DNA of 64,000 bases from Deltaproteobacteria bacterium. GTDB taxonomy: Bacteria; Myxococcota_A; UBA9160; UBA4427. Of the stretch, positions 1-64,000 are shown in pieces (position 1 is the stretch's first letter; every line of letters begins with the position of its first letter). Location of the stretch: NCBI GenBank assembly GCA_002719955.1, contig PBFW01000071.1, forward strand, positions 186,001-250,000, read 5' to 3'. A model generated the notes under the pieces. It was given only the letters and a program-made list of their open reading frames with translations. It searched no databases and was not told the DNA's origin. The position numbers and the translations under genes are program-made.

Positions 1-1941
1 AGTGACTCGATCCAGATTACGCTGCCCGATGGCCAGGAACTCGACTTCGAGGGCGGTGTGACCGTGCTCGAAGTGGCCGAGCGGATCGGCCCGGGTCTCG
101 CCAAAGCCGCACTCGCGGGGCGCATCGACGGCCAGATAGTGGATCTTCGCCTCCCTCTCCACGAGAGCGCAGCGCTCGAGATCGTGACGAACAGGGACGA
201 GGCCGGCGGAGAGATCATCCGCCACTCGGCGGAGCACGTGATGGCCGATGCGGTCAAGCGACTCTTCCCGGAAGCCCAGGTCGATGCCGGCCGATCCGAT
301 CATAGCGAGAAATTCCAGTACGATTTCCTTGTGGAGGAGCCCTTCACGCCCGAGGATATCGAGCGGATCGAAAAGGAGATGCACTCGATCCTCTCGCAGG
401 CCACGCCCTTCACGCGGGAAGTCATGACACGCGAGGAGGCGGCTTCGCTCTTTCGTTCGTTGGGCGAGGAATTGAAGCTTTCACGCCTCGGCGATATTCC
501 CGAAGACGCGGAGATCACGATCTTTCGTCACGGTCCGTTTGCCGATCTCTGCCGCGGGCCCCACGTGGGTCACACCAAGCAGATTGGTGCGATCAAACTC
601 CTCGAGTCCTCCGGAACCTATTTCCGGGGCGACGAGAGGGGTCCGAAACTGCAGCGGATCTACGGAACGGCCTTCGAAAGCAAGAAGGCCCTCAAAAGTC
701 ATCTCGCGCGTCTCGAGGAAGCCAAGAAGCGAGATCATCGTCGCGTCGGGCAGGAGCTCGGCCTCTTCCATCTCGACGCGCTCGCCCCCGGCTCTCCCTT
801 CTATCTGCCCAAGGGCATGACGCTCTACAACGAGCTGATCCGTTTCGTTCAGGACCTCTATCCAAAATACGGGTACAACGAGGTCATGACCCCGCAGCTT
901 TTTCGCTCGGAACTCTTCAAGACGTCTGGCCACTACGACAAATTCTACGACGACATGTATTGGTTCGAGGGCTCCGATGAGGGCGAAGAGCTCGGTGTCA
1001 AGGCGATGAATTGCCCCGGGCATTGCCATCTCTTTTCGACGGGCGTGCGCAGCTATCGCGAGTTGCCGATCCGCTGGGCCGAGTTCTCCCGGCTCCATCG
1101 CAACGAACGCAGTGGCACCTTGAACGGCATCACCCGTGTCCGCACTTTTGCCCAGGACGACGCTCATATCTACTGCGAGCCCGACCAGGTCCCGGAGGAG
1201 ATCGACAGCTTCTTCCGGATGACCGCCGAGGTCTACGAGAAACTCGGCGTCGAGGGTGTCGAAATGGCGGTGTCGACTCGATCCGAGGAATTTCTCGGTG
1301 AGCCCGAGGATTGGGATATCGCCGAAAAGGCCTTGATCGAGGCGGTCGAGCGAGCCGGATTCAGATGCCGGATCAAGGAGGGCGAAGCCGCCTTCTACGC
1401 GCCCAAGGTCGAGGCCGATTTCAAGGATGTGCTCGGCCGGTCCTGGACCCTGGCGACGATCCAGATCGATATGGCGATGCCGGGGCGATTCGGGCTCGGG
1501 TACGTTGGCCGCGACGGCGAACTCCACCAACCGGCCATGCTGCATCGGGCCGTGCTGGGCTCGCTCGAACGCTTCATCGGCATTTATATCGAGCATACCG
1601 GCGGGGATTTCCCGTTCTGGCTCTCTCCGCTACAAGTGGTGGTTCTGCCGATTTCGGACCGTCATTCCGCGCGGGGTCAGGAAATTCGATCCGCACTCTC
1701 TTCCGCCCATATACGTGCGGAAGTCGACGATCGGAGCGAGACTCTCGGATTCCGAATTCGGGATGCCGAGAAACAGAAGATTCCGCTCACCTTGGTGATC
1801 GGAGACGAGGAAGTCGAGCGGGGAACGGTTTCCCCGCGATTGCGAAAATCCAAGCAGGCATTGGATGCGATGTCGGCGGATGCACTCGTGAAAGAGCTGC
1901 AGGCCGCGAATGCCGAACGTCGCTTAGCCCCATTGGCCTGA
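1..1941 (+). CDS. thrS: Threonyl-tRNA synthetase, 5' end cut by window edge
   Basis: Class II synthetase charging tRNA-Thr in the cytoplasm. The frame is open from base 1 and the first codons read SDSIQITLPDGQELDFEGG, the start of the TGS domain, so the gene begins just left of the window, probably one codon away; the GTG at 58 is internal. In order: TGS (about 1-60), editing/second additional domain with HSAEH and a later SDHSEKF stretch, catalytic core with the zinc-ligand segment AMNCPGHC and the RLHRNERSGTL motif-2 region, and a C-terminal anticodon-binding domain. The 646 residues visible are the normal family length. The stop at 1939-1941 runs into the Shine-Dalgarno sequence of infC, so the two are likely co-transcribed and coupled. 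Confidence 0.97.
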   Translation, partial: SDSIQITLPDGQELDFEGGVTVLEVAERIGPGLAKAALAGRIDGQIVDLRLPLHESAALEIVTNRDEAGGEIIRHSAEHVMADAVKRLFPEAQVDAGRSDHSEKFQYDFLVEEPFTPEDIERIEKEMHSILSQATPFTREVMTREEAASLFRSLGEELKLSRLGDIPEDAEITIFRHGPFADLCRGPHVGHTKQIGAIKLLESSGTYFRGDERGPKLQRIYGTAFESKKALKSHLARLEEAKKRDHRRVGQELGLFHLDALAPGSPFYLPKGMTLYNELIRFVQDLYPKYGYNEVMTPQLFRSELFKTSGHYDKFYDDMYWFEGSDEGEELGVKAMNCPGHCHLFSTGVRSYRELPIRWAEFSRLHRNERSGTLNGITRVRTFAQDDAHIYCEPDQVPEEIDSFFRMTAEVYEKLGVEGVEMAVSTRSEEFLGEPEDWDIAEKALIEAVERAGFRCRIKEGEAAFYAPKVEADFKDVLGRSWTLATIQIDMAMPGRFGLGYVGRDGELHQPAMLHRAVLGSLERFIGIYIEHTGGDFPFWLSPLQVVVLPISDRHSARGQEIRSALSSAHIRAEVDDRSETLGFRIRDAEKQKIPLTLVIGDEEVERGTVSPRLRKSKQALDAMSADALVKELQAANAERRLAPLA

Positions 1942-1954
1942 GGAGGAAAGTCAA

Positions 1955-1957
<3 letters not shown>
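1941..1957 (+). promoter_or_regulatory. infC ribosome binding site and ATA start codon
   Basis: A perfect AGGAGG lies at 1941-1946, followed by 8 bases and then an in-frame ATA at 1955-1957. No ATG is in a suitable place. The first alternative, GTG at 2009, has no good Shine-Dalgarno and would cut the N-terminal extension preceding RVNERI. AUU, AUC and AUA starts are a known hallmark of infC, where they let IF-3 repress its own translation. Confidence 0.75.
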
Positions 1958-2650
<693 letters not shown>

Positions 2651-2748
2651 AACCCGGAGAGGCGACACGGGCGAGCGAAATCGATCGCAGCCAAGAGGTC
2701 GCCGCCGGGCGATGCGAAGCGCGTAGAGACAAAAGGGAGTGGCTCGAA

Positions 2749-2946
2749 ATGCCCAAGATGAAGACCCATAGCGGGGCGGCCAAGCGATTCAGCCGGACCG
2801 GAACCGGCAAGCTGAAGCGCAACAAGTCGAACCGACAGCATATCCTTACGAAGAAACGGACGAAGAGGAAGCGTCAACTCCGCCTGCAAGACCTCGTGTC
2901 AGCGGACGACACCTCGCGAGTGCGGCGCCTCCTGCCCTATCTCTGA
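2749..2946 (+). CDS. rpmI: 50S ribosomal protein L35
   Basis: A 65-residue, strongly basic protein of the large subunit. The start [18 protein letters not shown] and the middle [14 protein letters not shown] are typical of L35. A GGGAG lies shortly upstream of ATG 2749. It sits between infC and rplT, its conserved position. The 98-bp infC-rpmI spacer is where L20-mediated autorepression acts in E. coli, but I cannot show an L20-binding fold here. Confidence 0.97.
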
Positions 2947-3087
2947 GATTTTCGCGCGCGAGGAGGCGAGAAGGTCAGGAATCGAAGAGAATAATTCATC
3001 CAGCTCGCATGGGCCGAGGCACGCCTATCGAGCATGCCCGACCGAGACGGAATCACCGCTCGGGTCGGAGAAGAGAAGGAATAGAAG

Positions 3088-3444
3088 ATGCCGAGAGTGA
3101 AACGGGGCGTTCCGGGCGCCAAACGACGAAAAAAAGTACTGAACCGGGCGAAGGGCTATTTCGGTGGACGCAGCAAGCTCCACGGCGTAGCGGTCGAGGC
3201 GGTCGAGAAGGCAGACAAATATGCCTATCGCGACCGTCGCCAGCGCAAACGAGAATTCCGTGCGCTCTGGATCGCGCGAATCAACGCCGCCGCCCGTCAG
3301 AATGGTATTTCCTACAGCCGACTCATGGCAGGGCTGAAGGCGGCTAACATCGAAGTGGACCGGAAGGTCCTGGCCCAGATCGCGCTCGAGGATCCCCAGG
3401 GATTCTCGGCCATCGCGCATCGGGCCAAAGAGGCGATGGCCTGA
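3088..3444 (+). CDS. rplT: 50S ribosomal protein L20
   Basis: A 118-residue 23S rRNA-binding protein needed early in large-subunit assembly. [19 protein letters not shown] at the start and [25 protein letters not shown] in the middle are signature L20 sequence, and the length is standard. A GAAGGA precedes ATG 3088. In most bacteria pheS and pheT follow; here the next gene downstream is an IHF/HU gene. Confidence 0.97.
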
Positions 3445-3553
3445 CGGGGTGGGTGGTCGGTCTCGAGGGGCGAGGTTTGAAGAGTCTTGAACGGATGAAC
3501 CCGATGGATTCACTAGGAACGACCCGTTTTGGGAGTCGGTGGGAGAGCGGACG

Positions 3554-3877
3554 ATGACGAAAGCGGAGATCGTCGAACAGATCTACGAGCGAGTGGGGTT
3601 TTCCAAGAAGGAGGCCGCTGAACTCGTGGAGAAGGTCTTCGAAATCATGAAGGAGACCCTGGCCGAGGGAGAAAAGGTCAAGATTTCCGGATTCGGGAAT
3701 TTCGTTGTTCGGGAAAAGAATGCGCGAAAGGGGAGAAATCCCCAGACGGGTCAGGAAATCTTGCTCGATGCACGGCGCGTCCTCACGTTCAAGCCAAGCC
3801 TGGTCTTGAAGAATGTCCTCAACGAGACCGAGGTTACCGACGCGGATCGCGCGGCCGAGGCGGCGCGAGAACACTAG
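3554..3877 (+). CDS. ihfA: Integration host factor alpha / HU-family DNA-bending protein
   Basis: Small nucleoid protein that bends DNA as a dimer. The 107 residues contain KVKISGFGNFVVREKNARK and RNPQTGQEI, the conserved beta-arm region with the intercalating proline. ATG 3554 is preferred to the upstream GTG 3539 because GGGAG at 3541-3545 is correctly spaced for it. The call as IHF-alpha rather than HU rests mainly on position: ihfA normally closes the thrS...pheT operon and is followed by a MerR-type gene, as here. A partner ihfB is not in the window. Confidence 0.85.
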   Translation: MTKAEIVEQIYERVGFSKKEAAELVEKVFEIMKETLAEGEKVKISGFGNFVVREKNARKGRNPQTGQEILLDARRVLTFKPSLVLKNVLNETEVTDADRAAEAAREH

Positions 3878-4003
3878 AAGCCTCCCGTCAACTCCTCGGT
3901 CGCCAGGCATCCGCCTTCGACCTGATTCCCCCAATAATTTTTTCGTGCATCGTCTCGGTGGTCGTGGCATCGTGGGTCACATGAAAGCCGCGTGGGGGGA
4001 CAC

Positions 4004-4552
4004 ATGCCGGGCAAATCAGAAAAATCCAATCGCCGCAGGGCCGGGTCGAAATCGAGTGCGCTGAACCCTCATCCGATGGCGGATGGGAGGGCGGATGGAA
4101 CCGCGGATGCCGCGGATGACGAGGCCGCGCGTCGAACACTTCGGGAATCGGACAAGCTCTACTACCGAATCGGTGAGGTCAGTCGAATCACGGGCGTGAA
4201 GGCGCACGTCCTTCGCTACTGGGAGACCGAATTTCGCTGGATGGCACCGCCCAAATCACGTTCGAAGCAGCGCCTCTATCGAAAGCGGGACATCGAGTTC
4301 GTTTGGCTGCTCAAGCGTCTGCTCTGGGACGAGCGATACACGATCGCCGGTGCGCGTCAGCGGATCCAGGATCTCGGTGTCGACGACGCGTTGGCGTTGC
4401 TCGATCAGCCAAGTGGCGGGGCTGATCCGGCGGACACGGCTGGCATCGCCGCGACGCCTTCGAACGCGACCTGGGTTTCCTTTCGTTCGGCACTCGACGA
4501 GATGCGGGGCGAATTGATGACGCTGAGGGGCGTGCTCCGGGACGGAGCGTAA
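4004..4552 (+). CDS. MerR-family transcriptional regulator
   Basis: Predicted DNA-binding regulator of about 182 residues. After a polar, probably disordered leader (about 45 residues) comes a MerR helix-turn-helix, KLYYRIGEVSRITGVKAHVLRYWETEF, with a wing residue run RSKQRLYRKRDIE. The C-terminal part shows no cysteine pattern for metal binding. This small MerR protein next to ihfA is a common arrangement; the target is unknown. The start is ATG 4004 after a GGGGGA run; GTG 3992 and ATG 4076 are alternatives. It ends 8 bp before the ATPase gene, so the two likely form an operon. Confidence 0.8.
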   Translation: MPGKSEKSNRRRAGSKSSALNPHPMADGRADGTADAADDEAARRTLRESDKLYYRIGEVSRITGVKAHVLRYWETEFRWMAPPKSRSKQRLYRKRDIEFVWLLKRLLWDERYTIAGARQRIQDLGVDDALALLDQPSGGADPADTAGIAATPSNATWVSFRSALDEMRGELMTLRGVLRDGA

Positions 4553-4560
4553 GGCCTTCG

Positions 4561-5439
4561 ATGTCCGCGAGTCCGCTCGAAATCGCTTGCCGACGGGCGT
4601 TTTCCGAAACATGCGATCCCAGTGCCTACGTTCCGCGCGAAGCGACGGAATCCGTACTCGCTGAAATTCGCGCATGGGCCGAGTCGGAAGCGCTCGGGTC
4701 GAGCGTGACCGCGTTGATCGGGACGCCGGGCCTCGGCAAGACCCAGATCCTTCGCGTGGTCGAATCGAGGATCAATGCGGCGGCCGCGATTGCCGTGGCC
4801 GAGGGTGGATTGCTCGCAGGGCGCGCGACGAATGCGCGGGCGCTCTACCTGCCCTATGCGGGGCTCGAGATGCCAGATCTGGCGATCTGGGTCCATGGAC
4901 TGCTCGGCATCTCACTCACGGACGTGGTCGATTTCGCGAGTCCGGGTGTGGCCCTGGGCGCCTTGATGAAACTCGGCGGGGGACCCTCTGATCCCTTCTT
5001 CCTGATCATCGACGATGCCGACTCGATGCCGGCGGGATCCGTGCAGGCGCTGATCGCGGGACTCCCGCGATCGGGATCACCGCTGCGGATCCTCCTGACG
5101 CTGAATCACGATTCCAAGGCGACGCGACTCGTCGGGGCACTGCATCCCTTTGCGCCGACGGAAATCTCGTTTTGCGAGCGAATGAGTGCCGAGGAAACGG
5201 CGGATTATCTGCGCTCTCGAATGCGTTGGGCCGATTTCCCCGGTGTAGAGATCGCGCGCATCGACGAAGCCGAGGCGAATCGGCTCCATTCCCTCTCCGC
5301 TGGCGTCCCGCAGCGCGTGCACGAACTCGCCTCCGCCCGCTTCGCGTCGGCGGCCGCTCCGCGACCGAATGCCCTGGAGGAGAAGCAGCGACGCGAGGAT
5401 TGGATGGGCCGCCCGATCGGCGATGATCTCGAAATCTGA
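4561..5439 (+). CDS. AAA+ ATPase of the ExeA/GspA-like type
   Basis: A 292-residue cytoplasmic P-loop ATPase. Walker A is GTPGLGKTQ (about 54-62), Walker B is FFLIIDDAD (about 155-163), and a sensor-1-like LLTLNHDS follows. The fold and length resemble the ATPase half of ExeA/GspA or TniB-type proteins, but there is no membrane segment or peptidoglycan-binding domain. It starts 8 bp after the MerR gene, suggesting co-transcription. The specific role is not evident from sequence. It is the last protein gene before the tRNA and island boundary. Confidence 0.65.
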   Translation: MSASPLEIACRRAFSETCDPSAYVPREATESVLAEIRAWAESEALGSSVTALIGTPGLGKTQILRVVESRINAAAAIAVAEGGLLAGRATNARALYLPYAGLEMPDLAIWVHGLLGISLTDVVDFASPGVALGALMKLGGGPSDPFFLIIDDADSMPAGSVQALIAGLPRSGSPLRILLTLNHDSKATRLVGALHPFAPTEISFCERMSAEETADYLRSRMRWADFPGVEIARIDEAEANRLHSLSAGVPQRVHELASARFASAAAPRPNALEEKQRREDWMGRPIGDDLEI

Positions 5440-5522
5440 TCGACGGGTGCCGATCTATTCTGTCGGTGAGGTCCGGAACCATCGACAGCCCCCCACGACG
5501 TGGGCTAAACCTAGGCGCTCGG

Positions 5523-5599
5523 CGGGCCGTGGCGCAGTCTGGTAGCGCGCTTGACTGGGGGTCAAGAGGTCGTGGGTTCAAGTCCCACCGGCCCGACCA
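5523..5599 (+). tRNA. tRNA-Pro (anticodon GGG), CCA encoded
   Basis: Complete cloverleaf: acceptor CGGGCCG (5523-5529) pairs with CGGCCCG (5589-5595). The anticodon arm is CTTGA / CTGGGGG / TCAAG, giving anticodon GGG, which reads CCC/CCU. The T arm is GTGGG-TTCAAGT-CCCAC, and the discriminator A plus CCA are encoded. Its 3' third is duplicated at 13130, marking an integration site. Confidence 0.95.
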
Positions 5600-5604
5600 G
5601 AAGT
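5571..5604 (+). repeat. Putative attL: left copy of 34-bp direct repeat (tRNA-Pro 3' end)
   Basis: Covers the T arm, acceptor 3' strand and CCA of tRNA-Pro plus five bases beyond. It is identical over 34 bases to 13130-13163, and the match extends to 38 bases with one mismatch (G versus A). Such duplications arise when an integrase inserts DNA at a tRNA 3' end and restores the tRNA. Confidence 0.85.
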
Positions 5605-5731
5605 GCCTGATTTCAAAGGGATTTTAGGGGCCGATTTCGCCGCGACAACTTTGCGGTAACGATTGGCGGTCTCTCGACTCGCTGCGGCACCTCGGAAAGA
5701 GGTAGATCGGCCCAACTCGGAGGGGCTCCGA

Positions 5732-5960
5732 TTGAGAAGTCTCGCCGCATTAGTGATCTCGGCAGTGCTCGGCTTGAGCGCGACCGCCGACGGACCAGCG
5801 GGTCAATAGATCAATTTCTGATCCGCTAGTCGACCAGCCCGAGAGTACGACTCTGCGTTTTGGTGACGACTTCGGACCGGATCTCGGACCAAACGTGGCT
5901 GCGAATGGTGCGGGGCTCACACTGGCGAACCTGCCATTCGCCGACCTGAATGGCGCGAGC
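5732..5960 (+). pseudogene. Remnant of a secreted protein with pentapeptide-like repeats
   Basis: A TTG at 5732 preceded by GGAGGGG opens a short frame reading MRSLAALVISAVLGLSATA, a clear signal peptide, but a TAG follows within 30 codons. Downstream, in-frame sequence reads GAGLTLANLPFADLNGASL, resembling the A(D/N)LxxA pentapeptide repeats often found in exported proteins. The parts look like pieces of one inactivated secreted protein, or of two joined ones. Confidence 0.4.
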
Positions 5961-6220
5961 CTGCGGACCTCTCGGATGTTCCCCGTCTGTTCAGCTTCGT
6001 TCAAAATCCCGATGATCCGTTCTTCTGTGAATCATTTCCGCCTCATTTCGCCTCCGATCGGCCAAAAAGTCTAACTCAGAGACTGGATCCATTATCGCGG
6101 GGTCGGCCACTGGAGCTGGGCATCGAGCCACCCAGCGAAGTCGCCTCTACAATCCACGAACGCGCCGTGACCTCGCCGATCTGGCTGGGCGGAAGCAGTT
6201 GCGAGGGGCGTGATGAGCGG
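5960..6220 (+). pseudogene. C-terminal fragment resembling a DUF3604 protein
   Basis: An open stretch in another frame reads ADLSDVPRLFSFVQNPDD, FFCESFPPHFASDRPKS and EVASTIHERAVTSPIW. The last segment resembles the conserved ERAWTSPIWY ending that I recall for DUF3604 proteins. No start or upstream metal-binding domain is present, and the frame runs on into the shadow of the next gene. Read as a truncated remnant near the attL junction; the family call is tentative. Confidence 0.35.
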
Positions 6221-6223
6221 GGC

Positions 6224-6925
6224 CTAGGCCTTCTCGCTCTTTCCGAAACTGCCCCGCATATGCTCGGTCCAGGCCGAGAGCAGGGGCGTCGCCGTCGGTA
6301 GGCCCAACGCCCGGAGCTCGTCGGCGAGCGGGTGGTCGCCGAGTTCGAGGACGACACCTTCTCCGCCCGGAATGGTCTGTTCGCCGGTTCCCCCGCGTAC
6401 GAACTCGTTCTGGTGCGGCACACCCTCGATCAGCGTGTACCCCGTGGCTGCCGAGTCAGCGCTCTCACCGTCGCCGCCACGGGGGACCGTGAGGGTCAGA
6501 ACGTGCTGTCCGGACATCGTGAGCTTGCAGCTGGCGCTGTTCTCGGTGTACTGAAACTCGAGATCCTCGACGCTCTTCGGGAAGCCCCAGATCTTGCAGC
6601 CGGCCTCGCACGTGAAGCTCTGGTTGACAGGCAGCTTGTAGATATAGGAGCCCAGCTCGGCGTCGGGCTTTCCGGCGGGCCGGACGAAGAAGACGATTCC
6701 GACCTCGTCGTAGTCGCCGAGGTCGTTGTCGCGATAGTCGACGATGATGAGTGTGACCTGGGTCTGCCCGGGGGCCGCTTCGACGACCTCGAAGGCTTCG
6801 GGAACCAGGTGCTGTGCGGCTCCGGCGTCGACCATGTACATCGCGGTTCCCGAGGATGCGTCGCGCACGACGGCGGGCAGCGAGACATTGCGGCCCTGAA
6901 TTTCATAGGTGTCGGGAAGGCTCAT
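6224..6925 (-). CDS. Acetoacetate decarboxylase-like protein
   Basis: A 233-residue soluble protein of the ADC-like fold. The diagnostic stretch is CKIWGFPKSVEDLEFQY, where the ADC family has a G(W/Y)PK motif with its Schiff-base lysine; here that is Lys117. The second lysine of the classical KK pair, which lowers the pKa of the catalytic one, is replaced by serine. True acetoacetate decarboxylation is therefore not assured, and many ADC-like proteins act on other keto acids or as aldolase-dehydratases. Start ATG 6925. It is divergent from the nitrilase gene, sharing the 6926-7168 spacer. Confidence 0.7.
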   Translation of the reverse strand: MSLPDTYEIQGRNVSLPAVVRDASSGTAMYMVDAGAAQHLVPEAFEVVEAAPGQTQVTLIIVDYRDNDLGDYDEVGIVFFVRPAGKPDAELGSYIYKLPVNQSFTCEAGCKIWGFPKSVEDLEFQYTENSASCKLTMSGQHVLTLTVPRGGDGESADSAATGYTLIEGVPHQNEFVRGGTGEQTIPGGEGVVLELGDHPLADELRALGLPTATPLLSAWTEHMRGSFGKSEKA

Positions 6926-7168
6926 CGGGTTGTTCTCCTGCGGCTCGGGTCGCCGACCCGCGACTTGCAGTCTCGGAGGCAGAATCTGCTCAAACGGCCG
7001 GAATAGGCCGCAATCTCGACGCTAGCGCCACGCTGGGCGACCCGCACGCGCGGTCGGTGCAGAGACCCTCGAGGTGGTAAGCTCGAGGCGACCGAGCGAG
7101 CTGCGCTAGGGCCTCTCGGATTCGCCTGCACAGCGCGAAACGCGGGTTTCGCAAGGAGTCCATCCGTC

Positions 7169-8095
7169 GTGGCACACGCAGTCAACGATCCTTCGCTTCC
7201 GAAACTCGTGACCGTGGGCAGTGTGAATTTCGACTCCATCCCGCGAGACAAGACCGCCACACTCGAAAAGATTCTCGATTTCGTTCGTGACGCATCGCAT
7301 CAGGGATGTGATCTGGTGGTCTTCCCGGAGCTCGCCCTCAACGCCTGGGGCGAGTGCGAGGAATGTTCGGCCGAGGGCCGTCCCTGCGGCTGGCATCTCG
7401 AGCAGGCTGAATTGATTCCTGGACCGGCGACAGAAATCGTCGGGAGCCTCGCCCGGGAGCTCGACATCCACGTGATCTTCGGGATGGAGGAACGCGATCC
7501 CTATGACGCCGGGACGCTTTACAACTCTGCCGTCTTGATCGCGCCGGAAGGTGTCGTCGGGGCGTACCGCAAAATCCATCTCGGCATCCCGCTCGAGACC
7601 GATCGTTTTACGCCGGGTGACCGGGTCCCCGTCTTCGAGACGCGGCTCGGAGCGATCGGGATCTCGATCTGTTACGACTTCTACAATAATCCCGAGCTGT
7701 CGAGAATCCTGGCGCTCAAGGGTGCGCGGATTCTCGTCAATCCGACCGGAAGCAGCGATCTGCCGGGCAAGGGGCCGATGATCACCTACACGACGCTCGT
7801 GCGTGCGCAGGAGAATCTCGTCTACGTCGTGTCGTCGAATCGGGTGGGTGAGCAGGGTGGGGCACGTTGGGCCGGCAACAGCGTGATCGGCGGACCCGCT
7901 TTTCCGGGATTCGGAAAGACGCTGGCCGAGGCGGGGCGCGAGGAGGGAATGATCGTGGCAACGCTCAATTTCGATCAGCTCGCGGCCTGGTACGACTGGC
8001 TGCCCTGGCGTGAATGGCGACTCGGGGCGCAGCGCTACGCGACGGATATCATTGCTCGAGAGTTCTCCGAGATCGCCGACAAGGCGGGGCGCTAG
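7169..8095 (+). CDS. Carbon-nitrogen hydrolase (nitrilase superfamily)
   Basis: A 308-residue cytoplasmic hydrolase cleaving a nitrile or amide C-N bond through a cysteine thioester. The triad is complete: Glu54 (VVFPELALN), Lys135 (YRKIHLG) and Cys168 (ISICYDFYNN). GTG 7169 is chosen because AAGGAG lies about 10 bases upstream. The C-terminal part (LPWREWRLGAQRYA) resembles aliphatic amidase/omega-amidase-like members more than arylnitrilases, but the substrate is open. It is divergent from the ADC-like gene and convergent with the histidine kinase. Confidence 0.85.
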   Translation: MAHAVNDPSLPKLVTVGSVNFDSIPRDKTATLEKILDFVRDASHQGCDLVVFPELALNAWGECEECSAEGRPCGWHLEQAELIPGPATEIVGSLARELDIHVIFGMEERDPYDAGTLYNSAVLIAPEGVVGAYRKIHLGIPLETDRFTPGDRVPVFETRLGAIGISICYDFYNNPELSRILALKGARILVNPTGSSDLPGKGPMITYTTLVRAQENLVYVVSSNRVGEQGGARWAGNSVIGGPAFPGFGKTLAEAGREEGMIVATLNFDQLAAWYDWLPWREWRLGAQRYATDIIAREFSEIADKAGR

Positions 8096-8138
8096 TTGCG
8101 AATAGGAGTTTTGAGCTGCGTTTTCCGCACCACCGATG

Positions 8139-10016
8139 CTAGGCGTTTGACATGACTTCTCGAACCTTGGAGAGTAGAGAGGCGCGAGTGAAAGGCTTCT
8201 GGAGAAATGGGAGGGATCTGTTTCCGGGTTCCAGGATGCCGTTGTCGAATCCGGAGACAAGAAGGACCTTGATCTCGGGGAGTCGCTTTTGGATGGCTAG
8301 ACTCAGATTGAAACCGGAAAGCCCGGGGAGGACCAGATCCGTGATAATCAGATCCAGACCCTCGCCGACCTCGTCACAGATTCGGAAGGCATCGTCTGCG
8401 TTTGCCGCAGTAAGGACTCTGTGTCCATCCTTTTCTAGAATTTTCTGGGCCAGTTGACGCACCAACTCTTCATCCTCGACGATCAGGATGGTCAACTTTT
8501 TCCTGAGCAAGGCCAAATCGGGCTGCATTGCCGCTTTTGTGGCAATTTCATTGATGCTCGGCAAATAGACCTTGAACACCGTGCCTTCGTTGGGAGTACT
8601 TTGAACTTCCATGAAACCGTTACTCTGAGAGACGATCCCATAGACCATGGCCAGCCCCAAGCCCGTTCCTTCGCCTAGCGGCTTGGTGGTAAAGAACGGC
8701 TCGAAGATGCGAGAAAGAGTAGCAGCATCCATGCCGGCACCGGTGTCCCGGACGCTCAATACAACGTAGCGTCCTGCCGGGATGGGCGAGGCGCTAGCCA
8801 CGGGGACGACCGTGTTGGCTTCGATGAAGCTCGAATCCAGTGCGAAGTCCAGTTGGCCCCAGCCGTCCATTGCGTCTCGAGAGTTGACGGCCAGGTTCAT
8901 GATGACTTGCTCGAATTGACTTCGATCCACATCGATGTTGCCCAGGCCTTCCGCGACTTCGACATTCACGATGACCCCCTCGCCAATCAGGCGTTGGAGC
9001 ATCTCTTCCATCCGGTGAAGAACTTCGATCGGGTCAACGACAGATGATCTCAGGACCTGTTTTCGGCTGAAAGCGAGCAGTTGTCGCGTCAAGGTTGCAG
9101 CCCGCTCTCCCGCGGTGATGATCTCGCTGACATCACCCCGTAAACTTTCATCAAGCCCCCGGTTGTCCACAAGATCCGCAGCGTAACCCAAGATCACTGT
9201 CAGTAGATTGTTGAAATCGTGCGCCACTCCGCCAGCGAGGCGACCAACCGCTTCCAGTTTCTGCGACTGTTCGAGTTGTAGCTCCAATTCTTGCTTTCGT
9301 TCTCGAAGGATGGCTGCGGAGGCGAGAGACTCAACGGAGTCATTCAGCCGCAGGAACTCTTCGGCTCCCTTGAAGTCGTCCAACGGGGGTTCGTCCCCGG
9401 CCACCAAGTTTCTTAATTTTTCATCGATCTTCCGGAGAGGGCGAATCGCCAGTCGGTAGAAGCCGGCGATGAGCACGACGGCCGTGAGTAGAAGAAGCGC
9501 CGCAAAAAGAAGCTGGAGCTTCAGCGCGTGTTGGCCTGCTTGGATTTCTATATCGCGCAGGTCGATGACAAGTTCCACCTCACCGACGGAATGTTCGCCT
9601 GCCTGCAAAGTGTGCTTGAGCGTGAAGCGACCATCTTTCTCGGCGGCCAAAGTGTGCGGTGTTTCGACCAGGATGGTGCCGTCGCGACCTCGGATTTTCA
9701 TAGCCCGCACCGCCGGGTAGTATTGCTTAAAGTCATTCACGACTCGTCTGAGCACGGGGAGATCGATGTTCGGGTCAGCGGTGATGACCTGATCCTGAAG
9801 AGTGGGAACCAAGGCGCCCAGCGCGCGTCCATATTGCTCGCGAATCAGGTCTACCATGACCGCGGTTTCCATGCGCCGCACGGGCTCGTTGCTCAACAGG
9901 AGAAGGCCAAGGAGAATAAATGGCAGAGTGGCGAAAAGGCGCTGTCTAATAGACCATGATGCGGGCCGGGTTTCTTCAGTCACAGTCACTCTTTGTTCTT
10001 GAGCCCCATCTGACAC
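8139..10016 (-). CDS. Hybrid sensor histidine kinase with C-terminal receiver
   Basis: A 625-residue inner-membrane kinase. Two membrane segments (about 27-43 and 165-188) bracket a periplasmic sensor region of about 120 residues. A HAMP-like linker follows, then a HisKA H-box AHDFNNLLT, HATPase boxes (NLAVNSRDAMDG, DTGAGM, GTGLGLAMVYG) and a receiver domain beginning LTILIVEDEELVR with the phospho-acceptor Asp in LIITDLVLPG. It starts at GTG 10016, six bases after the PhnD-like gene, so the lipoprotein is probably its ligand-binding partner. No separate response regulator is nearby; the attached receiver probably passes phosphate to a phosphotransfer protein elsewhere. Confidence 0.9.
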   Translation of the reverse strand: MSDGAQEQRVTVTEETRPASWSIRQRLFATLPFILLGLLLLSNEPVRRMETAVMVDLIREQYGRALGALVPTLQDQVITADPNIDLPVLRRVVNDFKQYYPAVRAMKIRGRDGTILVETPHTLAAEKDGRFTLKHTLQAGEHSVGEVELVIDLRDIEIQAGQHALKLQLLFAALLLLTAVVLIAGFYRLAIRPLRKIDEKLRNLVAGDEPPLDDFKGAEEFLRLNDSVESLASAAILRERKQELELQLEQSQKLEAVGRLAGGVAHDFNNLLTVILGYAADLVDNRGLDESLRGDVSEIITAGERAATLTRQLLAFSRKQVLRSSVVDPIEVLHRMEEMLQRLIGEGVIVNVEVAEGLGNIDVDRSQFEQVIMNLAVNSRDAMDGWGQLDFALDSSFIEANTVVPVASASPIPAGRYVVLSVRDTGAGMDAATLSRIFEPFFTTKPLGEGTGLGLAMVYGIVSQSNGFMEVQSTPNEGTVFKVYLPSINEIATKAAMQPDLALLRKKLTILIVEDEELVRQLAQKILEKDGHRVLTAANADDAFRICDEVGEGLDLIITDLVLPGLSGFNLSLAIQKRLPEIKVLLVSGFDNGILEPGNRSLPFLQKPFTRASLLSKVREVMSNA

Positions 10017-10022
10017 GACGAT

Positions 10023-10940
10023 TTAACCGCCAAAGGATCGACTCGACTCGATGGCGGCGCGAATCGAGTTGTAGTCTGAATCATTGGCAGGTAGAAACCC
10101 GTCTTTATTCAGTGCGGTCAGAGCTTTCCGGTCTTCCATGCTCAAGAGAGCCTCCTGAATGGCTCCGAACACACGGGGATCGAGACCGACTCGAGCAATC
10201 CACGGTTTGGTGACATTGGGGAAAGTAGCGATCACGCGAAGAGGCTCTCCGGCTTCGCTCAGCTTCTTGAAAGTGCCTTCCTTCAGCGCACCAGCGACAT
10301 ACATTTGACTCGCTACCGCCATACCGACCTTATCGTGTCGCCCGAGATAATCGAAACCACCCAATTCGTTGGCCCCAATTCCGTGATCCAGAAGCATCTG
10401 CTGTGCGAGAAAACGGCCTATTGTGGACTGAGGGTCGCCAAAAGCAAAACGCTCACCCTCCAACTCTGACACGTGCTGGATCGGACTGTCCGCGTGAACA
10501 CAGATGACGCCCTGGAAGGTCTTCTTTCCCTTATTGCTCTCAATGGCGATGAGTTGAATTCCGGGATTCATCTCCTTTGCCATCACATAGGAGGCCGGGC
10601 CCATTCGGGCAAAATCAACTCGCCCGTCGACGAGTTCATTCACTCCCCCCGTGTAGGTCGAGGATACCTTGATTCGCACGCGCACTGGTTCGCCCAATTC
10701 TCTAGAGAGAGTACTTTCAAGCACTGATAGGGCAGGGGCGAATTGCTCTACCATTTTGGTGGCGGCATCGGATGTATAGATACCGAATACCAGTTGTACG
10801 GCGGATTTTTCGAGATCAGGAGCAATCCCAACCTGTTCCTGACCCGCCGGCTCGAACGAATCGCAAGCGAAACTCAGCCCCAGTGTAGTTAAATAAACGA
10901 GAGCAAGTCCTATCAGGAGTGATCTGCGCGGAACCTTCAA
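10023..10940 (-). CDS. PhnD-like periplasmic-binding lipoprotein
   Basis: A 305-residue substrate-binding protein of the phosphate/phosphite/phosphonate (PhnD) class. The N-terminus [20 protein letters not shown] ends in a lipobox LSFAC, giving a lipidated Cys26. Family features include [33 protein letters not shown] and the mid-domain [15 protein letters not shown]. No ABC permease or ATPase is adjacent. Instead it is the first gene of a two-gene operon with a hybrid kinase, the arrangement of a sensory rather than transport binding protein. The ligand is unknown. Confidence 0.8.
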
Positions 10941-11078
10941 GATTCTAGCTCCAGCAATGCTCCAAACGGTCGAAGGAGCATTATTCCCTGATTATACTGA
11001 ACCGCCCCGCGATTGCCGGAGGCTCCATTCCTCGAGAGGATGGAGCTACGGCACGCAGAAACAGGTTTTTACAAGCGG

Positions 11079-11214
11079 TTCGGGAACGAGCGAGGAGAAG
11101 GCTCGGATGAAGGATCTCGAAAGCGAAAATCGAGAACTTCGCCGAGCCAACGAGATTATTCGCAAGGCGTCCGCGTGTTTCGCACAGGCGGAGTTCGGCC
11201 GCCGGCCGAAGTAG
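11079..11214 (+). pseudogene. IS3-family orfA, N-terminus missing
   Basis: Only the C-terminal leucine-zipper half remains ([20 protein letters not shown] then [14 protein letters not shown]), which matches IS3 OrfA. The helix-turn-helix DNA-binding half, about 60 residues in intact copies, is absent because the left inverted repeat lies only about 50 bases upstream. An internal deletion is inferred. Confidence 0.8.
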
Positions 11215-11216
11215 TG

Positions 11217-12125
11217 ATGGTGGAGTCCATCTACGATCCTCGAGATGAGTACGGGTCGAGCCGATCTGCAGCGTTCTGCCGATTGTCCGTCGATATACCA
11301 CGAACAGAAAACCAGACAGGCCGACCCAACTCGGTTGCCTGCGCGATTGGTTCGTGATTCTTGGCTCCGTGAAGAGATCGAGCGGGTTTGGAAGGAGAAC
11401 CGGTCGGCCTACGGAGCACGCAAGGTCTGGCTGCAGTTGAACCGAGAAGGCTTCGTTGTGGCTCGCTGCGCCGTGGACCGCTTGATGCGTCAGATGGGCC
11501 TCCACGGCGTTATTTGCGGCGGCCAGTACAAGAAGGCGAAGATCGTCGATGATGCGGAACAGCGCCCAGCGGATCTTGTGAAGCGTGACTTCACGGCCGA
11601 TCGACCCAACCAGCTTTGGGTGGCCGACATCACATACGTCGCGATCTGGACGGGCTTCATCTGCGTCGCGTTCCTGACGGATATCTTCTCTCGTAAGGTC
11701 GTTGGATGGCGAGTATCGAAGTCGTTGAGAAGTGATCTCGCTCTCGATGCTCTGGAGCAGGCGCTTCACGCTCGTCCCCGCAAAGAAAAGCTCATACACC
11801 ACAGCGACCGGGGCGCTCAGTATGTGTTGATCCGCTACACGAAGAGGCTGGCGAAGCAGGTATCGAGCCCTCATCAGACAGCGCCGGAGACTCGTACGAC
11901 AATTCGCTGGCCGAGACGATCTTCGGCCTTTTCAGGGCTGAAGTGATCTGGCCTAACGGTCCGTGGAAAGGCCTCGAGGAAGTCGAGTTCGCAGTGCTCG
12001 AATGGGTCGACTGGTTCAATAATCGACGACTATTTGAGCCGATCGCGGAAATCCCATCGGCAGAGTTCGAGGCGATGCACTGCGAAGGGCAGGAAGGAAG
12101 GGCCAAGGAGGCTGGACTCAGCTAA
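11217..12125 (+). pseudogene. IS3-family transposase orfB with two frameshifts
   Basis: rve/DDE transposase. The start MVESIYDPRDEYG is in one frame. The body (ADPTRLPARLVRDSWLREEI, QLWVADITYVAIWTGFI, HHSDRGAQYV) is in a second frame from about 11250. The end (DSYDNSLAETIFGLFRAEVI, ATLEWVDWFNNRR-like) returns to the first from about 11853, where one base appears lost in a codon reading GCG-GAA in relatives. The catalytic Asp, Asp and Glu are all encoded but in different frames, so the enzyme cannot be made intact. Confidence 0.88.
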
Positions 12126-12156
12126 ATGAGTCTCCGGGATTACCAGGGCGGTTCAG

Positions 12157-12654
12157 GTCTCCCCGGTGGCGGGGTCTCTAGTGAAGCGTTGAGCGTCTCC
12201 GCTGACCGCTCGGTTGTTGTCGGCCTCTCGAATCAGATATTGGGCAGGAGGCCTTTGTATGGACCGCTTCTTCCGGAATGCTTGGGCTGGGCGCTGGACC
12301 GTTTAGTGCCACCCTTGGGATTTCAGCGGACGGCACGACTATGTGGGTCAGAGCGCAGTTGGCGCATTCATCTGGACACCTAGTGGCGGCGTGCAGTCAC
12401 TTCAGGTTCTTCTTGAATTGGTTGGTCTTGATCTGTCGGGCTGGAACCTTTCGGGGGCGACAGGAGTTTTGGCCAATGGCACACGGATTGTGGGATACGG
12501 AGGCAGCCCTGACGTTGGCTTGGGAGAAGGCTTCGTTGCAGTGATTCCCGAACCCTCCACCGCCCTGCTGATGGGCCTCGGCTTCGCCGGACTAGCAGGA
12601 AGGCGACGAACCTCCCCCCCCCTGGTCTGGAGTTCCCCGCGGTCACCGTTCTAG
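12157..12654 (+). pseudogene. PEP-CTERM HAF-repeat exported protein, 5' truncated and frameshifted
   Basis: Joined across frames, the product reads GGGVSSEALSVSADRSVVVG, then GQEAFVWTASSGMLGLGAG, then VGAFIWTPSGGVQS, which are HAF-type repeats. The tail VIPEPSTALLMGLGFAGLAG followed by RRR is a classical PEP-CTERM exosortase signal. At least two frameshifts are needed, and the 5' end is missing where the IS3 element lies. Intact members are secreted and processed by an exosortase; no exosortase gene is in this window, but the tail implies one elsewhere in the genome or its donor. Confidence 0.75.
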
Positions 12655-13129
12655 TGATCGTCTCGTGGTGTAGCCGCGCCGCCCAGTACCTTCATGTCCG
12701 CCCGACATAAAATGGCTCGCCGAGGTGGAAGCCAAGGGCTTAACAGGCTCTAAGCGCATTCGGGGCTTGGAACGGTAGCTGCGTACCAACCGTCTGGCGG
12801 CTCAGGAGGCCGCCCGGCAGCGCATGCTGGCATGGGAGTTGTGGCGCGATGGGCTCGGGGAAATCTCGACAAGGGGCACGCTTCCGACACCTGAACCGAA
12901 GCGCAGGATCTCATGCAAATCGGGTCACGCTGAGGGGACGTGATGACGTACCTGCCGGATTTCAAAGTTCGCTGATCGATTGCTCCTAGCCGATGGGAGA
13001 TTGGCGGCTCGACTGCGTGGCGCTGTATTTCCGGCGACTCGCGGTAACGCTGCGGGTGACGAATCTCGGCTCTGGAATCGCCCTGTAGAGCCGACAGGGG
13101 TGTCTAGAGGCCGCACTGGGGAGATCGAC
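12655..13129. other. Stretch without an intact gene, right end of the island
   Basis: About 475 bases. A broken frame around 12745-12945 reads coding-like (LRTNRLAAQEAARQRMLAWE) but has an internal stop and matches nothing I recognise. Just before the attR repeat, the bases CACTGGGGAGATC loosely resemble the anticodon arm of the tRNA-Pro, possibly a decayed 5' part, but no cloverleaf forms. No promoter or terminator is seen. Confidence 0.4.
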
Positions 13130-13163
13130 CGTGGGTTCAAGTCCCACCGGCCCGACCAGAAGT
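13130..13163 (+). repeat. Putative attR: right copy of 34-bp direct repeat
   Basis: Identical to 5571-5604 and contains the T arm, acceptor 3' strand and CCA of tRNA-Pro without the 5' part of the tRNA. Together the two copies delimit the island. Confidence 0.85.
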
Positions 13164-13374
13164 ACCTCTTTACTTGGGAATCCGGTACGTCGGAATGCCT
13201 CTTTCCAGGCGATCCCGCGAGCAGAAGGTCGTGCGGTCCCGCGCGACTTTTTACCCAGCCTCGGTCTTCGCGGGCGTCCTTGGGATGGCGCGTCGGAGTC
13301 GGGGGATTGAGATCCGATCCGGCGCGGGCACGCGCGCAACCCCGAACCCAGCCGGCGTTCTTCCTAGAACGCGG

Positions 13375-14178
13375 ATGGGATATGCTCGGGCCGTGGTGCG
13401 ATTATCTCAGCTCAGTCGTTCGGTGGTGGGCCGCGTCGTCCTGATCACAGGGGCGGCGAGTGGAATGGGGCGTGCGACGGCTCATCTTTTTGCCGATGAA
13501 GGGGCCCGGGTCGCGGTCACGGATCTCGATCAGGCCAAAGTCGATGCGGTGGTCGCTGAGATCCGGGCTGCGGGGGGTGAGGCCGGGGGGTGGGTCCTCG
13601 ATGTGGCAGATGGAGCACTCATCCACGAGGTCGTCGGTCTCGTTCAGTCGACACTCGGCGAGATCGACGTGTTGGTGAACAACGCCGGGATTGCGATCGG
13701 GGCTTCCTACGAGCAATCCGACGAAGATTATGAACCCCAGTGGGAACGCGCGATGGACATCATGCTGAGGTCGCATCAGCGCCTGGTGCGTGCCTGTCTG
13801 GCTCAGCTGCGAAGAAATGGCGAGGGCCGGATCATCAATATCGCCTCGACGGAGGGGCTCGGGGCAACCCAGGGTACGAGCCCCTACACGGCGGCGAAGC
13901 ATGGCGTGATTGGATTGACGCGATCGATGGCTGTTGAACTCGGCGCGATGGGGGTGACGGCGAACTGTGTCTGTCCGGGGCCGATTGTGACGGGCTTGAC
14001 CGAACGGATCCCCGAGGCGGATCGGGAAAAATATGCTCGGCGCCGGGTTCCACTGCGCCGTTATGGGAGCCCGGAAGAGGTCGCACAAGTCACGCTCAGT
14101 CTGGCACTTCCCGCTTCTTCTTACCTCAATGGAGTCGTCGTTCCGGTCGATGGTGGAATGTCGATCCAGAACACCTAG
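13375..14178 (+). CDS. Short-chain dehydrogenase/reductase (SDR)
   Basis: Classical SDR of about 267 residues. The NAD(P) loop is TGAASGMG, LVNNAG follows, and the catalytic Ser (NIASTEG) and Tyr-Lys (SPYTAAKHG) are present. The C-terminal VPVDGGMS is standard. Asp in VTDLD after beta-2 suggests a preference for NAD over NADP. The frame is open from 13174, but the Rossmann fold begins only near 13400, so a start at ATG 13375 or GTG 13393/13396 is likely. It is the first intact gene beyond the island; the substrate is not predictable. It is followed by galE on the same strand. Confidence 0.85.
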   Translation: MGYARAVVRLSQLSRSVVGRVVLITGAASGMGRATAHLFADEGARVAVTDLDQAKVDAVVAEIRAAGGEAGGWVLDVADGALIHEVVGLVQSTLGEIDVLVNNAGIAIGASYEQSDEDYEPQWERAMDIMLRSHQRLVRACLAQLRRNGEGRIINIASTEGLGATQGTSPYTAAKHGVIGLTRSMAVELGAMGVTANCVCPGPIVTGLTERIPEADREKYARRRVPLRRYGSPEEVAQVTLSLALPASSYLNGVVVPVDGGMSIQNT

Positions 14179-14234
14179 CGCGCGTTTCCAACGGGGGACG
14201 ATGCCATGGCCGCTCGTGGGCCGATCGGGGGAGA

Positions 14235-15278
14235 ATGGAATTGTCCGAGACGATGCAGCCCAAAATCCTCGTGACGGGTGGGGCGGGGTTCATCGGTTCC
14301 CATACGGTCGTCGACCTGGTCGAGAATGGCTACGAACCGATCCTGGTCGACGATTTCTCGAATTCCGAACATTCGGTCCTGGCGGGGCTCGAGGCGATCT
14401 GTGGTCGCCGTCTGCACTGTCATAAGGTCGATTGCCGAGATCGGGCGGGCCTGACGAATCTCTTCGAATCCGAAGGGCCGATCACCGGCGTGATCCACTT
14501 CGCGGCTTCGAAGGCGGTCTCTGAATCCCAGGACAAGCCGCTCATGTATTACGGCAATAATCTGGGATCGCTCATTACGCTCCTCGAGGTCATGGGCGAG
14601 TTCGGCGTGCGTGATCTCGTCTTCTCGTCCTCGTGCACGGTCTATGGTCAGCCGAAGAAGTTGCCCGTGACCGAGGAGACGCCGGTGGCCGAAGCCGCCT
14701 CGGTCTATGGTGCCACGAAGCAGATCGGCGAGAATATTCTGCGCGATCTGATCGCTTCCGCCGCGCCGCACAGGATCATGCTGCTTCGTTATTTCAACCC
14801 GATTGGTGCGCATCCCTCGGCGTTGATCGGCGAGTTGCCCCTCGGAGCCCCCCAGAATCTCGCGCCCCTGATCCTGCAGAGCGCGGCCGGGATGCGCGGG
14901 CCCATTCAGATTTTCGGCGATGACTGGGATACGCCGGATGGAACCTGCATTCGTGACTATATCCATGTGCTCGACCTCGCAGCGGCACACGTCAAGGGCC
15001 TGGCATGGATGGCCGGACAGTCGGAGGCACCGCTGCTCGAAGTGCTGAACGTGGGGACCGGCCGTGGCACGTCCGTCAAGGAAGCGCTCGAGGCATTCGA
15101 ACGCGCAACAGGTCGCCCGATCGAATACGAGGTCGGGCCACGTCGCCCTGGGGATATCGAGAAGATCTATGCCGATTGCGAGCGGGTCGAGCGCGTGCTC
15201 GGATGGAGCGCAACGCGAAGCATCGAAGACGCCATGCGAGACGCCTGGGCTTGGCAAGAGGCGTTGGGCGGGCGTTGA
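14235..15278 (+). CDS. galE: UDP-glucose 4-epimerase
   Basis: NAD-dependent extended SDR interconverting UDP-glucose and UDP-galactose, supplying galactosyl units for the polysaccharide locus. It has 347 residues, the usual length. [11 protein letters not shown] is the cofactor loop, SSSCTVYGQP holds the catalytic Ser/Thr and VYGATKQIGE the Tyr-Lys pair. RYFNPIGAHPSALIGE and the WDTPDGTCIRDYIHVLDLA region are typical of GalE. The start ATG 14235 follows a GGGGGA; ATG 14253 is possible. Specificity for N-acetyl sugars cannot be excluded. Confidence 0.93.
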   Translation: MELSETMQPKILVTGGAGFIGSHTVVDLVENGYEPILVDDFSNSEHSVLAGLEAICGRRLHCHKVDCRDRAGLTNLFESEGPITGVIHFAASKAVSESQDKPLMYYGNNLGSLITLLEVMGEFGVRDLVFSSSCTVYGQPKKLPVTEETPVAEAASVYGATKQIGENILRDLIASAAPHRIMLLRYFNPIGAHPSALIGELPLGAPQNLAPLILQSAAGMRGPIQIFGDDWDTPDGTCIRDYIHVLDLAAAHVKGLAWMAGQSEAPLLEVLNVGTGRGTSVKEALEAFERATGRPIEYEVGPRRPGDIEKIYADCERVERVLGWSATRSIEDAMRDAWAWQEALGGR

Positions 15279-15394
15279 TAGAGACCCGCAAGCAGTCGCG
15301 ATTCGAGTGATGGATTTCGGAGCCCTTGGACCTCGGAGGCTCAGCATTCCCTTCGGCGCCGGGAATGGGTACAGAGCAAGAAGATTCGCGTGGA

Positions 15395-16261
15395 TCAACG
15401 GGACGCGAGGCCCGCGCTCCCGACATGCAGGATGCTTCTGCCTTCGCGCGTGATCCGTTCGGCATCGAACTTGATCGCGTGTCCCATATTCGAACTACTG
15501 AGGGCATAGTCGACGCCGCCGCCGAGTCCGAAGAACCCGGGCGGGGACGCCCTCGGGTTTTCCTGCCACCAGTCCCGATCGCAGAAGATCGAGACCACCG
15601 CGATCGACCAGGGTTCGTCGCAATGGAACTTGCAGCCCAATTGCAGCTTGGGCCAGAGATGTCTTACGCAATCTCTGGCCGAGCTCGGCAGATCCGCATC
15701 CTCGAATACGAGGACGATAGCCTTGGTGTCGATGTGTTCGAGCGTGCCCGCGTACAAGCCGACGACGAAATGGCAGACATCGAGATCGCTGTAGCGGGGA
15801 AGGGTCTCTTTTACATCCTCGACACCGTTTTGGCTGCTGAAGTCGCCTTGCTCCCAGCGATAATAGGTCCCCGACTCGGGTGGATGTCGACGGATTCCTT
15901 TGCTTCGGGTTTGGGGAGCCCCGCGAAGGTGTCGCGCACGAAGAGTCGCCTCCCGATCAACCCGCGCAGGCGAGGGATAGGGCGATCATGCTCGCGCCCT
16001 CGTAGCAGCCGCACTCCACGACATCGCCTTCGATCGACGGGGGAACACGGACGATCTCCCGGACCAGGACGAGTTGCCGTTGCAGCGTGATGAGAGAAGG
16101 CGTCTTGCCCGCGCTCCGAAAGAGCTTGACGACGAGCTGAAGCTTGCGAGGTGCCCAATTCCGTGTCCCTTGGCCGCTCGATCGAGAAGGAATTTTGCAG
16201 CGAGAGCCAGGACGCTGAATTGGGCAATCAAACGACGCATGGCGATGATTTTAGCTCCCAA
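15395..16261 (-). pseudogene. TylF/MycF-like O-methyltransferase, frameshifted
   Basis: Read across three frames on the minus strand. An N-terminal segment (ALAAKFLLDRAAKGHGIGHL), then LFRSAGKTPSLITLQRQLVL, VPPSIEGDVVECGCYEGAS (SAM-binding), LFVRDTFAGLPKPEAKESVD, YYRWEQGDFSSQNGVEDV and IVLVFEDADLPSSARDC, up to the end LHVGSAGLASR. These match macrocin-type sugar O-methyltransferases. At least two frameshifts, near 15955 and 15870, break it. Intact relatives methylate deoxysugar or glycan hydroxyls. Its presence between galE and rfbA suggests that the glycan was once O-methylated. Confidence 0.7.
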
Positions 16262-16297
16262 TGTAAGGAGGCTGAGAATTCATCGCGCTGGATCGGG

Positions 16298-17188
16298 TCA
16301 GCGGGGGCTCGCGCCGCCGTGCTCTTCGTCGACGAGCTGGAGTAGATATTCGCCGTAGGGGTTCTTTGAAAGACCGATCGCGCGCTCGCGCAATTCGCTG
16401 GTGTCGATCCAACCATTGCGCCAGCCGATCTCCTCGGGGCACGAAACGCGCAGTCCCTGGCGTTCCTGGACGGCTTGGATGAAATTGGACGCCTGGAGCA
16501 ATGCCTCGTGTGTACCCGTATCGAGCCATGCGACGCCGCGACCGAGCAGCTCGACGTTGAGCATGCCACGTTCGAGATAAACCAGGTTCACATCCGTGAT
16601 CTCGAGTTCGCCTCGAGCGGAGGGTGTCAGGTGACGTGCGATGTCGACGACCTGATCGTCGTAGAAATAGAGTCCGGTCACCGCATAATTGGATTTTGGC
16701 TGGGCCGGCTTTTCTTTGATCGAGAGGATCCGGCCGTCCTCGCCGAAATCGACCACGCCGTATCGCTCTGGGTCGTGGACGTGATAGCCGATCACCGTCG
16801 CGCCCTGTTCGAGGGTCGCCGCCCGCCGGATCGAATCCGGGAAACCGTGGCCATAGAAAATATTGTCGCCGAGGGCGAGCGCGACCGGATCCCCGTTGAT
16901 CCAATCGGCGGCCACGAGGAAGGCTTGCGCGATGCCCTCGGGCTTGTCCTGGATTCGGTATTGAATCCGGACTCCGAAGGCGCTGCCGTCGCCGAGCAGG
17001 CGCTCGAAGAGCGGGGTGTCCTCGGGGGTTGAAATCAGCAGGATGTCCTGGATTCCGGCGAGCATCAGCGACGAGAGCGGGTAGTAGACCATCGGCTTGT
17101 CGTAGATCGGCAGAAGCTGTTTGGAGACGCCACCGGTGGCCGGCAGCAGGCGTGTCCCCGAGCCGCCGGCGAGTAGGATGCCCTTCAT
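16298..17188 (-). CDS. rfbA: Glucose-1-phosphate thymidylyltransferase (RmlA)
   Basis: Makes dTDP-glucose from dTTP and glucose 1-phosphate. It has 296 residues, the family length. The nucleotide-binding signature is [18 protein letters not shown], followed by [27 protein letters not shown] and [10 protein letters not shown]. Its ATG overlaps the rfbB stop by four bases (ATGA), so it is translationally coupled to rfbB. rfbC and rfbD are not in the window, so whether dTDP-rhamnose or another 6-deoxyhexose is the end point is open. Confidence 0.95.
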
Positions 17189-18351
17189 GATCGGTCCTCT
17201 TTGGATGGGGAAGAAGTGGGAGGCGCGTCCGATTCTGGATCGCCGCGGGTACCCGCCGAGAGTCCCTGTCTCGACCGTTCGTCGCCTTCGGCCTGGATGG
17301 CCAGACGCCAGGCCTCGTGCTCCAGGTACCAGGCGACCGTTCGCTCGAGTGCGCTCTCAAAATCGAAGGAGGGTCGCCAATCGAGCTCACGTTCGGATTT
17401 GGAGGAATCGATGGCATAGCGTCGGTCGTGGCCGGGCCGATCTTCGACGAAGCTCTTCAGTTCGTGATAGCTGTCGATCCCCTTGCTCCGGAGCGCCGCA
17501 TTCTTCCCGGCGGGTCGGAGCGATTCGAGCGCGCTGCAGATGCCTTCGACGACCTGGAGATTGGAGCGTTCGCTGTTGCCGCCGAAGGCGTATTGTTCTC
17601 CGGGATGGCCGGCTTCGAGCGCGCGGGCGATTCCGGCGCAGTGATCCCCGACGTAGATCCAATCCCGCACGTTTCCGCCATCCCCATAGATCGGCAGCGG
17701 TTTGCCTTCGAGGGCATTGAGCACGATCAGCGGAATCAGCTTCTCGGGGTATTGAAGGGGGCCGTAATTGTTCGAGCAATTCGTCGTGATGGTCGGCAGT
17801 CCGTAGGTCCGGTGATAGGCGCGCACGATCAGGTCGGCTGCAGCCTTGGAAGCGGAGTAGGGTGAATTCGGGGCGTAGGGCGTGTCCTCGGTGAAATAGC
17901 CTTCGGCGCCGAGCGATCCGTAGACCTCGTCCGTCGACACGTGAAGGAATCGGAACGCATCGCGTTCAGCGTCCGGGAGCTCCGCAAAACGAGCTCGCGC
18001 CGCCTCCAGCAGTTCGAAGGTGCCGACGATATTCGTGTCGATAAAGGTGCGAGGGCCGTCGATCGACCGATCGACGTGGGATTCGGCGGCGAAGTTCAGG
18101 ACAGCGGTCGGCGCGAAGGTCTCGAAGATCGACCGCACATCGGTGGCCGACGCGATATCGCCCCGAACGAATGCGTAGCGATCGCCGTCGGATGCATTCG
18201 GAAGATCGCGGAGGTTCTCGAGGCTTCCGGCGTAGGTGAGCTTGTCGAGGACGACGACGCGCACCTGTGGACGGTTCTCGAGGATCCAGCGTACGAAATT
18301 CGATCCGATGAAGCCGGCTCCACCGGTCACGAGCCAGGTCTGGGGATTCAT
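17185..18351 (-). CDS. rfbB: dTDP-glucose 4,6-dehydratase (RmlB)
   Basis: NAD-dependent extended SDR turning dTDP-glucose into dTDP-4-keto-6-deoxyglucose. [13 protein letters not shown] is the cofactor loop, [12 protein letters not shown] carries the Thr-Asp-Glu catalytic set, and [12 protein letters not shown] the Tyr-Lys pair; [15 protein letters not shown] is diagnostic. The frame is open upstream to 18444, but ATG 18351 is the start because the family begins there and AGGAG lies 7 bases before it. About 388 residues; the last 35 are a non-conserved polar tail. First gene of the rfbBA pair. Confidence 0.95.
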
Positions 18352-18843
18352 GGGCGTCTCCTGCCACCGGAGCGGCTTCAGGCTAGCACTCGTCCGGATT
18401 CGGCTTTGCGCAGGGTGGGGCAGGCCTGCGCCGCTCTTTCCCATCGGCGGACGGATCTCGAACTCAAGGGTTGGCTCCCGCCCGATGAGGAGTGCGAACC
18501 AGATCGGGTGAATATAGGGGCATCCCTTTCGCGGCCCTTCTCGATTAGGAAATGTCCGGTCACGGACCGGTCAGACCGCCTTCGCACCAGGAGTTCTTGT
18601 CGCAAAAACGCATGATATAAATGAAGAGCAGTTTGTAAACCATTGAAAAGGCTATGAAAATTCAGTGTACTATTCTCTCGCCGGATGATCCGAGAGGGTA
18701 TATTTCTAAGTCTCGGACATACCCTTATTGGCTCCAGTGGGCACATCTCTTTTGAGCGCCGGCAGATGCGGCGTCCGCCTGGATGACCTCAAAAAACGGG
18801 TATTTCGCCGAGCGACAGGGCAGTCGAGGAAGTGGGACGGCAG
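18352..18843. promoter_or_regulatory. Divergent intergenic region between rfbB and the sugar transferase
   Basis: About 490 bases carrying the promoters for both directions. The part from 18600 to 18720 is clearly more A+T rich than the rest of the window. It contains an inverted repeat CTCTCG (18675-18680) / CGAGAG (18691-18696) enclosing GGATGATCC. I see no convincing sigma-70 or sigma-54 consensus. A regulator site controlling polysaccharide genes is plausible but inferred. Confidence 0.45.
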
Positions 18844-20253
18844 ATGCTGCGCAACAATGGAAAAGTCATATCGTCGTTGCTGATGTTCCTGGATGTTGTG
18901 CTCAGCGCAGCGATCTGGAGCTTCCTGATCCAATCGCCGCGGATCAGCGGAGTGGCCCACCCCTTCGCCGAAGCGGGCGGGGCGATGCTCCTGGTGGCCC
19001 TCACGGCCTGTCTCGTCTGGCCCTTCACTTTTCAGCAACTCGATGTCTATTCCTCGATTCGAACGCTGGGTTTCTGGGATATCACCCGTCGGCTGATCGT
19101 TTCGGGCTGCATCGTGGCCACGATCCTGAGTGCGATGGCCTTCGCGACGGATGTCCCTCTCAGCCGTGAATTTCCATTCATCTGTGCGGCGCTCCAGGGA
19201 CTCGCTCTCTCGGCGGCCCGGCTGGCCGTCTATGCCGCGCTGCGGTCGGCTCGTCGGGTCGGTCGGAATACGCGCAACGTTCTGATCGTGGGTTCCGGCG
19301 CGCGCGCCGCGCTACTCAAACGCACCATCGATGCGAACCCGGGCTGGGGACTCTTGGTTCTCGGTTTCGTCGACGATATAGACAGCGCCGTCGCCCCGAG
19401 CCTCTATGACGCCAAGATGTTCAGTCTGAACCAGATGCCAGACCTCCTGAGCGATATGGTTGTAGATCGCGTACTGGTGGCCGTGCCGCGCTCGATGCTC
19501 GGCTCGATCGCGCCGGTTCTGAGTTCGTGCAGCAGCACGGGGGTTCCGTTGACGCTCCTGACCGATCTCTTCGGAGATTACCTGCCGATGCCGCAGATCG
19601 GGCGGTTCGGCTCACGCGCCTCCCTCGAGTTCGCGGCGGTCCACCACAATTCCTTCCTTCTGGGCGTGAAGCGCGCCATCGACGTCGTAGGCTCTGTCGT
19701 CGCGATCGGTTTCTGTGCGCCGATCGTCGGATTGGCGGCCGCTGCGATCTGGTTCGAGGATCGAGGTCCGGTCTTCTTCAGCCAGACGCGCTGCGGTCTC
19801 TATGGTCGCCGCTTCCCGATGCTCAAGTTGCGCACCATGTGCGTGGACGCGGAGGCCCGCAAGAGCGAACTGATCGACCTGAACGAGATGGATGGGCCGG
19901 TCTTCAAGGTCAAATGCGATCCGCGCATCACGAGGGTAGGCGCCCTCCTTCGCCGCTACAGCCTGGACGAGCTACCCCAGTTGTGGAATGTCCTGATCGG
20001 GGAAATGAGCCTGGTCGGACCCCGCCCTCCGGTTCCGGAAGAGGTCGTCCACTACGAGATCTCCGAGCGCCGACGGCTGTCGATGCGGCCGGGGATCACC
20101 TGTATCTGGCAGGTCGGTGGCCGCAACGAAATCGGATTCCAGGAATGGGTGAAACTCGATCTCGAGTACATCGATTCGTGGTCTCTGGGCCTCGATGCCA
20201 GGATCCTGGCACGCACGGTTCCGGCCGTTGTTCTGGCCCGCGGCGCCTCCTGA
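18844..20253 (+). CDS. Polyprenyl-phosphate sugar-1-phosphate transferase (WcaJ/EpsB-like)
   Basis: Starts exopolysaccharide repeat-unit synthesis by moving a sugar-1-phosphate onto undecaprenyl phosphate at the inner membrane. About 469 residues: several N-terminal membrane segments (10-30, 40-60, 80-105, 110-130), a CoA-binding-like Rossmann region ([19 protein letters not shown]), a further membrane hairpin near 275-305, and the conserved catalytic domain with [32 protein letters not shown] and [19 protein letters not shown] 18844 fits the family N-terminus; GTG 18832 is an alternative. The Asp-Glu pair in SLDELPQ is intact. Probably the priming enzyme for this cluster. Confidence 0.92.
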
Positions 20254-20598
20254 GCCCCTCGTTCCAGCGATCCCGCGATCTGGGTCCGGATCGGATCTCG
20301 ATCACTCCTCGGCTCTCGGTGGCCACATCGAGCAAAGTAGATCAGGAAAAGCTCGTCTGACGGGGACGAGGAGAGCATCCGATTCGCGATGCTCGCCTCT
20401 GAAGTTCGCGCGATCGACGATGCGACCACGAACGAGTTCGTGGTCGAGCGGGCGAGGCGGGTTCGAGCGCGATCGCGCGCCCAACCGCCGCAAGAATTGC
20501 CGCGACAGCGGCCGTGTGGAACGAATCCCACAGAATCGCGTGAGTCCAGTCGGGGGACACCCGAGTCCCCATGCGTCCGCCCGCTGGCCGCCGCTGAA
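20254..20598. other. Convergent intergenic region
   Basis: 345 bases between the ends of the sugar-transferase and Wzz-like genes. Apart from the long hairpin at 20423-20446, no gene or site is recognised; short frames here have no family features. Confidence 0.5.
20423..20446. terminator. 10-bp perfect hairpin, likely bidirectional terminator
   Basis: CGACCACGAA, loop CGAG, TTCGTGGTCG: a perfect 10-bp stem with a 4-base loop in the gap between convergent genes. There is no T tract on either side, so it is a hairpin-only or Rho-assisted terminator, or an mRNA 3' end stabiliser. Confidence 0.6.
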
Positions 20599-22002
20599 TC
20601 AGGTGATCTCGGAAATCGACCCCAGGCAGGGAATCGGGATCGAATCTTCGAGGTGTTGCTCGTCGATGAGCACGGGCGCGAGCAGTTCTCGCACGACCCC
20701 GATCAGAAGCGCGAGCCCAATCGAAACCACGGCGCCGGCGCAAGCGACCAGCCAACGCGGAATGACCGGGGAAGTCGGCGGCATCGCCTCATCGAGGCGA
20801 ACCAGCCGTGCCCCCTGCTGGGAATGTTCCAGGCTCAGGGCCAGCTCGGCATTCTTCAGCTTGCGCAGATATTCGTTGTAATTCTCTTCCAGGATCGCCT
20901 CTTCCCTCACCAGTGCTGCGTATTCCTCCGCGATGAGCGGGGCCGCGTTGAGGCGTCCTTCGAGGTCACTCACCGTCCTGTCGATCTGATCGAGACGCAG
21001 CTGCTCGATCTCGACTCCCTTGGCGATCGCCTCACGCTCTTCGAGTGCCTCGATGTCGGCGGTCGATCCTGTCGTCCCTTCCTTTTCTTCCCACGCCGTG
21101 AGCTGCCTCTTGAGTGAGATGATCATCGGGTGATCGTCCGTGTAGATCGCGGTTGCGGTCTGGTGGCGGGAACGCAGATCCTCGAGCGTTTCGCTCTCGG
21201 TGAAGGCCTGGGGCCGAGCGTCGATCCTTTCGAGCTGTGCCTGGAATTCGCTGATCAACAGGATTGCATTTCCGCGCTGGACCTCCAGGCGTTCTAGCTT
21301 CGACGTCACACCGTTCTGCTCCTCCGGCAGGGCGCCCCGGTTCTGCGCGCGGAACTCGGCGAGTTTCCGCTGATGAACCCGTAACGCCTCGTCGGCTCGG
21401 CTGTACTCACGTTCCATGAACTCGGTTGTGACGCGGGCCTGACGGCTTCGATACTCGACGTTGGCACTGATCAGCTCAGCGACCGTTCGGTTGACGACCG
21501 CCGCCAGGACCTCCGGGTCTTCTCCGGACATCGCGACCTCGAACGAAATCGAGTGCGGCGCCGCTTTCGGTCGGCCGACGCCAGCGACGCCAGCGACGGG
21601 CGTGACGGTCAACTCGCTCAATAGACGCCCGGCCAGATCCTCGAGAGTGAGCGTTTCCCGCTCTTCCGGATAGAGGCCCGTATCGGAGATGATCTTTGCG
21701 AGATTGGCGCGCAGGAAGACGATCCCTCGGATCGCCTCGAACTCTTCGAGGATATTGGCGATGATCGTCGTCGGAACGAATTCGTCCGGGATGCTTTTGG
21801 CCGTCAGGAGAATCGTCGCCCGTGCCTGGAATTTCAGCGGGAAGTGGAGCGTCGCTGCGGAGGTGACCGCCAGAAACAGGGCCAGACTGAACAGGATCAG
21901 GCGGGACTGGCGCCGGAGGACCCTGGCCGGGTCGCGTAGGGCCGCCGGGAGCCCAGGGGCCTCCTCGCCATCATCTTCGTAGAAATCCGTTTCAGTCGTC
22001 AT
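20599..22002 (-). CDS. Polysaccharide chain-length determinant / co-polymerase (Wzz/GumC type)
   Basis: A 467-residue inner-membrane protein setting exopolysaccharide chain length. It has a transmembrane segment at about 33-53, a periplasmic Wzz domain (FQARATILLTAKSIPDEFVP), a long coiled coil (about 190-400) and a second transmembrane segment at about 420-445, preceded by the proline-rich PPTSPVIPRW typical of the family. The size and coiled coil fit the PCP-2/exosortase-type GumC group. Its start overlaps the end of the BY-kinase-like gene by 11 bases, so the two are coupled. Confidence 0.88.
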   Translation of the reverse strand: MTTETDFYEDDGEEAPGLPAALRDPARVLRRQSRLILFSLALFLAVTSAATLHFPLKFQARATILLTAKSIPDEFVPTTIIANILEEFEAIRGIVFLRANLAKIISDTGLYPEERETLTLEDLAGRLLSELTVTPVAGVAGVGRPKAAPHSISFEVAMSGEDPEVLAAVVNRTVAELISANVEYRSRQARVTTEFMEREYSRADEALRVHQRKLAEFRAQNRGALPEEQNGVTSKLERLEVQRGNAILLISEFQAQLERIDARPQAFTESETLEDLRSRHQTATAIYTDDHPMIISLKRQLTAWEEKEGTTGSTADIEALEEREAIAKGVEIEQLRLDQIDRTVSDLEGRLNAAPLIAEEYAALVREEAILEENYNEYLRKLKNAELALSLEHSQQGARLVRLDEAMPPTSPVIPRWLVACAGAVVSIGLALLIGVVRELLAPVLIDEQHLEDSIPIPCLGSISEIT

Positions 22003-22936
22003 CGTTGGGGTCCGCAGGTGGATCGATCGGGTCGTGGGGAGGCGATCCGTAGTGGTCGTATCCGGTCAACCGCTGCGCCTTCGGGTTCGAGTTGAGAAAG
22101 CTGCCCAGGATCTTTTTTCTCGGCAGGAGTTCGACGGTTCGGCGGACCGCCCTCACCGTCGTCGAGCCTGCTCGGGCGACGAAGAGCGCGGCTGCTGCGT
22201 GGCGAAGGATGAGCTGGGCATCGGTGACGGCGAGCAGGGGAGGGCTGTCGAGCAGGACGAGATCGAAGCGGCTCTCGAGGTCGCGAATCATCTTGGGCAG
22301 ATTGGGATGGGCGAGCAGCCGTTCAGCGTCGTGGACCCCTCGATCCAGCGCGAGCAGAGAGAGCCCGGTCACATCCGTTTCGATGATCGCTTCCGAGACG
22401 GAATGGTCCCCCCGCAGCACGCCATCGACGGGCGTTTCGATCTCGACGCCGAGGGCCGAAGCAATATCCGGACGACGAAGATCGAGGTCGACCAGAACCA
22501 CGTTCAGAGTCTGATCCAGCCCTGCGAGCTGAATGGCCAGATTGCAGGCGGTCGTCGTTTTGCCATCCCCTTGCTGAGCACTGGTGACAACGATCGATCG
22601 GGCCCCTCTGGCATCCGCGAGTTCTCGGACGCGGAATGCGAGTCGACGAGCCGTCTGCGCGGCATTTCCCTGAGGATTCGAGATCGAGATGCGTGCGGGA
22701 GGCGCCGGGTCGTCACGCTCGTGCCTCAGGGACTGGATCGAGCGCCCTATCCGGGTCTCTTTGGTGACGCCGGTGGGGAGGGGCGAATGGGGAGGGTGAT
22801 CTGCTGATCCGACCGCATCTGCGCGGTCGTCGCGGGGGCCGGGTGTGGCCCGCGGAAGATTTTCCGCGGATCTCTCTTTTTGGCCAATCGGGTTGGCTCC
22901 GTCAGCCCTTCGAAGTGCCTCAGCGATCTCACCCAT
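21992..22936 (-). CDS. CpsD/CapB-like tyrosine autokinase or MinD-type ATPase
   Basis: Cytoplasmic P-loop partner of the chain-length protein. In the 314-residue form: Walker A in VVTSAQQGDGKTTTACN (about 117-131), Walker A' VVLVDLDLRRPD (about 146-157), Walker B LVLLDSPPLLAVTDA. The start at ATG 22936 (MGEIAEALRRADGA) fits the family although the frame continues to 22999. The C-terminal tyrosine cluster that is autophosphorylated in BY-kinases is reduced to YDHYG followed by an Asp/Pro-rich tail, so kinase regulation may be weak or different. Transcribed ahead of, and overlapping, the Wzz-like gene. Confidence 0.85.
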   Translation of the reverse strand: MGEIAEALRRADGANPIGQKERSAENLPRATPGPRDDRADAVGSADHPPHSPLPTGVTKETRIGRSIQSLRHERDDPAPPARISISNPQGNAAQTARRLAFRVRELADARGARSIVVTSAQQGDGKTTTACNLAIQLAGLDQTLNVVLVDLDLRRPDIASALGVEIETPVDGVLRGDHSVSEAIIETDVTGLSLLALDRGVHDAERLLAHPNLPKMIRDLESRFDLVLLDSPPLLAVTDAQLILRHAAAALFVARAGSTTVRAVRRTVELLPRKKILGSFLNSNPKAQRLTGYDHYGSPPHDPIDPPADPNDDD

Positions 22937-23324
22937 TGATTCGATCTCGTCTCCGGATTGAAATTCTCGCGCGAATCTGCACCCAGATCGCGAGCCCACA
23001 TCGCGAATAGAACCCTCTCGTCGGCCCAGGGTTCGAGAACAGGATTGCGGGGCTCTGGGAGCCGGGAGGCCCCGGTGTCAGAGTCTCCACGTCTCTGTGA
23101 GTGCCCGAGCTGCTCAGATAGGGTGTCACAAGTCTCCCGGTGATGCAGCGGATGAGCAGCGACCGGGGCCGCACCGAGCAAAACTCTTTCGACCGGCGAA
23201 CGCTCTTCCCCCCATTAGGGTCTCATCGGCGGATCCCTCGAAACGGAAGAGGATTAGCGAGAAAAAAATCGCATTTTCGAACGAAACAGAGCATCTGGGA
23301 AGCCAGGTCTTTTGGCCGGAGCGA
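22937..23324. other. Upstream region of the BY-kinase/Wzz pair
   Basis: About 390 bases between the BY-kinase start and the hairpin after the dehydrogenase. The A-rich stretch near 23255-23290 is the most likely promoter region for the minus-strand pair. No coding frame with family features is seen. Confidence 0.35.
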
Positions 23325-23347
23325 AGGGGCGCGTCCACCACGCCCCT
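23325..23347 (-). terminator. Hairpin after the acyl-dehydrogenase gene
   Basis: AGGGGCG (23325-23331) and CGCCCCT (23341-23347) form a perfect 7-bp GC-rich stem with a 9-base loop, five bases past the stop at 23353. No T tract follows on the minus strand. Likely 3' end of the four-gene acyl operon. Confidence 0.55.
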
Positions 23348-23352
23348 CTGTC

Positions 23353-24498
23353 TCAGAGGCCGAGGAGCGGGGCGATGATCATGCGCTGAATCTCGGAGGT
23401 GCCGGAGTAGATGCGGCTTGCGGTTGCATCGCGGAGCTCTCGCTCGATCTCGCACTCCTTCATGTAGCCGTAGCCGCCGTGGATCTGGATCGCGTCCTGG
23501 GCGGAAAGCACCCACGACTCGCTGATGTGAAGCTTGGCAAGGGCGGCCTCCATGAAGACGCTCTTTCGTCGTGATTTCAGCCAAGCCTGCTTGTAGAGCA
23601 GCGCCCGGGCCGTCTCGGTCCGCAATTTCATGTCGACGATTCGGCTTGCCAGGAGCTGGAATTTCCCGATAGGCTCGCCGAATTGCTTCCGGTCCTTTGC
23701 GTATTGGATGCATCGCTCGAGGAGGTGTTGCATCGCCCCGACCGCGGGAGCAAGGAGACAGCCGCGTTCCCAGGTCATCGCGTGGGTGAAAAGGTTCGAT
23801 CCCGCCCCCTCACGGCCCAGACGATTCTCGACGGGGATTTCGCAATCCTCAAGGAAGAACTCGCCCATGGGCGAGGTCTTGATGCCCATCTTCTCGACGT
23901 TCTTGGTGAGATTGAAGCCGGGGGTACCGGGTTCGATGAGAAACGCCGTGACCCCGTTGGGGCCCTTCTGCTTGTCGATGGTCGCGAACACGATCAAGAC
24001 ATCCGCGATGGGGCCGTTGGTCACGAAGATCTTCGTGCCATTCAGGACGTATCGATCCCCTCGCAGATCAGCGGTCGTCTGCATGCCGTACGCATCGGAC
24101 CCCGCTTCGGGCTCCGACATCGCGTTGCCGCCGATCAATTCGCCATGACACAGCCCGGGGAGCCACCTCTCCTGCTGCTCGCTGCTTCCGAAGGCCACCA
24201 GGGGCATGGCCGCGGTCCACATATGGGCGTTGATGGAAAACCAGAGGCCGTTGTCGCGACAGCCGTAGCCGAGGCCTTCCAGCACGCCGACCGCGGTCAG
24301 GGCATCGAGTCCGAGTCCGCCATGTTCCTCGGGAACCGTCAATCCCTGGATGCCCAGGCGGGCGAGGCCACGCCAGCCCTCGCGATTGAATTCGCCCTTC
24401 GTGTCGCGTTCGAGCAGCCCGTCGTTGAGTTCGTTCTGTGCGAACTCGACCACCGAGTTGCGAAACTGCTCCTGATCTTCGTTCCAGGAGAAATCCAT
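23353..24498 (-). CDS. Acyl-CoA dehydrogenase-like flavoprotein, probable prolyl-PCP desaturase
   Basis: FAD enzyme of about 381 residues with the full acyl-CoA dehydrogenase fold: GGNAMSEPEAGSDAYGMQTT, NGTKIFVTNG, DRKQFGEPIGKFQ and QIHGGYGYMKECEIERELRD. The usual base position before GTSEIQR is Ser364 instead of Glu; Glu244 in MTWERGCLLAP occupies the alternative base site used by isovaleryl-CoA and long-chain dehydrogenases. The frame opens at 24627 but the family N-terminus begins at ATG 24498. It lies 49 bp after a prolyl-type adenylation enzyme and a carrier protein, the trio PltE/F/L or RedW/M/O that converts L-prolyl-S-PCP to pyrrolyl-2-carboxyl-S-PCP. That role is inferred from context; ordinary fatty acyl oxidation is the alternative. 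Confidence 0.82.
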   Translation of the reverse strand: MDFSWNEDQEQFRNSVVEFAQNELNDGLLERDTKGEFNREGWRGLARLGIQGLTVPEEHGGLGLDALTAVGVLEGLGYGCRDNGLWFSINAHMWTAAMPLVAFGSSEQQERWLPGLCHGELIGGNAMSEPEAGSDAYGMQTTADLRGDRYVLNGTKIFVTNGPIADVLIVFATIDKQKGPNGVTAFLIEPGTPGFNLTKNVEKMGIKTSPMGEFFLEDCEIPVENRLGREGAGSNLFTHAMTWERGCLLAPAVGAMQHLLERCIQYAKDRKQFGEPIGKFQLLASRIVDMKLRTETARALLYKQAWLKSRRKSVFMEAALAKLHISESWVLSAQDAIQIHGGYGYMKECEIERELRDATASRIYSGTSEIQRMIIAPLLGL

Positions 24499-24547
24499 AC
24501 CAATCCGCCATTCGTGTCGTTGAGAGTGTGAGGGCCCGCTCGCGCGA

Positions 24548-26104
24548 TCAGTCCAGCCGCGAGAGCGCCTGATAGTCAATCTTGTCCGTGGAGGTCTTTG
24601 GAAGCGCGGCGTGGAAGCGGAATCCATCCGGAACCATGTAGAGCGGCAGGGTCTCGGAACAGAAGCGCTTGATTTTGATCATCGAGAGCTTCTGCCCGTC
24701 GAGCGTCGCGAGATGCGCGCGAATCGTGACCTCACCGTTGTCATCGACGACCGCGATCACCGCCGCCTCCTGTATGTCCTCATGGCGGTAGAGGCAGGTC
24801 TCGATTTCCCCGAGTTCGACGCGGTAGCCGCGTTTCTTGACCATGCGATCGCGACGCCCGACGAAGCGATAGGTATCTGGTGACTCCTCGACGACTAGAT
24901 CGCCCGTGCGGTACCAGCGCTTTCCATCCTCCTTTTCGAGAAAGGCAGATCGTGTTTGTTCGTCGAGATTCCAGTAGCCTCGTAGAACCGATGCGCCGGC
25001 GATGCAGAGCTCACCTTCCTCCCCGGCATCGATCTCCTGTCCGGCGGGGTCGACGACGATGCCCTCGAGATGGGAACAGACCGCTCCGATCGGGAAGGGG
25101 TCGGATCGATCCTCCGGGATCGTCCGCGGGATTTCGTGCCAGGTGCAGACGTTCGTTTCGGTCGGACCGTAGAGATTGAAATATCGTGGAAGGGGAAGCT
25201 GTTCCTTGAGCGTTCGCAAATGGCTGATCGGGAAGACTTCTCCGGCAAAGAGGACGATGCGAAGATTCGAGTAGTCATGCTCATCGAGCTTTCCATATTG
25301 GCAGAGGAGGCTCAGAATCGAGGGGGCCGAGTACCAGATCGAGATTCGTCGATCCGCGATCAGCTTGGCGAGACCGACGGGTTCCTTCCCAATGTCGTTC
25401 GGAATGAGAACGAGCGTCGCGCCGCTCGCCAAGGATGTATAGATGTCGAGAATCGAGAGATCGAAATGGAAGGGGGCGTGGGAGGAAAACCGGTCCTCGG
25501 GTGTCGGTTCGAATACTTCGAGGCACCACGCGACGAAACTCTCCGCGTTTCCGATCGAGATCATCACGCCCTTGGGTCGGCCCGTCGAACCCGATGTGTA
25601 GAGGATATAGGCGAGGTCATCCGACTTGGGTTCGACCGTGCTCGAGCAGGTCGCGGCGTCCTTTCGCTGGAGTCGATCGAGCAGGTCGGCCAACCCTCCG
25701 TGGGCAGGGTCGACGAGCAGCAGAGGCGCCGAAAAGGCTGTCTTTTCGAACTCGAGGATCAGATTCGGATGAAATTCTGTCGCGACGATGACGGCGGTGA
25801 CGGTGCAGTCAGAAAGGATATAACTGTTTCGCGAGGCGGGCGCTGTGGGATCCACGGGTACATAGGCGGCGCCCGCTTTGAGAATTCCGAAGATGGCCGC
25901 GATCGTGTCGATGGATTTGTGCAGATAGACGCCGACTCGATCACCGGGAGCGATGCCCATATGAAGCAGTCGATTCCGCACGTCGTTGGAGAGGGCGTCG
26001 AGTTCGGCATAACCGATGGAGCTTCCGTCCGGGGCTTCGATCGCGATTCGATCGGGGTAGCGCCTCGCTGACTCAGTGAGGGTCTGATGCAGGCTCATCC
26101 GCAC
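24548..26104 (-). CDS. Stand-alone adenylation enzyme, predicted L-prolyl-PCP ligase
   Basis: A 518-residue AMP-forming enzyme that activates an amino acid and loads it on a carrier protein. Core motifs: A3 YTSGSTGRPKGV (169-180), A5 NLYGPTETN (310-318), A7 YRTGDL, A8 RDRMVKKRGYRVELGEIE and the A10 lysine Lys508 (TSTDKIDYQ). The binding-pocket positions read D215, L216, L219, Y258, L285, A287, L311, V319, C320, i.e. DLLYLALVC with Lys508. I recall this as the code of PltF/RedM/AnaC-type L-proline ligases. DltA-like D-alanine ligases share the fold but have a different code. No condensation or carrier domain is fused. The start is MRMSLHQ at 26104 or the second ATG at 26098. Confidence 0.85.
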   Translation of the reverse strand: MRMSLHQTLTESARRYPDRIAIEAPDGSSIGYAELDALSNDVRNRLLHMGIAPGDRVGVYLHKSIDTIAAIFGILKAGAAYVPVDPTAPASRNSYILSDCTVTAVIVATEFHPNLILEFEKTAFSAPLLLVDPAHGGLADLLDRLQRKDAATCSSTVEPKSDDLAYILYTSGSTGRPKGVMISIGNAESFVAWCLEVFEPTPEDRFSSHAPFHFDLSILDIYTSLASGATLVLIPNDIGKEPVGLAKLIADRRISIWYSAPSILSLLCQYGKLDEHDYSNLRIVLFAGEVFPISHLRTLKEQLPLPRYFNLYGPTETNVCTWHEIPRTIPEDRSDPFPIGAVCSHLEGIVVDPAGQEIDAGEEGELCIAGASVLRGYWNLDEQTRSAFLEKEDGKRWYRTGDLVVEESPDTYRFVGRRDRMVKKRGYRVELGEIETCLYRHEDIQEAAVIAVVDDNGEVTIRAHLATLDGQKLSMIKIKRFCSETLPLYMVPDGFRFHAALPKTSTDKIDYQALSRLD

Positions 26105-26150
26105 GATCTCCCCGTTGGATACGATTTGTGATCTGCCATTCGCGGGTTCG

Positions 26151-26405
26151 CTAGAGCTTGGAGTTGATCAGATCCTTGATCAGGTCCAATGTGTCGAGGT
26201 TCTCGGCGTCGACCTCGTGGGGCTCGACTGCGATGTCATATGTCTCCTCGAGAAAGGTGACGAGTTTGAGCGTCGCGATCGAGTCCAGGATTCCACTGCT
26301 CACCAGCGGCGTCTCAGGAGTGAGTTCGTTGGGATCTTCTCCCGGTAGAAACTCGTCGAGAATGAATTTCTTGATCTCGTCTCGGATTGCGGACTGTTCG
26401 GCCAT
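26151..26405 (-). CDS. Acyl/peptidyl carrier protein
   Basis: A discrete 84-residue four-helix carrier protein. The phosphopantetheine site is the Ser in SSGILDSIATLKLV (about residue 42). Sequence and length fit the free PCPs of pyrrole pathways (PltL, RedO, AnaD type) and DltC-like proteins. It lies 46 bp before the adenylation gene, its expected loading enzyme, and 181 bp after the MBOAT-SGNH gene. No phosphopantetheinyl transferase is in the window. Confidence 0.9.
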   Translation of the reverse strand: MAEQSAIRDEIKKFILDEFLPGEDPNELTPETPLVSSGILDSIATLKLVTFLEETYDIAVEPHEVDAENLDTLDLIKDLINSKL

Positions 26406-26586
26406 GCAGCGCCTGCCTTTCTGTCTCTCTCAGTGATGAACTCTGACTGCCGGATTTCGACTCTGGCGTCGGTGCCGGACAGCGTCCGACTCTGCATTTT
26501 CGGTATCCGGACGATGTGGCCTTAGGGTAAAAGCTCACTCGGACCCCTGCCATGCTGCAAGAGGTTGGGGCTCGCCCGCGCGCGGT

Positions 26587-29223
26587 CTATTCGAGTGTGT
26601 TTGCGGCTTCGCTCACCGACGGGCTCGATTCAGCGTCCGGGTGCGGCAGCCAGGGGGTCAGCACGCGGTGGACGGCCTCGGCGAGGAGAATGTGACCCTG
26701 TGGATTGGGGTGGTTATCCCAGTTTTCAATCCAGAGCGAATGCTTGTCCTGAGCGCTGTCATAGGCGGTACTGGTGTCGATCACCGGCAGGCGAGCCTCC
26801 ACGGCGAGCTCGGTCTGGCGGTCGAGCAGTTCGCGCTCGTCCGAGTAATCTCCCGCGCGCGGTAGGAACGTCTGCAATACGGTGATGCCGGACTCCGTTC
26901 CCAGGGCGCCCATTCTTTCGTAGACCCAGCGAAGCATGTCCTCGCGGATCGGGCGCATCTTTTCCTCGGCGATGACGCTCGCCACACCGGGTTCGATTCC
27001 AGCCTCTTCGACTCTTCGGGCGAGGTAGTCGTAGGGCATGGGGCGACTTTTTGAAATCGCGTTGCCGAGTTCGATCGCGACCCAGTTGACGTCGTCGATT
27101 CCGACACTCATGACCACGTCGGGGTCGAAGGCGAGGACTTTGTCCTCGAAGGTGGCGAGCCGACAGGTCGGTCCATATCCGCTCACCGCGAAATTCATCA
27201 CCTCGTAGCGTGTTCCATCGGAAGATTCGCGGTTGAGGCGGTCCTCGAGGAGGTTCTCATAGGTCTCGTCATCCTTGACGCCGACGCCCACGGTATGCGA
27301 CGCGCCCAGGATCACGATCCGAACCGTTCCCGCCGGCTTTTCCCGTTCGTATTCACGGTCTCGCAGTCCCAGTGAGTTCGTACTGAGTTCCTCGCCCTTG
27401 TAGACGACCGTGAGAGATGGATGCAGGTCATAGGGGGGGAAGCTTCCTTCCTCCTGCAGCCGGATGGTGGGATTCGTGTTCCAGTCCGGCGGTCGCTCCT
27501 TGTAGAGTTCGGCCAGTTCCGGGTTGAATTTTGCGACGTCGATCAGGTTTTCGTAGTAGCCGCGTTCGAGCATCTTGGCGTCCGCGACATTGAGTGCACG
27601 GCTCGTCAACTTGGTGCTCATGGCCGCTAGGTCTGAAGGGAATCGACTGATGATCGGGCGGTGGGTGAGGGCGAGCAGGGCGAGCGAAGTGGCGACTCCG
27701 ATCGCGGCCGGACGCCAGAAACGCATCGGTTCGAGGGGGGTTCCCAGGCGCAGCGAGGCGAGGGGTTTGTTGCGCGGAGCATGGGCCTCGATGACGGCCC
27801 CAAGACCCAGCACCGAGAGGCAGCCGAAGATGGTGACGATCTCGAGCCCGGAAGAATGCCCGAAGGTCGAGATCAGCTTCACCCAGTCGGCGATGCTATC
27901 TGCTGACCAGAGTGCCCAGGCCGTGACGAAGACGGAGAACATCGTCACCGTTCGCAGGGCGAGGAGTATATCCTCCCCGAGTGTCCGCTTGACCTGGGAA
28001 AGACTCTTACGTTTTCTTCCAAAGCGCTGCTCGATGTACATGTTCCCGAGAATCATGAGACCGAGAAAACTCCAGAACGCGATGTCCTGCATCTTGCCGG
28101 GGAAGAATCCGCTGATCCAGAAGGTCTGGTATTCGTGGAGGGCCCAGGTCGCGAAGAAGGTCCATGTGGCGGCGACGAAGAGCGCACCGGTGTCCCCGAT
28201 GCGCCGCTTCATCCAGAAGAGCATCGGGTTGTAGAAGACCTTCTGCATGAAGTCCTTCCAGTAGACGTTGATCCGGCGCCAGAGGTCCGTGAAGCTCGAT
28301 GCCAGGAGGTATTTGTTGAACGTCTCAGGAAGGTTGAAGCCGAAGAGGCAGAGGAGGCCGATGACGAGGTTGAAGCTGCCCGAAACCTGCAGATAGCGCA
28401 GGAATGTCGTCGCCATGAAGAGGGCTGCCGTTCCGCCGCTCACGACCTCCGTCACGTCGATCATGAAATTCTGGTAGATGAGGCGGTAGAGCAGCAGATG
28501 CACGACTCCGCGTAGCATCCAGCGTGTACCCTTCTGATAGATCTCGAACGAGTCGGCAGAGAGATAGGTGCGGCAGAACGTCTTGTAGTCCACGACGGGG
28601 AAGAGGGGGAATAGAACGTTCGGGAGCATGAAGAAATAGGCGAATGCACGTGCGGGCGAGACGGGAGCGGCACGATGCTTCAAATCGTAGAGGTAGATGA
28701 TCATGCGGAACATGAACATCGAGCCCAGGATGGGCCATACGGGGGCGAGCGCAGGGATTGCATCCGGCATCGTGCGCATGTACGCGAGCGCCGCACCAGC
28801 GGCGATGATGAGGGAGATACGGACGAAATAGGGCACTGGAATATGCGCGAGGCCGATCAGCCCGCTGCCGACAGCGACCAGCGAGAGGGCGGAGACCAGT
28901 CCGACGACGTAGCCGATCGTTCCGAGCGAAAGCACGACGAAGAAGGGCATCTTCCAGTCGCGAGGAAGGAAATGGTGGACGATGAAGCCGCTCCACGCGA
29001 TCACGAGCAGGTAGAGGAAGACCTTGCTCTGGAGCTGGAATTCTCGGAGAAGGAGAATGACCAGGCCGAATTGCAGCAGAATGATCGTCAGGCGCACTAG
29101 GTTCTCGAGCCGAAACCCGTCTTGCCAGTCGAGGGTGCTCCCCGCACCGTCAGAGGAATTCGCACCGGGGCCGACATTCGCCGCAGCGAGTCGGCTCTTC
29201 TTGGGGGGCGCAGTCTCCGACAC
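26587..29223 (-). CDS. MBOAT O-acyltransferase fused to an SGNH-hydrolase-like domain
   Basis: An 878-residue inner-membrane protein. The first 540 residues hold about ten membrane helices with the MBOAT pattern: SFTDLWRRINVYWKDFM and the active-site His363 in WALHEYQTFW. From about 600 onward is an exported SGNH-like domain: block I ILGASHTVGVGV, block III-like SVGIDDVNW, block V-like WDNHPNPQGHILLAEAV. MBOAT proteins move acyl groups across the membrane and SGNH/DltD/AlgX-type partners place them on glycans; here both are on one chain. Its position in one operon with a carrier protein, ligase and dehydrogenase suggests it draws on that acyl-PCP. The block I Ser is present, but the usual GDS is GAS. 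Confidence 0.85.
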   Translation of the reverse strand: MSETAPPKKSRLAAANVGPGANSSDGAGSTLDWQDGFRLENLVRLTIILLQFGLVILLLREFQLQSKVFLYLLVIAWSGFIVHHFLPRDWKMPFFVVLSLGTIGYVVGLVSALSLVAVGSGLIGLAHIPVPYFVRISLIIAAGAALAYMRTMPDAIPALAPVWPILGSMFMFRMIIYLYDLKHRAAPVSPARAFAYFFMLPNVLFPLFPVVDYKTFCRTYLSADSFEIYQKGTRWMLRGVVHLLLYRLIYQNFMIDVTEVVSGGTAALFMATTFLRYLQVSGSFNLVIGLLCLFGFNLPETFNKYLLASSFTDLWRRINVYWKDFMQKVFYNPMLFWMKRRIGDTGALFVAATWTFFATWALHEYQTFWISGFFPGKMQDIAFWSFLGLMILGNMYIEQRFGRKRKSLSQVKRTLGEDILLALRTVTMFSVFVTAWALWSADSIADWVKLISTFGHSSGLEIVTIFGCLSVLGLGAVIEAHAPRNKPLASLRLGTPLEPMRFWRPAAIGVATSLALLALTHRPIISRFPSDLAAMSTKLTSRALNVADAKMLERGYYENLIDVAKFNPELAELYKERPPDWNTNPTIRLQEEGSFPPYDLHPSLTVVYKGEELSTNSLGLRDREYEREKPAGTVRIVILGASHTVGVGVKDDETYENLLEDRLNRESSDGTRYEVMNFAVSGYGPTCRLATFEDKVLAFDPDVVMSVGIDDVNWVAIELGNAISKSRPMPYDYLARRVEEAGIEPGVASVIAEEKMRPIREDMLRWVYERMGALGTESGITVLQTFLPRAGDYSDERELLDRQTELAVEARLPVIDTSTAYDSAQDKHSLWIENWDNHPNPQGHILLAEAVHRVLTPWLPHPDAESSPSVSEAANTLE

Positions 29224-29306
29224 TTCTTGTTCTCCTCCTCGCTCAGGGAATACCAGTCACGCGCGGCTCCGACCGGGTTGCGCCGGTGGCGTCGCCAGAT
29301 GGTACG

Positions 29307-32300
29307 TCAGCCCGCGCGATCCTCGGTCGCATCCGCATCCGCATCCGCATCCGCTGCCGTGTCGCGCGCAGTCGACGGTCGTGTGATTCGATACAGCGAT
29401 CCGGCTTCGAAGTTCCCTCGGATTTCGGTGCGCTCGGAAGTCGACCAGTCGATTTCGATGCTCGTGACGTGGTCCGCTTCGCCGAGACCAAAATGAGCGA
29501 TTGGCGTATCGAAGGAAATGAATCCTCCACCGGACTGCATTTCCCGCATCTGGTGCTGGCCCTCACCGTACCGGACGACGATCTTGGTGCCGAGGCCGAA
29601 TCGGTTGCCGCTCAGATCGCGCAGTTCGATATCGATCGAGTTTCCCAGGGTCGAACGGTTTTCGTATACCCAGATCGGGCCGTGAATGGGAACGGCGACC
29701 ATGTCGACATCCCCGTCGTTGTCGTAGTCGAGATAGGTGTAGGCGCTCGTTGGGAAATAGTCCGTGATGCCCGATTCGACGGACACGTCGGTAAAGCTCT
29801 TTCCCTGATCGTTGTGGTAGAGATAATTCGACTCTCGGATCTTGGATTCGAAGAGTCCGTTGACCGCGAAGAGATCCTGCCAACCATCGTTGTCGAGATC
29901 CGCGAATTTCGCGTTCCAGGTCCACCCGGTCACGATGACATTCATCTCCGTGGCGCGGTCGTTGAAGCCGGGCTCGCTCTCTCGTGGCATCAGCAATACG
30001 TTGTGGTTGCGGATCTGCGGGATCTCCTGCGCGTACTCCTCTTCCGAGTATTCGGCCCTCTGCTCGAATTGCATCCGGCATTGGCGCGAGAGTTCCTTCC
30101 ATCGATCGGCCAGGAAGTCGCATTGTTTCACGTCTTGGGTCCAGCGGGCGACGCTCAGAACATGGTGGACGACACAATTGGCCTGCTGCTCCGGGTCCTC
30201 GATCTGTAGACAGCTCATCGTATCCCGCCTCGCCTTACCGAGGCGTACGATATTCCAGAGCCGCGTCTCCTCGACGCATTTCGCTTTGAGCTCTTCATCT
30301 GACAGAGCATCACAGACATCGACGGGGTCTACCTGGCGCACGTGGTCCGTGTTCGTGGATCGACCGGTCACCTGTGTGAAATAGAGGTCCGTGCGAAGGT
30401 CGTTGTCGAGATCAGCGCTGGCGATGCTCATCGTGGTCTCGGTCGTGTGGGGAACGAGATTCGAATTCGCGCGGATCGCCTCGAGCGCGCCCGTGCCGTC
30501 TCCCTCATAGAATATGTCGGGTTGGGAAAAGTCGTTGCCGACAATGAGGTCGATATGGCCGTCGGAGTTGAAGTCGGTGAAGAGCGTGCTCAGGGTTTCG
30601 CCGAACATCGCGGGGAGGGGCTGTACCTGGAACGTGCCATTCTCGTCCAGCTCGTTCACGAGGACGGCGTTCTGTGAATCGGGCAGTCGCTGCCAGCGCG
30701 ACCAGTTGCCGAGCGCGATTTCGAGGTCGCCGTCCTTGTCGAGGTCCGCGAAGGAGGCCGCTGCAGTCATGACGGAATCCGTATTCGGGAGTCTGCTGAG
30801 CTGGTCCTCTCCGAATCGACCCTCCTGATTGAACACGACCCAGGTGCCTTGCATATAGGTCGAGAAGAAGAGGTCGAGCCAACCGTCATCATTGAGGTCG
30901 ACCAGGGCCACGAGCGACACGAAAGCGCCCTGCAGGCTGGGCAGGTCGACCTCTTGCAATTCGAAATGATCACCGGCGACATTCGCATAGAGCGAGATCA
31001 CATGGTTGCTCGAGGTGAGGACCAGGTCGCTCCAGCCATCATTGTGGACATCGCCGGAGGCGACGGCCTGGTGGTATTCGTAGGGGCGATTGAAACGTGC
31101 GAGGGAAAAGTCCCAGGGTTCGTTGATGCCGAGGTCGGTGCCGTCGATCTTCTCGAACCCCAGGGCCCCCTCACCCTCGCGGTAATTGAACGCACTTTGT
31201 TCGACGACGATTTCGCCCTCGAAGGATGTGGCTTCGAACGAACGTGGGTGGGGGGCGATTGCGGCCGCGAGCGCGTCGGAATCGAGGCCTTCGCGGTGGG
31301 ATGCAGCGACGTTCTGTTCCGCGACATCGGCATCCTTGAACACTTCGAGAAAGAGCGCCGTGCGGCGGTCCGTATCCCAGCGATGAAAACCCTTTGCCAT
31401 CAGACCGGAGACGACCCCGAAGAGCGTCAAGACGACCAGCATCGTCACGGCGATCTGCTTCGAGACATCCTTCCAGATCACGGTGAAGGGGTAGATACTG
31501 TAGATGCCGAGGGTGAAGAGCAGCGCCATCGCGTAGTGGGGAGGCATGCCGGCCCCGAACAGGATCGCGACGATCATGACATCGAAGGCAATCGGGACGG
31601 GCAGGAAGATCCCGACGGACGCGATGATGGTGATCCCGAGGAGTGCGACACCGAACTCTCCGATCAGATTTTCCAGACCGCCGCTCACTTCGAATAGCGA
31701 GGCCATCGTGTCCCAGGGAATGACCGTGATGACAACTGCGCCGAGGAACCCCGCCAGGGCCATCAGCGGCAGGGTCGTTCGGAGGATCCACCAGAGGTTC
31801 TTGAAATAAGCCTGAACGCCCCATTTCAGAGCATCGATCCAGGACTCGTTCGGATCGATCGGCTGCATCAGGTCGATCGGGCAGGCATCCTGGGAGATCG
31901 TCAGATCCTGGAGCTGATCATCCATCGCGTGTGAGGCATAGAATTTCGAGATGAGTGGAATTCCGACCAGAATGAAGATGACCGTGAGCCCGATCTTGAT
32001 GACCACGAAATAGGGCGGAAAGAGCGTGAACAACATCGTCACGACAACCATGTTGAGCGTTGGCGAGCTGATCATGGTGGCGAGCGTCGTTTCGATGCGT
32101 GCGCCCGCGGTGTGAATCCCCTGCGCGATTGGCGTGACGCAGTTGACACAGACCCCGAGTGGAGCGCCGATCATGATGCCCAGACTGCTGTTCATGATCG
32201 AACTCTTGTAAGCGCGTTTCTGCACGACCGTAAACAGGCTCATCAATGCGGCCGCGAACAGGATCCCGAAGGTCATGCCCCGCTTGTTCGTCTTCGCCCA

Positions 32301-32507
32301 GTTGATCGTCGTCTTGCCGATCTTCAGCCAGACCGGATCGGAGCGATCCACGGCGACGACGATGTCGAACCCGAGGGGATCTTCGAGGCGAATCTCACCA
32401 CCCATCGTGGCTTTTTCATTCAAGGACGGATAACGCGATCCACTCCAGAACTGGAACGCCATGGCGGCGATGACGAGGACGAGGAGTACGATTCGCTTGT
32501 TCTTCAT
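29307..32507 (-). CDS. Permease-FG-GAP-ASPIC/UnbV fusion protein
   Basis: 1066 residues, an unusual fusion. The first 420 residues are membrane-spanning and resemble the DUF318/ArsP-type permeases, with a paired-cysteine motif GVCVNCVTPIAQG (Cys120, Cys123) and ISSPTLNMVVVTMLFTLFPP. A large exported region follows: FG-GAP/VCBS propeller repeats with Ca-binding-like DLDNDG / DFNSDGHID loops, interrupted by a Cys-containing insertion (about 715-800). An ASPIC/UnbV domain comes near the end (NRFGLGTKIVVRYG, HFGLGEADHVTSIEIDWST). The tail ends in a (Asp-Ala)n run. The function is unknown; the permease half suggests transport of a metal or small ligand and the propeller suggests surface binding. 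Start ATG 32507. Confidence 0.75.
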   Translation of the reverse strand: MKNKRIVLLVLVIAAMAFQFWSGSRYPSLNEKATMGGEIRLEDPLGFDIVVAVDRSDPVWLKIGKTTINWAKTNKRGMTFGILFAAALMSLFTVVQKRAYKSSIMNSSLGIMIGAPLGVCVNCVTPIAQGIHTAGARIETTLATMISSPTLNMVVVTMLFTLFPPYFVVIKIGLTVIFILVGIPLISKFYASHAMDDQLQDLTISQDACPIDLMQPIDPNESWIDALKWGVQAYFKNLWWILRTTLPLMALAGFLGAVVITVIPWDTMASLFEVSGGLENLIGEFGVALLGITIIASVGIFLPVPIAFDVMIVAILFGAGMPPHYAMALLFTLGIYSIYPFTVIWKDVSKQIAVTMLVVLTLFGVVSGLMAKGFHRWDTDRRTALFLEVFKDADVAEQNVAASHREGLDSDALAAAIAPHPRSFEATSFEGEIVVEQSAFNYREGEGALGFEKIDGTDLGINEPWDFSLARFNRPYEYHQAVASGDVHNDGWSDLVLTSSNHVISLYANVAGDHFELQEVDLPSLQGAFVSLVALVDLNDDGWLDLFFSTYMQGTWVVFNQEGRFGEDQLSRLPNTDSVMTAAASFADLDKDGDLEIALGNWSRWQRLPDSQNAVLVNELDENGTFQVQPLPAMFGETLSTLFTDFNSDGHIDLIVGNDFSQPDIFYEGDGTGALEAIRANSNLVPHTTETTMSIASADLDNDLRTDLYFTQVTGRSTNTDHVRQVDPVDVCDALSDEELKAKCVEETRLWNIVRLGKARRDTMSCLQIEDPEQQANCVVHHVLSVARWTQDVKQCDFLADRWKELSRQCRMQFEQRAEYSEEEYAQEIPQIRNHNVLLMPRESEPGFNDRATEMNVIVTGWTWNAKFADLDNDGWQDLFAVNGLFESKIRESNYLYHNDQGKSFTDVSVESGITDYFPTSAYTYLDYDNDGDVDMVAVPIHGPIWVYENRSTLGNSIDIELRDLSGNRFGLGTKIVVRYGEGQHQMREMQSGGGFISFDTPIAHFGLGEADHVTSIEIDWSTSERTEIRGNFEAGSLYRITRPSTARDTAADADADADATEDRAG
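29329..29352. repeat. Hexanucleotide tandem repeat inside the fusion-gene tail
   Basis: Four perfect copies of GCATCC, followed by a degenerate fifth. On the minus strand it encodes the alternating Asp-Ala residues just before the stop at 29307. Because the unit is six bases, copy-number change would not shift the frame. Confidence 0.8.
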
Positions 32508-33023
32508 GGCATGGGCCTCAGCGGTGTGCAGCGCGTGTCGAATGGCAGTGTCCGCTTATGGGAATGCTTCGGCGGGCCCGAGTGGCCGCTGAAGGCCGAA
32601 TGGGCCAGCTAAGAGTCATGCGTCGATCAGGGTAGAGCATCGGGTGTGGGCGGGGCACATGGTGACGCCCGGTGAGATCATGCCTTGCCGGTCTTCATGG
32701 TCGATGGCGCGAAGCGCTTTAACATGTTGCACGCCACCCCAATCACCCAATGCCAGACGGCTTGGGTTCGGCGGCGCCAGGCTGTCACCGTGTCGAGGGT
32801 TCGAGGTGCCACTGTGTCACGGGATGCGGTCCGGATTCGAGGTGGGGTGCAAAGATGCGGCGCGCAGGAATTGCGCGGTTCGCTCCCTCCCATGGAGAGT
32901 CGCCTCGAGCACCGTTTGGTGACCGCAAAAATCGTTCTCTGGGCGAGTGGGGAATCGGATTGTCGATGATCGATCGGGGTCGCCTACCGCGAGCGGAGTC
33001 TTGGCTTCGAGATCGGATCTCGC
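32508..33023. other. Intergenic stretch of about 515 bases
   Basis: Lies between the start of the permease fusion and the end of the SGNH gene. A minus-strand frame near 32680-32780 reads VWHWVIGVACNMLKRFAPST, vaguely like a transposase C-terminus, but nothing around it supports an insertion sequence. The promoter of the fusion gene should be just above 32508; no consensus is clear. Confidence 0.35.
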
Positions 33024-34121
33024 TCACCTCGCATCGACGGCGGCCTCGCAGCCGAGCGCGAAGGCATCGAGGATGGCATCAGCGACTTTGGCGCTGGCCT
33101 GTCCTGTGAGGTGTCCGTCGAATTGGAAAAACATTTCTTGTGTGGGATACCTCGCGATGACTGGCGTCAGGTCGAGATGCCTTGCACCGATTCGATCGAA
33201 GATCTCCTCTGCCTTCTCGATGGGCAGGTTCGGTTGGCGCTGTGGACCGCTCGCCGGCATCGGGTCTGGGGCCGGGGCTTCACCCGCCAGGACCGAAACG
33301 CCTTGCCGTGTGGGCAGAATCAGGAAGATCGGTTCTGTCCCCAAATCTCGACTCATTTGGAGGATTCGAGACATCTCCGTCTCGTAGAGGGATCGCGCCT
33401 CGACGAGGAACGCCTCTTCCCAAGCTTTGGGGCGAGCGAGCTGCTCGACAACCGCGCGATAGGATGCCGGTTTTGGGCGGGAGAAGCGGTGATGCAGGGA
33501 GGCTCCGAGTCGGTACAGGTGCAGATTCCTCATCAGTATGCTCTTGAGGTCGTTTCGATTTCCCGCGATTCCGTCCTTGACGGTGGTTGTCTTGGCCCAT
33601 TGGGTGTCGTGGAAATCATTTCCGACATAGCTGGCAACGATCAGGTGGTCGAATTTGATCCCCTGGTTGATCAGATACTCGAGGGTTTGGCGATATTGAA
33701 TCGGCCCGTAGCCCGATACGGACGCATTGAGGACATCGACGGTCGCGAGTCGAAGGTCGATATTGCCGACGAAGGACTCCGGATAGTCGAGCCCGTGGCC
33801 GAAAGCGTATGAATCTCCCAACCAGAGCGCCGTGCAACTGGGATTCTTCTGCAGATCGGGATTGAATCGAAAACCGTTTTCGTCGGTCGTGATCGTCCAG
33901 GCGGTCTCACCCGTGTCGACGTGTAGGCGCTTGTTCGGGAGCATGCTGTAGAAGGGAAGCGCAGGGTGTTGGCGGTAGATCGCCAACCACGACTTCGGCT
34001 GCGGCATCAGCAAGCGCAGAAAAATTTCTGCGAAGACAAGGGACGCGATCAGGGAGAAGAGCAGGAGAATACCCCGAAACAGAACCAGTCTGGACGCCGC
34101 AGTCTGCTTGATCTCAGCCAT
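33024..34121 (-). CDS. Membrane-anchored SGNH-family esterase/acyltransferase-like protein
   Basis: A 365-residue protein with one N-terminal membrane anchor (about 12-35) and an exported SGNH fold. Block I is ALWLGDSYAFGHGLDYPESF with the catalytic Ser in GDS, block III is SYVGNDFHDT, block V is FDGHLTGQASAKVADAI with the Asp-x-His pair. Such proteins add or remove acyl groups on extracellular glycans (AlgJ/AlgX or DltD-like) or act as lipases. It sits between the acyl operon and a glycosyltransferase on the same strand. Glycan modification is the likely role; the substrate is unknown. Confidence 0.75.
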   Translation of the reverse strand: MAEIKQTAASRLVLFRGILLLFSLIASLVFAEIFLRLLMPQPKSWLAIYRQHPALPFYSMLPNKRLHVDTGETAWTITTDENGFRFNPDLQKNPSCTALWLGDSYAFGHGLDYPESFVGNIDLRLATVDVLNASVSGYGPIQYRQTLEYLINQGIKFDHLIVASYVGNDFHDTQWAKTTTVKDGIAGNRNDLKSILMRNLHLYRLGASLHHRFSRPKPASYRAVVEQLARPKAWEEAFLVEARSLYETEMSRILQMSRDLGTEPIFLILPTRQGVSVLAGEAPAPDPMPASGPQRQPNLPIEKAEEIFDRIGARHLDLTPVIARYPTQEMFFQFDGHLTGQASAKVADAILDAFALGCEAAVDAR

Positions 34122-34383
34122 CGAGTCCCTCTCTCACCGGTCACGTCTCTACTCGACCTGCACAGGGCCTGCTGGCGGCCTGCCGGTCGCCCGGAACCGA
34201 GCCGAGCCTTGTGCGGAGCCAATGCCCCGAAGATCCTGAAGCCGATCAATCGCGCCGGCGATTTCGGTCCATTTTTCAGTGATGAGCCAGATCGGCCATA
34301 TGATCACTCAGGTGAAGGGCCACAGGAGGGCTGCGAGCGGAGATGGCGCGATTTCGTCCCAGGATGGCGAGGCCGGGCAATTT

Positions 34384-35472
34384 CTACGGTTCGTTCGGCT
34401 GATTCTGTGAACCACGGTCGGGTCTCGAACCTCCGAAGGACCGACCGCGGCCTTCCTTGGAACGGCGAGCCCCGGTCAGGAGGCCTGGGTTTGCGATGGT
34501 TCGGGGGGGGGTGGGTCGACCGCTGGGGAATGAATTCAGGCGGAAATTGAAACGAATGAAGTCGCGGAGGTGCCGGTTGGGATGTTTGCCCGGTCGGTTG
34601 ATGAGACGAAACCGCAGGCGGCAGATCGTGGCCCCCAGGACGTAGAGCAGGTTTGCTGCCCAGAGATAGGCCAGCCCGTAGTTCTTGAGGAAATAGTGGC
34701 GGCGCGAGGCATACCAGTATGTGGGAGTGGGCTTCGACGTGTTCTTCATACCCGTTGAGGCGGACCCTATATGTGTCACCGAACTCTCGATGACATAGTA
34801 GGTGAGCCAATTCGCTCTTCGTGCTCGCAAGCAGTAGTCGGTCTCTTCGAAGTAGAGAAAGAAAGTCTGGTCCATCAAACCGATCTCTTCGATCACCTCC
34901 CTTCGAATCAGCATGCTGGCGCCGGCCAGCCAATCGACCGGGCGTGTCTCAGTGGGCATGGGAAGGGCGACGATCCAGCGATTGAGCAGCTTCGAGATCA
35001 GACCGAGGTTGAGGGTCGACTCGAATTCGCTAAAGATGCTGGGAAAGCGAAACGCAGTTTCATGAGGGACGGGTTCTGGCCCATGAACATAGCTGCCAGC
35101 AATTCCCGCCTCCGGATTCGTGTCCAGAAAGTCGACGAGCGAAGTGATGCAATTCTCGTCCGGAAAAGCATCTGAATTCAACAGGTAGACATAATCGGGC
35201 TTGTCATCGCTGGCGAGGGCAGGGGCGGTCGCAAAATTATTTCCATACGCAAAACCACCATTATATTCGGAGGCGACGACATCCACTCGATCCGACCAGG
35301 CGGATTCGGCGACGGCCTCTCGCAGGGTTTCGAACGATCCGTCCTGGGAATCGTTGTCCACGATCTTGACTCGCGCGTCCGGGTAGGCGGCGAGTTCGAG
35401 CATGAGCGCGCGGAGCGCGTCCATCGTCATCGTGGGTGTCTTGTAGTTGAGAATGATGGCCAGGAGTTTCAT
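34384..35472 (-). CDS. Family 2 glycosyltransferase (rhamnosyltransferase-like)
   Basis: A 362-residue GT-A enzyme using a nucleotide sugar on the cytoplasmic face. The N-terminus is MKLLAIILNYKTPTMTMDAL, followed by KIVDNDSQDGS, NGGFAYGNNFA, YLLNSDAFPDE (DXD-like), WLAGASMLIRREVIEEIGLM and FFLYFEETDYCLRARRANW, all typical of the WbbL-like GT2 group. A hydrophobic segment near 265-290 may anchor it to the membrane. The C-terminal 45 residues are a low-complexity basic/proline tail. Probably adds one sugar of the repeat unit; with rfbBA present, a 6-deoxyhexose donor is plausible but unproven. Confidence 0.88.
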   Translation of the reverse strand: MKLLAIILNYKTPTMTMDALRALMLELAAYPDARVKIVDNDSQDGSFETLREAVAESAWSDRVDVVASEYNGGFAYGNNFATAPALASDDKPDYVYLLNSDAFPDENCITSLVDFLDTNPEAGIAGSYVHGPEPVPHETAFRFPSIFSEFESTLNLGLISKLLNRWIVALPMPTETRPVDWLAGASMLIRREVIEEIGLMDQTFFLYFEETDYCLRARRANWLTYYVIESSVTHIGSASTGMKNTSKPTPTYWYASRRHYFLKNYGLAYLWAANLLYVLGATICRLRFRLINRPGKHPNRHLRDFIRFNFRLNSFPSGRPTPPRTIANPGLLTGARRSKEGRGRSFGGSRPDRGSQNQPNEP

Positions 35473-35825
35473 GAACGGGCTCTCGCTTCGTGAGCGGCGG
35501 GTCTATAGGGCGGCATGCGTCGGAATTGGTCCCTACTGTGGAGCCTCGTGCCGCGGTGCCGTCGAGCGCGTCTCGATCGGGCAGGGTAGGACAGGGCCTC
35601 GCTTCAGCGTGTCGACGCCTTGTCTCCCAAAGCTGAGTTCGCGCTGGGGGCGCCCCATCGGACGAAACCGCATGGAACTCCAAGAGGGGCGAGGGGGAAA
35701 TGACCCGATCGCTCGTCTCTTCAGTCGGCGATCACCAAGATCCGCTGGGAAGGATCCGCGGGATTTCTCTCCGGTTGAGTCCCGAGCTCGAAGAACGCGA
35801 TGCCCTGCGCGGCGATGTCCGCCAC
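35473..35825. other. Intergenic stretch of about 350 bases
   Basis: Between the GT2 start and the stop of the IPTL-tail protein. No frame with recognisable features; it should include the GT2 promoter. Nothing else seen. Confidence 0.4.
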
Positions 35826-37061
35826 CTAGGCAGGGGATCGGTTGGGTCGGCGCGATCTCGCCAAGGCGACACCGATCCCCAGGAGGGCTAAGAGCAGGAG
35901 GACGAGCCCCTTCGCATCGATCGACGGCACCTGCTGGGTCGGAAGATCAGCATATTCGAAATAGTGCACCGTGCGCGGCCCGCTGAGACTCGGAGTGCTG
36001 CTGTAATAGGTGTATTTCTGGTAGCGCGCGCCGATGTTGCCGAAGCCGACGACGTCGGTGTCGAAGTCGAAGGGGATCACGACGCCGTCCGCAAATTCTA
36101 CCCAGAACGTGAAGCCCGACAGGTAGGTTCCCAAGGCATCGATATCGACATTGCGAAAACGTTCGTGCGCGCCAGACCGTCCCGGCTCGAGTCCGATGCC
36201 CGGCGCAGCCGGTACCAGGCCGTCGAGGCTGAATGCCCAGGTTGCGTTGTGAACGCCCGGGAGCCCATCGGCATCCCCAACGCAGTTGCTCACACAGAGC
36301 ATCTCGCCGACGCCGTCCGAGGCCAACAGGGAGTGAATGGTGTCCTCCATCCATTCGTTGATGGGCAGTTTTTCGAGCGTGAAGCCAGTGATCGGCTGTC
36401 CACCGAGATCCGACGAGATATTCTTGAGGCGGAGTAGAAACCGTTCGGAGGCGTCCACCCGGTAGCGCTCGAAGCGAATCTCGAACGCGTGTGCGCGCCC
36501 CGTGTCGGGGAGTACGCCCTCGACGGCGTCGAGCCGGAGTCCTTCGGTCGTGCCCGAGAGGTTGGTCAGTCGAACGTGTGTGACGTCAGTTTCGACTCCG
36601 AACTCGATCCAGAAGCGCTTGACACCTTCGAAGTTCCTTTCGTGCCGCTCGATCGACCGCACGCGAGCCTCTTCGGTACTGAAGCTGCCCAGGTCCGCAT
36701 AGTTCAGGCCGTCGCTGCTCACCTCGACCCCGACCGTGGCATTGTCGGTGGCCCCGAGGCCACCGACGAACGCGGAGACGATCAGATCGAATTGGCCGGC
36801 GACGTTGAGCAGGGGAAGCGGAAAAGTCAGTACGGTCGCTTCGCCGACATCGAAGGTGTCGACGTTGGTGCCACCGAAGCCCAGGCCGTTGTCGTTGACG
36901 AAGAAATAATCCGGAACGCCCAGCGCGACGGACGCCGAGCCGGTGGATCCGATTTCGTCGAAAGCGCCCGTGGCGTATGAAGACGGCGATCCCTGGGCCT
37001 GAACTTCGGCTGAGAACAGAAACACGAGCGTCAGTAGGACGAAAAGTGGGTTGTGTCGCAT
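35826..37061 (-). CDS. Secreted protein with IPTL/VPxL-type C-terminal sorting tail
   Basis: About 411 residues. ATG 37061 begins a signal peptide MRHNPLFVLLTLVFLFSAEV cleaved near AQA-QG; the frame upstream to 37232 is not expected to be used. The body is all-beta-like, with early features (YATGAFDEIGSTGSASVALG) resembling cell-surface adhesion-type proteins. The end VPSIDAKGLVLLLLALLGIG followed by an RSRRPNR basic stretch is a tripartite sorting signal of the IPTL/VPxL-CTERM class: short motif, hydrophobic helix, basic tail. No archaeosortase/exosortase-like processing gene is in the window. The function is unknown; probably surface displayed. Confidence 0.7.
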   Translation of the reverse strand: MRHNPLFVLLTLVFLFSAEVQAQGSPSSYATGAFDEIGSTGSASVALGVPDYFFVNDNGLGFGGTNVDTFDVGEATVLTFPLPLLNVAGQFDLIVSAFVGGLGATDNATVGVEVSSDGLNYADLGSFSTEEARVRSIERHERNFEGVKRFWIEFGVETDVTHVRLTNLSGTTEGLRLDAVEGVLPDTGRAHAFEIRFERYRVDASERFLLRLKNISSDLGGQPITGFTLEKLPINEWMEDTIHSLLASDGVGEMLCVSNCVGDADGLPGVHNATWAFSLDGLVPAAPGIGLEPGRSGAHERFRNVDIDALGTYLSGFTFWVEFADGVVIPFDFDTDVVGFGNIGARYQKYTYYSSTPSLSGPRTVHYFEYADLPTQQVPSIDAKGLVLLLLALLGIGVALARSRRPNRSPA

Positions 37062-37385
37062 ATGCGGTGATCTCGACTGCGGGCGGGGATCCAAGGTTGA
37101 TGGGCGCGTTCTTCGAGAAAACATGAGGGCCGTTGCCCTCGATACCAGAGCGCTGTCGTGAAGCGGATTCATTACGGTGCCGTGACCCTCCCGATGGGCC
37201 GCGTTTTCCGAGATCAGATAGGAAGCAAACAACGCTTTCTGTCGGCAATCTGTCAGCCGCTCTGTACATGCGCTGCATTTCAGATTTCTGGCTTCACCCA
37301 GAGGGAGCGTAGGAGTACCAACTCGCAGGTCGGATGGGTTCTCACCGAAGCCGACCGGGTCAGATCCGGCCCGATCCGCCCACGG
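37062..37385. other. Intergenic stretch upstream of the IPTL-tail gene
   Basis: About 325 bases between the glycosidase-like gene's stop and the IPTL-tail gene's start, both on the minus strand. It should hold the promoter of the latter; no clear motif. Short frames here lack family features. Confidence 0.4.
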
Positions 37386-38960
37386 CTACCACCAGCGAGG
37401 GTTCCTGGAGATGAAGTCGAGCAGGGCCCGGTATTTTGGTGCCTCGGCCCGCCCCTGGTCGGGCCATTCGAGTGCGCCCCAGCTGCCCGTGTCGCCATAT
37501 TTCCCCATCGAGGAAAAGTGCACGAAGAGTGTTCCGCCCGCCTCCTTCCAGTTCGCGAGATGCTGCGCGTAGAGCGCCGCCATTCCGGGGTGGCGGTTGG
37601 CGTCGGTGAGTAGCTGGGTGAAGCGATCGTCTCCCCGTGGTCCACGCAGATGCTGGCCACCTTCATAGGCGACGAGCCGAAGGCCGAACTCTTCCGCGAG
37701 TTTCGCGTTGTTGCGCATCATCTCTGCGTGCCCCTCCATCTCCTTGCCGAGTTCTGCGAGCAGGGCGTCGACGCTGCCTTCGCGCAGGCGGTCAGAATTC
37801 TTCCCCGTCAATCGGCCACCGAAATAGGGCGCGACGGCGTAGACGTCGGCGTGCTCGTAGGCCTTTTCGAAGGAGAGGATCTCCCGGCCCTTCAGGGGGG
37901 ACGAATATTGACTGGGAAGAACACGGACGAGCCGATCTGTCCCGCCGAAGACCTCCTCGAAGATCGCGAAGATCTCGACGGAGCGGCGGGCCGTGAAGCG
38001 CAATCCGGCGAGATCGGTGTCCTTCGCCAATCCGAGTGCCCGGCCGCGGCGGCGGGCGTATTGCGCCTGCTCGAATTGTCCGTTCCAGAGCTCGTTCGAG
38101 TACTCGATATAGGCCCGCAGGCCCGGGTCGAGGCGCTTCTTCACCAGCGCGGCGAAGTTTCGGACGTACTCGTCATCCGCGAGATGTGGAATCGAGAACC
38201 AGGGATCCGCTCCGAGCGTGTTGGCGAGGTCGATGAGAATCTCGAGGGCGACGCCGGCGTCCGTTCCCTGGGCCCAATCTTCGACGAGGGGGCGATCGCT
38301 CCAACGCTCGATCTTGGAATCGTTTGTTTCCATCCAGTCCATGAATCGGACGACCTGGAATCGGTCCCAGCGATCGAGAAAATCCGGGTGGAAGGGTTTC
38401 TGACGATAGGAGCTGCGGAAGCCCGGCAGGATGACGCGAATATTGCGAATCGGGTCGGCGGGGTTCGTCGACCGGATGCGGACGCTGAGGCTGCGAGTCT
38501 TCCCCTTCAAGTGCACGTCGTATTGGCCTGGCCCCGTCACCTCGAGCCGTGCACCACTGATGTCGATCGAGCCCGAGCCCTCGTGCAGCAAGGTGTAGGT
38601 GCCGCTGGGGAGACGGCCATTGAGGGTCGTCAGGAGTCCACTCTCGACGCGCTGGTTCGGGGCCAGTGAACGAACCCAACCGTGTTCATCGACATCGAGA
38701 GCGGGTGCCTGGCTCGGGTTTCTGTCCCTGGGCGGGGTATCGGAGCGGGAACGCGATTTTGCCTTCCATCTGCGCGAAGTGCGAAAAATGTCTACGAATG
38801 TCAATTCCGTCGAGTGTGGCCGAATGCGGTGAAAATTGATTCCCAACGGAGATGGCCGTGACGAGGCTTCGTCGATCTTCGCGTTCGGTTCGCCCGCCGC
38901 GGCCCCCGAGATGAGGAGTACGAGCAGGAAAATGAGGCGGGTCGAACTGGCGAGCGGCAT
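37386..38960 (-). CDS. Secreted glycoside-hydrolase-like protein (clan GH-A type fold)
   Basis: 524 residues with a signal peptide MPLASSTRLIFLLVLLISGA (cleavage near AAAG). After a variable region to about 170 comes a TIM-barrel-like domain: VVRFMDWMETND, WFSIPHLADDEYVRNFAALV, then YIEYSNELWNGQFEQA with the candidate acid Glu, and RLVAYEGGQHL with a candidate nucleophile Glu. This pattern is seen in secreted cellulose-binding/glycosidase-like proteins near exopolysaccharide genes. It may trim or release the polymer. The substrate is unknown. It is divergent from the flippase gene. Confidence 0.65.
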   Translation of the reverse strand: MPLASSTRLIFLLVLLISGAAAGEPNAKIDEASSRPSPLGINFHRIRPHSTELTFVDIFRTSRRWKAKSRSRSDTPPRDRNPSQAPALDVDEHGWVRSLAPNQRVESGLLTTLNGRLPSGTYTLLHEGSGSIDISGARLEVTGPGQYDVHLKGKTRSLSVRIRSTNPADPIRNIRVILPGFRSSYRQKPFHPDFLDRWDRFQVVRFMDWMETNDSKIERWSDRPLVEDWAQGTDAGVALEILIDLANTLGADPWFSIPHLADDEYVRNFAALVKKRLDPGLRAYIEYSNELWNGQFEQAQYARRRGRALGLAKDTDLAGLRFTARRSVEIFAIFEEVFGGTDRLVRVLPSQYSSPLKGREILSFEKAYEHADVYAVAPYFGGRLTGKNSDRLREGSVDALLAELGKEMEGHAEMMRNNAKLAEEFGLRLVAYEGGQHLRGPRGDDRFTQLLTDANRHPGMAALYAQHLANWKEAGGTLFVHFSSMGKYGDTGSWGALEWPDQGRAEAPKYRALLDFISRNPRWW

Positions 38961-39044
38961 GGCGCGTCAGTGTATCGAACCTCAAGCTGTGTGACCGTGG
39001 AGTCGATGGCGATCGAATTTCGGCTGCTAGGATGCGATCGGTCC

Positions 39045-40502
39045 ATGGAGAACTCGACATCGACAAGCGCGGACGGCCTGCTTCGTGAACGCGCGCTTCG
39101 TGGCACCCTGATCAGCTTGTCTGGCCAGGGTGGTGCACAGGCCCTGCGACTTCTCAGCAACCTGATCCTTGCGCGGCTGCTCTTTCCCGAAGCCTTCGGC
39201 GTGATGGCGATCGCGTGGTTGATGATCAACGCGCTGACGATGATCTCCGATGTGGGGGTGCGGTCTGCGGTCGTACGAGATGATCGCGGCGACGATGTCG
39301 ATTTTCTCGATACGGCTTGGAGCATCCAGGTCGTTCGCGGCCTGGTGTTGTGGCTCGTGGCGCTCGTGCTTGCGGCCCCGATCGCGGGATTCTACGGCGA
39401 ACCCCAATTGCGCACGATCCTGCCCGTGGCGGCGCTCACGGCAGTGTTGGCCGGTCTCGAATCCACCAAGCTGATCACGCTGACACGCCACCTGACGCTC
39501 GGGCGAGTCATCGCAGTCGAATTGGGCGGGCAGGTCGCGGGGCTGGTTGCCACGATCTGCTATGCGCTCGTATTCGCATCTGTCTGGGCGCTCGTGGCGG
39601 GCGCGCTGGTGATGGCTTTGATTCGAGTCCTCGCCAGCCAATTTGCGCTCGCCGGACCACGGAATCGCTTTTGCTGGGACCGCGATGCAGCCCATCGCAT
39701 TATCCATTTCGGCAAATGGATTCTCGTCAGCACCCTGATCACATTCCTTGCGACCCGGCTCGACGTGATCGTCGTCGGTAAGCTCGTGCCGATGGCGGCG
39801 TTGGGCGTCTACAGTATCGGCACGATGATTACACAGGTGCCGGGGACGATCGCCTCGAAGCTCGCCCGCGCTGTGCTGCTGCCCGTCTTCTCGGCATCCC
39901 GGCGGGAGAGCCCGGAGGCCCTCTCCCGCGGTTTTGCCAAGGCGCGATCCCTGTCACTTCCCGCTGGTCTCGCTGCGATTCTCGGCACGGAGACGCTCGC
40001 ACCGGCTTTCATTCATTATCTCTACCCGCCGGAGTACAGCGATGCCGGCTGGATTGCCCAACTCTCGATGATCACTCTCTGGTTCACCTTTCTTCAGGTC
40101 TGCGCGCGTCCCGCCCTGATCGCGCTCGGGAATTCGCGTGGTGTAGCGATCACGAATTTCGTAAAACTGATCGCCAGCGCGGTGGGCTGCGTCGTCGGCT
40201 TTCGGTTCGCGGGCTTGCCCGGGCTGATCGTGGGGGTCGGCGTGGGCGCGTTCTGCGGATATCTGACGATGGGCATCCAGCTCTCGTTCGCTGGGATCCA
40301 TGTTCTGGCCAAGGATCTTGGCTATACGGCCGTCGTGCTGCTGGCCGGTGCCGTCATCGGGCTGGGGCCGCGGCTGGGTCTTGCCAGCGCGGAGGGGAGC
40401 TCCGTCGCGTTGTGGACGCTGGCGCTTGGCGTGGCCCTGCTCAGCCCCGTGGCGATTCTACTCTGCCGGCGACTGTGGCGGATCTATGGACATCCGCCGT
40501 GA
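39045..40502 (+). CDS. Wzx-type polysaccharide flippase
   Basis: About 485 residues with 12-14 predicted membrane helices. The N-terminal region RGTLISLSGQGGAQALRLLS then NLILARLLFPEAFGVMAIAW is the hallmark of the PST/MATE-like oligosaccharide flippases (MviN/MATE/Wzx superfamily). It moves undecaprenyl-linked repeat units to the periplasmic face for polymerisation. The start at ATG 39045 matches the family; the frame opens at 38970, only 10 bp from the divergent glycosidase start. Works with the priming transferase and the Wzy-like polymerase in this window. Confidence 0.9.
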   Translation: MENSTSTSADGLLRERALRGTLISLSGQGGAQALRLLSNLILARLLFPEAFGVMAIAWLMINALTMISDVGVRSAVVRDDRGDDVDFLDTAWSIQVVRGLVLWLVALVLAAPIAGFYGEPQLRTILPVAALTAVLAGLESTKLITLTRHLTLGRVIAVELGGQVAGLVATICYALVFASVWALVAGALVMALIRVLASQFALAGPRNRFCWDRDAAHRIIHFGKWILVSTLITFLATRLDVIVVGKLVPMAALGVYSIGTMITQVPGTIASKLARAVLLPVFSASRRESPEALSRGFAKARSLSLPAGLAAILGTETLAPAFIHYLYPPEYSDAGWIAQLSMITLWFTFLQVCARPALIALGNSRGVAITNFVKLIASAVGCVVGFRFAGLPGLIVGVGVGAFCGYLTMGIQLSFAGIHVLAKDLGYTAVVLLAGAVIGLGPRLGLASAEGSSVALWTLALGVALLSPVAILLCRRLWRIYGHPP

Positions 40503-40534
40503 GATTCGTTTCGGACGGAAGGCATCGACCGCTG

Positions 40535-41467
40535 TCAGCGATCCCAGCCCGACGTGTCGACCCCGAATTCGTCCCGGAGTATACGGTTCGATTCGCGAAA
40601 CCGATCGAGGAGTGCGCCGCGGGTTTCGGGCAGCATGGGCGGGGCGGAATATTGCTCGCGCTGTGCTCGCCCGTAGGGGGAGCTTCGAAGCAGCTTCCAT
40701 AGACCGTCGCGGATTCCGGACGGCAGCGCATCGGCGATCCTTCGCATGAATGGATTCGATCGGAGCGGCGCCATGACGTGTGCGCGCAGCACGGCCTCGC
40801 TGACGCCTCCGACATTGGCTATGAGGGGTTCATCGGTGAGAGAGCCCGGATCCGCTTCGATGCCCAGGAACTCGGTCGTTCTTTGCACGACCCGACCTGG
40901 ATCCGATTGCAGGTCTTCCATGCGCAGTAGCAGTATCGCTTCGCGATCGAAAAATTCGAGATATCGCGCGATCTGCGTGGCGTAGTCGCTGCTGTCTACG
41001 CACATCGGATGTTCTTCGACAAACCGCTCGAAGGGGTTCGAGATCGGCCGGCCCGGATGGATTTCACGTGTGTGGCGATGTACGTAGTGCGAGTAGGCGC
41101 GTTCGACGGGGTGGCGCATCAGGTAGATGAGCCGAACCTCAGGGGCGATGCTTGCGATCCGCTCGGGGACGCCATCGACCTGGGGCCAACGCGTGTAGTT
41201 TGTCGAGGCCTCGCCGCAGAGTTGGTCGGCGCTGGCTCCGGCGAAAAGGGATCGATACCAATCGACCCCGAGATGCCAGTGCTCCGCGGGATCGAAGAAG
41301 TTGGGCTCTTTGTTTCGGACCTTCGGAGACTCTGCGACGGCCATGAAGATCGCTGGATGGCGTCGCAAATACTCGTAGAGCGTCGTGGTGCCGGATTTTG
41401 CCGCGCCGATGATGATGAAATCCGGAAAATGGCCCTGCGTTGCATCGGCTGAGCGGTCCATTCCCAT
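40535..41467 (-). CDS. PAPS-dependent sulfotransferase
   Basis: 310 residues, cytoplasmic. The 5'-phosphosulfate loop is IIIGAAKSGTTTLYEYL (Lys24), and the 3'-phosphate motif is YLMRHPVERAYSHYVH (Arg/Ser). EPNFFDPAEHWHLGVDWYRS fits the heparan N-deacetylase/sulfotransferase-like bacterial group. In a polysaccharide cluster it probably sulfates a sugar hydroxyl or amine of the repeat unit; a lipid or small molecule acceptor is the alternative. It is convergent with the flippase gene, 32 bp apart. The start is ATG 41467 or 41461. Confidence 0.87.
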   Translation of the reverse strand: MGMDRSADATQGHFPDFIIIGAAKSGTTTLYEYLRRHPAIFMAVAESPKVRNKEPNFFDPAEHWHLGVDWYRSLFAGASADQLCGEASTNYTRWPQVDGVPERIASIAPEVRLIYLMRHPVERAYSHYVHRHTREIHPGRPISNPFERFVEEHPMCVDSSDYATQIARYLEFFDREAILLLRMEDLQSDPGRVVQRTTEFLGIEADPGSLTDEPLIANVGGVSEAVLRAHVMAPLRSNPFMRRIADALPSGIRDGLWKLLRSSPYGRAQREQYSAPPMLPETRGALLDRFRESNRILRDEFGVDTSGWDR

Positions 41468-41844
41468 TCCCAGCTCCCCCGGTGGCAGGCGGGCACAAAT
41501 CTACCCCCCCGATTCGAAGCGTGCTAGCCCGGTCTCCGGCCGTGGGCGGCAGGGGGTGGCCGAACTCGGGCGGTGGTGATGTGTTTTCGCATGGGGCGGA
41601 GGCCTGTCTTCGATCCATTCGAAATTGCGATGAGCCTGGTGAGCTGGGAGGTCGCTCGAGGTCGATCGGGACACAGCTCTTCGCTCTCGGTATTGCAGTG
41701 GCGAACTTGACGGAGCAATGGGCCTCTCCGATCTTCCGGACGAATCTCGGAGAGCGCCCTGGGATGTGCACCCGGGGAATCGATCTCGGGAATTGGGGAG
41801 CGCCGCATTGGTTCATGTGATCGTCGACGACTCGGGGTGGATGG
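41468..41844. other. Intergenic stretch of about 375 bases
   Basis: Divergent spacer between the sulfotransferase and the Wzy-like gene, so it carries both promoters. A plus-strand open frame ending at 41820 shows no recognisable family and is not called. Confidence 0.4.
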
Positions 41845-43341
41845 GTGGGCGATAGTCCGAATCTGTTCGCCTATCTGGTGCTGATCCTTTCGGTGCCGCT
41901 CGCAGTGATCGTCGTTCGGTTCACGCGGCCGGGCTTGGGGGCGGCGTTGGTTGCGGTGGGCGCAACTCTTTTTCTTCCGGAAAGCGTTGGTTTCGATATC
42001 CCAGGTCTGCCGGATTTCGAAAAAATGCATCTCCCTTACATAGGGATTCTTGTGGGTGCGTGTCTTCGGGCACCCGGTCGGCTTGCGTCGGCGAGACCCG
42101 GTGGCCGTGACGACGCCATCGTGATCCTTCTCGTCGTGGCAGCGATGGCGACTTGGGCGACGAATACCGATCCGCTCGTCAGCGGACCCTATGCCGGTAC
42201 CAGGCTGACGATTCGGGACGGCATTTCGATGGTCGTGTCGGACGTCCTTCTGTTCGGGATTCCCTTTTTCGTGGGGCGGGCGCTGTTCCGAAAGTCTCAG
42301 GACATTCGGGATCTGATGATCGTGTTGGTCGGTGCCGGCCTGGTCTATGCGGTGCTCATTGTGTGGGAGGCACAGATGAGCCCGCAGTTGCATCGAAACC
42401 TCTACGGCTACCACCCGGAATTCTTCGGCTTCGTGCATCGCTGGGGTGGGTTTCGACCGCGCGTCTTTTTGCGTTCGGGTCTTGCTGTCGGCATGTTCTC
42501 CCTGGCGGTCACGCTCGCGGCCGTCGGGTGCTGGCATGCTCGCGTGCGCATCATGACGCTGTCGGCGGGCCCGGTGGCGGTCTTTTTGACCGGCATTCTC
42601 GTTCTGTGTAAGAGCACCGGTGCAATCGTGTACGGGCTCTTCCTGATTCCCGCCGCGGCCCTGTTTCGTGCCCCCTCACTCCTCGCGCGCGTCGCGATTC
42701 TCCTGGCGGTGTTGACCTTCGCGTATCCCCTCCTGCGCACCCTGGAGTGGTTTCCGACGGACACGCTCACACAGGCGGCGGAGCGCCTGGATTCCGACCG
42801 GGCTCGTTCGCTCGCCTTTCGCTTCGAGAATGAGGATATCCTGCTCGATTACTCCTTCCAGCGGCCGGTTTTTGGTTGGGGTCGACATTCACGCAACGTC
42901 GTCTTCGACCCGGTCACCGAAGACAACACCGTCGTCGATGGCTATTGGATCATCCAGTTGAGTTCGCGTGGCTTCGTCGGTTGGGCCGGACTCTTCCTGT
43001 TGCTCTTGTGGCCCGTATTCCGCACGCCATCGAGCCTGCATCGCATCGACCGCAAAGCAGATCGAATCCTCCTGGCGAACTTGAGTCTGATCGTCGCGAT
43101 CTATTCTGTGGATCTGTTGCCGAACGGGCTTTTTACGAACCTTCCCGTATTCCTCGCCGGCGCGCTCAGCGGTTTGGTCCGTGGCCTGCCATCCGCTGGG
43201 CGTGGGGGATCGCGGAGGCCTCCGCGACGGGTGTCCTCGGATTCTCCGCGCGAGCGAACGCCACCGCGGGCCGGCGGGTTGGGCTTGGGCCTGGTCGACC
43301 GGAAAGGTGCTCGACCCGCCCGGGGCAGGGGGAAGGGGTAG
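41845..43341 (+). CDS. O-antigen ligase / Wzy polymerase-like membrane protein
   Basis: 498 residues with about ten membrane helices and a large periplasmic loop (about 300-385), the topology of Wzy/WaaL proteins. Typical pieces are FGFVHRWGGFRPRVFLRSGL, VLCKSTGAIVYGLFLIPAAA and RPVFGWGRHSRNVVFD. It would join repeat units in the periplasm, completing a Wzx/Wzy pathway with the flippase and Wzz-like protein. GTG 41845 is the only near start. The last 50 residues are Arg/Gly/Pro-rich and not conserved. Confidence 0.8.
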   Translation: MGDSPNLFAYLVLILSVPLAVIVVRFTRPGLGAALVAVGATLFLPESVGFDIPGLPDFEKMHLPYIGILVGACLRAPGRLASARPGGRDDAIVILLVVAAMATWATNTDPLVSGPYAGTRLTIRDGISMVVSDVLLFGIPFFVGRALFRKSQDIRDLMIVLVGAGLVYAVLIVWEAQMSPQLHRNLYGYHPEFFGFVHRWGGFRPRVFLRSGLAVGMFSLAVTLAAVGCWHARVRIMTLSAGPVAVFLTGILVLCKSTGAIVYGLFLIPAAALFRAPSLLARVAILLAVLTFAYPLLRTLEWFPTDTLTQAAERLDSDRARSLAFRFENEDILLDYSFQRPVFGWGRHSRNVVFDPVTEDNTVVDGYWIIQLSSRGFVGWAGLFLLLLWPVFRTPSSLHRIDRKADRILLANLSLIVAIYSVDLLPNGLFTNLPVFLAGALSGLVRGLPSAGRGGSRRPPRRVSSDSPRERTPPRAGGLGLGLVDRKGARPARGRGKG

Positions 43342-43712
43342 GCGCACCTGACTTCGGTCTTCAGGGTGCTGTCAGAGAGGAGATCCTGGCGGGAGTTGAC
43401 CCCTCGAACGGTGGCCTGCCGGGGCATGATGTCTGTTGAGCGGGGAGCATGTTCCGCTCGGAAGGTCTTCTACTCGGTCTGACGACTCTGGACGCGTGTC
43501 GGACATGTCGCGACGGCAACTGCTAAGCAGAATGTGTAATCCGAGGCACACTCATCGGTGCGAATTGGTCACTTACCTTCCGGGCTTCGGCAGTTGGTCG
43601 GAGGCCCGATCTTGAAACAGATCAAGATTGGACCCACGAGACTCGATAAGGCCAGCGGAGCGATCCATTTTGGCTTTGTTTTTCTGGCTACCCGCCGCTA
43701 CGCGAGAGTGAA
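43342..43712. promoter_or_regulatory. Region upstream of the NRPS gene
   Basis: About 370 bases. At its left end GCACCTGA (43344-43351) can pair with TCAGGGTGC (43361-43369) with one bulged base, a terminator-like hairpin after the polymerase gene. A second inverted repeat GAGCGG...CCGCTC lies near 43439-43460. The rest is less GC-rich, and the NRPS promoter should be here; no consensus can be assigned. Confidence 0.45.
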
Positions 43713-46700
43713 ATGCCCCACGGTCGATCTGCTTTCTCAAGCGTTCTAATTGGTTCCGAATCCCTGTTGATTCAGTGTGGCGAGGTTCTGAGGGAGAGCG
43801 GACAAGAGATCGCGGCGGTGATTTCTGGAGCCCCTCAAATCCTCGACTGGGCGACCACCCATCGAATTCCCGTTTTGGCACCGGGTCGCGACCTGGGCTC
43901 TCGGCTCTGCGAAATCGAGCACGACTATCTCTTCAGCATCACTCATCTCGAGATGATTCCCGATGAGGTTCTTGCCTTGCCACGCAAGGCAGCGATCAAT
44001 TTTCACGACGGGCCCCTGCCGCGCTACGCCGGCATGTACGCGCCGGTCTGGGCGCTGATTCGGGGCGAATCTGATTATGGCGTGACCTTTCACCAGATGA
44101 CGAGTGGTGCCGATGAGGGCGAGATCTTTGCGCAGCGCTTGTTTACGATTGGAGACGACGAGACCTCGCTGACGCTCAACACGCGATGTTACGAGGCGGC
44201 GATCGAGGCGTTCGCCGAGCTGGTCGCGCAGATCGGTGTCGGGACCGCGACCGGTCGCGCCCAGAATCTAGACGACCGGAGCTATTTCGCGCGGCATCGT
44301 CGCCCCGCTGCCGCCGCCGTTCTGGACTGGAGATGCCCGGCCGTGGAACTGGCCCAATGGGTCCGCGCGATGGATTTCGGGCATTACGAGAACGCCTTTG
44401 CCTCCGCCCGACTGCTTCACCAGGGGAGCCTGCGCCTGGTCCGAACTGCACGCGCCGAGGAAATCTCCGAAGGGGTGGAGCCCGGTCGAATTCTCACGCT
44501 CGACGACGGGGGCATGCTGGTCGCGTGCGCTCCGGGCGGAGCGCTTCGATTGGTCGACTTCAGCTGTCCGAAGGGCATCGAGCAGACAGCGATGGCCGCG
44601 GCGGCAGACCTCGGCGTTGGTGTCGGAGCCCTGCTCGATCCGATGACGGATGATCTCAGCATGAGACTCGATTTCCTGGGCGAACAGGCGACGAAGAGCG
44701 AACGCTTCTGGGTGCGGCGGCTCTCCACCCTCTCGCCGGCGGAAATGCCCTATCGCAATCATGAGGGGAGTCCCGATGCCGCGCGCGAGGTGTGTGGCAT
44801 CGATCTGGTTCGGCCGGCCGGGTTCACGGGTGACGGACACAGTCTGATCGCGGGATTCATCGCCTACCATGCGCGCCTGAGCGGCCGAGATTCGCTCGAT
44901 TTTGGTTTCTCGGACGAGCGCTTGCGAAGCGAGGTCGCGGGGCTCGAGGCATTGTTCTCAGCGGTCGTTCCCCTGCGCGTCGAGATCGATCTGGGTGGTA
45001 CGGCGGGCGAAGCGAGAGAATCGACGAGGCGAGGTCTGGAGCGGGTGCGTGACCGCGGGAGTTTCTTCGCCGATACGGTGGCGCGATATCCACAGCTTTC
45101 CGCGAAGCCCGATCTGCTGTCGGATGGGCTCGCTTCGCTGGCGATCGATGTCCGCGATGATGTCTCGACCGGGTGGCTGCCCTCGGGCGCGGATTGTGGT
45201 CTCGTCGTGAACCCTTCTGGCGAGCGGGCCCGACTGATCTATGACGTGCGTTTCCTCGATCCCGAATGCGCGCAAGAAATGGTCGATCAGATCGGTGTAT
45301 TCCTCGAGGGCTTTGGGCGAGAGGCCTCGCCCTTGAGGAAGCTTCGGCTGCAGAACGATGTCGCGCGCGCCAGGATGCTCTTCGAGTGGAACGACACGCG
45401 GGTCGATTATCCGAGTGATCGATGCATCCACGAGCTCTTCGACGCTCAGGCCGAGAGGACGCCCGACGAGGTCGCGGTCGTGTTCGAGGGGGAATCTCTC
45501 AGTTATCGCGTGCTCGCGGCACGCACCAACCAACTGGCCCACCACTTGACGGAGCTGGGCGTCGGGCGAGACAAGCTCGTCGGAATCCACCTCGATCGAT
45601 CCCTCGATATGGTCGTGAGCGTGATGGCCGTCCTGAAGTCGGGCGGAGCCTATGTTCCTCTCGACCCGACCTATCCGGCCGATCGCATCGCGTTCATGAT
45701 CGACGATTCGAAGCTGGGTGTCGTCCTGACGACCGGCAGTCGCTGTAGGGAACTGCCCAGCTGTGAGGCCCGGATCATCGCGCTCGACAGAGAATCGGCC
45801 GCGATTGCCGATCGATCCGTCGAGGCGCCGCGCAGCGATGCTTCCCCCACCGACCTGTCCTATGTGATCTACACGTCCGGCTCGACCGGACAGCCCAAGG
45901 GCGTGATGGTCGAGCATCGCAACGTCGTCAACTTCTTCGCCGGCATGGATGAACGCATTCCACATTCGGCGGCCGCTGATTCGACGGACGCATGGCTGGC
46001 TCTGACGAGTCTCTCATTCGACATCTCGGTGCTCGAGTTGCTCTGGACGATCACGCGTGGCTTCAAGCTGGTCGTGCATCGGGATCGCCAGCGAAGCGAT
46101 ACGGGAGTCGAACGGGCTCTGCCCTGGCGTGGGATCGATTTCGGGCTGGCGCTCTGGGGAAGTGATGCCGGGCCGGGCCCGCGCAAATATGAACTGATGC
46201 TCGAGGCTGCGAAGTTTGGCGACACGCACGGGTTCAAGTCCGTGATGACGCCCGAACGACATTTCGGCGCATTCGGGGGTCCCTTTCCGAACCCCGTGGT
46301 GACGAGTGCCGCCATCGCCGCGGTGACCTCGGAGATCCAGATTCGTGCCGGAAGCTGTATCGCTCCCTTGCATCATCCGATTCGAATCGCGGAGGACTGG
46401 GCGGTCGTCGACAACTTGTCGGCCGGCCGCGTCGGAATCTCCTACGCCGCGGGATGGCAGCCGAACGACTTCATCATCCGACCCGAGGTCTACGAGAACG
46501 CCAAGAGCGAAATGTTCGAGAACGCCGCTCTCGTACGGCGGCTCTGGCAGGGCGAAGCGGTCGAATTCGAAAACCCGCTGGGCGAGCGGGCGCCGATCAC
46601 GACGCTTCCCAGACCGGTGCAAGAGGACCTGCCCGCGTGGATGACGACCGCGGGCAACGTCGAGACCTTCCGCCAGGCGGGCGCCGAGGGCTACCACCTG

Positions 46701-48434
46701 CTCACGCATCTGTTGGGGCAGTCGCTCGAGGAGCTCTCAGCGAAAATCAGGGTCTATCGCCAGGCGCGCAAGGACGCGGGGCTCGACCCCAAAACGGGCA
46801 TCGTCACTTGTATGCTCCACACCTACGTCGGCGAAGATCTCGACACGGTTCGCGAAGTCGTTCGGCAGCCCATGAAGGATTACCTGGCGAGTGCTGTGTC
46901 GCTGGTCATGGGCTTCGCCTGGACCTTCCCCGCATTCGAGCGTCCGGGGGGGCCCGATTCGAAGCCCGAAGACGTCGACCTGAGTTCGCTGACCGCAGAG
47001 GAAACCGACGCCATCCTCGAGTTCGCGTTCGAGCGCTATTTCGAAACGAGCGGGTTGATGGGGACGCCGGAAGTTTGCGCTGAGATGGTCGACAGGGTGA
47101 AGGGGGCCGATGTCAACGAGATCGTCAGTCTGATCGATTTCGGCGTTCCCAACGATCTCGTCCTCAAGGGCCTCACGCTCCTGGATGAGGTGCGGTCCGA
47201 AGCCAACCGACAGCCGGCTCAAACGGAGCTTGCTGATTCCATCGAACGTTCCGGCTCCGACTACTCGCTTTCGGCGCAGGTCGTCGAACACGGCATTTCC
47301 CACATGCAATGCACCCCTTCACACGCCAGCATGCTCCTGACGGACCCTGATACGCGTGACGCGGTTGCCCGGATCGATCATTGGATGATCGGTGGGGAAG
47401 CCTTCCCCGTTGCGCTCGCCGCAGACCTCGATGCGGCGGGTTGCCGCAACATCACCAACATGTATGGCCCGACGGAGACGACGATCTGGTCGTCGACCGA
47501 AGGGGTCTCGGGCGCGCCAAGTTCGATTTCGATCGGTCGCCCGATCGCCAACACCCAGTTCTATATCCTGGGGGAGGGCGATGAGCCCCTGCCGGTCGGG
47601 ATTCCCGGTGAACTTCTGATCGGCGGGCACGGTGTCGTGCGAGGATATCTTCATCGTGAAGAGCTGACGGCCGAGCGATTCATTCCCGACCCCTTCAGCG
47701 ACGATGAAGAGGCAAGGCTCTATCGCACTGGGGATCTCGCAAGCTGGAAATCGGATGGGACGATCGAATTCCTGGGTCGACTGGATCACCAGGTCAAGAT
47801 TCGTGGTTATCGGATCGAGCTGGGCGAGATCGAAGCCAGGCTGTCGGCATTGCCCTCGGTTCGCGACGCAGTCGTCATCGCGCGGGAAGATTCTCCAGGG
47901 GATGTGCGTCTGGTCGGGTATCTGATCGCCGAGGGTTCGCCCGCCGGAGATTCGGATCTGAGAGAGGCGCTCGCTGAACACCTCCCCGATTTCATGCTGC
48001 CTTCGGTCTTCGTGTATCTCGATCACTATCCGCAGACGCCCAATGGCAAGATCGATCGCAAGGCCCTTCCGGCGCCGAGTGAAACACGCTCGCGATCGAC
48101 CGCCGAGTACAAGCCGCCCGCCAGCGAGCTAGAATTGAGCCTTGCCGAAGTCTGGAAGGAAGTGCTCTACCTGGAGCAAGTGGGCCTGGATGATAATTTC
48201 TTCGACCTCGGGGGTCATTCCCTACTCGTGGTGCAAGCCCATCGGAAGTTGCGAGAGGTCGTGTCGATGCCGCTGAGCCTGACAGATCTCTACCGGTTTC
48301 CGACCATCCGAGGGCTCGTTGACCACATCTCGTCCGGCGGCGGGGGGGGAGAGCAGGCGGAGAAGAGTCTCGCGCGCGGCGAGAAGCGGCGACAGGCGCT
48401 CGGACGTCGTCGGCGTCGAGGCGGCCGCGAGTAA
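43713..48434 (+). CDS. NRPS: formyltransferase / half C / A split by luciferase-like monooxygenase / PCP
   Basis: 1573 residues. 1-300: methionyl-tRNA-formyltransferase-like domain with the catalytic triad Asn96, His98 (INFHDGPLPRYAG) and Asp134 (DEGEIF). 320-545: only the C-terminal half of a condensation domain; no HHxxxDG. 565-795 and about 1180-1455: one adenylation domain (YTSGSTGQPKG, YGPTETTIW, YRTGDL, Lys1446) split after core A4 by an FMN luciferase-like monooxygenase (805-1165, VMTPERHFGAFGG, SAGRVGISYAAGWQPNDF). 1470-1540: PCP with Ser1503 (DLGGHSLLV). The pocket code D-I-L-Q-M-G-M-I-W resembles glycine codes. This is the MupA/Atu3671-like architecture. Likely activates and oxidises (perhaps N-formylates) an amino acid and passes it to the PKS. 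Confidence 0.9.
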   Translation: MPHGRSAFSSVLIGSESLLIQCGEVLRESGQEIAAVISGAPQILDWATTHRIPVLAPGRDLGSRLCEIEHDYLFSITHLEMIPDEVLALPRKAAINFHDGPLPRYAGMYAPVWALIRGESDYGVTFHQMTSGADEGEIFAQRLFTIGDDETSLTLNTRCYEAAIEAFAELVAQIGVGTATGRAQNLDDRSYFARHRRPAAAAVLDWRCPAVELAQWVRAMDFGHYENAFASARLLHQGSLRLVRTARAEEISEGVEPGRILTLDDGGMLVACAPGGALRLVDFSCPKGIEQTAMAAAADLGVGVGALLDPMTDDLSMRLDFLGEQATKSERFWVRRLSTLSPAEMPYRNHEGSPDAAREVCGIDLVRPAGFTGDGHSLIAGFIAYHARLSGRDSLDFGFSDERLRSEVAGLEALFSAVVPLRVEIDLGGTAGEARESTRRGLERVRDRGSFFADTVARYPQLSAKPDLLSDGLASLAIDVRDDVSTGWLPSGADCGLVVNPSGERARLIYDVRFLDPECAQEMVDQIGVFLEGFGREASPLRKLRLQNDVARARMLFEWNDTRVDYPSDRCIHELFDAQAERTPDEVAVVFEGESLSYRVLAARTNQLAHHLTELGVGRDKLVGIHLDRSLDMVVSVMAVLKSGGAYVPLDPTYPADRIAFMIDDSKLGVVLTTGSRCRELPSCEARIIALDRESAAIADRSVEAPRSDASPTDLSYVIYTSGSTGQPKGVMVEHRNVVNFFAGMDERIPHSAAADSTDAWLALTSLSFDISVLELLWTITRGFKLVVHRDRQRSDTGVERALPWRGIDFGLALWGSDAGPGPRKYELMLEAAKFGDTHGFKSVMTPERHFGAFGGPFPNPVVTSAAIAAVTSEIQIRAGSCIAPLHHPIRIAEDWAVVDNLSAGRVGISYAAGWQPNDFIIRPEVYENAKSEMFENAALVRRLWQGEAVEFENPLGERAPITTLPRPVQEDLPAWMTTAGNVETFRQAGAEGYHLLTHLLGQSLEELSAKIRVYRQARKDAGLDPKTGIVTCMLHTYVGEDLDTVREVVRQPMKDYLASAVSLVMGFAWTFPAFERPGGPDSKPEDVDLSSLTAEETDAILEFAFERYFETSGLMGTPEVCAEMVDRVKGADVNEIVSLIDFGVPNDLVLKGLTLLDEVRSEANRQPAQTELADSIERSGSDYSLSAQVVEHGISHMQCTPSHASMLLTDPDTRDAVARIDHWMIGGEAFPVALAADLDAAGCRNITNMYGPTETTIWSSTEGVSGAPSSISIGRPIANTQFYILGEGDEPLPVGIPGELLIGGHGVVRGYLHREELTAERFIPDPFSDDEEARLYRTGDLASWKSDGTIEFLGRLDHQVKIRGYRIELGEIEARLSALPSVRDAVVIAREDSPGDVRLVGYLIAEGSPAGDSDLREALAEHLPDFMLPSVFVYLDHYPQTPNGKIDRKALPAPSETRSRSTAEYKPPASELELSLAEVWKEVLYLEQVGLDDNFFDLGGHSLLVVQAHRKLREVVSMPLSLTDLYRFPTIRGLVDHISSGGGGGEQAEKSLARGEKRRQALGRRRRRGGRE

Positions 48435-48456
48435 CCCCTCGAGCGAACTCGAGGGG
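48435..48456 (+). promoter_or_regulatory. Perfect 9-bp hairpin between NRPS and PKS genes
   Basis: CCCCTCGAG, loop CGAA, CTCGAGGGG, starting on the base after the NRPS stop codon. No T tract follows and the PKS starts 52 bp later, so a processing or stabilising element, or partial attenuator, fits better than a full terminator. Confidence 0.6.
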
Positions 48457-48508
48457 ATGGTCTGAGTGGGTGGCTGATCCGCGCGGAGCGGCGGCGGAAA
48501 GTGGGTGA

Positions 48509-51500
48509 ATGAGCGATTCAGGGAACAACGAGAACGATATCGCGATCGTTGGAATCTCGCTTCGTGTGCCCGGTGCGCAGACACCGTCCGCCTTCTGGGA
48601 GAATCTTCGCGATGGTGTGGAATCGATTCAGCGGCTGGACGAAGAAACGCTTCTCGCCGCAGGCGAATCCGCCGAGACGCTGCGTCAACCGAATTATATC
48701 AATGCGAGCGGTTCGCTCGAGAACATGAAGATGTTCGACGGAGAGTTCTTCGGATTCAGTCCGAAGGAATCCGCGATCCTCGATCCTCAGCATCGGCATT
48801 TCACGGAATGTTGCTGGGAAGCGCTCGAGGACGCCGGACACCCCCCGGACAAATTCGAGGGACAGGTCGGTGTCTTCGGTGGCTGCGGAATGGGCAGCTA
48901 CTTCTATTTCAACGTGTGTACCAATCAGGAACTCGTCGAGTCCTTTGGCCATTTCCTTTTGCGCCACACGGGAAACGACAAGGATTTTCTCGCGACCCGT
49001 GTGTCCTATACGTTGGATTTGCGCGGGCCGGCGGTCAACGTCCAGACCGCCTGTTCGACCTCGCTGGTCGCGACGCATCTCGGATGCCAGAGCCTGCTCA
49101 GCGGCGAGTCCGACCTCGTCCTGGCCGGCGGTTCGACGATTCTCTTCCCCCATGATCGCGGGTATCTCTACGCCGAGGGAGAAATCCTCTCCCCCGATGG
49201 GCATTGCCACACTTTCGATCACCGCGCGCAAGGCACCGTTCTGACGAGCGGAGCGGGGGTGGTCGCATTGCGTCGACTCGAAGACGCCCTCGAAGACGGC
49301 GATCACGTCTATGCGGTCATCAAGGGCTCGGCCATCAACAACGATGGGGGTCAGAAAGTCGGATATCTCGCGCCCAGTGTGGATGGCCAGGCTGCGGCGA
49401 TGGTCGAAGCCTATGCAGTGGCCGACGTCGATCCCGCGACGATCGGGTATGTCGAGTGTCACGGGACGGGAACCTATATGGGTGATCCCATCGAGATCGC
49501 CGCACTCACCCAGGCTTTTAGAGGCTCGACGGATGAGACGGATATTTGTCGAGTGGGATCGGTCAAGACGAATATCGGTCATCTCGACACGGCCGCCGGT
49601 GTGGCCAGCCTGATCAAGGCGGCTCTTTCCCTTGAGCAGGGCAAGATTCCCGCGAGCCTGAACTACCAACAGCCGAATCCGGAAATTGGATTCGAGCACA
49701 CTCCATTTCGCGTCAACGACACGCTCTGTGACTGGCCGAATACGGACGGGCCGCGTCGCGCCGCAGTCAATTCTCTTGGTGTGGGTGGAACGAACGCGCA
49801 TGTCGTGCTCGAAGCGGCTCCGAGCGTCTCCGGATCTTCCCGCGAGTCGGTTCGCCCGCTTCAGATCCTGCGTCTGTCTGCGAAGAGCAAGAACTCGCTG
49901 GAAGGCAATACGGATGCGCTCGCCGACTTCTTGCGGAACAACCCGAATATGCCGCTCGCGGATATCGCCTACACGCTCGAAGTGGGGCGGCGCGATATGG
50001 AGCGTCGCCGAGTCGTCGCCGTCCGGGATCGCGAGGAAGCGATCGAGCTTCTCGAGAGCCGTGATCCGGGTCGCGTGTTCACCCATCGCGTACCAGACGT
50101 CGAAACGTCGGTCGTCTTCATGTTTTCCGGGGCCGCCGGTCAATATCCTGGGATGGCGGCCGATCTCTACGGGGATCAACCCGTCTTTCGCGAGCATGTC
50201 GATCGCGGGATCAGCCGCTTTCAAGCGAAGACGGGTCGCAACCTCGAAGAGGTGATCTTCCCCGGCGAATCGGAGAAGGAAGCTGCGGCCGAGATCCTGA
50301 AGGACCCGTCCGTTCAGCTTCCCGCGATCTTCATCATCGAATACGCACTGGCAGAGTTATGGATCTCCAAAGGAGTCACCCCGGACCTAATGATCGGGCA
50401 TAGCATGGGTGAAAACACCGCCGCCTGCATCGCCGGGGTCCTTTCCTTCGATGACGGAATCGAACTGTTGATTGCGCGGGGTGAGCTCATGCAGCGCACC
50501 GCGGAGGGCGCGATGTTGAGCGTCAATCTGCCGGTCGAGGAACTCGAAGATCTGCTCGGCGACGCCTGCGACCTCGCTTCGGTGAATGCGCCGGAGCTCT
50601 GCGTAGCAGCGGGAACGCTCGAGGCGATCGGCGCACTCGAGAAACGACTGGATGAACGAGAGGTCGAATATCGACGACTGCCCTTCACCCGCGCAGCACA
50701 TTCGCGCCTCTACGATCCGATCCTGAACGATTTCCGAGCGGTCCTTGAGGGGTTGGAGCTGCACCCTCCGGAAATTCCGTTCATCTCGAATCGCACCGGA
50801 TCATTGATCGAAGATCGTCAGGCCACGAGCCCCGACTATTGGGTCGAACACCTCCGTCACACCGTCCACTTTGCAGACGGGCTCGACACGCTCCTGAAGA
50901 AGCCTGGTCGACTTCTGATCGAAGTGGGGCCGGGGCAGTCGTTGTGTGCCTTCGCCCGGCAGCATCCGGCTCTTCGTCAGCAGGCGAATGTCATTCCGTC
51001 GCTCCGGCATCGAGATGATCCGACGCCCGATCCGGCCTTCTTCCTGGGATGTCTCGGGCGAGCCTGGGCCTCGGGCCTCGATGTTGACTTCTCGCACCTG
51101 CGGGAGGGGGAAGAGAGACGACGCGTCTCGTTGCCGACCTATTCCTGGAATCACCAACCCTATTTCATCGAGCCGACGACTCTGACCGCGGCCGGCGAGG
51201 ATCTCACACGGCTCGAGAGGATCGAAGATCTCAGCGACTGGGGGCACCGCCCCGTCTGGCTCGCGGCCGCCGTCGACCGCGTCGAGGATCGTGGCGGCGA
51301 AACGTGGTTGATCTTCATGGATGGTGCGGGCGTCGGGCGCCGGCTCAAAAAGAAACTCGAGGATGGCGATCAACGCGTGATCAGTGTCTTCGAGGGGGAT
51401 GCTTATTTCAGGCGGAGCGCGGAGGAGTATACGCTCGCACCCGAACTGGGACGCTCGGGCTACGACGCGCTGATCCAGGATCTCGTTGCCCAGGGGAATA

Positions 51501-54500
51501 CGCCGAATCACATCGTCCACCTCTGGTTGGTGACGGATGGGAAGCGTTTTCGCCCGGGGTCGAGCTTCTTTCATCAGAACATTCAGGACGGATTCTACAG
51601 TCTCTATTTTCTGGCCCAATCCCTGGCAGACGAGGGTCTGACGGGTGCCCTCGGTCTGAGCGTCGTGTCGAACGGGATGCAGCACGTGGAGGATTCCGAT
51701 TCGCTGCTCTATCCCGAAAAGGCGACCGTCCTCGGGCCGGTCAAGGTCATTCCTCGCGAGCTGCCGAGCGTCACCTGCAAGAGCATCGATATCGAGTTGC
51801 CGCATCGACCCGAAGGCATCTGGGCGTCCTGGGGTTCCGCGATTCGCACGCGTGTCGGCGAGGGGCGTGGTGCCGAGCTCGATTGCATCGCCGATGGCCT
51901 GATCAGGGAATTGCAGGGGCCGGCTGCATCGGAGATCGTGGCTCATCGTGGATCCGATCGATTCGTGCGGCGCTTCGAAGCCCAGCTTCTCGCGGCCTCG
52001 AAAGGCGAGCAGGGGGTCGGACTGCGAGCGGGCGGAACCTACCTTCTCACGGGGGGGCTCGGCGGCCTGGCGCTCAGTGTCGCCGATCGCCTGGCGCAGG
52101 ATCTGAAGCCGAGGCTCATTCTGCTCGGACGCTCGAAGTTTCCGGAGCGGGAAGACTGGGACGACTGGCTGGTCTCGCGCGGTGGAACCGATCCCATCGG
52201 GCGAAAGATCAAGCGAATTCGATCCCTCGAGGAAGCTGGCGCCCAGGTCGACCTCGTCTCCGCGGATGTCACGAATCTCGAACAGATGCAGGCCGCCGTG
52301 GCCGCTCTTTGCGAGCGGGTCGGTCCGATTCATGGCGTATTCCATATTGCGGGGGTCGTGAAGGACGAGCTGATCCAGCTGAAGCTGGATGTGGAGATCG
52401 AGGAGGTCTTCAGCCCGAAGGTATACGGCACGCTGGTGCTCGATTCGCTCCTGGAATCGATGGGGACGGAGCTCTTCGTACTCTTCTCGTCGACGAGTGC
52501 GATCGCGGCACCGCCCGGGCAGGTCGACTATGCCGCCGCGAATGCGTTTCTCGATGCGTTTGCGCAGAGCCGTCGTGATTCCCCCGTGCGCACGATATCG
52601 ATCAACTGGGGCATCTGGAACGAGATCGGTATGGCCGCCGATAGCCTGGGGGAGGGCGATCAACCCTCCGTACGCGAGGCAGCGATCCCGACGGGGCCCA
52701 TGAGCCACCCTCTCTTCGACGAGCGGATTCGCGACAGTCATGGTCGGGCTGCGTTCCTGAAAGTTTTCTCTCCTCAGCGCGACTGGGTGCTCGACGAACA
52801 TCGCACGCAGCAGGGACAGGCATTGGTACCGGGGACGGCCTATCCCGAATTGGTGCGGACGGCTCTGTCCGAGTACGGCGAACGGGGTCCCTTCGAGATT
52901 CGGGATCTCTATTTCATCCGTCCGCTCTATGTGCTGGATGGAGAGAGTCGGGACGTTCGGGTTCAGCTTCGTTCATCGGCGAAGGGGTATCGCTTCGAGG
53001 TTCGGACGGGTTGTCGACTCGACGGTCGTGCGGGCTGGGAGCTGAATGCCCAGGCCAGCCTGGAACTCGGCCACCTGAACGAGCCTGCGAATGTCGATCT
53101 GGAGGCTGTCGATGCTCGCTGTCAGGTCAGCCGCAGTAATGTCAATTTGGAGGGTCATCGTTCGGGACAAGAGGAACACGTGCGCTTCGGACCACGCTGG
53201 CGCGTGCTGCGCCGCGTCGCGTATGCACAGGACGAGGCATTTGCCGAATTGGAGCTGCCCGAGGCCTTCCAGGCCGATATCGATGATTTCGGTCTGCATC
53301 CCGCGCTGCTCGATTATGCCACCGGTTATGCGATGGAACTCATCGAGGGCTATCGCCCGGAAGACGGGCTCTGGATCCCAGTCTCCTATGGGCGGATGGC
53401 CGTCTACGCTGATCTGCCGAAGAAGATCTTCAGCTGGGTTCGCAACAGTGGAAGCAACCGCGCTTCTTCCGATTTTGCTGTCTTCGATCTCACCATCGCC
53501 GATTCCGAAGGCCGCGTCTTGATCGAGGTCGAGGAGTACACGATCAAGCGGCTATCGGAAGCACCCGACTTCACGATTCACGCCGAGCTCTCGCGTGCGG
53601 ACGTGGAATTCGAAGTTTCCGTCGGTTCGGCCGACGTAAAAGACGTCTCACCCGCCGAGCGACAGCTGCGTCGAAACTACGAACGTGGCATTCGGCCCGA
53701 AGAGGGGACGGAAGCTCTCTCACGCGTGATCGCGGGAAATCCGATGGCCCAGGTCGTGGTCAGTTCGCTGGACCTCAGCTCGATGATCCGACAGGTCGAA
53801 AAAACCTCGGAGCAGCCGACGGGTTCCGCCACGAAATTCGATCGTCCCGACCTCGACAGCGAATTCGTCGAGCCCAGGGATGACATCGAGCGCAACCTCG
53901 TCGGGATGTGGGAAGAGTTGCTCGGGGTCGATCGGCTCGGCGTTCGGGACGACTTTTTCGAGCTCGGCGGACATTCCTTGATCGCCGTTCGTCTCTTCAC
54001 GATGATCAAGAAGACCTTCCAGGCGGATTTTCCGATCTCCGTGCTCTTCGAGGCTCCGACGATCGAAGGCTGTGCGGCCCTGATTCGCGAGGCGATCGGG
54101 GACGTTGCCGGCGATGTGGGGGGTGTGCCTGCTCGGACCGCCGAATCGCATCGCTCAAGACACAACTATCTCGTGGCGATGGATCCCAACCGCGGACAGG
54201 GCGGCACGAAGCCCCCCTTCTTCCTCGTCGCGGGGATGTTCGGGAATGTCCTGAATCTTCGGCATCTGGCTTCCCTCGTGGGCAGTGACCGGCCTTTCTA
54301 TGGGCTTCAGGCCAGAGGGCTCTATGGTGACGAAGCGCCCCACGAGACGTTCGAGGAGATGGCCAGCGCCTATATCGAAGAGATGCGATCCGTGCAGCCA
54401 GAAGGCCCCTATTTCATCGGGGGGTTCTCCGGTGGCGGGATCACCGCCTTTGAAATGGCTCATCAGCTTCGAGCATCGGGCGACGCTGTGGGCATGCTCT

Positions 54501-55021
54501 TGCTACTTGATTCGGGGTTGCCTCAGACGCCCGGGCTCTCGGCCTTGGACCGGGCGAGCATTCAGTGGCAGCGCGTTCGGCAGCGTGGCCCGGGCTACGT
54601 GATCGACTGGGCACGAAATCGCGCGCGATGGGAAATGGAGAAACTCCGCAAACGCCTTGGCGTGGATGAGGAGCCGGTCCGAAGTCAGGACCAATTCCAC
54701 AACGATGCGATCGAAGAAGCATTCCGTGGGGCGTTGCCCCGCTATGAAATGAAGCACTACTCCGGGCCGGTCGTGCTCTATCGACCTAAGCTCGATCGAG
54801 CCTATGTGCTGGGTCCTGATCGCGTATTGGATACCGCGAAGGAATGGGTCTGGGATGACAATGGTTTTGGCGCCTGGGCGGCCGAAATCGAAATCTTCGA
54901 GATGCCTGGGAACCATGACAGCATGGTGCTCGAACCCAACGTGCGTGTCATGGCCGCGCAGCTTCATCGATCGCTGGCCCGAGCGGAAGAGCGGATGGCC
55001 GAAGGGCGAGAGCGCGATTGA
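48509..55021 (+). CDS. Type I PKS module: KS-AT-KR-DH-ACP-TE
   Basis: 2170 residues, one complete module plus release domain. KS (8-435): Cys182 (QTACSTSL), His318 (CHGTGT), His358 (NIGHLD). AT (about 545-840): Ser632 in GHSMGE; TRAAHSRLYD fits malonyl-CoA. KR: TGGLGGLAL near 1180, Tyr1341 in VDYAAANAF. DH: His1431 (LDEHRTQQG, one residue longer than the usual HxxxG) and Asp1602 (HPALLDYA). ACP: Ser1823 (LGGHSLIA). TE: Ser1974 (GGFSGGG), Asp2001, His2136 (GNHDSM). KR before DH is the reverse of standard modular PKS order but is seen in enediyne-type PKSs. No ER or methyltransferase. It probably extends the NRPS aminoacyl group by two carbons, reduces, dehydrates and releases it. Confidence 0.92.
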   Translation: MSDSGNNENDIAIVGISLRVPGAQTPSAFWENLRDGVESIQRLDEETLLAAGESAETLRQPNYINASGSLENMKMFDGEFFGFSPKESAILDPQHRHFTECCWEALEDAGHPPDKFEGQVGVFGGCGMGSYFYFNVCTNQELVESFGHFLLRHTGNDKDFLATRVSYTLDLRGPAVNVQTACSTSLVATHLGCQSLLSGESDLVLAGGSTILFPHDRGYLYAEGEILSPDGHCHTFDHRAQGTVLTSGAGVVALRRLEDALEDGDHVYAVIKGSAINNDGGQKVGYLAPSVDGQAAAMVEAYAVADVDPATIGYVECHGTGTYMGDPIEIAALTQAFRGSTDETDICRVGSVKTNIGHLDTAAGVASLIKAALSLEQGKIPASLNYQQPNPEIGFEHTPFRVNDTLCDWPNTDGPRRAAVNSLGVGGTNAHVVLEAAPSVSGSSRESVRPLQILRLSAKSKNSLEGNTDALADFLRNNPNMPLADIAYTLEVGRRDMERRRVVAVRDREEAIELLESRDPGRVFTHRVPDVETSVVFMFSGAAGQYPGMAADLYGDQPVFREHVDRGISRFQAKTGRNLEEVIFPGESEKEAAAEILKDPSVQLPAIFIIEYALAELWISKGVTPDLMIGHSMGENTAACIAGVLSFDDGIELLIARGELMQRTAEGAMLSVNLPVEELEDLLGDACDLASVNAPELCVAAGTLEAIGALEKRLDEREVEYRRLPFTRAAHSRLYDPILNDFRAVLEGLELHPPEIPFISNRTGSLIEDRQATSPDYWVEHLRHTVHFADGLDTLLKKPGRLLIEVGPGQSLCAFARQHPALRQQANVIPSLRHRDDPTPDPAFFLGCLGRAWASGLDVDFSHLREGEERRRVSLPTYSWNHQPYFIEPTTLTAAGEDLTRLERIEDLSDWGHRPVWLAAAVDRVEDRGGETWLIFMDGAGVGRRLKKKLEDGDQRVISVFEGDAYFRRSAEEYTLAPELGRSGYDALIQDLVAQGNTPNHIVHLWLVTDGKRFRPGSSFFHQNIQDGFYSLYFLAQSLADEGLTGALGLSVVSNGMQHVEDSDSLLYPEKATVLGPVKVIPRELPSVTCKSIDIELPHRPEGIWASWGSAIRTRVGEGRGAELDCIADGLIRELQGPAASEIVAHRGSDRFVRRFEAQLLAASKGEQGVGLRAGGTYLLTGGLGGLALSVADRLAQDLKPRLILLGRSKFPEREDWDDWLVSRGGTDPIGRKIKRIRSLEEAGAQVDLVSADVTNLEQMQAAVAALCERVGPIHGVFHIAGVVKDELIQLKLDVEIEEVFSPKVYGTLVLDSLLESMGTELFVLFSSTSAIAAPPGQVDYAAANAFLDAFAQSRRDSPVRTISINWGIWNEIGMAADSLGEGDQPSVREAAIPTGPMSHPLFDERIRDSHGRAAFLKVFSPQRDWVLDEHRTQQGQALVPGTAYPELVRTALSEYGERGPFEIRDLYFIRPLYVLDGESRDVRVQLRSSAKGYRFEVRTGCRLDGRAGWELNAQASLELGHLNEPANVDLEAVDARCQVSRSNVNLEGHRSGQEEHVRFGPRWRVLRRVAYAQDEAFAELELPEAFQADIDDFGLHPALLDYATGYAMELIEGYRPEDGLWIPVSYGRMAVYADLPKKIFSWVRNSGSNRASSDFAVFDLTIADSEGRVLIEVEEYTIKRLSEAPDFTIHAELSRADVEFEVSVGSADVKDVSPAERQLRRNYERGIRPEEGTEALSRVIAGNPMAQVVVSSLDLSSMIRQVEKTSEQPTGSATKFDRPDLDSEFVEPRDDIERNLVGMWEELLGVDRLGVRDDFFELGGHSLIAVRLFTMIKKTFQADFPISVLFEAPTIEGCAALIREAIGDVAGDVGGVPARTAESHRSRHNYLVAMDPNRGQGGTKPPFFLVAGMFGNVLNLRHLASLVGSDRPFYGLQARGLYGDEAPHETFEEMASAYIEEMRSVQPEGPYFIGGFSGGGITAFEMAHQLRASGDAVGMLLLLDSGLPQTPGLSALDRASIQWQRVRQRGPGYVIDWARNRARWEMEKLRKRLGVDEEPVRSQDQFHNDAIEEAFRGALPRYEMKHYSGPVVLYRPKLDRAYVLGPDRVLDTAKEWVWDDNGFGAWAAEIEIFEMPGNHDSMVLEPNVRVMAAQLHRSLARAEERMAEGRERD

Positions 55022-55229
55022 GAAAAACGCGAACGGATCGTCCGGTGACGCCTAGCAGGCCACTCGAGTGCGGACGGGCGAATCCCTTTCGGGTTCGAAT
55101 GAGGGTCGCACCGAAATTCGAGTAAGGTCCTGGAGCCGACGGGGCCGAAAAGGGACACTCGGGTGCAAAATCGCGTGACTCTGCGGTATAGCTTAAGAAA
55201 GTGAACGCGAAGGACGACACGTCACTTCA

Positions 55230-55913
55230 ATGCAAGGTCTAGGGATAGAACTGACTTCTGGTGCCCCGTTCTCCATCGGCGCATTGCTCTTGGGCCTCGG
55301 GATCGGGCTCGTCCTGTCCCTCATCCTACGCTGGCATTTTCAGCGATTCGGTTCGACGCTTTCGAATCGCGCAGAGTTTTCGCAGGTCTTCCCTTTTATC
55401 GTTCTGACGACGATCTTCATCATCACCGTCGTGAAGTCATCGTTGGCTCTTTCGCTGGGCCTGGTTGGCGCGCTGTCGATCGTTCGTTTCCGTACGCCGA
55501 TCAAGGAGCCCGAAGAGCTCGCCTATCTCTTCATGGCGATCGCGATCGGCTTGGGGCTCGGGGCTGACCAGGTGATTCCCACCATCGTGGCCTCAGGCGT
55601 GACGCTTGGCAGTGTGGGTGTGTTGCGCTGGTCTCAGAACGACGACACCTCGAAGAATCTCTTCCTCTCGATTCACTGTCCCGTGGCGGAGGGTGAGAGA
55701 AGTCCGATCCCTGCGCTCGAGGCGGTCGTGGACAGATTCGTATCGGCCGGCGACATGCGGCGCATCGACAAGAGAGATGGGACGCTCGAGGCGACCTATT
55801 GGGTCGATTTGGAGAATTCCGGGAGCCTCACCGATATGGTCGAAGCCCTCGAGAGTGAATTCCCCGGGATCGGAATCACCTTCATTGATCAACAACGCCT
55901 CCCGGTGATTTGA
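55230..55913 (+). CDS. DUF4956 membrane protein
   Basis: 227 residues: four membrane helices in the first 130 (FSIGALLLGLGIGLVLSLIL; VFPFIVLTTIFIITVVKSS; LSLGLVGALSIVRFRTPIKE; FMAIAIGLGLGADQ) and a small cytoplasmic C-domain. GALSIVRFRTPIKEPEELAY is the DUF4956 signature. The family recurrently neighbours CotH and VTC-domain genes, as here. The biochemical role is unknown. Confidence 0.85.
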   Translation: MQGLGIELTSGAPFSIGALLLGLGIGLVLSLILRWHFQRFGSTLSNRAEFSQVFPFIVLTTIFIITVVKSSLALSLGLVGALSIVRFRTPIKEPEELAYLFMAIAIGLGLGADQVIPTIVASGVTLGSVGVLRWSQNDDTSKNLFLSIHCPVAEGERSPIPALEAVVDRFVSAGDMRRIDKRDGTLEATYWVDLENSGSLTDMVEALESEFPGIGITFIDQQRLPVI

Positions 55914-55984
55914 CCGCTCCCGGGCAAGCCCGGACGTGGCGCTGGGATGAGTCTCACAGCCTATCGGCGGAATGATTCGATCTG

Positions 55985-58636
55985 ATGAGGATCCGCGGCG
56001 CGAACGAGGCGTCTCCTAGACGCACATCGCGAGAACTCTTTCGCTTTTCGCTCAAATGGGCCTTGATCCTCGCGGGCCTGTCCCTGGTCATCGCCTACTC
56101 GGCGACCCTGATCGTGGTGGGCATGACGCTGTTCCGGGCCGTCCAGCCGCGGCTCTCGAATGGGGCCGCCCGGGCTGTGATCCGAGATGTCCCAGCCCAT
56201 CTCGTCGCCTCCGCGATGAATCACCTGGAAGCCGTGCGGCACCCATCCGAACTCGAGCGAATTCATCTCGATATCGCGTTCAAAGATCTGGAGAAGTTGC
56301 GCGCCAAGCGGGCCGAAGCGCTTCGGCTGGGCAACCTGATCACATCCGACGATGATTTCGTGAAGGCCTCGATTCGTCACGGGGACGAATCGATCCGGAC
56401 AGAGATCCGGCTGAAGGGCGACCTGCTCGACCACCTCGATGGAGACAAATGGTCCTTCCGAGTGCATGTCAGGAAAGGCGATCAGCTTTTCGGGATGCGG
56501 CGCTTCTCCTTGCAGTCTCCGGCCGTCCGAGATTTTCAGGGAGAGTCGATCTTTCTCGAGCACCTGCGCCGGGAAGGCATCCTGGCCCCCCGATATTTCT
56601 TTGTGGACCTCACGGTCAATGGCAAGGATATCGGGGTGATGGCGATCGAAGAGCATTTCTCGAAGGAGTTGCTCGAGTCACAGCAGCGGCGCGAGGGCGT
56701 GATTCTGCGCTTCGACGAAAACCCGTTTTGGATGAATCGCAATCTCAACGGCACTTTCGGCCCCTTCAATAATCCCTATGTCGCGACATTGAAGCCCTTC
56801 AGGTCGGGCAAGGTCTCGAAATCCCCCAACCTGTCTGCCGATCTGGATGTGGCCATCGGGCTGATGAGGGGCTTCATGGACAGGATGCTGGGGCCACGGG
56901 ATGTCTTCGATTTGGAACTCATGGCTCGCTTCGTTGCCATCGTCGAGATCTGGAATGCCCATCACGCCCTCAGCTGGCATAACATGAGATTCTACTATAA
57001 TCCACTGACCGCTCGGTTGGAGCCGGTGGGCTTCGATGCTCACCTCAGTGCCCGGCCGCAGGGGCCGGGACTGGTGGCTCGGACTGGACATTTTATTCCC
57101 CTGCTACTCGAGCATGAGGTGTTTCGAGAGGTCTTCGTTCGTGAATTGGCGAGACTCTCCGACGAGTTGGTGAACGGGGACCTGGCGACGTGGGCGCGAA
57201 CGCGCGAGGCCGAGTTGTTGCCGACGCTGCAGGAGGGTCTCGAATATATCGCGCCCCTGCCAATCGACTCGCTGAAAAGACGTGCTACGAACCTGACCCG
57301 GATCACGCTGGCGAGCTTCGAGCATTTTCTTCCGCCGCTCGGGCGTCCGGACATGCTCTACCCCGAGCCCGTCAAGGCATACGTGTGCACGGAATGTGTG
57401 CCGCCGCGCATCGAATTGGTGAATGCTCTTCCGGTTCCGGTGAGCGTGCTTTCGATCTCGGCGAAGCAATCGGGAGCCGTCGAGCAGGCGCTTGCTCCGG
57501 TCGAGGGTGTCGAAGTGCCCTTCGACGTGCCTCCGACCGCCTATCAGGGTTCGCCGACGCCGATTCGCGTGCCGCTCGCTTCCGACCTGGATCCGCAGGC
57601 GTTCGATCTCGAGGCGGTCGTGCGGGTCTCGGGTCAGGGTCAGAAACATTCGATCGGTGTGGTGCGCTATCCCATCGCAAGGCGCGCGTCGGCACTGCCA
57701 GCCGCCCCCCTCGCGGAGGCGTTGGCGCGGCACCCCTTTCTGAACTGGGAGGGTGGATCCAATCGCTTGCGGGTCGATGCTGGCGTCTGGGACGTCGAGG
57801 GATCCCTGGTGCTGCCGGAGGGAGTGGGTCTACTTCTTATGGCCGGGGTCGAACTTCGCTTTGCGGAGGGTGAATCCCTGGTTTCATCAGGCGCCCTTCT
57901 TTTCCGAGGGACCGCGGAAAAACCCGTCCGTCTGAGACCGAGTGAGGGACACGAGACATGGGGCGGGCTCGCGAGCATTCGCTCCGAGGCAGCACATTCG
58001 TGGAATCATGTCGTGGTCGAGGCCACTGCGGGCATCGCACGTTCCGGCTGGCGCCCGACGGGGGGGGTCACGCTCCGAGGGGCTGATGTCAAGATCTCGA
58101 ATTCGGTGTTTCGCGGAAATCGTTCGGAGGACGCCCTGAATCTGGTCCGCTCGGAATTTGAACTCGAGAACGTCGAGTTCGACGATACGTCGTCGGATGC
58201 CGTCGACGCAGATTTTTCCAATGGCGTGATCCGGGGGGGCTCATTCAGCGAAATTGGAGGAGACGGGATCGACGTGAGCGGGGCGAAGATCGAGGTCGAT
58301 GGAGTCGAGCTGGTCGATATCGCGGATAAAGCGATTTCGGTCGGTGAGGCGAGTCGCGTTCATGTACACGATGTTCGCATCGAGCGCGTCGCGACCGGTG
58401 TGGCGAGCAAGGATCGATCGGAGCTCTTCCTCGAGGATTCCCTTATCGGAACCGCGTCCGTTGCAGGCGTCACGGTATTTACGAAAAAACCTGAATATGG
58501 TCCGGCGAGTGCGACCCTCGAAGACGTCGAGATGAATGCGGTCGCGCGAGAAGTGCTGGTTCAGATGGGAAGTAATGCGACAGTGGACGGAGAGGCCGTC
58601 GCTGAAGTCCCCTTGGACACGGACACGCTGTACTAG
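55985..58636 (+). CDS. CotH-like protein kinase with C-terminal parallel beta-helix
   Basis: 883 residues. A membrane anchor at about 18-45 precedes an exported CotH domain (about 75-430): KGDLLDHLDGDKWSFRVHVR, FSLQSPAVRDFQGESIFLEH, and WHNMRFYYNPLTARLEPVGF then DAHLS, where the last Asp corresponds to the metal-binding residue of CotH kinases. After a linker, the region from about 570 to 880 is a right-handed beta-helix of short repeats (GVTLRGADVKISNSVFRGN, FSEIGGDGIDVSG). CotH proteins are atypical secreted kinases first known from spore coats. It follows DUF4956 and precedes VTC on the same strand. The substrate is unknown. Confidence 0.82.
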   Translation: MRIRGANEASPRRTSRELFRFSLKWALILAGLSLVIAYSATLIVVGMTLFRAVQPRLSNGAARAVIRDVPAHLVASAMNHLEAVRHPSELERIHLDIAFKDLEKLRAKRAEALRLGNLITSDDDFVKASIRHGDESIRTEIRLKGDLLDHLDGDKWSFRVHVRKGDQLFGMRRFSLQSPAVRDFQGESIFLEHLRREGILAPRYFFVDLTVNGKDIGVMAIEEHFSKELLESQQRREGVILRFDENPFWMNRNLNGTFGPFNNPYVATLKPFRSGKVSKSPNLSADLDVAIGLMRGFMDRMLGPRDVFDLELMARFVAIVEIWNAHHALSWHNMRFYYNPLTARLEPVGFDAHLSARPQGPGLVARTGHFIPLLLEHEVFREVFVRELARLSDELVNGDLATWARTREAELLPTLQEGLEYIAPLPIDSLKRRATNLTRITLASFEHFLPPLGRPDMLYPEPVKAYVCTECVPPRIELVNALPVPVSVLSISAKQSGAVEQALAPVEGVEVPFDVPPTAYQGSPTPIRVPLASDLDPQAFDLEAVVRVSGQGQKHSIGVVRYPIARRASALPAAPLAEALARHPFLNWEGGSNRLRVDAGVWDVEGSLVLPEGVGLLLMAGVELRFAEGESLVSSGALLFRGTAEKPVRLRPSEGHETWGGLASIRSEAAHSWNHVVVEATAGIARSGWRPTGGVTLRGADVKISNSVFRGNRSEDALNLVRSEFELENVEFDDTSSDAVDADFSNGVIRGGSFSEIGGDGIDVSGAKIEVDGVELVDIADKAISVGEASRVHVHDVRIERVATGVASKDRSELFLEDSLIGTASVAGVTVFTKKPEYGPASATLEDVEMNAVAREVLVQMGSNATVDGEAVAEVPLDTDTLY

Positions 58637-58654
58637 CAGCCGGAGCGAATCGTC

Positions 58655-59353
58655 ATGATCTATCCCGCGTCCGATCTGGGCGAAGACCGGTTCGAGGTGA
58701 AGTTCGTGGGTTCGGGAAACTCATTGGATGTCATCAGGCCTTGGATCCGGACGCATCCCGCCGCGTTCGGAGAGCCCTTTCCACCGCGAGTCGTCAACAA
58801 CGTCTACTACGATACGCATTCGCTGGGCGCATTCGCCGAGAATCTGGTGGGGGCCAGCGTGCGGGAGAAGGTTCGACTCCGCTGGTATGGCCCGGGTAAC
58901 AGGATCGCCGACAAAGGCACGCTCGAGATCAAGCTGCGCAAGAACAAGTTGGGGTGGAAGCTCTCTTACCCGCTCGAGGACATGCCTCGCGCCGGCGAGT
59001 CGTGGCGGAGAGCCCAGTCACGCATTCGCGAGCAGCTACCGCTCGATGCGAGGATCCATTTCGACGCGCACCCGATGCCCGCGCTCATCAATCGCTATGA
59101 CCGAACCTATCTCCTGTCTGCAGATGGGGTGATCCGGCTGACCGTGGACACGAATCTGCAGGCCTTTGACCAGCGATACGGTCAGGGCCCAGACTTCAGG
59201 AAGCCGGTCGAGTTGCCGGACATGCTGGTCGTCGAGTTCAAGTTCGCCCCCCAAGATCGAAAGCGCGCGATGAAGGTCCTCGAAGGGATGCCGCTGCGAG
59301 TCAGCCGCAGTTCCAAATACGCGATGGCGTGCACGGCGATGACCGCGGCCTGA
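58655..59353 (+). CDS. VTC-domain protein (polyphosphate polymerase-like)
   Basis: 232 residues with the triphosphate-tunnel residues of the VTC family: RFEVKF, NNVYYDT, SVREKVRLRWYG, GTLEIKLRKN, INRYDRTYLL, IRLTVDTNL and VVEFKF. In yeast Vtc4 this domain makes polyphosphate from ATP. In bacteria it is typically encoded beside DUF4956 and CotH, as here, 18 bp after CotH. Polyphosphate or a related polyphosphorylated product is the likely output, but bacterial function is not settled. Confidence 0.88.
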   Translation: MIYPASDLGEDRFEVKFVGSGNSLDVIRPWIRTHPAAFGEPFPPRVVNNVYYDTHSLGAFAENLVGASVREKVRLRWYGPGNRIADKGTLEIKLRKNKLGWKLSYPLEDMPRAGESWRRAQSRIREQLPLDARIHFDAHPMPALINRYDRTYLLSADGVIRLTVDTNLQAFDQRYGQGPDFRKPVELPDMLVVEFKFAPQDRKRAMKVLEGMPLRVSRSSKYAMACTAMTAA

Positions 59354-59638
59354 AGGGGGTGGGCCGGTGGGAGTATTAAAGGGTGGTTTTACACACATGC
59401 CTTTGATGGATGCGCTCGCTCCCGGAGCGTCCTGCGTGCCGCTCGGGCCATCCCGTCCACCGATGCCCGCCCGACAGGGGGGCTCCCGAGCCAGGCCGGA
59501 ATCGAGCACCATGATGGCCAGGTGACCTTCATCACCGACGTTCGCTGATCTGAGACCGATAGACCGATACGATTAGCGAATGACCCCCACCTGCGTTCGA
59601 GATTTGGGACCGTTTGGGAGCCACGCGGAGAGTTTAGG

Positions 59639-62600
59639 ATGCCCAGATTCGTCGAGATCATGAGGTGGCAAGGGCTGATGCTCGTGGCCGCCGGGATGCT
59701 GTGCGGTGTGGCTGTGCCGAGTTGGGCCGCCGATCGATATTGGGTGGGGGGGGCCGGCACCTGGTCGGACGCCGGGCACTGGTCGGTTTCGAGCGGCGGG
59801 GTGGGTGGTGCGTCGGTTCCGGCTGCGAGCGACGATGCCCGATTCGATTCGGGCTCGGGGATTGGAACCGTGGCGCTCGACGCGAACGCCACCGTTCGTG
59901 ATCTCGAGCTGGCGAGCTCGACGAGTGCCGCGCTCGTTCTTTCGATGGGATCGTTTCGACTGACCTGTACCCGAGATTGTCTCTTCATGTCCGGGGGCCT
60001 CGCTCAGGGGCAGCCCCGCATCTCTCGTCTCATCGTGGGGCGCAATCTCGACACCGCGGCCGCCGATCTCTCCGGTCAGTCTTATTCCCTGAGCATCGAG
60101 CTCACGGGGACAGGCTATTGGCGTTATTCGCTCAGCGGTCCACCCCAGCCGAAGATCTGGGAGCTGTCCGCGGCAGCCGTTGGACAGACGACGACGCTGC
60201 GTCCCGTTGGTTCGGTCCCGATCGGTGTCGATATCGACATCCAAAATCAGCTCCTACTCGGGGATGCGTCGTCGACGCTCCGCATGGATCTTGCCGAGGC
60301 GGTCAATCCACAGCGCCTCACGATCGAGATCCACTCTGCCGATTCGGCGCTCGATGTGGTTTCGAGTGGGGCACATGTCGAGATCGATTCGATTGAACAC
60401 GAGATGGATGGGGCAGGCCAGGGCACGATCCAGACGAACATCGATTACGATCTCGGGTTCTTCGACATCACGGGCGCATACGGCGCATCGGCGGGCTTCG
60501 GTCCTTCCTGGCATCTCGCGGGGCCGCTCGATCTCGGTTCGGCCTGGCTGCTGATCGAGAAGACGGCCGAACTCCATACCGACGGACACGATCTGAGCGC
60601 CGCTTTGATCGTGGTCGGGAATGGATCGGACGGCACTGGCGAGCTGCATGTCGGGGATGCCAATGTCACCGCGACCCAGAGCCTGCGAGTCGGAGGCGGT
60701 CGCGGAAGACCCGGTCGCCTTTACGTCGACGATGGGCGCGTGGCCAGTCCAGATCTCGACGTCGAAGGCGGGGGCGAGAGTTTTCTCACGGGCGGGAACG
60801 GGACGATCGCGCTCACCGGGCAGATTGCCACGACGGGCACCGTCTATTACGTGTCGGCGGATGGCAACGATTCCGCGTCGGGCCTCTCGGCGTCGATGCC
60901 CTTCCGGTCCTTCGATCGGGCGATTTCAGAGCTTCGCTCCGGATCCACCGTACTCTTTCAGCGGGGGGATAGCTGGGATCTGGGCAGCTCAGCGCTGATC
61001 CACGCGGCGGGCGGTCAAATTGGCGCCTATGGGAGTGGCGATGCGCCGATTCTCGAACTCGTTTCGGGGGGAAGGGTCGATGTCGATGGCGAATGGAGGA
61101 TGGCCGGCCTCGAAATGCAATTTGGTGCGGGCACCGTGGTCGTGGGCGAACCGCCCGCCGAGGAGCCCCCGGCCCTGGAAGTGCCGCCGGCGATCGGCGC
61201 TGCACCGATCGTCACCATCACGTCGCCGCGGTCATCCTGTGTCGCGCCCTGCGCGATCTTCTTCGATGCGCGCGCGACGAGTGACGCCGACCTGCAGGCC
61301 TGGCAGGCCTTCGTCGATTTGAATTACAGCTGGGATTTTGGAGATCCGGACTCTGGCTCCTGGGGCGAGGGAGCCCGGGCGACGACGAGCGATCGGCTCA
61401 GTCGTAATATGGACACGGGGTTCGTCGCTGGTCACGTCTACGAGAATCCCGGAACCTATCGCGCCACGCTCGACGTGTCGGACGGAACCAATATTTCGAC
61501 CCGCACCTTTGATGTCACGATTTCGAGCCCGGAGACGGTCTGGTCTGGCTCGAATACGGTCTGCATCGCAAATGGGAGTACGCCGATTGCCGGCTCGAAC
61601 GGCTGTCCGGCCGGGGCGGTCGTGATGAATTCGGGCGACTTCGATTTGGCGATCCGTACGCACGACTGCGACGACCTGGCCAGGCGATGTCTCTTCAGGC
61701 GTGGGGACGCCTTCGCTGCCGAATCCGAGGTGTCGATGACGACCTCGGGTCCGACTCTGATCGGAGCGTACGGAAGCGGACCCAAACCTTTGATCAACAC
61801 GGCGGATGCCGTCGATACCTTTTCTTTCGATCCGGGCAACGCGGATATTCGAATCGTCGATCTGGAAATCGTCGGAGCGGATGGCGACGGCCGCAACGGC
61901 GGCAGCGCGCTCGCCATCAGCTCGGAGCGCGGTACGCCAATCTATCGGCTTCTGGCCCTGCGCCTCGACATCTCTCATTTCGATCACCAGATCCATTTCC
62001 GTGGCCCCTCCAACGACTTCACACCCGGCGTCAATATGCCTCGTGAGATCGCTGTCGTGGATTCCACGGTTCTCGACGGACCCGGCAATGGTGGCAATGA
62101 CGTCTTCGTGATGTGGGAAGACAGCCTTTTCATGGGCAATCGTGTCGGTGATAAATTCGACGGCGCCAACGGACTCGGGGAGCATATCCTCCGAGCCAAG
62201 TTCAGCCACGGCGTCGTCTACTCGCACAACTCGATGGGGCTCATGAACGACTCGGGAGGGCGGATCGGCTGTGGGAGCATTCGCCATGTCATCAAGATGG
62301 TCTCGGGCTTTGCGATTCCCTATCCCGTCGCGGGCGTCTCACGCGAATATATCGTGGCGGATAACTTCTTCTCGGCCTGCAAGGATAATTCGATCGATGT
62401 CGATATAGGGAGAACGGATTCGCGGCTGGAAAAGGTCAACGAGGGGCAGCGAAACTATATCGTCGAACGAAATCTGTTCACGAAACGCTTCACGCTCGGC
62501 GGGACCCTCTCCCTGCAGGTCGAGGGCGAGGGGGGTGTCGTTCGCAATAATGTCTTCGATCTCTCCGGACCGGGAGACGGGACCGCGCGGGGTATGCGCG

Positions 62601-63085
62601 TCTGGAATCGAGCTCCGGTCACGAATCCGCCGGTGCCGACCGAGAATATGCGGGTCTACAACAATACATGTTATGCGGGATACGGGACGACCTCCGGCGG
62701 GTTGTGCATCGAGGTCAGAAGCCATAGCCGCAATGCGATCGTCCGCAATAATCTGCTCTACGAGAATGTCGCGACGGGCGTGACACTCCTGATGGATTCG
62801 GGAGTTGGGACGGTGACCTGTGTGAACTGTAATGTGGGTGTGACCTCGTCCCCCTTTGCCGTTTCTAATCCGTCCGTGATCACGGATTTTGCGCTGAGCG
62901 AAGGTGCCTCGATCGTCGACGCGGGTCTCAGTGTACCGGCCATGTCCGCGGGCTATCCTGAGGGGAGGGTGCCACTCGACGGTGATTCCGACGGCATCGC
63001 CCAACTCGATCTCGGAGCGTTCGAGTTGTTCGGAGAGGGCGGAAACCAGGCTTCCCCCCTCGCCGCACCTTTCCTCCTGCCCTGA
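59639..63085 (+). CDS. Large secreted parallel beta-helix protein with PKD-like domain
   Basis: 1148 residues. A signal peptide ends near VPSWAA. DRYWVGGAGTWSDAGHWSVS opens an N-terminal beta-solenoid region to about 395. A second solenoid begins VYYVSADGNDSASGLSASMP, a common beta-helix lead-in. A Pro/Glu linker (about 502-520) and a PKD-like domain (FDARATSDADL ... YSWDFGD ... AGHVYENPGTYRATLDVSDG, about 540-630) follow. Then a longer beta-helix with NNVF / NNLLYEN-type turns runs to about 1080. It may bind or cleave a polysaccharide; no catalytic set is certain. No PEP/IPTL sorting tail is seen at the end. Confidence 0.75.
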   Translation: MPRFVEIMRWQGLMLVAAGMLCGVAVPSWAADRYWVGGAGTWSDAGHWSVSSGGVGGASVPAASDDARFDSGSGIGTVALDANATVRDLELASSTSAALVLSMGSFRLTCTRDCLFMSGGLAQGQPRISRLIVGRNLDTAAADLSGQSYSLSIELTGTGYWRYSLSGPPQPKIWELSAAAVGQTTTLRPVGSVPIGVDIDIQNQLLLGDASSTLRMDLAEAVNPQRLTIEIHSADSALDVVSSGAHVEIDSIEHEMDGAGQGTIQTNIDYDLGFFDITGAYGASAGFGPSWHLAGPLDLGSAWLLIEKTAELHTDGHDLSAALIVVGNGSDGTGELHVGDANVTATQSLRVGGGRGRPGRLYVDDGRVASPDLDVEGGGESFLTGGNGTIALTGQIATTGTVYYVSADGNDSASGLSASMPFRSFDRAISELRSGSTVLFQRGDSWDLGSSALIHAAGGQIGAYGSGDAPILELVSGGRVDVDGEWRMAGLEMQFGAGTVVVGEPPAEEPPALEVPPAIGAAPIVTITSPRSSCVAPCAIFFDARATSDADLQAWQAFVDLNYSWDFGDPDSGSWGEGARATTSDRLSRNMDTGFVAGHVYENPGTYRATLDVSDGTNISTRTFDVTISSPETVWSGSNTVCIANGSTPIAGSNGCPAGAVVMNSGDFDLAIRTHDCDDLARRCLFRRGDAFAAESEVSMTTSGPTLIGAYGSGPKPLINTADAVDTFSFDPGNADIRIVDLEIVGADGDGRNGGSALAISSERGTPIYRLLALRLDISHFDHQIHFRGPSNDFTPGVNMPREIAVVDSTVLDGPGNGGNDVFVMWEDSLFMGNRVGDKFDGANGLGEHILRAKFSHGVVYSHNSMGLMNDSGGRIGCGSIRHVIKMVSGFAIPYPVAGVSREYIVADNFFSACKDNSIDVDIGRTDSRLEKVNEGQRNYIVERNLFTKRFTLGGTLSLQVEGEGGVVRNNVFDLSGPGDGTARGMRVWNRAPVTNPPVPTENMRVYNNTCYAGYGTTSGGLCIEVRSHSRNAIVRNNLLYENVATGVTLLMDSGVGTVTCVNCNVGVTSSPFAVSNPSVITDFALSEGASIVDAGLSVPAMSAGYPEGRVPLDGDSDGIAQLDLGAFELFGEGGNQASPLAAPFLLP

Positions 63086-63337
63086 TCAAGCATGTGCTTT
63101 CGGGGATGATATGCCGGCAGTTGACAGGCAACCGGCGTTTCGTCCGTTTCGAAGGTAAACTTGCCCTTGCGGCGATTCGCGCAGGCCGCGCAGGTAGAGC
63201 GCTTGATATCCGGGGTCTCTAATTGCGATTCTCGCGGGGCGCTTAGTAATCGGCGCGGCCGCTCCGTACGCGGGTGAGTGGTTGACGCGGAGGTCGCCGA
63301 AATCCGGGAAGCCGGAAATGCGCGTAAAGACGAACTG

Positions 63338-64000
63338 ATGAATTCGATGGCAGACCGAATCTCTCTGGGACGTTACTCGAGAGCGCTGATCGGCGTTCTC
63401 GTATTCGCGTTCGCGGCGCCCGCTTGGACGACGGGGCTAGATGTTCGGCCGGACAACACGGTCTGCGTCGCCTTCGATCGACCGGACACGGCCGCGGATA
63501 TCTCGATCGAAATCGAGGACGTATTGGACACCGCCGATGTCCCGCTTTCGTGGCGCAATTCGCCCCTACCCGGTGAAGAGATGGTCTTCTTCATGGCAGA
63601 ACGTCTGGGCCGGATTCTCCGCGTCGACCTTGGTACGGGGGGCTCCAGCGTCGTGGCCGACCTGCGCGGCCTCATCGACATCGACGATTCGGGTGGCGGG
63701 GAGGGGGGCCTGCTCGACATGGATCTGCATCCAAATTTCGGGATCGTCGGTGCTGTGGGGGAGGGCGAACTCTACGTTCACTACACGGCGCCCGGCAGCC
63801 CCAGCATCGTGTCGACGCTCGCCCGCGTGACGTCGACGGATGGGGGACTCAGCTTTTCGATCGTCTCGCTCGAGGTCCTCTACACCCTCCAGCAGATCAA
63901 TGCGTTTCATAATGGCGGAAGCTTGTCTTTTGGTCCGGATGGCTACCTCTACGCCGGGTTCGGAGACGGGGGTGCGCCGCCGCAAGATCCCGTGTCCCAG
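63338..64000 (+). CDS. PQQ-type sugar dehydrogenase, 3' end cut by window edge
   Basis: The first 221 codons of a secreted beta-propeller of the glucose/sorbosone dehydrogenase family. The signal peptide includes ALIGVLVFAFAAPAWT. Family motifs: MVFFMAERLGRILRVD, EGGLLDMDLHPNF, LYVHYTAPG, and INAFHNGGSLSFGPDGYLYA then GFGDGG, where the His of FHNGG is the likely base. The frame stays open to base 64000. Intact relatives oxidise a sugar at the periplasmic side using PQQ, or only keep the fold. Start ATG 63338; ATG 63347 is possible. Confidence 0.8.
   Translation, partial: MNSMADRISLGRYSRALIGVLVFAFAAPAWTTGLDVRPDNTVCVAFDRPDTAADISIEIEDVLDTADVPLSWRNSPLPGEEMVFFMAERLGRILRVDLGTGGSSVVADLRGLIDIDDSGGGEGGLLDMDLHPNFGIVGAVGEGELYVHYTAPGSPSIVSTLARVTSTDGGLSFSIVSLEVLYTLQQINAFHNGGSLSFGPDGYLYAGFGDGGAPPQDPVSQ

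Follow-up and report, generated by a model that had tools for sequence, protein, structure and literature searches.

What would a membrane acyltransferase transfer, and to what, if its gene stands in one block with a carrier protein, an adenylating enzyme and a flavoprotein of pyrrole-forming type? The window (the whole stretch of DNA analysed, 64,000 nucleotides of a deltaproteobacterial genome) raises this question with four genes that had been predicted on one strand, and open reading frames and domain matches recovered all of them on the minus strand of 23353-29223: an MBOAT-SGNH fusion (26587-29223; 878 aa, membrane part at about residues 40-530, SGNH domain at about 636-850), a free carrier protein (PCP; 26151-26405; 84 aa, phosphopantetheine Ser42 in GILDS), a stand-alone adenylation (A) enzyme (24548-26104, first ATG at 26098), and a flavoprotein dehydrogenase (DH; 23353-24498; 381 aa), the frame of which is open to 24627, with a conserved ATG start at 24498. 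Upstream, the ArsP/ASPIC gene (29307-32507) was rejected as a part of the block, a homologue being found in 0 of 33 related loci (E<=1e-3). From sequence, we hold it reasonably probable that the block performs a carrier-fed, Dlt-like acylation of the envelope in which the acyl group is a heterocycle derived from proline.

The A enzyme would activate L-proline and load the PCP, giving prolyl-S-PCP. The pocket first read from the sequence, D-L-L-Y-L-A-L-V-C, is correct (residues 213, 214, 217, 256, 283, 285, 309, 317 and 318), and its comparison with DltA and PltF showed it to be PltF-like (identical at 9 of 9 positions), whereas the pocket of the DltA fragment reads DLMVFCTVA. The pocket region scored best with PltF (122 bits, DltAs at most 72 bits), which also outscored DltA against the window enzyme (338 vs 222 bits) and the family profile (471 vs 308 bits). 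The A enzyme of the window and 28 others, whose genes are linked to the fusion or share a genome with it, all fit D-L-[LF]-Y-x-A-[LW]-V-[CI], and 16 of these 29 are exactly DLLYLALVC; the string DLLYLALV had no match in the open-licence literature. The enzyme is above the cut-off of TIGR01733 (366 vs 317 bits) and is predicted to be an L-proline:PCP ligase. LgrA (427 bits) was discarded as its nearest relative, the score being the sum of two domains (201 + 220 bits); in 8xjz (351 bits) no single stretch passes 1e-60, whereas PltF does. The PCP matches PF00550 (8e-6, over the cut-off), with Ser42 in 20 of 20 sequences; the OlsHI carrier family was rejected for it (111 bits, cut-off 130), and we saw no bearing from PMC12493201, which treats ornithine lipids and in whose available text the term "acyl carrier protein" is absent. 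Plain D-alanylation (or fatty acylation) with an unrelated dehydrogenase is suggested by the Dlt-like gene logic and by the 302 bits of the A enzyme with the DltA model TIGR01734, but that score fails the equivalog test (cut-off 559.85), as does the PCP with the DltC model (30.6 bits, cut-off 68), and the DH groups with the prolyl-carrier enzymes; with D-alanylation rejected on pocket letters and model scores, we give this reading almost no credence.

The DH, which ought to stand apart from ordinary acyl-CoA dehydrogenases if it acts on a prolyl carrier, does so both in its best solved match and in the phylogenetic tree, on which an ordinary acyl-CoA dehydrogenase was rejected. The best solved match was the prolyl-ACP dehydrogenase 4irn (468 bits), followed by 6cxt (313) and 5zw0 (303). 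Glu244 in WER was found in 18 of 18 sequences, with no Glu at the usual YEGTSE place; since ACAD_L092 carries WER too, the motif alone is not fully specific. In the tree a clade of prolyl-carrier dehydrogenases was set apart from four ordinary acyl-CoA dehydrogenases with 100/100 support, a clade that includes three proteins of no assigned role with Asp for Glu (L131, L133 and L135) and that without them received 22.7/47. From the second tree ACAD_L092 was left out for its long branch, ph_L134 for misalignment, and MB_L057 and MB_L060 as partial sequences; the first showed the same main groups with a wrong root, and the L053 dehydrogenase (two frames) was excluded from both. The MBOAT-linked dehydrogenases fell into three subclades intermixed with natural-product enzymes, which may reflect exchange of the cassette.

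The flavoprotein would most likely take prolyl-S-PCP to pyrrole-2-carboxyl-S-PCP, although the oxidation may stop at the 1-pyrroline-5-carboxyl stage. The sister of the window DH in the tree is AnaB (98.9/100), the product of which is described as (S)-pyrroline-5-carboxyl-ACP (PMC3252866); pyrrole may therefore not form in the window, and the same machine would then put a 1-pyrroline-5-carboxyl (dehydroprolyl) group on the glycan after a two-electron oxidation, a reading which the gap between 468 bits and the 313 and 303 bits of 6cxt and 5zw0 also favours. Against it, among NCBIfam models the DH scored best with PigA of prodigiosin synthesis (432 bits, cut-off 500; RedW reached 413 against 650, so that neither equivalog cut-off was attained), related blocks are accompanied by halogenases that act on aromatic rings, and the L104 dehydrogenase, of the same larger clade (97.2/100), comes from a genome with a Bmp2-like halogenase on another contig. 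An imine ester also looks less stable. We regard the two-electron stop as unlikely and infer that the acyl group of the window would be pyrrole.

Flavin halogenases of this kind act on aromatic rings. They adjoin block genes in one verrucomicrobial and one gemmatimonad locus, and their nearest solved relative is the pyrrole brominase Bmp2: a profile of four halogenases scored 318 bits with the solved structure 5bva, which we take to be Bmp2, and 182 bits with the next non-mutant structure. This identity is backed by 5bul, which differs from 5bva by Y-S, F-V and A-W, the substitutions of the Bmp2 mutant described in PMC5577590. The window block has no halogenase (the best match in its genome, 195 bits, lies on another contig). 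Their position beside block genes points to an aromatic pyrrole for some lineages, and the tethered pyrrole would probably be halogenated first in some Verrucomicrobiota and Gemmatimonadota, perhaps in Chloroflexota too.

The N-terminal half of the fusion was at first called MBOAT outright; its assignment to the MBOATs found no support in Pfam and clear support in profile-profile comparison. Pfam MBOAT (PF03062) matched none of the 31 family sequences, that of the window among them, at E<=10, a limit to be read with the HMMER filters, which drop most matches above about 0.1. When compared with 14 Pfam-validated MBOATs by hhalign, the N-terminal half gave a probability of 97.5 and an E-value of 4.9e-12; a local rerun scored 99.5, against at most 26.1 for column shuffles (n=10), 18.9 for the reversed profile and 54.5-64.1 for block shuffles (n=10), which keep real motif blocks. 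His363 (28135..28137, minus strand), invariant in 31 of 31, lies near the catalytic His of MBOATs in the hhalign alignment. The SGNH domain (GDSL_2, 2.5e-11, over the cut-off, residues 639-844) has both the Ser of block I and the Asp/His of block V: the nucleophile Ser642 (27298..27300, minus strand; 28 of 28 rows with letters there) and Asp836 and His838 in WDNHPN (26710..26718, minus strand; 27 of 27 each). Between the membrane part and this domain lies the motif RGYYE (residues 554-558; 27550..27564, minus strand), whose Y556 and Y557 were present in 28 of the 29 rows with letters there and are candidate acyl-relay tyrosines; YYE also occurs in 4 of 4 separate SGNH genes of two loci (L062 and L064). 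The hexapeptide FXYXXF, in which 13 of the 14 local MBOATs end, was missing from the C-terminus of all 31 family sequences (some cut by contig ends), with a single internal match in L056. In the Dlt pathway, as outlined in PMC12148441, the acyl group passes from carrier to MBOAT, tyrosine, SGNH protein and polymer. By analogy, the MBOAT-like domain would collect the acyl group from the PCP and carry it over the membrane onto a tyrosine, perhaps one of those in the RGYYE linker, and the SGNH serine would hand it to a hydroxyl on an exported glycan.

The linkage of the MBOAT gene to the cassette, on which the original prediction depended, is conserved. Of 33 related loci in the genome survey, 19 have all four genes in one place; of the other 14, eight are cut by contig ends and six with intact flanks (L036, L058, L060, L062, L063 and L064) are short of at least one gene on the spot. 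A clade-level DH was not found in the genomes of L052, L056, L058 and L063 (best 328-366 bits). The related loci span several phyla, Gram-negative ones included, and the block is carried by, e.g., Microvirga brassicacearum, Microvirga soli, Microvirga sp. VF16, Pseudothauera rhizosphaerae and Hyphomonas johnsonii; its recurrence in such distant bacteria indicates more than chance. In the phylum of the window the same 5 of 282 sampled genomes, and no others, hold the fusion (at least 479 bits, next 64), the A enzyme (at least 767, next 518) and the DH (at least 605, next 499) at family-level scores (the top 3 to 6 candidates were scored per genome), and in the class of Pseudothauera the only positive among 369 genomes was Pseudothauera itself (with up to 4 candidates scored in each genome). 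Over 19 loci (without L035, L053 and L057) distances correlated between fusion and A enzyme (0.885) and between fusion and DH (0.811), values reached by 0 of 5000 permutations, a correlation also expected from shared host ancestry.

This co-inheritance bears on the notion of a cassette for a diffusible pyrrole metabolite, with the MBOAT-SGNH protein as a neighbour that has another task, e.g., O-acetylation. In other settings, related DH, carrier and A genes do stand together on plasmids, and weaker A and DH pairs without the fusion occur in the phylum sample; yet fusion and cassette are inherited together, the domain scan found in the window block no thioesterase, ketosynthase or condensation gene for release or extension of the carrier-bound acyl group, and acetyl-CoA-fed MBOAT/SGNH pairs are reported without a carrier protein in the available text of PMC12148441. 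We consider such a metabolite very improbable and retain carrier-fed envelope acylation.

In the window, the acceptor is probably the exopolysaccharide of the surrounding cluster. A sugar transferase (18832-20253, plus strand), a chain-length-like protein (20599-22002, minus strand) and a tyrosine-autokinase-like protein (21992-22999, minus strand), the latter two below their NCBIfam cut-offs, make 18832-22999 a possible source of the acceptor; further glycan genes encode a GT2 (34384-35472, minus strand), a flippase (38970-40502, plus strand), a sulfotransferase (40535-41467, minus strand) and a weak, below cut-off Wzy-like protein (41845-43341, plus strand). The same chemistry on a lipid, glycolipid, peptidoglycan or small molecule would agree with the survey of the 33 loci, of which only 9 (besides the window) had glycan genes detected nearby, and with 0 of 5 proteins of that kind in the scanned Pseudothauera flank, but the exopolysaccharide context of the window recurs in Microvirga (L037), and known MBOAT/SGNH pairs work on envelope polymers (as described in PMC12148441); we put such acceptors at roughly one chance in five. 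Roseobacter plasmid cassettes beside YjbH/YjbF are a possible second glycan case, a mere lead since their A pocket reads DIFFIGSMC. The combination of Dlt and proline-to-pyrrole logic first proposed is supported in part. Each refutation that sequence can address failed, in the pocket, the DH grouping and the MBOAT linkage; pyrrole in the window, a polysaccharide acceptor and an ester bond, like the substrate and the relay tyrosine, are what we infer.

Several known systems share parts of this logic. AlmEFG, in which a ligase, a carrier and a membrane-associated transferase put glycine on lipid A, likewise brings an amino acid to the envelope, with a transferase of another family and no dehydrogenase. 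AlgI/AlgJ exemplify the MBOAT-SGNH O-acetylation pairs. PltF/L/E, RedM/O/W and PigA are gene names of pyrrole cassettes, with which the block shares A enzyme, PCP, flavoprotein and pocket letters, as it does with CloN4/5/3 (roles of CloN3-5 in PMC11085572) and Bmp1-4 (pathway in PMC5577590; a Bmp2-like halogenase stands at some loci); in those cassettes, however, the acyl outlet is a PKS, NRPS or thioesterase, here the MBOAT-SGNH protein. PatA/PatB O-acetylation is also envelope acylation by MBOAT and SGNH (PMC12148441), but PatA takes acetyl-CoA, has a separate SGNH partner and belongs to the class with FXYXXF at the MBOAT C-terminus. With Dlt (DltA, DltC, DltB, DltX and DltD; teichoic acid D-alanylation) the block shares an A enzyme, a free carrier, MBOAT and SGNH, and the passage of a carrier-bound, amino-acid-derived acyl group over the membrane (for Dlt, PMC12148441); it differs in the proline-type pocket, the extra prolyl dehydrogenase, RGYYE in place of FXYXXF, the fusion of MBOAT and SGNH (split in two planctomycete loci) and the occurrence in several phyla including Gram-negative ones. 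For bacteria, the available text of PMC12148441 describes two schemes, one of AT3-SGNH fusions and one of MBOATs that work with a separate SGNH protein, and reports a carrier protein for no MBOAT/SGNH pathway but Dlt; a fusion of MBOAT and SGNH that is fed by a carrier fits neither scheme. Among the matches listed from the open-licence literature (title and start of abstract) none dealt with bacterial polysaccharides esterified by pyrrole or prolyl groups, or with a prolyl cassette associated with an MBOAT, and the gene block seems undescribed so far; we predict that it is a new variant of Dlt-like acylation.

More tentatively, and at somewhat less than even chances, bacteria of several phyla may put pyrrole-2-carboxyl esters, halogenated in some lineages, on extracellular glycans through an MBOAT-SGNH fusion that is dedicated to this task, fed by a carrier and equipped with a new acyl relay (RGYYE). 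If so, the biosynthesis of pyrrole natural products and the acylation of envelope polymers, fields thought separate, would be joined, a heteroaromatic and possibly halogenated substituent would be added to the known bacterial glycan modifications, and natural-product chemistry would serve as a surface coating.

The four genes of the block lie on the minus strand of the window (G000:C71:186001-250000; the source genome is 94% complete with 8.6% contamination). In order of transcription they encode the MBOAT-SGNH fusion (26587-29223; 878 aa, the C-terminal part being GDSL_2 in Pfam/NCBIfam), a carrier protein (PCP; 26151-26405; 84 aa, PP-binding), the adenylation enzyme (24548-26104; AMP-binding/AA-adenyl-dom) and the flavoprotein dehydrogenase (23353-24627, with a conserved start at 24498; acyl-CoA dehydrogenase). 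The enzymology of the original prediction, a proline-to-pyrrole cassette feeding an MBOAT-SGNH acyltransferase, is well supported by this analysis. The upstream neighbour of the fusion gene (29307-32507, minus strand) encodes a 1066-aa protein in which an ArsP_1-type permease half precedes FG-GAP repeats and an UnbV_ASPIC domain; no homologue of it was found at the 33 loci surveyed. A second SGNH-like protein (33024-34121, minus strand) had no Pfam match and a weak, LA_2486-type match in NCBIfam.

The best solved match of the adenylation enzyme over a single stretch was PltF (6o6e; 338 bits vs at most 222 for DltAs). A profile of 21 adenylation sequences scored 471 bits against PltF vs 308 against DltA, and the pocket region alone gave 122 bits with PltF and at most 72 with DltA. 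LgrA was rejected as the closest relative, its 427 bits being made up of two domains (201 and 220). The proposed proline-type pocket was borne out when the pocket code was checked against DltA and PltF: all nine pocket positions are identical in the window enzyme and PltF (DLLYLALVC), whereas a DltA fragment reads DLMVFCTVA. We take DLLYLALVC to be the proline code of pyrrole pathways; a text search for the string DLLYLALV found no paper. The pattern D-L-[LF]-Y-x-A-[LW]-V-[CI] fits 29 adenylation enzymes, namely that of the window plus 28 whose genes are linked to the fusion or share a genome with it. Of these, 16 have exactly DLLYLALVC, and the clade of these 29 has modest support (71.8/63). 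The enzyme of L104, from a genome with the fusion, falls outside this clade and has the pocket DLFYLALVC.

The dehydrogenase is of the prolyl-carrier type, and the grouping with ordinary acyl-CoA dehydrogenases that was looked for was not found, either in the tree or in the best solved match, the prolyl-ACP dehydrogenase 4irn (468 bits; next 313). The best NCBIfam models were PigA and RedW, both scoring below the model cut-off. WER with Glu244 occurs in all 18 dehydrogenase sequences, and the Glu of YEGTSE, usual in acyl-CoA dehydrogenases, is missing; 6af6, a variant of the prolyl-PCP dehydrogenase 5zw0, has Ala at the position of Glu244. In the rooted tree of 48 tips, four ordinary acyl-CoA dehydrogenases were separated from the other 44 at 100/100, a group that includes three proteins with Asp replacing Glu; without these three, support falls to 22.7/47. 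All MBOAT-linked dehydrogenases of the tree fell among the prolyl-carrier enzymes, distributed over three subclades intermixed with natural-product enzymes. AnaB is the sister of the window's subclade (98.9/100), and because its product is (S)-pyrroline-5-carboxyl-ACP (according to PMC3252866), a two-electron oxidation that stops at 1-pyrroline-5-carboxyl is possible for the window enzyme.

Related loci bear on this point through their halogenases. L041 (Spartobacteria) encodes, on a single strand, the fusion, a Na+/H+ exchanger, two flavin halogenases, PCP, adenylation enzyme and dehydrogenase; in L057 (Gemmatimonadetes) the order is dehydrogenase, fusion, PCP, exchanger, two halogenases and sulfatase. 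L059 starts as L057 does, and another contig of its genome (L156) carries the exchanger, two halogenases and sulfatases, and in the L042 genome (Anaerolineae) a single contig (L155) carries an exchanger, halogenases and a PCP. The exchanger-type protein recurs near halogenases or PCP (L041, L057, L059, L155, L156). All four halogenases of L041 and L057 passed PF04820 (7e-17 to 1.5e-21), and their joint profile matched 5bva best among solved structures (318 bits; next non-mutant 182; PltA 176). We take 5bva as Bmp2, the brominase of a carrier-bound pyrrole, because the changes that set 5bul apart from it (Y-S, F-V, A-W) are those of a Bmp2 mutant described in PMC5577590. The halogenase-bearing blocks therefore probably pass through pyrrolyl-S-PCP. 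Such a halogenase (at least 596 bits) was found in 4 of the 19 searched genomes that have the fusion or a related block; the best match in the window genome reached 195 bits and lies outside the block. By analogy, the window block may also proceed via pyrrolyl-S-PCP.

Conserved linkage to the MBOAT gene, as originally predicted, was recovered in the genome survey. Scanning a collection of 84,980 species genomes for the fusion gave 29 loci (hosts include Microvirga, Hyphomonas, Accumulibacter, Pseudothauera, Gemmatimonadetes, Anaerolineae, Planctomycetota and Spartobacteria) and a phylum search four more; 19 of these 33 carry fusion, PCP, adenylation enzyme and dehydrogenase in one stretch, 15 with all genes on the same strand. 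The fusion is divergent from the other three genes in L037, L038 and L040, and fusion plus PCP from adenylation enzyme plus dehydrogenase in L061. Eight loci are truncated at contig ends or stop close to them (L032, L042, L043, L052, L055, L056, L057, L059); at the remaining six, at least one block gene is missing on the spot (L036, L058, L060, L062, L063, L064). Elsewhere in the respective genomes we found a full second block (L107, for L036), adenylation enzyme, dehydrogenase and PCP (L108, for L032), adenylation enzyme and dehydrogenase (L104, for L042) or a dehydrogenase (for L062 and L064). An adenylation enzyme but no clade-level dehydrogenase was found for L052 and L063; for L056, with its adenylation enzyme on the spot, no clade-level dehydrogenase was found, and for L058 neither enzyme (the L060 genome was left out of the adenylation search). 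The fusion-like gene of L036 has 56% identity to the window fusion in an ORF of only 544 aa, without the SGNH part. Tandem MBOAT-SGNH genes occur in L052 (KSB1 bacterium; three, two of them truncated at contig ends, alongside a single PCP) and L063 (Rhodothermales bacterium; two).

Among 282 genomes of the window's phylum, in each of which the best 3 to 6 candidates were scored, fusion, adenylation enzyme and dehydrogenase were all confined to the same five (G000, G181, G065, G050, G045), with at least 479 bits for the full-length fusion (next 64), 767 for the adenylation enzyme (next 518) and 605 for the dehydrogenase (next 499). Weaker, adjacent pairs of adenylation enzyme and dehydrogenase in G177, G221, G272 and G258 are putative natural-product cassettes. 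Across the 19 loci, distance matrices of the fusion correlated with those of the adenylation enzyme (0.885), dehydrogenase (0.811) and PCP (0.75), none of 5000 permutations being as high, and host ancestry contributes to these correlations.

The MBOAT assignment of the fusion stands on profile comparison and not on Pfam, whose MBOAT domain was absent at E<=10 from all 31 family members, the window's included. With hhalign, a profile of 31 fusions matched 14 Pfam-validated MBOATs, drawn from the genome of the window and from related ones, at probability 97.5 and E 4.9e-12 across 271 columns; the WRR motif fell in register. His363 is present in 31/31 sequences. A local rerun scored 99.5, whereas the controls gave 18.9 (columns reversed), at most 26.1 (ten shuffles by column) and 54.5-64.1 (ten shuffles of 25-column blocks, in which the true motif blocks were kept). 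In the SGNH domain, Ser642 (28/28) and Asp836 and His838 (27/27 each) are invariant in rows with letters there. At two planctomycete loci, one gene encodes the MBOAT part (464 or 471 aa) and two others each encode an SGNH protein, as expected if the fusion consists of two domains. The C-terminal FXYXXF-type hexapeptide, an acyl-Tyr shuttle in PatA and DltX according to PMC12148441, ends 13 of the 14 ordinary MBOATs of this order; it is terminal in none of the 31 MBOAT-SGNH sequences (a few of which end early at contig ends), and an internal match occurs in one of them (L056). RGYYE, located between the membrane part and the SGNH domain, is nearly invariant (Y556 and Y557 in 28/29), and YYE is also present in all four separate planctomycete SGNH proteins; from this conservation, one of its tyrosines is a candidate acyl relay.

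The window block is surrounded by genes for a sugar transferase, chain-length-like and autokinase-like proteins, GT2, a flippase, a sulfotransferase, nucleotide-sugar enzymes and a weak Wzy-like protein. With nine seed proteins, a search of low sensitivity, glycan genes were found near 9/33 loci (L037, L038, L040, L041, L043, L050, L053, L060, L061), and no adjoining acceptor genes at many betaproteobacterial loci. The Microvirga locus L037 has a flippase and glycosyltransferases. Two glycosyltransferase families (12 ORFs each) were the commonest Pfam matches in 112 flanking ORFs of 16 loci.

Among plasmids, a Microvirga record was the only one with the MBOAT-SGNH gene (E<=1e-30). Plasmids of Pseudohalocynthiibacter (L139) and Roseovarius (L140) carry PCP, a prolyl-type dehydrogenase, a methyltransferase and an adenylation enzyme, flanked by exopolysaccharide genes of the YjbH/YjbF type and a gene for a HupE/UreJ protein; the pocket of the L139 enzyme, DIFFIGSMC, suggests that its substrate is perhaps another amino acid. 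Plasmid pSCL4 of Streptomyces clavuligerus (L137), without gene annotation there, encodes a dehydrogenase and an adenylation enzyme with 53% and 43% identity to those of the window.

No account of such a system was found among the literature matches listed. The acyl-transfer logic of the block follows the known chemistry of Dlt and Pat, but the block departs from them in its fused SGNH domain and different conserved tyrosine motif. It works like Dlt, yet is not a member of it, because it stays below the Dlt equivalog scores and has a different pocket; a polysaccharide acceptor and a proline-derived acyl chemistry are predicted for it.
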